From Singulisphaera sp. GP187 (lineage in GTDB: Bacteria; Planctomycetota; Planctomycetia; Gemmatales; Gemmataceae), in the NCBI GenBank assembly GCA_945868575.1, contig CAMBMH010000026.1, forward strand, positions 1 through 33,166: a stretch of 33,166 bases of DNA, written 5' to 3'. The notes beneath the pieces were generated by a model that ran no database searches, was not told the DNA's origin, and worked only from the letters and a program-made list of their open reading frames with translations. The position numbers and the translations under genes are program-made. Below, in pieces: positions 1 to 33,166 of the stretch. Within the stretch, counting starts at the first letter, position 1. Each line of letters opens with the position of its first letter.

Positions 1-2
1 AG

Positions 3-3000
3 GGTGTCATCCTAAACACTTTAAATGCCACAACCGGCAAAGCCGGCAATATCACCCTGGATGCGCCAAGCATTACCATTAACGACAAAGCCAAACTGCT
101 GGCAAACGGCAGCACCGATTCCCAAGACGGCACAATCACAATCACTGCCAATGACCTTAAGAAAAATTTCGATCTCAATGCTTTCGTACAGTTTCAAGAT
201 TTATACGATTTCAATCTTTCCGCCTCCATAAATGTTGGAATCGGCACCAAAATTTCCGGCGGCAAAATTAATATAATAGCAGAAAGTGGAAATGTATTTA
301 TTTTAAGCAACACAACTTCTTTACTTTTGGCGCCTTTGGCAAAAGTCGGCTTAGAATTGGCACATTATCCTGACCTTTTCAGCTTGCCCTTGGCAATTCA
401 GGTTTGGAAGCCTTCCTCTAGCATCGTCATCAATGGCAGCATTGACAGCTCCACTGAAGTGGCAATCAATTCCACCGCCGACGCCAATGCATGCGGGAAG
501 GCTGTCTTCATGCGAACCATATCAGCCTCGTATCAGGATAAGGCCAATTTTGATGGGGGTGGGGCTTTCGGCGCCGCCGTTGGATATTTCCAAACAGATG
601 CCTCCGCAAGCATCGAAATGAACAGTTCGGCGAACATCCAATCCGCCGGACCTGTCACGCTAGGAACCACCGTCGACAATGTGATCAAACTCGAGGCAAT
701 GGCTAATAAAAACAATGGCATCACCAATACAAATCCTGAAGCGATGGCAATTTCGGTTGCCACCGGCGTTTTGAACACCACATCCACCATCCATGTCCAG
801 CCAGGCGCCAACATTTCGGCAAGTGGAACTGTTCAAATCCTTGCGGAGGCAACCGACGAAAACGAAGTTGAAGCAAAGACCAATGTCTACCGCGATGGAT
901 TGGCCGGGTTGGGTGCTGCCGTGGTTCACACCAACTCCACAGTTCAGACCATCGTGGAGGGAACAATCAATTCCACATGGACGCCCCGAACCTCCAATAC
1001 CCCTGTAACTCTTACCTTCAACCCTTCCCTCACGGTCGATTTTGCCTCAAGCAGCCTCATATTTCCCACGGCTTTAACCTATCCCAATGGTACGCCGCTT
1101 TTATTTCAAAGTGTTGATGGGGCCACTGTACCGGGATTGATTCCAAATTTTACCTATTATGCAATCCCAAATTCACAAAATCCCAATGCCTTACAACTTG
1201 CCTCTACCGCTGAAAATGCTTCAAACGGTCTTTTCATCAGTTTTGGAAACGGTTTTCCAACTCTGACCAATTCCAATGGATTGAAAATCCCGATCACTAT
1301 AATTTACAACGGCCCAACCAGTGGAGACAATAGCCTTGTATCCAACACTATCTGCTTCGGCTACTCAACATTAGCCGATGGCAAAACTCCTGTTTTTACA
1401 GATGGGGAAGCCGTCACTTTCACGCCCGTCACAGGCAAATTTCTTGGTTACAACGATTCCAATGGCAATTTGCTTGGCTCACTCTCCGGCAACTACACGG
1501 TAAATGTCGTTCCCACCAATAGCGACTCCCTCTTCCCTTTTGCGATCCAATTGCTTGATTCCCAAGGGAATGTCGTTTTGCTCGACGACAACTCCCTGAT
1601 CAAAACAGCCGATGGAACCATTGTCCCAATTTACTCCTTTGATACTGCGGCCAACCAGTTAGACCTCAATCCTCCTTCCGTCAACCCCGCCACAGGCGAA
1701 GCCTGGACGGTTCCACCCGGCGCGCCTCCAACCATTCTTAATGGTCAACCGCTTGAGTTTATTGGCGGACTTTCCAACCCGGTAGGTAATCTGAACAATA
1801 ACCAGACCTATTATGCTGTCGTAAATCCCGCCACACCTGGGATCATTCAGCTTGCCCTGAATCAGGCGCAAAGCGAAGCGGCTAACCCAGCCATCCAAAA
1901 TGCGGTACCCACCCTTCTGACGGCTTCGAACCAAAAGTTTATCAGTGGATCTACCGCGAATTTCGGCAAAAATCAAACACTATCACAGACCATTAATTCG
2001 AATAATTCTTATTCGCTTTGGACCAATGCCAATATTGGGAGTTTCACCCTAAATGTGACGCCTCCCCAGGGATCTGCAACTACTGCGGCAATTCCCTATA
2101 ACGCCTCCGCAGCCCAAGTGGCCTCCGCCATAAATGCTATTACAGGGATGTTTGTCACGGTATCCGGCAACGGAACAGCAAGCAACCCATGGCTAGTCGC
2201 GGGACAATACCAGTTGACTGTGGGCAATTTCGAAACGGGAGTCGGCCTGGTTTTTGATTACAATCCGAACCTGGCGGATGGAACGGCAATGATTTACCAG
2301 GAGGTTCCCGGAAAGCCGGTTTATGGCTTCACCAATGGCGACACCTACTACGCCTACAACCAGACAAATCCCAATTTTGTCCCGCAACTGCCGCAGTATG
2401 TTATTTCGTTGCAAAACACCCTGCAAAATAATGGCACACCTGTCAATTTCCAACTCGGTCAATGGTTTTCCGATAACAACGGGCAAAATTATCAGGTATC
2501 CGGAGCAGCGGTCAACGAGGGACAACTCATCCTCGAATTGCCGCAAACGGCCCTGGTCACTGGTGCCAACAGTTCAGGTTCAACGAGTGGTTCGGTCTTT
2601 TCCTCGGTGGTTTCCGCCGGTGCCCTGCAATGCTTCTCATTTGCTACCTCCGGGACTTTTACCATCTTGGTTGAAACCACCAACGGCACTCTTACCACCG
2701 CCCCTCTTGCATTTAACGCAACCGCTTCCCAGGTCGAAGCGGCCCTAAACGCCCTTAACGGTGTGAATGTATCCGTAACCGGAATTGGACAAATAAGTTC
2801 GCCTTGGACTTTGGTTGGATTAAGTTACGGAACGGTAACCTTTGATTGCACAAACCTTAAGGATGGCACCTACCAGGCCAACATTCTCGCCAAGGAACTA
2901 ATCTCAGATACGAGCCTGGTTTGGACCACAGCCACTTCGGGGACTTTTACCCTCACCCTGGATGTAAATGGGCAAAACCTGACCACCACCCCCATTGTAT

Positions 3001-6000
3001 TTGATGCAACGATTGGCGATTTGATCAGCGCCCTGAACGCTCTTCCCAATGTCCGGGCAAGCGTGACCGGCGCGGGTACCGCGCAAAATCCTTGGGTAAT
3101 CACTACTGGATATCAGGGAATACAGACCGGTGACGCACTGGTGTTTCATGATTGCTGGAACATGCCCAGCATGGGTATGATGGATGGTCAAACTTACTAT
3201 GCGGTTGTTTCTTCCAACCAGTTCCAGCCCCAAACCATTTTGCTTGGGTTTGCGGCAACCCTTCAGGACGCAAGCGCCAGTCCCCCTACCCTCATCCAAA
3301 TGGAACCGTGCCTGACATTGATCTCGGCAATGGACAACACCATGACCGGTGGGAATGTTTCCCTCACTGGGGAATCCTCTGTTTCCCCCAACGGTTCAGG
3401 CGTGGAAATCGAAGCCAAATTGGTCTCAATGGATTGGGCAACCGTCAGGGTCGATGTTGGGCTCTTTTACCTTTTCGGTTATGTGACTCATCCCTCGGGA
3501 AACTGGGACATCTGGTCCCACGCCCATCATGGAGATGGACAATTCCAAAACCTAGTTCATGAAGAACAGGCAATTAAGGACCTGATTCCAACGGGAAGGG
3601 ATGTTCCCAACGAATTTGAATTGAGCGCGGCACCGGCTCTTGTTTTTGTCAACAATCAAGTCCAGGCCCTCGTAGGGGAAAACGCGGTCATTACTTCCTT
3701 TGGCGAAGTATCAGTAAAAAGCGTTATCGATGAAATCCTCCACAGTGAGTCCTCAGCCAGCATTGCCAAATCAAGGACAGGTAAGGGCGATAAAGCCGTA
3801 GCCATTGCCTTTAACGGTGCGTTTGTTGAAAACAACTCAACCGCCATCATCGCCTCAAACGCCCAGGTCAGCGCCGAGGAGATAAGTGTAATATCCGACA
3901 TTCTCTATCCGTTTATTATCCGTGAAACCAATATTTCCAAAATGCGCCATGGCGAAGAAAAAACCAACTTTGCCAATGTAACGGCAACGGTGGAAAAATT
4001 TATCAGTAACGCCATCTTTGCATTTGCAGGCGGAATTTCCAATTGGCTTTTCAACAATACAGCGAATACAGCTATCATTGCCGGAGATGATGGTGACGCC
4101 AAAGGGTTGGAAAAAAATCTGGACCCCCTCCTCAGTTGGACCATCAGTTTTAGTGTTTCCGTAATCGATATCAATAACACCAATTTGGCTCAAATTGCCG
4201 ATGGAGCCCAAATCAATCAGGACCCTCAGGTCGCCGACGCTGTTGAAGAAGAACAGACAGTCACGGTAGAAGCGCAAACCACCGTCGTACAAACTGGCGT
4301 CACGGGAATGGTCTGTCTCGGCTTGAGCGCAACTTGGCTCCTTTATGGAATCAAAACGAAAAATGTAACTGATGCGCTCATTGCCCCGACCAATTCGGGC
4401 GCAACCTTGGGCGGTTCATTCAATTACATGTCGCTGCAAAACTCCACTCAGGCCCTTCTTGGTGGAAACTACTCCTTTACCGCACCTCCAAACGGCGATG
4501 GGATTCAGTCGATCACTCCCTATTCAGGCACTCCATTTGCCTCTACCAAGGTCAACTATGGAAACGGCGGCTTGACGGTCGAGGCGATTACTTATGTCAC
4601 CAATGTGCTGTTAAGTCAGGCTGGTGGCAAAAGTTCTGGATTCGGCTTCGAAGGTAGTTTCGCTATTTTGAATATGGGAGAACAGGGTTCGTCCAAAAAG
4701 AAACAAACTACTTATGCCCAATTGATTTCCGATAATTTGCCACTGGTAATTTCGGCTAATCACGGAACCGACGGCATCATCCTTGTCGAAGCGAAGGATA
4801 CAAGCGATCTTTGGGTTTTTTCAGGCGCGGTACTCTACGGCGGTGCCAAAGCCATTGGGTTTAGCGGGGCGCAAATCGAATTGACTCGTGACATTTCCGC
4901 CTCTGCGGGAACCTCATCATCCACCTCCGCTCCAACCCAGGCTTCCACCTTCGATACCAATGGAACCGTGGAGATTATGGCCGCCGCCAACGGCTCCATC
5001 AATCCGGTATCCCTCGTGGGAGAGTATGCACCCAACGGCAAATCGATTGCCAATGCTGCCGCGCCTGGCGGAGAAAATGTCGCCCAAGCCGCCGAAGAAC
5101 AAGCCGCTTCTGACATACACGGAAAATGGGGTTGGGCGGTCTCTGGTGACTATTCTGCTGCTTTGATCAACGATTCGGTGAATTCGTGGATAAATGACCT
5201 TGGTACTTTTACCGGTCAGGCGGGCAACCTTCTCATTGTCGAAGCAACAAATACCACCATCGCCCATGCCACCTCCGGTTCCGCCGCAATCGTAAACGCT
5301 CACGGCAATACCGGTCCAACTGTCGGTATTTCAGGATCGGCATCCGTGGTAGTTTATGATGCCACGGTCACTGCACTTATTGTCAAAGCAACTTTGTACA
5401 ACTACCAGCTCGAACTGATCGCAGATAATGCGAAAAAGGTCGGCTCCTTTTCCGGTGGAATGCAAGTATCGGCTGTTACAGCTTCGGATCTGAATTTGGC
5501 GGGTTCGGTCGCATTCAACCAAATCACAAATGACACCCAGGCAACCTTTCAAAATGTAACCGCCCATGATCTGGAGGAGGCGACCATCGAGGCAACCTCG
5601 GCGGATCAGGTCTGGGCCGCAGCCGGTATGTTGACGATCACCTGGGCAAAAAGAGACCTTGCCGATCCCGCCAATCCGATAAAGCCCAAAACAGTGATCG
5701 GTGTGGGCGTCAGCGGTGCCATGAACACCCTCGTCAACACCACCCACGCCACGGTGGAAGATTGCGAAATCGAAAATCTTGAAGGGGCGATGGATATAAC
5801 CGCCGAGGATTTCTCGCACAGTTTCGTTTTTAGTGCCGGTGTGGACATCACCGTTCCTGCCGGCACTGCCGTGGAATTGGGAGGCATGTGGTCCACGACC
5901 AATATCGCCCCCGATACCCAGGCCCAGATCATCGACAGTACCATCACGGGTGCTACCGGAAACCATCCGACCAATCTCGAAGTGATCGCGGCTTTTATCC

Positions 6001-9000
6001 CGGTCACTATCTCCTTTGCCGGGTATGTCGCAATCGAAGCGAGTAAAATCTTTTCCTTAAAGGAAAACAAAATCGGAGTCGGGGTCGGTGCCGGTGTCGT
6101 TGTCACAAATATCCAAAAAAATGGCTCAAACCTCGCCCAAACCGTGGCTTCGATTGTCGATTCCGAAATCGAACTTAATCTGGGAGAATTAACACTCGAA
6201 AGCTATTCCGGAAATCAAGGCGACGCCCCTTCAGGAATCGTTTCGCCCCTTTCGGAACTTCCCGATCCAGATGGTAATAATATTTGGTCGTTGGCGATCG
6301 CCGGAAGCGTCCAAGGCGAAAGCGCTCCAGTAAATGCGATAGGCGTGGCAATAGCAGGCGCCCTGATTTACACCACCGTGGAACTTGAAACCTCCGCAAC
6401 CATTGAAAGCAATTCCTCAAACCCAATTAACGCCGAGCAACTCACCGTATCTTCCAACAACACCCTTCTCGTTTATACCGATGCGGGTGGAGTCACTGTG
6501 GCCGGTCAGATGTCGGAAGGCAATCTTTCATTCGGGGTAGCAATTGGAGGAGCCTACAACAGCTACAATTCAACCAGCTCGGTTGAGGTATCTGTTAATA
6601 ACGCCACCATTACAACCCAATCCATGCAGGTGGACTCGCTTCTGGCTCCTGATGTGACCTCAATTGCTTATGGTGTTGCGGTCGATATAGCCGTTGCAGC
6701 GAGCGTGGGAGTTTCGACTTCTCTTTCCGGAGCTTTTGTTTATCAAAATGCAACCGATTCAGCCATCTGCTCCATCACCGGTGGAACCATTACGGTTGAC
6801 GGAACGACCACGGTAAATGGCAACTCTACTGGTGATACGCTATCCGTATTGGCTGAGGATCAATCGACCTATCAGGCAAGCAGTGGAGCGGGAAGTCTGG
6901 CCGGTTCCGGTGGAGTGGGTGCCGCGGTATCCCTGGCACCCAGCGCGGCAATTGGCAAAATTACCCTTCAAAATACAGCCGAGGCGTACATTGGTTCCCA
7001 ATCGGCCACGCCCGCAACCACCACTACGATTGATGCTACAGTTCCTGTTGTCGTGGAAGCCACCACCAAACAAACCGTTACAACGACCGTTGTGGCAGTC
7101 GCTGCAAGTGTTGCCATTAGCCCAACGGGTGTTCCGCTTTCCGGAGGGGGTGCATCTTCTTCCATCACAACAACCAACAAGGTTGATTCCGGGCTTTTGT
7201 ATGGAACCACATTCAATTCCACATTGCCCAACTCCCCAGGAAACGCTCAATCCAATGAAGGAATAACCCTTTCCGCACTAGAAGATTCCGCATTAACCGC
7301 TTCCGTAGGTGCCGGGGCATTGGCGGTGGGTGTTTATGGCGGCTCTCTCGCCATTTCGCTGGCGGAAATATCAACAAACGATAAGGTCAATGCGGTGATT
7401 CGCGGGGCAACCGTTACCACTTCTGGAACCGGTGTATCCGTGGAGGCAAAAGGCACAAGTGCGCTTGCCACCATGTCAGTTCCCACCGCGGCTGGTTTCG
7501 CAATTGGATTGGATGGAGCCGGGGGCAATTCGAATATCACCGATTCTTCGCAATTCCTTGCATCGATCGACACCGGGGCCAGTATCACAACCGGGACTCC
7601 CGCAGAAAATTACGGAGATTTGACCGTCGGTTCCTACAGCCAGGATAGCCTCCTTGCCCAAATCTTTGGCGGTGATGGTGGATTAGGTTCTATTGGTGTA
7701 TTTTTGTCCGATACCATTTGCAACGGCAGCTCAACCGCACAAATCGCAAACGCGGGCACGATAACGGTCGGGGATCTTACCGTTCAAGCGACAGGCAACC
7801 ACTCGATCACATCGGATGGATATTCGATAACCATTGGCGGATTGACCGGAACTGGAGAGACCCACCAACTTACTTACAGCGAAAGCATTTCCACAAATAT
7901 TAACGAAAGCGGGGCCACCCCCGGCAAAATCACCGCCCATGGAAGCGCCACCATCAACGCCCAATCTAATACCACAGCGATCGCTCGTGATAGTGGCCAG
8001 GCGCCTAGCTCTTCGGCACAAACAAGTTACAACATATCTGGTGGTGGAATCGGAGCTTATCAGGCCATCTCCATTTTTATACCCACCATTTCCACCTCAA
8101 TTAATAATGTCAACCTGACTGTTGATGACAATCTTTCCATTTCGACCACCGCAAGTGGATCGAACACAGCCCAGGCGATGGCAGGATCTGGGGCGATAGT
8201 TTCAGAGGAAGCATCAATTGCCAAAACCACGAATTCCCCTTCCGCAAGTTTGACTCTCGGTTCGGGGAAGCTTAGCGCCAGCAACATATCCGTTCAGACC
8301 GTTACCAATATGACCTATGACGCCTATGCGGATTCGGTTGATGCAGCATCTGTAGGCTTAAGCGGCGCGGTTGTCATCAACACAAGTAGTCCAGAAGCAA
8401 CGGTGAACATTGATAGCGGGATAACTTTGACCTCCACAGGTCAAATTGATATTGCCTCTAATAATATCTTTCAAAGGGGCAATCAACCCAACGAAGTCGA
8501 TGATTTGATGGTGCGGGTTGGAGCGGGAGGTGTACTTACTGGCTATGGTGGAAACATCACCACAACCTTCAACCCGGTTTCCACCGTAACCATCGCTGAT
8601 GGGGTTATGATCAACTCCAGTGGATCAGTGGGCGGAAATGCAGGGACAACCTCTGGCATTTCCATTCTTGCCAGCCAAACAGCCTTCTTGCAGGAAGATG
8701 CCAACCTTGCCACAGGGGGACTCCTTGTTTCGCTGGATTGGAACAACACTTCACAAACCGCCTCTGTGACCACAAGTGTGACCATTGGGCAAAATGCCAC
8801 CCTTGTCGCAACGACCGGTTCCATCAACATCGGCACCCTGGTAAATATCGACGCTTCAAGCAGCGCATCAACCACGACCTGGGGCTTGGGCGGTAACGCG
8901 ACCAGTTCCGCAACCAGCGGGTGGACGGTCAACCAATCCATTGAGACAGGAACCGGCACCCAAATTTTCGGTTTGGGAAATGTTTCGATTGTCACGGGGG

Positions 9001-12000
9001 AAAACCCCATGAACGGCCAAGTCTCATCAATCAACACACTTGCAATGGCCTACGCTCGCACAAGGGGACTTATTGATATTCCCCTGTCATCAACCGATGA
9101 TTGCTATCTTAAATCCAATTCCACTCTTTCCATCGGAACATCTTCGACGACCCAAAGCGCCGCAAATGTCAACCTCGGTGCCAACCCGGGAAACAATTCG
9201 ACACTCGCCTATTGGCAAACCCAATACAACCGTGGCTACATCAAGCACGGCACCAGTAATCCCCTGACCAATTCGAGCACCGCCACCATCAATGGTACTG
9301 TCCAGGCTGGTGTGGATTATCTATTGGATATTGAAGTCAATCCAGCGGGGAACGCCATTTCGATCAATGGCGGAACTCCAATGAATCTCAATTCCAATTC
9401 CACATTTGTGAATCAGACGATGGCGCCAAATTCTGTCACACCGGCAATCCCTGGCCAGTCTTTTTATCCGTTTCTGGCGGCCTATAACACCAACTACACT
9501 CCAAATACTTCGAGTGTCACCGATCCCGCCACCGCCGCGATCTTGCGCACATCGGTATCCCAAACCGCCGTCAATGCCTTGCAACTTTCGGGGTTATTCG
9601 CCCAAGGTGGCAATGTCACGATCAAAGCGGGAACACTCTCAGGATCGGCAAGCCTCTCCGCATACACCCCATCTATCAGCATAACCAATCCCTCGGCAAA
9701 CTATCTCTTGCTTGATGGGGTTTCCATTTTGAACGGGAAAAATTCAGGGAATATTTCCTTGTTAAAAAATGGGGGCGGTAACCTCCCACAAGGGAGCATC
9801 ACCACTTTTTCCAACGCAAATGCGCAGACACCGCCAACGATTATCGTCAATCAAACTTATCCATCCGCCGTAGGCACGGGAACAACCTCTGGTCCGGGCA
9901 TCCTTTTGGAAGGATATTTTAACAACCCGACAGGCAATGTTTCGATCACCAACACCATGGGCGCCATTGTCGAAATCGCGCCAATCAAAGCCGTAAGCGT
10001 TACGATCTCCAGTCCCAATTCGGCATTTGTTCTGAGCACACCCAACTACTATTATGGTGTTGGTGGAAACATACTCGACGCATGGGGAAAAACCCAACAA
10101 CCGATAAATGGCAACCCCACAGGCACAACAAGTTACACCCCCAATTGGACCATTCCAGGTTATGCATTCCAACCGGGTCAAACCACGACGGGTTGGAATG
10201 CCAACCTTGCTGCAACATCTGCAGCAGATTATATTTACAATGGAAATTGGTATAATTATGCTCCGGGAATGAAACAACTAAACACAAATTACACCAATCA
10301 ATTAGACACAATTGGGTACAACCAATTATATAACAGCTCAAACTATCAGATCATTTTTGGTAATTCGGCGCCTTATCAAGGCAACGCTCAAGACTCTCAA
10401 ACCATTCAGGAACAAACAAGTTCAACTGGAAGCGGCGGGATTTTAGCTGCATCCTACCCCAATTATTTTGGTGTGGGAAATAACAGTAGTACCCAAGGAA
10501 ATCTTCCCGTTTTTCTTCCTGACCAACCAATCTATGCCCAAGGCGTTGACTCAACCATTAGCCCCTACCTTTCGGGTGGATTGACAGCGGCACAGGTCTC
10601 CATCACCGCCCTTATGATTGACATTAACGCTCCGCTTAATGTTGGAATCTCAAACAATATCAATATCAATTTGACCGCTGCTTTGGGAACAACACTCACC
10701 CAATTCCAAACCAGCTACCAAAACGGAAATCAAAGTTCCACTCTTTACCAAATTCCTACTAGTTACCTAGGTGGAAATAATATCGACTTCACCGCAACAT
10801 ATAACGCCCAAACCAACCAGATCACCTTGAGCCCGATTGCGACCACCTCGGCACAGGTAGGCGCGGTGCTGGCGGGCCAAATCGTTTCCACCACTTCATG
10901 GGGCAACATCAATATGATCGGTGGCCCGGGTTTGGCCTCAATCAATAACAGCACGGGAATTCCTTTGGTGGTCGACGGAATCAACTCGGGTTCGACTGAG
11001 GTTTCAGGAACAATTGAGATCCAGGATAGCCTGAGCGGAATCAACACCAAATATGTCTACCAGCCAGGCAAGGGACTTGCCACCTATTCGGCTCCCAATG
11101 GCCAACCCTATTCCTCCACACCCAATGGCGGTACATCCAGTTCCGCCAAAACCACCTATAACCCAGTTTCAGGAACACTTTTAACCCAATCCTCAAGCGC
11201 CAACCTCTGGCGTGGTCTCAATGTGGGGGGTGATGCATGGACCAATTTTGATAATTCCAGCAATGGGGGATTCTGGAATTTCGGGCCACAGGTTTCCAAT
11301 TCCAATTTTGCCTGGAATGTAACCAGCCAAACCAACCTCAATCCAAAAACCTATGTATACCCGACCTCAGCAGATACATCCACCTATGGCGGGTGGCAGT
11401 TCAATAATCCTGCAAATTATGGAAATACCACAAACAACGCCGGTATCGCGACAACCGGAAGCGCATTTTCCCCTGCCACTCCACCAGATGCGGATAACGC
11501 TTGTGCATTCATCCAAAATGGTGGATCCATTACTCAAAGCGTTTACTTAACACCAGGGGCCTATTCCGTTTCTTTCCAGGCTGCTTCCCGCACCGGATAT
11601 GCCAACAACCCAATCCAGGTGAGCATTGGTGGAACCAACCTTGGCGGAACGATTACCGCCAGTTCAACCAGCTTTACAAATTACACCACATCAACCTCTT
11701 TTGAAGTGACAACCGCCGGGTATTACACCCTTCAATTGAAAGGGACTTCAACCGGCAATGGAAACACAGCAGCCACACAAGGGAATGTTTTTATAGATGA
11801 TGTTCTTTTGTATTGGAAGAGCACCACCGCCGCACCAAGTCCATATACCGCCACTTCTCCACAGGTTCAACTCCAATACGGATACAACTATACCACCCCT
11901 GGAGGAGATATCCTTCCCACAGGTAGCTATCTCCTCCCAACGGGAAGCCAATTTGTAGAATATCTTGTTGCGACCCAAACCACGAATGGCTACTTCACCG

Positions 12001-15000
12001 CCAATTTTTCTGGGAAAAAAGCACCTTACGAAAATGGAATGCCCTATAGCACCATTAATTACAACTATCCAACTGGCTATTCGCTAGATCTTTATACTTA
12101 CGCCAAAGCGGACAACCCTATTGGCATCGACTTTTCAGCCCTGCAACCTGGACACCTTTCCATCTATTCTAATGCCGCCGTTGTAATAGGAGGTGGGGTG
12201 CTTTTTGGCGGAAATGTCAGCATAAACACCATTGGCGACCTTACGCAAACATCATCCGAAGACATTTCCGCCAATGAAATTCTTTTGATTACCAATCAGG
12301 GGAGCATTGGTTCCCGACAAAACCCAATTATCGTTAGTGCTTCCAGTGGTTTTTCCGTTTCCGCGTTCGGTGAGGAAGGCGTCTACATCACTTCCCCTGG
12401 GGACATTCAGGTCGATCATATTTCCACCGCTCCCTTAACCATTTCCGGATTTGAAGGCGGCACAAACGACTGGTCAACAGTTAATGGCGTGGCACCAGTC
12501 GTTGGTTTCTCCGGATTCCAAACCCAAGGCGCCGTCATTGGCAGCAATTCTAGTTCTCTGCAATTAACAGATGGGGTAAATAGCACTGCGACCAGCGCCT
12601 GGTCACCTAGCAAAGTTTCAACCGGTAGCTTCACAGCCCAGTTCACCTATACCCCCAGCGGCAACAAACAGGCTGGTGGAATCACTTTTGCATTCCAAAA
12701 TCAAAGCCCAACGGCCTTGGGAAATGTGGGGGGTGCTCTGGGCTACACAGGAATCACCGGGCAAACCGTCGCTTATGAACTCAACATTAACAACGGGTAC
12801 CAAATTGGAACCAACTTTGTCTCCAATAATTACACAGGGACATACCAACCTACAGGGAGCATCAATGTCGGATCGGGCAATCCTATTCAGGTAAACCTGG
12901 TTTATGATGAAATTACCCAAACTATAACCGAAACCCTTGTTGATACAGTAACTCCCGCAACCTTCACGAGAATTTACGAGAATATCAGACTCGAAGCCCT
13001 GCTTGGCCCCAGCGCCTATATGGGCTTCACGGGGGGTGATGGCGGTGCCACCTCGATCCAAACCATTACCAATTTCCAATTCCAATCCAATTTGCCACAA
13101 TTTTCGGGCAATATCATGTCGACCATTCCGCCGGGCGTTAGTAACCAACTCTCGGCAGCATGGTACAACACGCCAATTAGCCTGAACCAAAGTTTCGGCG
13201 CAGCTTTTGTTTATCAGGCTATGGGCGAAAACCCCGCCGATGGCACGGCCTTTGTCTTCCAGAATGAAGGTCTAAATGCGTTGGGAGGAGCAGGCGGACT
13301 ACTTGGATATTCAGGGATCAACAATAACCAAAATACCGCGGCCTTTGAGATCAATATTTACAATGGTCACACCATAGGCACCAACTTTGTCACGAACGGT
13401 GAGTGGGGTACATACAACCCAACCGGGACGATAAACATGGCTTCAGGCCACCAGATTCTTGTCAACCTCAATTATGACCAGGAATCCGGGACGATGTACG
13501 AAGACCTTACCGACCTTGATACCGGAGCAACTTTTTCCACAAAATACTCCATCAACCTCCAACAAGCGTTGAATGCAAATACCGCCTTCATCGGCTTTAC
13601 CTCGGCCGATGGTGGGGGGTTTGCGTCCCAAACCATTTCCGATTTCCGTTTCGGTTATAAATCCACACCTCTGGGCGATGTTGTGGTTTCCGCTGCCGGC
13701 GATATCACCTCCGCAAACAAAAGTGCATTAATCCAAGGTTCGAATATTTCGCTGACATCCACATCAGGATCAATCGGGACAAACGCGCAGGCGATTGCGA
13801 TCGATTTAAATCCTCAGTCACTCACCAACGGATCAATTACGGAAGGTGTTTTCAACGCAAGCGCTACCAACAATATCTTTGTTATAGAGCGGCTAGACGA
13901 TTTACGCATCGGATCCGTCGTAGCGGGCGGTACCGTTAGCCTCATCGCACTTCATGGCGACATCGTGGAAGGAGTCAGCACCGACGCTTCGGGATTGAAT
14001 TCCACCGAAATATCGAGTGCCAATCGCTTGAAAATCCTTGGAATCCTTGAAAAAAATATCGCTGATTCCAACGCCCGTACTGTAAATACCTACCAAGGAA
14101 TGATCAACCGAAATTATCTCCAATATTGGAACCTTTTACCCGATGGATCGGTTCAAAATGGCGTTTTTGTCGTAAGCAGTAGTGGGTTTGGCGTCCTTGA
14201 ACCGCAGGTTGCACTTGCCTATGGAATTCCTTCCGCCACCAACGCGCAGGTGCAAACCTGGGCAAATGATACTTGGCAACAGTGTGTGACTTCCTTTGAA
14301 AGCACTCTGGCATTCGGTCCGGATTGGCAATCCCTCCCCCAATTCGTTGCCTACTCTTCCACCTATTTGTTCGTAGCCCCACAATCGACAGTTAACCAAC
14401 TGAATTCGGGAAGCACTTCGGCCTTCGGTCTCATTGCCGGAATCTCACTCGATGCACTTCAAGGGCAAAACGAATTAGGAAGCACATCACATGATAAAGC
14501 CAATATTCAGGCAGGAAATCTTGTTTTGACTGCGACTGAAGGATCGGTTGGTTTGAGTAAATCACCTGTCATTATTCCTATAGCCAATATCGAAAATCAA
14601 ACTTTAACCCCCGAACAAAAGCAGATTCTTACCCTTGCATCCCAAGCCGGGGAAGTCATGATGGTCGGGACAAATATTTTTGGCGTGACCCAGTTATACC
14701 CCTACGGAAGTCCACCGTACGGAATAGTTCCAACAGGCGTTCAGGTAATCATCAGCAGACCTCTTTTTGTTGATGTAGCCTCGGGTGGAACGACAACTAT
14801 AAAAGTCGGCAATGCCGTAGTCTTGACAGAAATCTCGGGAGCGATGAATATCGATTCCATTTCTGCCACTGGTACCGTCAAGCTTACCGCCGAGGGGAGC
14901 ATTACCTCGGCCAATTCTTCTCAAACAGCGGCTATCACCAGCAACGATCTCATCCTGACGACAAATGCCCAAATCGGATCGGATGGGTTTCTTAATATCG

Positions 15001-18000
15001 ATGCAAGCGGTCGTGTTGACGCCTATTCCAAAGGCGATATATCGCTGAGTCAGGCAAATGGAAACCTTTATCTCGGTCAATTAATTGCCGATGGAACAAT
15101 AAACCTTAATTCGTCTAATAATATCCTGAGCAAGCAAATTGATGACAGGCAGTCCATTGAGGGATTTAACGATAATGGCAAAGGTTGGACCCAAACCACG
15201 GTAAATGGCCAGGTTTCCATTGTCAGCAATGATCTCACTTTCACCAATCAATTGACCTCACAAATCCCCACATCTAATTGGCCCAGTGTTAACAGCCTTT
15301 TCGACTCCAAAATTATTGGGCTAAACTCGGATTTCTCGGTGAATTTCCTTTATGAATCTACAGGGACCAATGGCGGCCTTGCATTCACTCTGATCAATCC
15401 GTTCAAGACCACTTCCTCCTCAAACCCTTCGGGAATGGGCGAACAAGGCTCGCTTTCTTTTGTGCTCAATCTGGGAGATGGCAATGCGAACCCACAATCT
15501 GCCGGATTCGACTATGCAAAACAATCAGGAGCATCCTTTGTCCCCCAAACAATCGCCTCGTTGATTCTCAATTCAGGCGATTCCATCATGGTCAGCCTGA
15601 ACTATTCCCTCGCCAAGCAAACCTTGACAAGCTTCCTTACGGACATGGCGACCGGAGACACCGCGACGATAACTCAAACGGAAATCAATCTCTTGCAAAT
15701 TTTGGGGACCGAAGAAGTTCGTATTGGCTTCACTGCTTTTGGTTCCGGCGCAACAACATTCACCCAAACCATTAGCGAATTCAACCTTACCGATGGCGCG
15801 GCAAATCTTCAGGGAATTTCCCTTAACGCTACAGCCTTAGGATCATTCGGAACCGAATCGAATCCGATCACCATGGTGATCCTGAATGATGTGAATATTA
15901 CAGCTCCAAATGGAGTTTATGCCGAACAGCTTTCAGGGAACATGAACATTGGACAGGTAACAAGCAGTAATGGGGTTGTTTCCTTGAGCGCTCCCGAGGG
16001 TGCGCTTGTGCAATATGTTCCTCAGGCCCCCATGTCAGCAACATCCTTCTCCGAAGGTGCTTCAAGCCTTTCCTTCACTCCTTACAGCGTGAGCGGTGCA
16101 CCCGCCATCTCGGCGCCTGAGTTAAGGTTAAATGCACTTGTGGGAATCGGATCAACACCCTCGCCCCTTCAAACCGAAACCGGAAAAATCTCAGGTCGGA
16201 CTCACTTTGAGAATATCACCGTTTATAACACCGGGGATTTGGCGATCGGATCGCCCAACCATGGCGATAACCTTATCGCGGGAGGAATCATCCATGTTTC
16301 CACGGGAGGAAGCCTTCATGTCCAATCCACGATCAACGCAGGCAATGGGGTCGAACTGAAGGCTGTTTCCGTCTCGGGCAACCCGGCAAGGGTCGTGGCA
16401 GAAACCGGATCAAACATATTCTCCGAAAACGGTACGATTACGATTTTTGGAAATGACGGAATGGAAACTCGTATTGATTCCACCATCGGAAAACTGGCGG
16501 GGCACTCGGCTCAGCAAATCAATCTTTCAACGGGGATCCCAGTCAGCAATACAGATGGTCGGACCACAACAAGTCTTATGGGAGCGATAAACGCAGCATC
16601 TCTTGCGATCCAGGGCGGCTCTCCGAGGCAGGATCTCCATTTTGCAATCGATGGTCTAAAGGGACCAAACAATACCCAATTATACTCCGAGGTATCCGGG
16701 TTTGAATCCATCCATGCCGATGATAGGCTTTTTGCCAATGGGCGTTCTTTTGTTTTGCACCAAAATGGTCTGTCCTCCAACAAAATGAAAATGGTTTTCT
16801 CAAATACGACTTCACTTTTGCTCAATTTGGGATCAGGAAATGACCAGGTGAGCGTTGGCACAACCACAGGGCTAAATGCCTTGGAGATTGATGGCAACGC
16901 TGGCCTTGACAGTTTCTTTATCAGCATGGGAGACAAGCTGCTTGAGGAAATGTCGATCAACGGGGGCGAAGGAATCGACCAAATCGTGGCAAACACCCTT
17001 GGACAAAATGCCTGGGCTGCTAGTGGAGCCCTGCAGACCTGGAACAACAGGGTTCATCATTCTGATATCGAAAACATTCGGATCAATGGTTGTGGAGTTT
17101 TAAACGGGTTACCCAATCCGGTCCAATCTGTTGATCCAGAGCTATACGCGGATGAGACCCCATCCGGCCAGTTTGTTGAAACCGTGTTTGCACAGGTTTT
17201 GGGTCGCCTTCCAAGCGCTGCGAATCTTGAACTCCGCAGTCGTCAACTCGACAATCATTCGGTTTCACGCCTTGCCATGGCAAACGAAATCGGAACCAGC
17301 ACAGAAGCCTGGTCCCTGTTGGTGGATGCCTGGTACAGGAACTATCTGGGTCGTCCCGCGAAGTCCACTGAAGTCGCCCCTTGGGTAAAACTCCTCAAGG
17401 CTGGACAATCCGAGATCGAGGTACTATCCCAAATCCTCTCCTCACGCGAATTTGCAATCAGGATTGGCAAGATCCAAAATGGCATCAATCGTGCCGAACC
17501 TTTCATTACCGGACTTTACAGGCTGGCGATTGATCCCTCCGGACGCCCCGCACCCACTGTACTTGCCAACCTGATGAACCTCGAGAAAACACAGGGCAGA
17601 ACAGCCGTCGCCCGCGCCATTCTTGGTTCCGGCCAATTCCTTGCGCACCAGGCTGAGTCCCTAAGCATCCAGATTGATCATCAACCGGCCAATGACCAGA
17701 TCGTCGCGGAAAGGACTGAACTCCGCTCCTCCACCGAAATGAGATCCTGGCTACTTGGCCGCATCTGGAATGAATCCCCTATTCTTTCCTCAACGCGCTT
17801 CCAGCAACAGATTTTCACCGAAGGACAAGCACCTGTAGCCGTTGGCGCCAATATCCGATTGAGCGATCTCGATGCGCCAAGGAATTTCAACCACGGCTCA
17901 CTAACTGTAAATGTTCAGGTAAATGGAACCCCAGACGACCGACTTTCCATTAAAAATCAGGGGGCGAAACCTGGCCAAATAGGTGTGAAGGGCAATCTGG

Positions 18001-18707
18001 TAACCTATTCCGGCTTGGCGATTGGAACCTTTAGTGGGGGAAATGGTACTGATCCCCTCGTGGTTCTCCTGAATGCCAACTCCACACCCGAGGCAAACCA
18101 GGCCCTTTTGCGCAATATTTCGTTTTCGGTTGTGGGGCAAAACCCCTCCAATCGGCCCAGGTCCATTCGATTTGTAATTAATGACGGCACTGGCCATGAA
18201 AACGCTCAAAGCCAACCATTGACCACAGTCGTCCAGATCCAAACGATCAACAACGGGCCAATTATCCGTTTCTCCCAACCCCAAATCACTTACCGAATTG
18301 GTAATGGTCCAGTAACCATTGACAAAGCGGTAACCATTGCCGATCCAGATAACAATCATTTTTCCGGAGGTGAATTGGTTGTGTCAATTATCGCTAATGG
18401 AACCCCATTTGATCATCTGGCCTTGAACACAAGCGGATCAAGCCGATTGGCTCTTTCAGGCAATCGTGTTTCCATCGACGGCAATCAGATAGGGATCTTT
18501 CAAGGCGGTTTGGGAACCAGGCCACTTGTGATCCAATTCAACGAGAAGGCGACAGGGGAAGCGGTTCAGGAACTGGCCCGCAACATAACCTTCGATAATT
18601 TCAGCACGACCCCCTCCACCTTCACACGAAAAGTCAATTTTGTTTTGAAGGATGGTTTGGGGATGAAAAATACCAAGCAGATGGCCATCATCAGTCTTTC
18701 AAGATAA
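3..18707 (+). CDS. Giant beta-solenoid surface/adhesin-like protein (5'-partial)
   Basis: The reading frame is open from the left edge without a stop, so the start lies outside the window; at least 6,234 residues are present. The first two thirds are Gly/Ala/Ser/Thr/Asn-rich, cysteine-poor repeats alternating glycine-rich strands with 'leveraged' turns, typical of filamentous-hemagglutinin-like beta-helices. Embedded modules in order: three SGTFTL-type repeats (about 1995-3140) interleaved with four TYYA-type units, long solenoid repeats (about 3300-11100), a galactose-binding-like fold (about 11190-11820), two adjacent L-type-lectin-like domains (12427-13665), a third (15151-15800), DUF4214-like helices (17155-17665) and two homologous beta-sandwich tail repeats (17825-18704). 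It probably is exported and mediates carbohydrate adhesion or forms a surface layer; substrate unknown. No C-terminal autotransporter barrel, LPXTG or PEP-CTERM motif is visible. The end at TAA is followed by a hairpin. Confidence 0.9.
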   Translation, partial: GVILNTLNATTGKAGNITLDAPSITINDKAKLLANGSTDSQDGTITITANDLKKNFDLNAFVQFQDLYDFNLSASINVGIGTKISGGKINIIAESGNVFILSNTTSLLLAPLAKVGLELAHYPDLFSLPLAIQVWKPSSSIVINGSIDSSTEVAINSTADANACGKAVFMRTISASYQDKANFDGGGAFGAAVGYFQTDASASIEMNSSANIQSAGPVTLGTTVDNVIKLEAMANKNNGITNTNPEAMAISVATGVLNTTSTIHVQPGANISASGTVQILAEATDENEVEAKTNVYRDGLAGLGAAVVHTNSTVQTIVEGTINSTWTPRTSNTPVTLTFNPSLTVDFASSSLIFPTALTYPNGTPLLFQSVDGATVPGLIPNFTYYAIPNSQNPNALQLASTAENASNGLFISFGNGFPTLTNSNGLKIPITIIYNGPTSGDNSLVSNTICFGYSTLADGKTPVFTDGEAVTFTPVTGKFLGYNDSNGNLLGSLSGNYTVNVVPTNSDSLFPFAIQLLDSQGNVVLLDDNSLIKTADGTIVPIYSFDTAANQLDLNPPSVNPATGEAWTVPPGAPPTILNGQPLEFIGGLSNPVGNLNNNQTYYAVVNPATPGIIQLALNQAQSEAANPAIQNAVPTLLTASNQKFISGSTANFGKNQTLSQTINSNNSYSLWTNANIGSFTLNVTPPQGSATTAAIPYNASAAQVASAINAITGMFVTVSGNGTASNPWLVAGQYQLTVGNFETGVGLVFDYNPNLADGTAMIYQEVPGKPVYGFTNGDTYYAYNQTNPNFVPQLPQYVISLQNTLQNNGTPVNFQLGQWFSDNNGQNYQVSGAAVNEGQLILELPQTALVTGANSSGSTSGSVFSSVVSAGALQCFSFATSGTFTILVETTNGTLTTAPLAFNATASQVEAALNALNGVNVSVTGIGQISSPWTLVGLSYGTVTFDCTNLKDGTYQANILAKELISDTSLVWTTATSGTFTLTLDVNGQNLTTTPIVFDATIGDLISALNALPNVRASVTGAGTAQNPWVITTGYQGIQTGDALVFHDCWNMPSMGMMDGQTYYAVVSSNQFQPQTILLGFAATLQDASASPPTLIQMEPCLTLISAMDNTMTGGNVSLTGESSVSPNGSGVEIEAKLVSMDWATVRVDVGLFYLFGYVTHPSGNWDIWSHAHHGDGQFQNLVHEEQAIKDLIPTGRDVPNEFELSAAPALVFVNNQVQALVGENAVITSFGEVSVKSVIDEILHSESSASIAKSRTGKGDKAVAIAFNGAFVENNSTAIIASNAQVSAEEISVISDILYPFIIRETNISKMRHGEEKTNFANVTATVEKFISNAIFAFAGGISNWLFNNTANTAIIAGDDGDAKGLEKNLDPLLSWTISFSVSVIDINNTNLAQIADGAQINQDPQVADAVEEEQTVTVEAQTTVVQTGVTGMVCLGLSATWLLYGIKTKNVTDALIAPTNSGATLGGSFNYMSLQNSTQALLGGNYSFTAPPNGDGIQSITPYSGTPFASTKVNYGNGGLTVEAITYVTNVLLSQAGGKSSGFGFEGSFAILNMGEQGSSKKKQTTYAQLISDNLPLVISANHGTDGIILVEAKDTSDLWVFSGAVLYGGAKAIGFSGAQIELTRDISASAGTSSSTSAPTQASTFDTNGTVEIMAAANGSINPVSLVGEYAPNGKSIANAAAPGGENVAQAAEEQAASDIHGKWGWAVSGDYSAALINDSVNSWINDLGTFTGQAGNLLIVEATNTTIAHATSGSAAIVNAHGNTGPTVGISGSASVVVYDATVTALIVKATLYNYQLELIADNAKKVGSFSGGMQVSAVTASDLNLAGSVAFNQITNDTQATFQNVTAHDLEEATIEATSADQVWAAAGMLTITWAKRDLADPANPIKPKTVIGVGVSGAMNTLVNTTHATVEDCEIENLEGAMDITAEDFSHSFVFSAGVDITVPAGTAVELGGMWSTTNIAPDTQAQIIDSTITGATGNHPTNLEVIAAFIPVTISFAGYVAIEASKIFSLKENKIGVGVGAGVVVTNIQKNGSNLAQTVASIVDSEIELNLGELTLESYSGNQGDAPSGIVSPLSELPDPDGNNIWSLAIAGSVQGESAPVNAIGVAIAGALIYTTVELETSATIESNSSNPINAEQLTVSSNNTLLVYTDAGGVTVAGQMSEGNLSFGVAIGGAYNSYNSTSSVEVSVNNATITTQSMQVDSLLAPDVTSIAYGVAVDIAVAASVGVSTSLSGAFVYQNATDSAICSITGGTITVDGTTTVNGNSTGDTLSVLAEDQSTYQASSGAGSLAGSGGVGAAVSLAPSAAIGKITLQNTAEAYIGSQSATPATTTTIDATVPVVVEATTKQTVTTTVVAVAASVAISPTGVPLSGGGASSSITTTNKVDSGLLYGTTFNSTLPNSPGNAQSNEGITLSALEDSALTASVGAGALAVGVYGGSLAISLAEISTNDKVNAVIRGATVTTSGTGVSVEAKGTSALATMSVPTAAGFAIGLDGAGGNSNITDSSQFLASIDTGASITTGTPAENYGDLTVGSYSQDSLLAQIFGGDGGLGSIGVFLSDTICNGSSTAQIANAGTITVGDLTVQATGNHSITSDGYSITIGGLTGTGETHQLTYSESISTNINESGATPGKITAHGSATINAQSNTTAIARDSGQAPSSSAQTSYNISGGGIGAYQAISIFIPTISTSINNVNLTVDDNLSISTTASGSNTAQAMAGSGAIVSEEASIAKTTNSPSASLTLGSGKLSASNISVQTVTNMTYDAYADSVDAASVGLSGAVVINTSSPEATVNIDSGITLTSTGQIDIASNNIFQRGNQPNEVDDLMVRVGAGGVLTGYGGNITTTFNPVSTVTIADGVMINSSGSVGGNAGTTSGISILASQTAFLQEDANLATGGLLVSLDWNNTSQTASVTTSVTIGQNATLVATTGSINIGTLVNIDASSSASTTTWGLGGNATSSATSGWTVNQSIETGTGTQIFGLGNVSIVTGENPMNGQVSSINTLAMAYARTRGLIDIPLSSTDDCYLKSNSTLSIGTSSTTQSAANVNLGANPGNNSTLAYWQTQYNRGYIKHGTSNPLTNSSTATINGTVQAGVDYLLDIEVNPAGNAISINGGTPMNLNSNSTFVNQTMAPNSVTPAIPGQSFYPFLAAYNTNYTPNTSSVTDPATAAILRTSVSQTAVNALQLSGLFAQGGNVTIKAGTLSGSASLSAYTPSISITNPSANYLLLDGVSILNGKNSGNISLLKNGGGNLPQGSITTFSNANAQTPPTIIVNQTYPSAVGTGTTSGPGILLEGYFNNPTGNVSITNTMGAIVEIAPIKAVSVTISSPNSAFVLSTPNYYYGVGGNILDAWGKTQQPINGNPTGTTSYTPNWTIPGYAFQPGQTTTGWNANLAATSAADYIYNGNWYNYAPGMKQLNTNYTNQLDTIGYNQLYNSSNYQIIFGNSAPYQGNAQDSQTIQEQTSSTGSGGILAASYPNYFGVGNNSSTQGNLPVFLPDQPIYAQGVDSTISPYLSGGLTAAQVSITALMIDINAPLNVGISNNININLTAALGTTLTQFQTSYQNGNQSSTLYQIPTSYLGGNNIDFTATYNAQTNQITLSPIATTSAQVGAVLAGQIVSTTSWGNINMIGGPGLASINNSTGIPLVVDGINSGSTEVSGTIEIQDSLSGINTKYVYQPGKGLATYSAPNGQPYSSTPNGGTSSSAKTTYNPVSGTLLTQSSSANLWRGLNVGGDAWTNFDNSSNGGFWNFGPQVSNSNFAWNVTSQTNLNPKTYVYPTSADTSTYGGWQFNNPANYGNTTNNAGIATTGSAFSPATPPDADNACAFIQNGGSITQSVYLTPGAYSVSFQAASRTGYANNPIQVSIGGTNLGGTITASSTSFTNYTTSTSFEVTTAGYYTLQLKGTSTGNGNTAATQGNVFIDDVLLYWKSTTAAPSPYTATSPQVQLQYGYNYTTPGGDILPTGSYLLPTGSQFVEYLVATQTTNGYFTANFSGKKAPYENGMPYSTINYNYPTGYSLDLYTYAKADNPIGIDFSALQPGHLSIYSNAAVVIGGGVLFGGNVSINTIGDLTQTSSEDISANEILLITNQGSIGSRQNPIIVSASSGFSVSAFGEEGVYITSPGDIQVDHISTAPLTISGFEGGTNDWSTVNGVAPVVGFSGFQTQGAVIGSNSSSLQLTDGVNSTATSAWSPSKVSTGSFTAQFTYTPSGNKQAGGITFAFQNQSPTALGNVGGALGYTGITGQTVAYELNINNGYQIGTNFVSNNYTGTYQPTGSINVGSGNPIQVNLVYDEITQTITETLVDTVTPATFTRIYENIRLEALLGPSAYMGFTGGDGGATSIQTITNFQFQSNLPQFSGNIMSTIPPGVSNQLSAAWYNTPISLNQSFGAAFVYQAMGENPADGTAFVFQNEGLNALGGAGGLLGYSGINNNQNTAAFEINIYNGHTIGTNFVTNGEWGTYNPTGTINMASGHQILVNLNYDQESGTMYEDLTDLDTGATFSTKYSINLQQALNANTAFIGFTSADGGGFASQTISDFRFGYKSTPLGDVVVSAAGDITSANKSALIQGSNISLTSTSGSIGTNAQAIAIDLNPQSLTNGSITEGVFNASATNNIFVIERLDDLRIGSVVAGGTVSLIALHGDIVEGVSTDASGLNSTEISSANRLKILGILEKNIADSNARTVNTYQGMINRNYLQYWNLLPDGSVQNGVFVVSSSGFGVLEPQVALAYGIPSATNAQVQTWANDTWQQCVTSFESTLAFGPDWQSLPQFVAYSSTYLFVAPQSTVNQLNSGSTSAFGLIAGISLDALQGQNELGSTSHDKANIQAGNLVLTATEGSVGLSKSPVIIPIANIENQTLTPEQKQILTLASQAGEVMMVGTNIFGVTQLYPYGSPPYGIVPTGVQVIISRPLFVDVASGGTTTIKVGNAVVLTEISGAMNIDSISATGTVKLTAEGSITSANSSQTAAITSNDLILTTNAQIGSDGFLNIDASGRVDAYSKGDISLSQANGNLYLGQLIADGTINLNSSNNILSKQIDDRQSIEGFNDNGKGWTQTTVNGQVSIVSNDLTFTNQLTSQIPTSNWPSVNSLFDSKIIGLNSDFSVNFLYESTGTNGGLAFTLINPFKTTSSSNPSGMGEQGSLSFVLNLGDGNANPQSAGFDYAKQSGASFVPQTIASLILNSGDSIMVSLNYSLAKQTLTSFLTDMATGDTATITQTEINLLQILGTEEVRIGFTAFGSGATTFTQTISEFNLTDGAANLQGISLNATALGSFGTESNPITMVILNDVNITAPNGVYAEQLSGNMNIGQVTSSNGVVSLSAPEGALVQYVPQAPMSATSFSEGASSLSFTPYSVSGAPAISAPELRLNALVGIGSTPSPLQTETGKISGRTHFENITVYNTGDLAIGSPNHGDNLIAGGIIHVSTGGSLHVQSTINAGNGVELKAVSVSGNPARVVAETGSNIFSENGTITIFGNDGMETRIDSTIGKLAGHSAQQINLSTGIPVSNTDGRTTTSLMGAINAASLAIQGGSPRQDLHFAIDGLKGPNNTQLYSEVSGFESIHADDRLFANGRSFVLHQNGLSSNKMKMVFSNTTSLLLNLGSGNDQVSVGTTTGLNALEIDGNAGLDSFFISMGDKLLEEMSINGGEGIDQIVANTLGQNAWAASGALQTWNNRVHHSDIENIRINGCGVLNGLPNPVQSVDPELYADETPSGQFVETVFAQVLGRLPSAANLELRSRQLDNHSVSRLAMANEIGTSTEAWSLLVDAWYRNYLGRPAKSTEVAPWVKLLKAGQSEIEVLSQILSSREFAIRIGKIQNGINRAEPFITGLYRLAIDPSGRPAPTVLANLMNLEKTQGRTAVARAILGSGQFLAHQAESLSIQIDHQPANDQIVAERTELRSSTEMRSWLLGRIWNESPILSSTRFQQQIFTEGQAPVAVGANIRLSDLDAPRNFNHGSLTVNVQVNGTPDDRLSIKNQGAKPGQIGVKGNLVTYSGLAIGTFSGGNGTDPLVVLLNANSTPEANQALLRNISFSVVGQNPSNRPRSIRFVINDGTGHENAQSQPLTTVVQIQTINNGPIIRFSQPQITYRIGNGPVTIDKAVTIADPDNNHFSGGELVVSIIANGTPFDHLALNTSGSSRLALSGNRVSIDGNQIGIFQGGLGTRPLVIQFNEKATGEAVQELARNITFDNFSTTPSTFTRKVNFVLKDGLGMKNTKQMAIISLSR
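1995..3140 (+). repeat. Three SGTFTL-type modules plus TYYA units in the giant protein
   Basis: Three divergent copies of a roughly 75-residue module share the pattern SGTFTL..TTAPI.FNATASQV..ALNAL..V.VTG.G....PW. They lie near 1995-2240, 2612-2848 and 2908-3140. They are interleaved with short units containing TYYA (near 1147, 1803, 2338 and 3189), the first two of which lie 5' of this span. Such modules are recurrent beta-rich building blocks in giant surface proteins; the function is unknown. Confidence 0.7.
11191..11820 (+). other. Galactose-binding-like (CBM-type) domain inside the giant protein
   Basis: The translated segment starts near SANLWRGLNVGG and contains GWQFNNPANYG, then AGIATTGSAFSP, AFIQNGGSITQSVYL, GAYSVSFQAASR and FIDDVLLYW. 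The order of a tryptophan-containing strand, a Q-V-L-x-PG-Y-S-x-S-F strand and a terminal F(I/V)DDV strand is the signature of jelly-roll carbohydrate-binding domains. It differs in composition from the flanking solenoid repeats. The ligand cannot be read from sequence. Confidence 0.6.
12427..13095 (+). repeat. L-type-lectin-like domain, copy 1
   Basis: The segment encodes GSFTAQFTYTPSG, then GGITFAFQNQSPTALGN, GGALGYTGITG, VAYELNINNG and ending in MGFTGGDGGATSIQTITNF. The series [FQ]NQ..ALG..GG.LGY.GI, an acidic/Asn 'ELN' strand and a closing GFTGGDGG..S.Q.I..F strand is characteristic of bacterial legume-lectin-like folds. Copy 2 follows immediately and is clearly homologous. Confidence 0.75.
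13099..13665 (+). repeat. L-type-lectin-like domain, copy 2
   Basis: This is a tandem homologue of copy 1. It has GTAFVFQNEGLNALGG, GGLLGYSGIN, AAFEINIYNGHTIGTNFV, ILVNLNYDQESG and FIGFTSADGGGFASQTISDF. Most lectin-core positions of copy 1 are conserved, including GTNFV and the terminal GFT.(A/G)DGG motif. This indicates an internal duplication of about 560-600 bp. Confidence 0.75.
15151..15800 (+). repeat. L-type-lectin-like domain, copy 3 (divergent)
   Basis: About 1.5 kb downstream of copy 2 the fold recurs in divergent form. It opens with an SIEGFNDNGKGWTQ strand, followed by GGLAFTLINP, a G..GSLSFVLNLGDG strand, IMVSLNYSLAKQTL and closing RIGFTAFGSGATTFTQTISEF. The ALG..GG.LGY loop of copies 1 and 2 is replaced by a longer SSSNPSGMGEQGS-type loop, so ligand specificity may differ or be lost. 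Confidence 0.6.
17155..17665 (+). other. DUF4214-like helical region in the giant protein
   Basis: The segment encodes FVETVFAQVLGRLPSAANLE, then WYRNYLGRPAKSTEVAPW, VLSQILSSREFA, LYRLAIDPSGRPAP and ARAILGSGQFLA. The repeated pattern Y..LGR.....E...W followed by I..S.EF is the hallmark of DUF4214-type repeats in bacterial surface proteins. About two and a half units are visible. It is the only clearly alpha-helical part of the protein and may be a linkage or calcium-associated module. Confidence 0.65.
17825..18704 (+). repeat. Two homologous C-terminal beta-sandwich repeats
   Basis: Two units, about 17825-18240 and 18256-18704, align throughout: GSLTVNVQVNGTPDDRLSI with GELVVSIIANGTPFDHLAL, GTFSGGNGTDPLVVLLN with GIFQGGLGTRPLVIQFN, and ALLRNISF with ELARNITF. 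Each ends in a V.FV(I/L).DG.G strand. This is the cadherin/VCBS-like unit often repeated in giant planctomycete and cyanobacterial surface proteins. As the final module it may be an anchor or export determinant. Confidence 0.75.
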
Positions 18708-18708
18708 A

Positions 18709-18733
18709 CCAATCCAGTGCGAAACTGGATTGG
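18709..18733 (+). terminator. Perfect hairpin after the giant gene
   Basis: CCAATCCAGT and ACTGGATTGG form a perfect 10-bp stem with a GCGAA loop, beginning two bases after the TAA of the giant gene. There is no U-tract, so it may be a 3' mRNA-stabilising hairpin or a weak terminator, or a regulatory structure for the following gene. It lies 43 bp before the PEP-CTERM start. Confidence 0.55.
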
Positions 18734-18775
18734 CGATAGATTGGCCCGGTATTTACCCAGGAAGACGGGATAACG

Positions 18776-19372
18776 ATGCGAAGTATTTTTGGTTTGCTGG
18801 TTTGTTTTACGTGCCTGGCCGGATCATCCCGCGCCGATGTGACCGGGCTTGCTCTTAGCCGAATCGGGGGGACCAGCACGGCCAACTCAAATGTGTTAAC
18901 CACATTTGCGATTACTTTCCAAACATCCAATGGAGCATCCAATTTCAATTTGAATTCGTTGACGATGAATTCAACGATTGGGGATACTGCGATTTTTTCC
19001 TTCAATTCTGATTTTACTGCATCCACGACAATCACCTCGTCATTAAGTAGCGGTAGCTATTTGTATAATTTCACCTCTGCCAATTTCGGACAAAACCTGA
19101 GCGCATTAACCACATACACAATCTACATTATGGATCTAAATCAAGGAATTTATGGAACAACGGATGGCAATATCGCATCTGGAATTGCGCCTTTAAACTT
19201 TAATGGTTATACCACAATCGATCACTCTTCAGGAGGCAAAGATTATTACAACAATTTTGCTCTTGAAGTAACGGCCGTCCCCGAGCCAGCAACAATTATC
19301 CTCACCGGTGCTACTTTGGCTGCCGGGGCTGTTGGAGCCTGGTGGAAACGCAGCCGCAAACAACTCTCCTAG
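18776..19372 (+). CDS. PEP-CTERM sorting domain protein
   Basis: A 198-aa protein with an N-terminal signal peptide (hydrophobic FGLLVCFTCLAGSSRA followed by D) and a C-terminal sorting signal. The C-terminus has VPEPAT near residue 168, a hydrophobic helix (IILTGATLAAGAVGAWW) and a basic tail (KRSRKQ). This tripartite tail is recognised by exosortase, which cleaves and attaches the protein to the envelope; no exosortase lies in this window. The middle is Ser/Thr/Asn-rich and beta-strand-like, with no catalytic motif recognised. The ATG is preceded by AGGAAG at 18759-18764. It shares orientation with the giant surface-protein gene upstream, from which a hairpin separates it, so they may or may not be co-transcribed. 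Confidence 0.85.
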   Translation: MRSIFGLLVCFTCLAGSSRADVTGLALSRIGGTSTANSNVLTTFAITFQTSNGASNFNLNSLTMNSTIGDTAIFSFNSDFTASTTITSSLSSGSYLYNFTSANFGQNLSALTTYTIYIMDLNQGIYGTTDGNIASGIAPLNFNGYTTIDHSSGGKDYYNNFALEVTAVPEPATIILTGATLAAGAVGAWWKRSRKQLS

Positions 19373-19483
19373 TTGGATGTTGTGCTGCTATTCGGGCGGC
19401 TAAAAACCTTGAATTCCTTTAGGAACCAAAACTTGGCTTACAGATCAGCGAGATTAACAAATTATTTAAAACCCAATAGGCAA
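19373..19483. other. Convergent intergenic gap
   Basis: This 111-bp gap lies between two convergent genes. I see only a short TTCC-TTTA-GGAA element and AT-rich sequence; no convincing intrinsic terminator in either direction. Confidence 0.5.
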
Positions 19484-20653
19484 TTAGCGGTTTTTAGGCG
19501 GAGAGCTTTGAACCGCATGAACTAATAGCTTTGCTGCCTCGTCAATTTCCGATTCAGTTGTGGATTTTCCCAAGGACATCCGGATCGATCCCAAACTCCA
19601 TTCCCAAGGGTACTGCATAGCGCAAAGAACCGCGGATGGGCGATCTTCCCCGGCATGACACGCCGACCCGGTGGAAGCCTGTAAATCCCTAGCAGCGGCC
19701 AGAATGTCGCCTCCACGGGCATTCCTCACACAAAAATGAAGCGTATTGGGCAAGGTTTGTTCTGGGTCAGAAGTACGCTTTAACCGGTCGCCTAAATGAC
19801 CTGCCAGCGCTTGCCAAAGCCTCTCCCTCAGGGTTTTCATCCGCAACGACACTTCGGCCAGGTCCCTTGTGGCAATTTGAGCCGCTTCTGCCATTCCCAC
19901 GGCAAATGCGACATTTTCTGTTCCCGAGCGGAGCCCCTTTTCCTGGCCGCCTCCATGGAGGATTGGCTCCAGGGAAACCCCATCCCGCACCCAAAGAGCG
20001 CCTATCCCTTTGGGAGCATAGAACTTGTGGCCCGTGATCGAGAGAAGGTCCACTCCCAGGGCATTGACATCCACCGGGATTTTGCCAAGCGTTTGCGCGG
20101 CGTCGGTATGAAAGAGAATCCCCCGGGGTTTGAGGATTTGCGCAATGTCCGAAATCGGCTGAATCGATCCGATCTCGTTGTTGGCGTGCATGATGCTTAC
20201 CAGGAGAGTATCATGGCGGATCGCCTTTTGGATACTTTGTGGACCGACAAAGCCTTGGGAATTTACATCCAGAATGGTCAAACCAAAACCCAAACCCTGA
20301 AGAAACAGGGCCGCTTTCATTGTGGCAGGGTGCTCAATGGCACTCACGATCAGATGCCCCGGACGACCAAGCAACCTTTTGATCATTCCCAGTCCCCGCA
20401 AGCGGGGGAGAAATGTTCCCAAAAGAGCCAGGTTATTTGCCTCGGTTCCACAACCGGTAAAAATCAGGGAGCCGCCCACCCCTCCCAGGCACGAGTTTAA
20501 TTGGGTACGGGCCCGCTTGAGCGCCTCAGCGGCGGATTTGCCTTTTGGATAATCGCTCGAGGGATTACCAAACTCGTTGCCAAGCCACGGAAGCATGACC
20601 TCAAGGACTGCGGGCGCGACAGGCGTGGTCGCATTAAAGTCCAGATACGGAAT
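19484..20653 (-). CDS. Cysteine desulfurase (NifS/IscS family), probable ATT start
   Basis: A PLP-dependent enzyme that removes sulfur (or selenium) from cysteine (or selenocysteine) for Fe-S cluster, thio-cofactor or selenium metabolism. Visible motifs, numbered from the proposed start: YLDFNATTP near the N-terminus, EFGNPSS, HTDAAQTLGK, the PLP-lysine motif SITGHKFYAPKG (Lys about 210), RSGTEN, and the sulfur-carrying loop ASTGSACHAG (Cys about 332) followed by IRMSLGKSTT. The first ATG (20594-20596) would delete the conserved YLDxNATTP strand. The only in-frame starts between that ATG and the upstream stop are ATT or CTG. ATT at 20651-20653 sits 7 nt after GGAGGG (20661-20666), so I place the start there (389 aa). 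It lies downstream of the thioredoxin-like gene but beyond that gene's terminator, so it probably has its own promoter. Which acceptor it serves cannot be read. Confidence 0.88.
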   Translation of the reverse strand: MPYLDFNATTPVAPAVLEVMLPWLGNEFGNPSSDYPKGKSAAEALKRARTQLNSCLGGVGGSLIFTGCGTEANNLALLGTFLPRLRGLGMIKRLLGRPGHLIVSAIEHPATMKAALFLQGLGFGLTILDVNSQGFVGPQSIQKAIRHDTLLVSIMHANNEIGSIQPISDIAQILKPRGILFHTDAAQTLGKIPVDVNALGVDLLSITGHKFYAPKGIGALWVRDGVSLEPILHGGGQEKGLRSGTENVAFAVGMAEAAQIATRDLAEVSLRMKTLRERLWQALAGHLGDRLKRTSDPEQTLPNTLHFCVRNARGGDILAAARDLQASTGSACHAGEDRPSAVLCAMQYPWEWSLGSIRMSLGKSTTESEIDEAAKLLVHAVQSSPPKNR

Positions 20654-20660
20654 GACCCAA

Positions 20661-20666
20661 CCCTCC
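20661..20666 (-). promoter_or_regulatory. Shine-Dalgarno that decides the ATT start
   Basis: On the minus strand GGAGGG is followed by a 7-nt spacer and ATT, then codons for PYLDFNATTPV. No SD-like sequence precedes the CTG at 20666-20668, which overlaps this site. The site therefore supports initiation at ATT. Confidence 0.6.
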
Positions 20667-20740
20667 AGAAACGGGGATTAACGAGAAGATTAGTCGTTTA
20701 AATTTGGCAAAAAAAGAAAGGATTTTGCAGACTAAAATTC

Positions 20741-20777
20741 AAAAAAAAGACAGGGTCCCCGCATAACGGGGCCCCTG
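20741..20777 (-). terminator. Rho-independent terminator of the thioredoxin-like gene
   Basis: In minus-strand orientation CAGGG-G-CCCCG, loop TTATG, CGGGG-A-CCCTG forms a strong GC stem with one G/A mismatch. It is followed by TCTTTTTTTT. It lies about 10 bp after the stop of the thioredoxin-like gene and upstream of the desulfurase gene. Confidence 0.9.
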
Positions 20778-20787
20778 GGTCTCTTAC

Positions 20788-21342
20788 TTACTTGGCAGGA
20801 AGAATGCTTTTCAATTCGGCGACGATCTTTTCGACATCGCCATCTTTGAGTTCACCCTTTTTGAAGGCCATGTTGGTCTTAACATTGCGCTTGTTGTAAA
20901 GGATTACGGTTACTTCCGCGTCCTTGGCAATGTTGTAACCACGGGGACCTGCGGGACTGTCCATAGCCAGGACGGTCTCCTTAAGTCCCTCTTTTTCAGC
21001 CATTGCTTTCAATTTCTTTTCGAAGCCTTCCTCATCATTGAGGAACACAACAAAACTGCCCATGGAGCAGTCAGAGTTCTTGACGGTGGCTTCATCGATT
21101 TTCTTGACCAAACTGGTCAAGTTGCCGCTGATCTCGCGTGCGAAGATCATCGCGACAGGATTGCCGCCGTTCTTTCAGACAAGACAACGCTTCTGGCCTT
21201 CATCAGGTCCAGTCGCGTGAAGGGGGTTAAAGGCCCCAGGGCTTTTGCCCACTTGAGGCCCGGACTTGAGCGCACTATCGGCAAATCCGGCACCCACAAA
21301 CAGGGCCAGAGCCAACGCGCCCAAAAGCATACGGGAACGCAT
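20788..21342 (-). CDS. Secreted thioredoxin-like protein with in-frame TGA at a CxxU position (candidate selenoprotein)
   Basis: Reading from ATG 21342 (GGAGG at 21353-21357) gives 184 residues if TGA at 21175-21177 is decoded. There is a signal peptide (MLLGALALALFVGAGFADS), then SGPQVG, the motif C53-L-V-[TGA56]-KNGGNPVAMIFARE, and a thioredoxin-like remainder with KMxSFVVFL-type and AGPRGYNIAKDAEVTVILY segments. Frame and similarity continue on both sides with no frameshift. The only lesion is TGA where the second Cys of a CxxC redox motif is expected, one base away from TGC or TGT. Sec insertion would make a CxxU redox protein acting outside the cytoplasm. Alternatives are a nonsense mutation (pseudogene), a sequencing error, or two ORFs, the second starting at the ATG at 21148-21150. 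No selA/B/D gene is in the window. The role is unknown but probably redox. Confidence 0.75.
21124..21156 (-). promoter_or_regulatory. Candidate bacterial SECIS-like hairpin 3' of the TGA
   Basis: In mRNA orientation GUCGC (19-23 nt after the UGA) pairs with GCGGC (47-51), and UGAUCU (26-31) pairs perfectly with AGAUCA (41-46). This leaves a GA bulge and a 9-nt apical region (UCGCACGCG) that can close further by two C-G pairs with a bulged U. The apical loop lies about 32-40 nt after UGA, near the far end of the distance usual for bacterial SECIS elements. A competing hairpin GCGGC-AAUCCU-GUCGC (8-23 nt) also exists. A G in the first two loop positions, common in known elements, is not clearly present. 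Confidence 0.35.
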
Positions 21343-21359
21343 AGGTTGATATCCTCCAT

Positions 21360-21380
21360 GTGTGGCCCCATTGGCCACAC
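21360..21380 (-). promoter_or_regulatory. Perfect 8-bp hairpin just upstream of the SD of the thioredoxin-like gene
   Basis: GTGTGGCC and GGCCACAC form a perfect stem with a 5-nt loop. In minus-strand orientation it ends 2 nt before GGAGG of the thioredoxin-like gene. No U-tract follows. It could be a 5'-UTR stability or translation-control element, or an operator palindrome. Confidence 0.4.
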
Positions 21381-21422
21381 TTATTACGATAAGGGCCAGA
21401 GTAGGGACTGCAACCGAAAATG

Positions 21423-21450
21423 ATTCGGAAAAGCATGCCTTTTCCCGATT
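21423..21450 (-). terminator. Weak terminator-like hairpin after the MoxR gene
   Basis: On the minus strand GGAAAAG, loop GCATG, CTTTTCC forms a 7-bp stem that extends by two pairs with one bulge, directly after the MoxR stop. The downstream tail is ATCATTTTC, a poor U-tract. It may partially end the six-gene operon before the thioredoxin-like gene. Confidence 0.4.
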
Positions 21451-22488
21451 TTAATCTCCCCCCAATAGCAGGGGAATCTTTTTGGCAAGAGTTTCCATCT
21501 GGGGAAGCGTATCCCCTGCATGTTCCAGAATGCCCAAATCCTCGGCCCGAACCAGGCCGCCATGAAACAGCCACGCCCGGGTCCTAATGAGCCGATAAAG
21601 CCGAATCACTTTACGGTCGCTGACTGTCACCCGGAAATCCACGGGCATGGCGCGAATAATCCTTTTGAATTCCCCAAAAAGTTCGGCGGGAAAAAAGGTT
21701 TCACGGTCATTGAGCACGGTCTGATGAGCCCCTGTGCCCTTGGTCCGTTCCGAGGAGAATTGTTGGGCCAAAAATTGATTGGCTATTCCAAAATCCTCAA
21801 GAGAACAACGCTGATCTGCCCATGGTGCAACCCCACGCAAGCGATACCCCTCGGCCTTTAGCCCGAGGTCTACCAATTGGGTGAAATGGTCTGTCTGAAC
21901 ACTTTGGCAAAGGACTTTCAGGGAAAATCGATCGCTAAGGGCTTGCAGTTCACCTTGTTCCGGAATTTCATTTGTGGCGCCAAAAAGAACCTCAAGGGGT
22001 ACATCAACCGGTTTGCCATCCTGATACGATTTACGCTCGTTGATAATCGTCAGCAAGAGATTGAGGATTGCGGAATTGGCTTTAAAAATCTCGTCCAGAA
22101 ACGCAACCCGGGCCCGTGTAAGCCTCCCCTCATCCCGGCGCAGGTAACGACCATCCCGCAAAGCATTGATGTCGACAGGCCCGAGGATTTCCGAGGGTTC
22201 GGTAAAGCGGGTAAGCATGTATTCAAAATAGTCGCCGCCTGTCACCCCAAGGGCCTGACAAAACTTGACGACCAGATCGGATTTGGCAGTACCTGGAGGG
22301 CCCACCAATAGCAATGGCTCACGCGAAACGGCCGCGATCATCATCAAATCAAGGATTCGGTCCTTGGCAATGAAATGCCCGGCAAGCACATCGCGAAGCC
22401 CCAGAATCCGGCCCCGGGCCGCCTCCGCCTGTTCCGAGGTAACGGGTTCCCGTTTGTGTTGGGTACCTTTTGGGGATTCTTGGGTCAT
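21451..22488 (-). CDS. MoxR/RavA-type AAA+ ATPase
   Basis: A 345-aa AAA+ chaperone-like ATPase. Walker A is GPPGTAKS (about residues 63-70) and Walker B is VAFLDEIFKAN (about 128-138). The MoxR/RavA-specific segment TRFTEPSEILGPVDI followed by LRDGRYLRRDEGRL lies between them. A sensor-1-like FGATNEIPE and the LSDRFSLK segment follow. MoxR ATPases usually act with vWA-domain partners in metal-centre insertion or complex assembly; here it is the last gene of an operon with an FtsH-like protease and no vWA gene in view. The ATG overlaps the TGA of the 1,173-aa gene by 4 bp (ATGA), so translation is probably coupled. In the predicted conflict systems of this type MoxR is thought to set an activation threshold; that role is inferred here. 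Confidence 0.9.
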   Translation of the reverse strand: MTQESPKGTQHKREPVTSEQAEAARGRILGLRDVLAGHFIAKDRILDLMMIAAVSREPLLLVGPPGTAKSDLVVKFCQALGVTGGDYFEYMLTRFTEPSEILGPVDINALRDGRYLRRDEGRLTRARVAFLDEIFKANSAILNLLLTIINERKSYQDGKPVDVPLEVLFGATNEIPEQGELQALSDRFSLKVLCQSVQTDHFTQLVDLGLKAEGYRLRGVAPWADQRCSLEDFGIANQFLAQQFSSERTKGTGAHQTVLNDRETFFPAELFGEFKRIIRAMPVDFRVTVSDRKVIRLYRLIRTRAWLFHGGLVRAEDLGILEHAGDTLPQMETLAKKIPLLLGGD

Positions 22489-25400
22489 CTTTTCGGATTC
22501 TCCGGAAATTGGTTCATCGGCAAAGTGCTCAGTTTTTCCAAACGGGCCAAATCCTTGCGAATGCGCACTCGCACGAGTTTTTCATCCGCAATTACCCATT
22601 CAGGAACCCGCACAGGCGAAGCCTCGCTGATTGCCAACACAAGCGCTTCGATCCACTCAACCTGGTGGCGCTGGTAGCAAAGCCTTTGGGTCGTTTCCCG
22701 TGGTTTTGGGGCCGTGGCAAAATGGTCCCGAATGGGTTGAATCCAGCGGGGAATGGACACCAATTTTTCCCGGAACACCTGGCCCTCAGCCGAAGCCAGA
22801 GCCTGGATATACGCAACGACCTTGTGACAAAGGGCCTGCCAGGGTTCATTTCGCTGCTGGTTGAAATGCTGAAGGCCTTGAACCTCATCGAGAATCCTTG
22901 TCTCAAGGGATTCTAGGTTCTGGCCGGGGCCCTCCATCAGGCAATTTCCTGCGCAATCCAGCAGAAACCGGGCATGATTTTTGGTTTCGCACGATTCCAG
23001 TCCGCTGACCCCCTGATTGAGGGCTCCGAGGATGGCCTCGACCATGCCCCGCTCGCCCAACTGCAATAAAAGCGGAGTTTGCCGAGTAATAAATTGGAAA
23101 AATCCTTTGTCCATTCCGGGAGATTTCCCTCCCAGCCAATTTCCAATCACCGGAGGACTGCCGAGCCATCGCGTCATCCATTCGAGAATGGCGGGGTTGG
23201 ATTTTTGATAAAAGACCCCCCCGGCGAGAATTCTTGCCCCCATCCTCATGGAAATGGCGCCCGGCTTGGCCACCGCCAGCAGATACTCTTGCGCCCCTTC
23301 CAAAAGTGGAACGGCATCGGCGGCGGGAAGTATCAAAATACGGTCAAGAATTGCGGTCCACCGGGACTGGGCATCGGCCTGGCCGGGGGTGGCGGGAGCC
23401 GACTCACGACATAGCCGCCCAAGGGCCCCCGGATGCCCCAAAGGATCAAGCACCCGGGACAGGGGATCGCCCGCCGGAAAGGCACGGACGGCCTGATGGG
23501 GCTCAAGAATCCGGGAGGTTTCACGGATATAATCCAATGCAAATGTCGTCCATTTGCCAAGCGATGCCGCCTCCCTCAGCCAGGGAGATTCAAGGGGGCC
23601 GGATGCCTGAGTCCCCATGATCGCTTGGGAAACCCGGTGGGCATAGGCACGGGAAAGGAGGGCTCCCAAAGGCTCTCTCGCAAGGTTTTTTTGCGCGGCT
23701 TCTCCCAATTCCCTTGCTTTTTCACCTTCGCCGATCCGGGCAAATCCATACGCAAAGGTCCATTGCGCGATCGACAAAGTCTGACAGGTATCCGTCGCGA
23801 TACCCTGCGAGGCCAACCAATCCATGACGCCTTTGTATGCCTGATGGAGACCAGTACCTGTCCCACGGCCTGAGGAGTCCTGTTTGCTTTTCGCGACAAG
23901 CGGACGCGGCCATTCCGTACCGGGACGGATTCCTTCCTCCAGAACACGGACCAATAGGCGCTCTCCGCCTCCAAGAGCAGCCGTGGAGTTGCCGAATATC
24001 CTGGCCAGGGAGAGCCAGGCAAACCACTGAAGACGCACAGACGCATCCGTACAGTCCCGCAAAAGGATATCGTGGATCGCTTGAAAGGTCGAAAGGCCCA
24101 AATTGGAATCATTTTCGGGGTTTCGGGCCATTGCCAAACCCGTCAAAAACCAATTTTTCTGTTCAGGACCTGCCTTTTCCCCAAGCCAATCCCGGAAAAG
24201 CTCTCCCAGGGGGGGGTGAGAGATCTTTCCGATCAGTCGAGCCAAGGACTCATGCCAAAGCTTCAGATATCTCAAACCGCTATCATGGCCATCTTGACTT
24301 TCAACACCAAAAGAAAACGGTAAACCGCTAGCCCAGTCCCCCTCATCTTTCCAATGATCATGGATAAAGGCGAGTGCCGACCATTCCGTTTTTCCTTCCG
24401 TAATCCAGGCCAAGGCCAACTGTGGCCACAGGGCCTCCCTAATCTGGGAATCCCACGCACCCTCGGCACTTTCAAACGCCTCAACCAAACCTTCCGAAGG
24501 CTCTGCCTTGGGGAGCGTGGCAGAATGGAGAGGCGGATTGGATACAATTGAAGACACAACAGGGGATGTTTCGGCAGATACTGCGTCTTTTTCAGACTTT
24601 GTAGATGTGATATTTTCTATTTTTTTGGAAGGGCGACCTTTTTTCTTTGGTTCCACTTGGGAGGGTTTTTGAATGGAACCGGATTGTTCCGCCGGATCGG
24701 GTCCCGCACCCGGAAGTGATAAATCCGTAACCGGGGTTTCCTCCAAAAGGGGCACATTTTCCCAGGAAAATTCGATCCTGTTTGCCCAGGACTTCAGTTC
24801 TTGGGCCTCCAGCTCGATCAAAAACCGAACAAGATTTTCCAATGGTCCAAATACACTCCTGGCGGCAAAGTGGGGGACAAAGCCTTTATTTTCATCGGGA
24901 ACAAGCCAAACCATTCGCTCTGGCGAAAGGCCAAGTAACTTTCGTGTCATTTCTGGTCCGGGATCGGGATAAATCCGGGACCGGGATGGAAGGTATAAAC
25001 CTGGATTTGACCGTTTATGGAGCAGGGAAAATCCCGGTGGCTCCCCCCCGGGCGAGGGAGGCAATTCCCGAATACGAAGCAGAAGAATGGAGCCTGTTTT
25101 ACCATGATCACCTTCGAGAACCCCATAACGGAAAGATTCACGAAGGTCGGGTGTGGCTCGGGCCAACCATTCCCTCAGGGCATCCAGCTTCCCCGGATCA
25201 ACCACCCACAAATCCGGTGTACCCACAAAGGATTCATCCAGGCGAAGGCCAATGGGAATATTCCAACGGGGCCAAATTGCGCTGGCCGCTTCGTGGGAAA
25301 TCGCCTTGGGAATCCGCCAATCGATATCCTCAAATAGTGGGGTGAATTGTTCAGCGGAGAGGATGATCTCGGTGTGGTCCCTGGTTGAGGATTGGAAAAA

Positions 25401-26006
25401 AATCCGCCAATCGCCGGCTGCTTGGGATTGACCTGCTTTAAATTCACTCTTTAGCAATATCCCAAATGTATTTTTTACAATCCCCTCAAGCGGGTGCCGG
25501 GTTCCAACAGGAATCCAGAGCCCCGGACTGGTTTCCTCAAAAACATCTACACCGCTTTTATCCACCAATCCAAGCCAGGTCAAATGGGGAAGCGAACTGG
25601 CCCACATCCAGTAACTACCTTCAACCGCAAGGTGACGGAGCACTCCATGGTCACCCAGGCGAAACAATTCCAGACAAAAAGGCTCCGCGTCCGCCTGGCG
25701 GGAAAACCGGATCAGGTAGGCTTTACCGATGGAAAAACGGGCGGTTCCCGAGGGAATTGGCCCGAACAGTTTCCACAAACCGTCCAGGGAAACCGCTTTT
25801 GAAGTCGGCGGGTTACCTAAAAGATTCACTCCGGAAACCTGGATTTCCGAGGATTTTAATACAATAAATGAGTCTTCAATTTCGGCGATTTTTCCCGTCG
25901 CGCCATAATTCCACATCACAGAGGGAGCCCCGAGCGCCTCGGAGGAAAATATCCCACCAAGAATTGCCTGGCGCCACGCCTCGACATTTTTGAACCGAAG
26001 GATCAT
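22485..26006 (-). CDS. 1,173-aa multidomain component of the FtsH/MoxR operon
   Basis: No enzyme motif, membrane segment or signal peptide is recognised. The N-terminal ~430 residues are beta-rich and Trp-containing (RFKNVEAWRQAIL at the start; WMWASSLPHLTWLGL; WVVDPGKLDALREWL). A roughly 80-residue charged, Pro/Ser/Lys-rich linker follows, containing KKKGRPSKK, an AT-hook-like basic patch. The remaining ~640 residues are alpha-helical with HEAT/TPR-like character (LQWFAWLSLARIFG; SIAQWTFAYGFARIGEGEKA; ELGEAAQKNLA). The end has EWVIADEKLVRVRIRKDLARL. The gene is coupled by ATGA overlaps to both neighbours. Layout and size match the system-specific 'X' proteins of FtsH/MoxR ternary systems, but I make that match from memory of the family. 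It is a plausible scaffold, sensor or substrate recognised by the two ATPases. No MIDAS (DxSxS) motif was seen, so it is not a vWA protein. Confidence 0.85.
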   Translation of the reverse strand: MILRFKNVEAWRQAILGGIFSSEALGAPSVMWNYGATGKIAEIEDSFIVLKSSEIQVSGVNLLGNPPTSKAVSLDGLWKLFGPIPSGTARFSIGKAYLIRFSRQADAEPFCLELFRLGDHGVLRHLAVEGSYWMWASSLPHLTWLGLVDKSGVDVFEETSPGLWIPVGTRHPLEGIVKNTFGILLKSEFKAGQSQAAGDWRIFFQSSTRDHTEIILSAEQFTPLFEDIDWRIPKAISHEAASAIWPRWNIPIGLRLDESFVGTPDLWVVDPGKLDALREWLARATPDLRESFRYGVLEGDHGKTGSILLLRIRELPPSPGGEPPGFSLLHKRSNPGLYLPSRSRIYPDPGPEMTRKLLGLSPERMVWLVPDENKGFVPHFAARSVFGPLENLVRFLIELEAQELKSWANRIEFSWENVPLLEETPVTDLSLPGAGPDPAEQSGSIQKPSQVEPKKKGRPSKKIENITSTKSEKDAVSAETSPVVSSIVSNPPLHSATLPKAEPSEGLVEAFESAEGAWDSQIREALWPQLALAWITEGKTEWSALAFIHDHWKDEGDWASGLPFSFGVESQDGHDSGLRYLKLWHESLARLIGKISHPPLGELFRDWLGEKAGPEQKNWFLTGLAMARNPENDSNLGLSTFQAIHDILLRDCTDASVRLQWFAWLSLARIFGNSTAALGGGERLLVRVLEEGIRPGTEWPRPLVAKSKQDSSGRGTGTGLHQAYKGVMDWLASQGIATDTCQTLSIAQWTFAYGFARIGEGEKARELGEAAQKNLAREPLGALLSRAYAHRVSQAIMGTQASGPLESPWLREAASLGKWTTFALDYIRETSRILEPHQAVRAFPAGDPLSRVLDPLGHPGALGRLCRESAPATPGQADAQSRWTAILDRILILPAADAVPLLEGAQEYLLAVAKPGAISMRMGARILAGGVFYQKSNPAILEWMTRWLGSPPVIGNWLGGKSPGMDKGFFQFITRQTPLLLQLGERGMVEAILGALNQGVSGLESCETKNHARFLLDCAGNCLMEGPGQNLESLETRILDEVQGLQHFNQQRNEPWQALCHKVVAYIQALASAEGQVFREKLVSIPRWIQPIRDHFATAPKPRETTQRLCYQRHQVEWIEALVLAISEASPVRVPEWVIADEKLVRVRIRKDLARLEKLSTLPMNQFPENPKR

Positions 26007-26272
26007 CCTTGCGACTCGGTCTGGGCCCGACGAGTGGTTTCTGTTGTTTGAACCTGCGAAGTTTGGGACCCGGCTGGAGAAACCCGTTCCACAACAAGCG
26101 GCCCCAACTGGTCGGCGGAGAAAACCCCCGAGCCAACCAACTGTGCGATGAGCTTCTTGTGAAGCGTTTCATGTTCGTGCGAGGTATGATCCTCATCCGA
26201 ATCCAACTTGACGATCAGATCGTGTCGACCGGTGACCTGATTTTGTCTCAATTCCAAGTGTAAAAGGCTCAT
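26003..26272 (-). CDS. Small 89-aa acidic/His-rich protein of the operon
   Basis: The protein begins MSLLHLELRQNQVTGRHDLIVKLDSDED, with two short strands, then an SDEDHTSHEHETLHKK segment rich in Asp, Glu and His, and a helix (LIAQLVGSGVF). It ends in a Gln/Thr/Ser tail. No known catalytic motif is seen; the His/Asp cluster could bind metal. It overlaps the FtsH-like gene upstream and the 1,173-aa gene downstream by 4-bp ATGA junctions, which supports its being a real gene despite the size. A small adaptor or inhibitor for the protease is plausible, but the function is not known. Confidence 0.8.
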   Translation of the reverse strand: MSLLHLELRQNQVTGRHDLIVKLDSDEDHTSHEHETLHKKLIAQLVGSGVFSADQLGPLVVERVSPAGSQTSQVQTTETTRRAQTESQG

Positions 26273-28407
26273 AAGGGCCGCCTTTCCAGGGAGCTTGAAA
26301 CTGGAATTTCCTTTCCTTTCCCTTTCAATTGCAGGGAAAGTTCGGCCGCCTCTATGGATTGTTTTTCCAAAAGAATTTCCGCGAGGGCTTCCACCAGGTC
26401 CTTGTGGGCTTTAAGTATAGAGGCGCAACGAAGCCTTTGCAAATCGAGTATCGTGTTGATTGCGGAGTCCAACCTGTCCCGCTGCTCTATGCCCCAGATA
26501 TCCTGGCGTTCGGTGGTTGCACCCCTGACATTGAGCGGGGCAAGGGTCTCCGAACCGAGTCCATGCACCTCCACAAGTTCGCGGGCGATATGGGTGGCCA
26601 TTTGTATGTCCATCGTGGAGCCAAGGCTGACATCACCCAAAAGCATCCGTTCGGCCTCGCGTCCCCCCATAAGCACACATATCCGGTCGAGCATTTCTCC
26701 GAGGGTGGTCACATGGCGGTTTGGCCGGGAAAAACATTCGACATATCCGGAGGTTCCGACCACATCATCCTGAAGGGAAATTCTTCTAAGAGGAGGACTA
26801 TTGGGCGTCATCAGGGTCGCCAAGGCGTGTCCGGATTCATGGATCGCGACAACCCGCTGCTCGGCTGGTGTCATCTTGGGCAAGCGGTGCATCGCGGTAA
26901 GCGCCGATTCAATATCCGAAGGGGTTGTATCGGAAGTTCGGTCGGCGCGGAGCCTTTCTCGGGCCAGGGACCGGCAAAGTGCCTGGAGGTGGTCACCGGA
27001 AAAATGGGTCCCGGGCGCCGCCCCGGGAACATTATGTCTGGTGCGGTCAACTGCTTTTTCCAGCGCTTCCCTAGAAAACGCCAAACCCCAGGTCTTGTCA
27101 TAAATTTGAAGGATGCTCCTCCTGGCTTCCTCATCCGGATAGGGAATCTCCAGTTGGTACTCAAATCGCCCGGGACGAAGAAGCGCTGGGTCGAGGCTCT
27201 CGGCAAAGTTGGTCGTGCCGATGACAAAAACGAGCTCTTCACGGCGGAATCCATCCATTTCCGTGAGTAGCTGATTAACCAAACTGTGCTCGGCGCCAGA
27301 TCCCAAATAGGTGCCCCGTTTGACCGCAAAAGAATCAATTTCGTCAAACACAATAACAGACGGTGCCGACATGCGCGCCTGATGAAAAATCCGCCTCAGG
27401 TTGGATTCACTCTGTCCCACCCATTTGCTTTTGAGCTCCGGGCCGGAGACAACGATGACCGCGGCGCCCAGCGATGTGGCAAATGCCTTGGCAAACAGAG
27501 TTTTACCAGTTCCGGGAGGCCCCCAAAAGATAATTCCCCTTGGGATTAACCGCTCCAGCCGTTGTCGGGACTCCTCATTGGGAGCATGATCGCGGCGGGC
27601 AAGTATGTCAAGTATCTCCTCATTAAGGTGTTTTTTGACATCAGAATAGCCTCCTATGTCCTTGTCCAGGTCGACATGAGGAATTTCGAGTTGGCCGGCG
27701 ACGGTAGCCTGACGGATCTGGGATAAAGCGCCCCTGGGCGTGTCCGGAAAATCGGGTCCCTCGATCCGCGAAAGAATCTTTCGCAAACGGACAGGATTGA
27801 GACCCGAGACATGTTTGTAAAGGTCGATCGGGGAAAAATCGACGCCGAATTTCGCCATTTCACGCCGCGTAACCAGCTTTACTATCCGGTCCCTTGGAAT
27901 TCCCACCAGGCTTGCTTTCCATGGGAAAAGATGTGCCACCACCGGGGGAAGAGTATAGGACGGGTCGTTGAATCCCAACCAAACCAGTTCCGGATTTTCG
28001 TGAAGGAGTGGGACAACTTCGCGACCCTGTGTGGTGAGATCCTGTTGGCTGACGGTAAGCAGGTCGAGGTGGGGCAAAACCACAACCTTACCATCCACGA
28101 GGCCCCGTACCGCCTCGCGCAATTGACCAACAATCGAATCCATAAGCGAACGCGATTGTCCCGCCGGATCTCCCGCCACGCCGGATTTTCGTTCCTGGCC
28201 ATCAAGATAAATGCAACCAATTCCATCCTTTTTCAGGCGGTCGCGCAGGATCTTGTAGACAAAAACCGTCATATCCTTGTCGCATTCCACCAATACAGGC
28301 ATTCCCGACCGAAGCCGACGGGCCGCCTCTGCGAGCAATTCGCCAAAGGAAGCCTCGACCGCGTCGAGGGGTGTCACATCATCGGGCATTTTTTGCGGTT
28401 CTGACAT
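26269..28407 (-). CDS. Soluble FtsH-like AAA+ protease (AAA + peptidase M41)
   Basis: A 712-aa protein in the proposed frame. The N-terminal ~230 residues have no FtsH transmembrane segments. They look like a degenerate nucleotide-binding module (LVECDKDMTVFVYKIL without a Walker A; VVVLPHLDLL in Walker-B position). Next comes an active AAA+ domain: Walker A GPPGTGKT (about 296-303), Walker B VIVFDEID (about 351-358) and SRH with LRPGRFE. The M41 metalloprotease has HESGH (about 523-527), and GGREAER followed by STMDIQ supplies the third zinc ligand Asp (about 600). It should unfold and degrade proteins in the cytosol, unlike membrane FtsH. I chose ATG 28407, 11 nt after the upstream stop; ATG 28446 would overlap the upstream gene by 28 bp and encodes an unlike N-terminus. 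Neither has a clear SD, so coupling is likely. Confidence 0.9.
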   Translation of the reverse strand: MSEPQKMPDDVTPLDAVEASFGELLAEAARRLRSGMPVLVECDKDMTVFVYKILRDRLKKDGIGCIYLDGQERKSGVAGDPAGQSRSLMDSIVGQLREAVRGLVDGKVVVLPHLDLLTVSQQDLTTQGREVVPLLHENPELVWLGFNDPSYTLPPVVAHLFPWKASLVGIPRDRIVKLVTRREMAKFGVDFSPIDLYKHVSGLNPVRLRKILSRIEGPDFPDTPRGALSQIRQATVAGQLEIPHVDLDKDIGGYSDVKKHLNEEILDILARRDHAPNEESRQRLERLIPRGIIFWGPPGTGKTLFAKAFATSLGAAVIVVSGPELKSKWVGQSESNLRRIFHQARMSAPSVIVFDEIDSFAVKRGTYLGSGAEHSLVNQLLTEMDGFRREELVFVIGTTNFAESLDPALLRPGRFEYQLEIPYPDEEARRSILQIYDKTWGLAFSREALEKAVDRTRHNVPGAAPGTHFSGDHLQALCRSLARERLRADRTSDTTPSDIESALTAMHRLPKMTPAEQRVVAIHESGHALATLMTPNSPPLRRISLQDDVVGTSGYVECFSRPNRHVTTLGEMLDRICVLMGGREAERMLLGDVSLGSTMDIQMATHIARELVEVHGLGSETLAPLNVRGATTERQDIWGIEQRDRLDSAINTILDLQRLRCASILKAHKDLVEALAEILLEKQSIEAAELSLQLKGKGKEIPVSSSLERRPL

Positions 28408-28418
28408 GGAAAGCTGAA

Positions 28419-29000
28419 TCAAACCTCCAGTACGATGGTCATGCATTTACCGGCGGGATCCTCGTCAATAGACCGAATTTGCCCTATCTGCGATGCTTTT
28501 TCACGCAAAGCACGCACGCTTGTACGGTGAACCGCCCGGTCAATAACCTCGCGCAGCGCGGGCAAACTTTCCTCCAGCAGATTGGTCGCCGCCTTTTGAG
28601 CCTTGTCACGCTCGCGCCCCTCTTCGGTTTTGCAATCCTCAAGCACGAGATTTTGCAGCCGTTTTTGCTCCTCCCGGGCAAGGTTCTCATCATCCATTAC
28701 AATACCCGAGCGCAAACCCCGAAATGTTTTTTCACGCTGGGCGGCAGTTTCGACAACAACCCGGCCTGATTGAGGCTCGACAGAAACCACCAGCGCGGTC
28801 CCATCCGCCGCCTGGGTCTTTTTCTCGAGGTGGCATTCGTGCGGTTCAAACCCTTCCGCTATGAGTTCTTCCGTCAAGAGGCTTGCCATCCGCTCCTGGG
28901 GAAGAAGACCAAGCATTGAGATGGTCGATTCGACCCGATCCTGGGCGGCGACCTTGATCTCCAGGGCCTCTTTCACCTCAATGCGGTATGCCCTGCTCAT
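28419..29000 (-). CDS. 193-aa component of the FtsH/MoxR operon
   Basis: The N-terminal half has short strands and helices (AYRIEVKEALEIKV; LGLLPQERMASLLTEELIAEGF; ALVVSVEPQSGRVVVET). The second half is a long charged helical or coiled-coil stretch (ENLAREEQKRLQNLVLED; GRERDKAQKAATNLLEE) ending in a beta segment (GKCMTIVLEV). No catalytic or membrane motif is seen. The first ATG overlaps the TAA of the 403-aa gene by one base (TAATG), which indicates coupling. The two-part architecture fits a dedicated adaptor or regulator of the protease encoded next. Similar short proteins starting with S.(A/S)YRI occur with FtsH/MoxR ternary systems in my recollection; this was not searched. Confidence 0.8.
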   Translation of the reverse strand: MSRAYRIEVKEALEIKVAAQDRVESTISMLGLLPQERMASLLTEELIAEGFEPHECHLEKKTQAADGTALVVSVEPQSGRVVVETAAQREKTFRGLRSGIVMDDENLAREEQKRLQNLVLEDCKTEEGRERDKAQKAATNLLEESLPALREVIDRAVHRTSVRALREKASQIGQIRSIDEDPAGKCMTIVLEV

Positions 29001-30211
29001 TATTGTTCCCCGCTGATGGGTTCGTTGTTGGAAATCGCAGCGGGCGCCTCCGTTGGAGAAAGCTCACGCAAAAGAGAGGCAACCAGGTCTCTCCAAGGGG
29101 CGCCTCCGGAGTTCCGGAATCGGCGCAAATACCCCTGAGCATCATCGTAGGCCTCATCAAGGTACCCGACCCGAAGAGATTCCTCATATTTTTCAGTTAG
29201 CCGTGCCCCTATTCGAAGGGCCATAAAAGCGTCCCGCCTCAACGCTTGTCTTTCGACAAGGGATGCCCCTTTCCAATCAATTTCCTCCGCAAAAGCATCG
29301 GAAAGGCTTTCCATCGGCTCCAAAACCTCCCCTACCCACCTTAATAGCCTTTGCAGCCAAAACGAAGCCCGCCCATCTTCAAGTAATGCTTCCCAAACTG
29401 CCCAGGTTTGCTGCGCCCATCGGGCCCGCTCCTGAATTCTGGGTAAACTGGTCGCCTCTTTTAAAGCCCTGTGATTGATCTTCCATGCCCGGTGCAACCT
29501 TGTTGCCAATGCACCCTCCAACAGGGGAATCAGTCTCAACCCCATTACCCCTGGACTTCCGATCGGTTGCAAAGAATGTGCCTCATAAAGGGCTCTTTCT
29601 TGGGTCATGGGCGCCCCATAACCGTATTGCGGATCGGATGGAAGTAACCCAAGCACCCGAGGATTGCATGCGGCCCAAAGCAATTGAGTTTCCAAGGAAA
29701 CATTCCGGATCAGGGTTTCCATAATAACCGGAGCATGAAAAATGGCCCAATCCCCGATGATCCATGCAAAAAGCTCATTACCCGGAGTGTCCAGCGGCAG
29801 AGAACCGGGTTCCCCTTTTTTGAAAAGCCTGGGGAACTTGCCTTGGACCAATCCACTTAAAAGCTCCAAAGCTTCAGGCCCCAGCTTCAACCCAACTCCA
29901 AATTCCGGATCAGTTCCATGTTCCGGGGTAATCCCAAAACCCGGGTCGGCCCCTAACCAGGGGCGTGGACCGCACCCCGCATCCTGTTTGGCAATCCAAA
30001 AAGCGATCCCCTCCGCAATTGCTTTTTTGAGCGATTCAAGACCCCTGGCGCGAAAACCCTGGCGAACAGCGGGCCGAGTTGCCCCACCGATACCCCCCAT
30101 CCATCGGGATGTCATCCATGGAGCAGATTGTCCCGAAACGATTGAAAGCCAAAGCCTGTGGATTTCCACTTCGTGAAGGGTGCAGGCGACAGGAGACCGT
30201 GATTCGGACAA
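29000..30211 (-). CDS. 403-aa first gene of the FtsH/MoxR operon (TTG start)
   Basis: Not a recognised enzyme. The protein is Trp/Leu/Arg-rich and mostly helical. It has a linker with repeated DPGFG/DPEFG-like elements (about residues 85-105), then GPEALELLSGLVQGKFPRLF, a hydrophobic GDWAIFHAPVIMETLI helix, and helices such as WAQQTWAVWEALLEDGRASF. The frame begins after a TAG at 30218-30220, and the only usable upstream codon is TTG at 30209-30211, preceded by a GGGGGG run. The next ATG would remove about 32 residues, including HRLWLSIVSG, which looks structured. As the first gene it may carry the operon promoter upstream. No vWA MIDAS motif was found, so it is not the missing MoxR partner by sequence. 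Role unknown; likely a sensor or effector component. Confidence 0.8.
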   Translation of the reverse strand: MSESRSPVACTLHEVEIHRLWLSIVSGQSAPWMTSRWMGGIGGATRPAVRQGFRARGLESLKKAIAEGIAFWIAKQDAGCGPRPWLGADPGFGITPEHGTDPEFGVGLKLGPEALELLSGLVQGKFPRLFKKGEPGSLPLDTPGNELFAWIIGDWAIFHAPVIMETLIRNVSLETQLLWAACNPRVLGLLPSDPQYGYGAPMTQERALYEAHSLQPIGSPGVMGLRLIPLLEGALATRLHRAWKINHRALKEATSLPRIQERARWAQQTWAVWEALLEDGRASFWLQRLLRWVGEVLEPMESLSDAFAEEIDWKGASLVERQALRRDAFMALRIGARLTEKYEESLRVGYLDEAYDDAQGYLRRFRNSGGAPWRDLVASLLRELSPTEAPAAISNNEPISGEQ

Positions 30212-30533
30212 AACGCACTACCCCCCAACCCAAGTTGATTGGGTAACTTTAAGGCCAAAAGTCATTCTGGGCCCCAAGAGGATTTTTAGGTTCAAAAGAC
30301 ACCAGCGAACCCTTCAAAACCGTTGATTTTCCCGTGGAGAGGCCTGGATTGCAAAAAAGGAATGCATGAATGGACGGTTTTTTGATCGACGCAAACCATT
30401 GATAAAAAGCAACTTACAGGAATTCTCTTGGAAAAACGCAAAGACAGCTGTTTACTATCCCCATCGCCAGCAAGGACAGCTGACTTTGATCATGAGGGCA
30501 TATCGCCCAGTTTTTCCAGGGGAAAGGAATCCC
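30212..30533. promoter_or_regulatory. Divergent intergenic region
   Basis: This 322-bp region separates the FtsH/MoxR operon (minus) from the PuuD-like gene (plus) and must contain the promoters of both. I see an ACAGCTGT palindrome (30444-30451) next to a poor -10-like TACTAT (30453-30458), but no convincing -35/-10 pair. An in-frame ATG at 30366 would add 56 residues unlike the family and lacks a good SD. Confidence 0.4.
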
Positions 30534-31271
30534 ATGTCGAGCATTCTTCCGTTTCAGCCTTCGACCTCGACGATCAAGATTGGTGTTTACGGACCCGACC
30601 GTTTCAACACCGACCCCAAACATGGATGTGGACTTTGGGGTGCGGGACTCAACGCCTCGATCATTCACGCCGAAGCCGAACCTGTCCGCCTCGAAACCGG
30701 CCCATCCACCTGGAACAAATTTTTCAAGGAAGTTGCAGGAATCGTAATTTCGGGCCACGACACCCAAAGCAAATCGAACCCGGCCGAAATGGAAGAGCTT
30801 TGCCAATATGTTCGCAAGAACAAGATTCCTGTCCTTGCCATCGACCATGGCATGCACCTTTTGAACACCTCAGGTGGCGGCAACCTCATCAATGATTTCG
30901 TTCGGGAAACCCCCGAAGCCCTTCAACATCGCCACCCCCCCGAAAAAGGGCAACGCCATTCCCTCACCATTGTCCCGGGCAGCATGATCCAGATTCTCTA
31001 CGGGGAAGGCGAAGTCATCGTCAACAGCGAACATCGCCGCGCCGTCAATCGGCTTGCAAAAGGCTTCCGCCCAACGGCCAGGGCCCTCGATGGAACCATC
31101 GAGGCCTACGAATCGGAAATCGCGAATTGGTTTGTGATGGGCGTCCAATGGCAACCCGCCTGCAGCATGTCCTCGGGTCTTGACATCCAACTTTTCCGCG
31201 CACTCATTGACGCCGCGAAAAGGGCACAGGGAACACCCGTCGCCACAAAGCGAACTGCCAAAGCGGCGTAA
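30534..31271 (+). CDS. PuuD-like class I glutamine amidotransferase-fold protein, catalytically degenerate
   Basis: A 245-aa protein with the fold and layout of gamma-glutamyl-gamma-aminobutyrate hydrolase (peptidase C26/PuuD). It has GVYGPDRFNTDP, GIVISGHDTQ, the nucleophile-elbow position PVLAIDHGMHLLN, a VNSEHRRAVNRLAKGF strand, ALDGTIEAYE and the terminal VMGVQWQPA. In active members the elbow reads GICRG and the tail GVQ(F/W)HPE. Here the Cys position is Asp (about 104), the catalytic His is Gln (about 207) and the Glu is Ala (about 209), so the whole Cys-His-Glu triad appears lost. It may be a regulatory or binding protein. The start is the ATG with AAGGA 5 nt upstream; the longer frame from 30366 is not family-like. 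A strong terminator follows, so it is monocistronic. Confidence 0.85.
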   Translation: MSSILPFQPSTSTIKIGVYGPDRFNTDPKHGCGLWGAGLNASIIHAEAEPVRLETGPSTWNKFFKEVAGIVISGHDTQSKSNPAEMEELCQYVRKNKIPVLAIDHGMHLLNTSGGGNLINDFVRETPEALQHRHPPEKGQRHSLTIVPGSMIQILYGEGEVIVNSEHRRAVNRLAKGFRPTARALDGTIEAYESEIANWFVMGVQWQPACSMSSGLDIQLFRALIDAAKRAQGTPVATKRTAKAA

Positions 31272-31297
31272 TAGGTATCAGTAAAAATAAAACCAAA

Positions 31298-31331
31298 AGC
31301 CCCGCAAGAAACTCATTGCGGGGCTTTTTTT
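31298..31331 (+). terminator. Rho-independent terminator of the PuuD-like gene
   Basis: AGCCCCGCAA and TTGCGGGGCT form a perfect 10-bp stem around an 8-nt loop, followed by seven T. It begins 26 bp after the stop codon. Confidence 0.95.
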
Positions 31332-31497
31332 GGCTGGATGGAAACACTTTGGCGACCAACTTTAGATCTTTCAGGTCACCAAATCAGCCTTTTAGAGTGT
31401 CAAAAAACACGGCAATCCCCAAGCCGCTGCCAGGGGCAATGGCAATTGCAATGAAAATCCCACATATAACAACCTTGTTTTCATAAATTATTAATCA
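31332..31497. other. Convergent intergenic gap
   Basis: Between the terminator and the GH172-like stop. It contains an imperfect inverted repeat TTGGCGACC/GGTCACCAA around a 16-nt spacer and AT-rich sequence near 31470-31497. No gene and no clear terminator for the minus-strand gene were found. Confidence 0.5.
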
Positions 31498-33072
31498 TTA
31501 TTCAATAACACAGTTAACGACCCAGATCAGTCGATCTTTATTTTGCCGATTGTTCGTTTTGATAATAAGCTGATTTTCTCCCTTGTTTAATGATACAGGC
31601 AGGGATACCGTTTTGAAGCCATCGCCATGATCCAATGTGGCCAATTTTGCACCATTGAGCCAAACGATTGCCCAGTCATCGAGTGCAAGTCGCAGCGTGG
31701 TGTTTCGTACCACATCACTGTGCAGAGTGGTTCTCAGATAGTAGGAGTGCTCGGTTGGTGGATAACCTGGACGATGCTGCTTGATCTGTTCAAGCCTCAG
31801 CCAGCTTTTTTCGCTTTTGAGTTTTTGAGCAAGATACTCTTTGGAATTTATTTTAATCGAGGCCGGCAAACCCGCTTGGGAAAGCTGACGGGCAACCTCA
31901 TCCGCTCCCTCAAGAAACTTGTTAATATTGCTGCCATCCGGAATCAGGCCATAGGCTACCCAATCCGATTGCGAGCGAACTACTGGAGCCTTCGATTCCG
32001 CCACCTTGTAAAAATAGGAAACCGCCTCATAGTTATCCGGTCTTGCATTCGAGGTAAATAACAACGAGGATCGAAATCGAACAGGGTCGGGCCCAAAAAA
32101 GCGGTAAAACACACCATCCTGATCATTTCTCCCACGGTTATCCCGATAGGGGCATCCAGCCCACTGCGTTTGATACTGGTTAAATCCCCATGAAAACCCA
32201 AAATCATCTTCCACATTGGCACCGCAAATCACATGAGGATCAATCTCACCATCAATTAGCATTCGGGTTCCGCTGTTGTGAAAGACCATGTCGGCATGAT
32301 CTTTTTGACGCCAACCCATGAAATAGCCAGCGAGAAATCCTACTCCATCTGTCTTGGCAATTGGGAATGGTTCCGAAGGGGAAGCGGGAAGCGCAATATG
32401 TCGTTGAGAATGAAACCGGAGCGGAGTAAGTTTCACATTCTCCGGATACTGTTGCCAATCGATCATCGCGGCACCGTTCTTTGGAGCCTTGCCAAATAGC
32501 CGAATTTTACAACTTTTGGCAAAAGGAATGGGCAAATTGCAATTCCAACCCGGAGAGGCCTTTGGAGGAATCAAGGGGTCATTTTTTACTGTGAAATTTG
32601 GAAAATTCACAATACCGGCGCTTGCAACATGATAGTCCTCAAATCCCAATAACATTCCAAAAAAGGAACGAAAAGGCATGCGGACCTGCGGTTCCAACGA
32701 GTTGTCGACATGGATTTCAATTTCGAGATCTTCGATTTGTTTTTCCGCAAAAACAAACCATAAATGCCTTACGCATCCCGGTCCCTCGACATCCAGGACC
32801 TCGATAGACTCATTGCCCCTGGATGCAATATTTGCCGTCGTGCGGCGCGAACGAAAATCCGTGGGTAAATGCAACAAGGGAACCGCGGGATCGGCATAGG
32901 ATTGGGGAAAAGGATCATCCCCAGGCTTGACAGCAATCTTGCCACCTGCCTCATCTTTGGTTGGTTTAACCTGCTCTTGACCTTTTGCACGAAAGGGCGA
33001 AACACTTAAGTAAACAAAAATAGGGGCAATTACAAAAACAAAAGCAATTACACCTGATTTAAATTTTGACAT
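31498..33072 (-). CDS. GH172 (DUF2961) family glycoside-hydrolase-like protein, membrane-anchored or secreted
   Basis: A 524-aa protein with an N-terminal hydrophobic segment (GVIAFVFVIAPIFVYLSV, residues 7-24), a signal peptide or anchor, then the DUF2961 core. The core has GPGCVRHLWFV near 97, LEIEIHVDNS followed by MPFRSFFGM near 132-140, and DGE (Glu about 276) with GANVEDDFG (Glu about 288). The usual GTGTEDYF block is altered to GANVEDDFG, so activity is uncertain. GH172 enzymes act on furanosides such as fructofuranosides and D-arabinofuranosides; the substrate here is unknown. The C-terminal ~90 residues (LALDDWAIVWLNGAKLATLD, LNKGENQLIIKTNN) form a galactose-binding-like jelly roll. 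The start ATG has GGAG 6 nt upstream. It probably acts outside the cytoplasm in polysaccharide degradation. It appears monocistronic within the window. Confidence 0.85.
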   Translation of the reverse strand: MSKFKSGVIAFVFVIAPIFVYLSVSPFRAKGQEQVKPTKDEAGGKIAVKPGDDPFPQSYADPAVPLLHLPTDFRSRRTTANIASRGNESIEVLDVEGPGCVRHLWFVFAEKQIEDLEIEIHVDNSLEPQVRMPFRSFFGMLLGFEDYHVASAGIVNFPNFTVKNDPLIPPKASPGWNCNLPIPFAKSCKIRLFGKAPKNGAAMIDWQQYPENVKLTPLRFHSQRHIALPASPSEPFPIAKTDGVGFLAGYFMGWRQKDHADMVFHNSGTRMLIDGEIDPHVICGANVEDDFGFSWGFNQYQTQWAGCPYRDNRGRNDQDGVFYRFFGPDPVRFRSSLLFTSNARPDNYEAVSYFYKVAESKAPVVRSQSDWVAYGLIPDGSNINKFLEGADEVARQLSQAGLPASIKINSKEYLAQKLKSEKSWLRLEQIKQHRPGYPPTEHSYYLRTTLHSDVVRNTTLRLALDDWAIVWLNGAKLATLDHGDGFKTVSLPVSLNKGENQLIIKTNNRQNKDRLIWVVNCVIE

Positions 33073-33166
33073 ATATTACTCCATCTAATAATCAAAAATC
33101 ATGGTTGGGCTTCAAACACTCCCCATTCGCCAAGAGAGCGAGGGAGATCGTCCCTTGATAAAGGAG
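33073..33166 (-). other. 5' region of the GH172-like gene
   Basis: The 94 bp upstream of the GH172-like gene contains its GGAG ribosome binding site (minus strand, within 33079-33082). No other coding sequence or clear promoter is recognised before the window ends. Confidence 0.4.

Follow-up and report, generated by a model that had tools for sequence, protein, structure and literature searches.

The window, by which we mean the whole stretch of DNA that was analysed (33,166 nucleotides), contains a minus-strand reading frame interrupted by one TGA, which raises the question of whether this codon is read as selenocysteine (Sec) and, if so, which RNA element directs its decoding. The minus strand from 21342 to 20788 reads ATG...TAA over 184 codons, with exactly one in-frame TGA (21177-21175, codon 56) in the context MRSRMLLGALALALFVGAGFADS...KRCLV-U-KNGGNPVAMIFARE..., that is, RCLV-U-KNGGNPV around the U. 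The plus-strand reading of 20788-21342 is unrelated to this frame. The locus comprises the following features:

20788..21342, minus strand: probable selenoprotein gene of 184 codons including UGA56, stop codon TAA, whose predicted product is a secreted AhpC/TlpA-like thioredoxin-fold protein bearing the motif C53-L-V-U56 (from the frame, homologues and predicted fold).
21175..21177, minus strand: UGA codon 56, very likely read as selenocysteine; Cys in Cys-type homologues (codon survey).
21184..21186, minus strand: Cys53 codon, invariant partner of U56 in CxxU/CxxC (alignment).
21277..21342, minus strand: N-terminal signal peptide MRSRMLLGALALALFVGAGFAD, residues 1-22, a low-confidence part of the structural model (by inspection, no predictor run).
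21353..21357, minus strand: Shine-Dalgarno sequence GGAGG, 10 nt before the upstream ATG.
21123..21157, minus strand: linker stem (stem A) separating the UGA from the putative SECIS hairpin; it has support from covariation, is not found in all members and is proposed to reduce the effective distance.
21103..21121, minus strand: putative SECIS hairpin CUUGACC-AGUUU-GGUCAAG, with its apical loop (21114-21110) starting 60 nt after the UGA.
20741..20777, minus strand: intrinsic terminator downstream of the TAA, with 11-nt arms CAGGGGCCCCG/CGGGGACCCTG followed by TCTTTTTTTT.

We consider it very likely that this is a true selenoprotein gene in which UGA56 is read as selenocysteine. The frame is shown by computation; Sec insertion is inferred, with no read, proteomic or selenium-labelling data. 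A standard open reading frame (ORF) caller reports only a 120-aa remnant of the gene, starting from an internal ATG at 21150. Purifying selection on the codons 3' of the TGA is strong (dN 0.09-0.10, dS ~1.1, dN/dS ~0.09 for the window gene versus same-genus relatives), and the low dN relative to dS shows that the part behind the UGA is translated. Furthermore, two genomes of the same genus (G069 and G070) retain the TGA at 88-89% protein identity to the window gene. Because of this retention and the purifying selection past the TGA, the frame cannot be attributed to chance. One rival explanation holds that the TGA is a nonsense mutation, a sign of a pseudogene or a base-call error in place of TGC/TGT. 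Such cases do exist in the family (loci L107, with CLYU, and L226, with TGA at the first Cys, both without the hairpin), but TGA at the same codon together with the hairpin occurs in dozens of independent genomes from many genera and orders, and the selection past the TGA and the same-genus relatives speak against it for the window gene, so that this rival is all but excluded.

The neighbouring genes ending at 22485, 26003, 26269 and 28419 (n=4) have TGA as their true stop; the genetic code is therefore standard and UGA means stop in this genome. A UGA reassigned to Trp or some other amino acid, or simply read through with no Sec inserted, would agree with a frame that stays open past the UGA, but is likewise all but excluded by these TGA stops, by the Cys rather than Trp found at residue 56 of homologues, and by the complete Sec machinery of the genome.

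Homologues were identified in 95/95 genomes searched in the family, 101/102 genomes of the order, 238/298 genomes of the class and 56/392 genomes drawn from the phylum (E <= 1e-8), and close homologues occur in Zavarzinella and Limnoglobus records. A first survey of codon 56 yielded TGA in 52 genes, TGC in 42, TGT in two and CGC in one; after removal of duplicates, 125 distinct homologues carried Sec (67), Cys (57) or Arg (one) at this residue. The invariant columns of the alignment (A1) include C53 and residue 56, and this UGA/Cys conservation is shown by computation. Sec-type members contain the motifs CLVU, CPVU, CQVU and CYRU, versus CLYC, CLFC and CYRC in Cys-type members. On a maximum-likelihood tree of the 125 sequences, the Sec/Cys label requires 9-10 changes, at least seven of which are forced by well-supported branches. 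We conclude that the selenoprotein family is old in Planctomycetota and alternates between Sec and Cys, the hairpin being gained and lost with Sec.

Several members depart from these patterns. L083, from the K_Offshore_120m metagenome-assembled genome (MAG), encodes Arg (CGC) at position 56 and lacks the hairpin, being otherwise an intact family member. L174 (G061:C27) is a divergent paralogue with two Cys before the U (CETCU) and a +60 hairpin lengthened to 8 bp. L107 (G066:C17) has TGA as codon 56 within a CLYU motif of the Cys type and lacks the hairpin, probably reflecting a recent Cys-to-TGA mutation or an error, and L226 (G235:C58) has TGA at the first Cys (UYRC), also without the hairpin, which is probably a nonsense mutation or base error. 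These last two loci are useful as negative controls.

The source genome (4.29 Mb, 302 contigs, 90% complete) encodes the machinery for Sec insertion, as shown by computation. A search of the genome itself for tRNA-Sec returned 11 hits with one over the cut-off, a single tRNA-Sec with anticodon UCA (67 bits); two other inspected matches were rejected as tRNA-Ser and tRNA-Leu. SelB was matched at 353.9 bits with its C-terminal domain included, and adjoins SelA (542.5 bits). SelD is also present, and its N-terminal fragment has an in-frame TGA as well, set in the usual UxxK motif. The selD gene is divided between two contig ends (G000:C106 and G000:C203), with the Sec TGA in the C203 part. In the proposed mechanism, tRNA-Sec(UCA) delivered by SelB would decode UGA56 as selenocysteine. 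Within the family, correlating presence or absence of the TGA with that of the machinery is uninformative, since Sec machinery is found in nearly every member. In three incomplete MAGs (G068, G077 and G082; 92, 59 and 88% complete, respectively) a TGA copy was detected, but no SelB or tRNA-Sec passed the cut-off. Of the near-complete genomes without either marker, G094 (100%) and G050 (95%) show only non-TGA copies. Sec machinery has previously been described in planctomycetes including Gemmata (PMC4807772), with selenoprotein candidates for two other genomes listed in the supplement of that study (Table S9).

An earlier note, made from the sequence alone, had proposed a candidate CxxU selenoprotein at this locus, and this reading held on the basis of homologues and Sec machinery, with Sec itself inferred. 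Its single in-frame TGA at 21175-21177 in an otherwise continuous frame was confirmed, with the correction that it gave plus coordinates only and the frame lies on the minus strand. Its good Shine-Dalgarno sequence before the upstream ATG (GGAGG, 21357-21353) and its statement that TGA is the normal stop of neighbours in an unchanged code also held, as did two checks it had proposed, namely Cys at position 56 of homologues with TGA in many independent genomes, and selA, selB, selD and tRNA-Sec in the genome. Its main alternative, a nonsense mutation or base-call error, failed for the window gene, as same-genus relatives carry the TGA. What the note had missed is the displaced putative SECIS hairpin, the more unusual feature of the locus.

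This hairpin consists of a 7-bp stem and an RGUYU loop (CUUGRCC-RGUYU-GGUCAAG or covarying variants). In Sec genes only, synonymous sites are frozen approximately 19-24 codons past the UGA (Leu75 TTG, Thr76 ACC, Ser77 AGT and Val79 GTC); Ser77 is encoded by AGT in 58/58 genes, versus 52 of the 605 Ser codons elsewhere in these genes. The coupling of hairpin and UGA is shown by computation: in the tree set, 66/67 Sec genes contain the hairpin, L107 being the sole exception, versus 2/57 Cys genes. Across the phylum it was found in 83/86 Sec genes, with the loop at 60 nt in 79 genes, at 57 nt in three and at 63 nt in one. Under a synonymous-codon shuffle null the hairpin arises in 2.1% of cases, versus 62/67 observed, and the z-score of the minimum free energy (MFE) of folding is -2.83 +/- 0.07 in Sec genes versus -0.07 +/- 0.15 in Cys genes. 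Covariation is shown by compensatory double changes in four of the seven stem pairs, with a score reached by 0/500 shuffles. Other orders and deep lineages retain paired stems of different sequence at 60 nt (CUUCACC/GGUGAAG, CCUGGCC/GGUCAGG, CUUGGUC/GAUCAAG and CUUGGCC/GGCCAAG) or at 63 nt (CCUGAUC/GAUCAGG). A scan of 95 genomes for the exact 17-nt pattern returned 42 sites, nearly all of them in the selenoprotein family; the matches L156, L157 and L158 were rejected as chance, non-family occurrences with no in-frame UGA at the right place. L239 (G131, same class), a Cys-type CYRC homologue, has a perfect 7-bp hairpin at 60 nt, which is probably the relic of a recent Sec-to-Cys switch. An Rfam scan of the window returned no hits, so the element is not flagged by that curated library.

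The published model of the bacterial SECIS (bSECIS) places the loop 16-37 nt past the UGA (PMC13188914, PMC10778597), and some genes have been noted as not fitting. The hairpin meets the requirement for a 3-9 nt apical loop on a 4-16 bp upper stem (5-nt loop, 7-8 bp), for a G within the first two nucleotides of the loop, with G or U as the usual next base (AGUUU, AGUCU, GGUCU, AGGUU), and for an MFE of at most -7.5 kcal/mol (-13.3 for a 60-nt stretch with the window hairpin). It does not meet the 16-37 nt distance from the UGA to the apical loop (60, 57 or 63 nt in 83 genes). In the proposed mechanism, SelB would recognise this downstream coding-sequence hairpin through its RGUYU loop; this step is inferred, since the data show no more than the parts and that they are conserved.

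The distance also gives grounds for a rival in which UGA56 is indeed Sec but SelB is recruited by a nearer, less conserved structure (a GGN-GGNA-ACC hairpin ~10 nt past the UGA, or the linker stem), the +60 hairpin merely pausing ribosomes or acting in regulation. In its favour, +60 lies outside the published range, a small GG-loop hairpin near +10 is possible in some Gemmataceae members, and the distant CPVU members L260 and L261 (G393 and G553, family f77) carry a classical GGU-loop hairpin (CCUGC-GGU-GCAGG) at 20 nt and lack the +60 hairpin. Against it, the first 10 codons past the UGA show no excess structure (z +0.18 in Sec, +0.15 in Cys genes), and the +60 hairpin follows Sec almost perfectly and carries an RGUYY-type loop, as does selD in these genomes. 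We regard this rival as unlikely and retain the +60 hairpin as the putative SECIS. In selD of the same Gemmataceae genomes the RGUYY loop lies at 32 nt, within the classical range; from this and the 20-nt hairpin of L260/L261 we conclude that the displaced position is specific to this gene lineage and not a property of all selenoprotein genes read by the SelB of these organisms.

The 60-nt gap may itself be folded. Initial folding of the Sec sequences returned either the +60 hairpin or an inner linker hairpin and nothing more. The latter (GATCTTCGC-CGCGAAGTC), the first SECIS candidate, was demoted to an accessory element: it is part of the linker stem (its inner half), does not occur in all members and lacks the loop signature. 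The whole linker stem was detected with a RIBOSUM-weighted consensus of 44 diverse (thinned) Sec sequences, in which two successive stem-loops are separated by a single nucleotide: numbered from the U of UGA (position 0), stem A occupies nt 20-54 and the SECIS hairpin nt 56-74. The same consensus on the Cys set recovered neither. Stem A shows double changes in 11/13 pairs and a covariation score of 0.338 versus 0.226 +/- 0.015 in shuffles (0/500 reach it) and <=0.150 in all slid controls. It is less well supported than the SECIS hairpin. If it forms, ~17-18 nt would remain unpaired between the UGA and the hairpin base, placing the loop effectively ~25 nt away, within the classical range. Thus, in the proposed mechanism, the linker would fold into its own stem, leaving ~18 unpaired nt and an effective UGA-hairpin distance that is near-classical; this role is inferred.

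Alternatively, the +60 hairpin is the SECIS, but stem A merely arises from constraints on coding and GC content, and SelB tolerates a long floppy linker. This view is supported by the pairing of stem A cells in 66% of Cys as well as 79% of Sec sequences, by the omission of the stem from default RNAalifold predictions and by an unenclosed linker length, taken as a measure of compaction, that does not differ from the synonymous null. It is opposed by the covariation score, by a gap between linker MFE and null that is larger in Sec (-17.4 vs -14.1) than in Cys genes (-15.4 vs -15.0), and by recovery of the stem by RIBOSUM-weighted alifold in Sec sequences only. We disfavour this alternative by a narrow margin and hold a folded linker to be the preferred reading.

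AlphaFold2 applied to 19 family sequences predicts an AhpC/TlpA-like thioredoxin fold (pLDDT 87.5, pTM 0.82), a computational result that meets the expectation of a thioredoxin-like beta-alpha fold as a model prediction. Foldseek matches to this model include thiol-disulfide oxidoreductases, the 1-Cys peroxiredoxin AhpE, Bcp, DsbE and ResA (E 3e-8 to 1e-6), and a search of viral folds returned nothing useful. In TlpA and peroxiredoxins, the catalytic Cys comes after the central strand. The order of elements assigned by DSSP is CxxU (53-56), strand (63-68) and helix (73-88), with FARE and no Cys after the strand; the helix past the central strand therefore does not begin with a redox Cys, and no Cys is conserved at 69-73. 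As the CxxU precedes the central strand and no Cys lies behind it, the redox motif appears to have moved, a conclusion drawn from element order without superposition of coordinates. The earlier note's secreted thioredoxin-like protein thus held for the (predicted) fold, with secretion resting only on a signal peptide seen by eye, and its placement of the TGA at the second Cys of a thioredoxin-like CxxC held in part, as the CxxU is off the canonical thioredoxin position and precedes the strand leading into the active site.

Sequence searches of Pfam, NCBIfam and PDB returned no significant match for the family, and the Pfam gathering scores of AhpC-TSA and Redoxin were not reached, the best being one Cys homologue with 16.7 bits to AhpC-TSA (cut-off 26). 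The sequence relation to AhpC/TSA is weak at most, and a proposed activity rests on fold and motif. In the proposed mechanism, the CxxU of the exported product would form a reversible selenenylsulfide and reduce peroxides or disulfides outside the cytoplasm. On balance we lean towards an extracytoplasmic selenol/thiol oxidoreductase or peroxidase recycled via a C53-U56 selenenylsulfide, both activity and location being inferred. Upstream lies bpMoxR, which adjoins the selenoprotein gene in some ten genomes without identifying a function.

The window contains further features of note. The bpMoxR, fvmX7 and FtsH-like genes at 21451-28446 (minus strand) are parts of MoxR/FtsH 'ternary system' families. 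A NifS-like cysteine desulfurase gene (~20656-19484, minus strand) has an apparent ATT start (GGAGGGTTGGGTC-ATT-CCGTATCTGGAC) where the same-genus loci L023 and L024 have ATG; the ATT could be a rare start or a base error, and ORF callers would begin the gene later, at the ATG at 20596. A giant ORF (3-18707, plus strand) of more than 6,234 codons with repetitive, surface-protein-like sequence is open at the 5' end of the contig.

A bolder reading of these results is that Planctomycetota contain an undescribed class of bSECIS, with the SelB-recruiting hairpin 60 nt from the UGA and the gap folded by a stem-loop, and that this element serves an ancient family of exported, as yet uncatalogued selenoproteins whose CxxU active site has been relocated. 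We find this reading more convincing than its negation, if only modestly; against it, the evidence that SelB binds at 60 nt is indirect, coming from conservation and the sequence of the loop. The bSECIS has been described at 16-37 nt from the UGA, and gene finders depend on that range. If the reading is true, a natural 60-nt element and linker stem kept across the phylum would show that distance is judged via folded RNA and not by nucleotide count, and what sets the UGA-SECIS distance becomes a directly testable question. A SECIS that leaves ~17 codons past the Sec outside the hairpin might also find use in selenoprotein engineering.

The family is apparently uncatalogued and its SECIS geometry apparently undescribed, which is not certain given that only open-licence literature was considered. 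The open-licence literature searched (a scope that excludes subscription articles and supplementary files such as Table S9 of PMC4807772) describes neither the family nor a displaced bSECIS, and the family is not listed in the consulted sections of the 2026 prokaryotic selenoprotein catalogue (PMC13188914) and the deep-Sep paper (PMC12013277). NCBIfam of June 2026 contains no model for it, and the missing model could possibly be explained by ORF callers seeing only the 120-aa remnant. The family shares the CxxU redox motif and the existence of Cys homologues with catalogued CxxU families (SELENOW-like, AhpD-like, GrdA, Trx7/PDZ NF041199, CC/Se motif NF041239 and others), and none of the catalogued selenoprotein families (NCBIfam/Pfam models and those named in PMC13188914) matches it. 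Structure comparison relates it to AhpC/TSA, TlpA/ResA and DsbE redoxin-fold proteins (PDB 4nmu, 3gl3, 2h1g and 4x1u), which share the thioredoxin-like fold and include extracytoplasmic thiol redox proteins; unlike in these, the CxxU/CxxC lies before the central strand and not after it, and there is no significant sequence match. The selD gene of the same Gemmataceae genomes has the same SelB-type loop (RGUYY) in the same organisms, but at 32 nt. With the known bSECIS (PMC13188914 Fig. 2, after Zhang and Gladyshev 2005) the locus has in common an in-frame UGA, a downstream stem-loop in the coding region, a 7-8 bp stem and the presence of SelB, tRNA-Sec, SelA and SelD. It differs in that the loop lies at 60 nt instead of 16-37, that a second stem-loop is located between UGA and hairpin, and that across the phylum the hairpin hardly varies in sequence.
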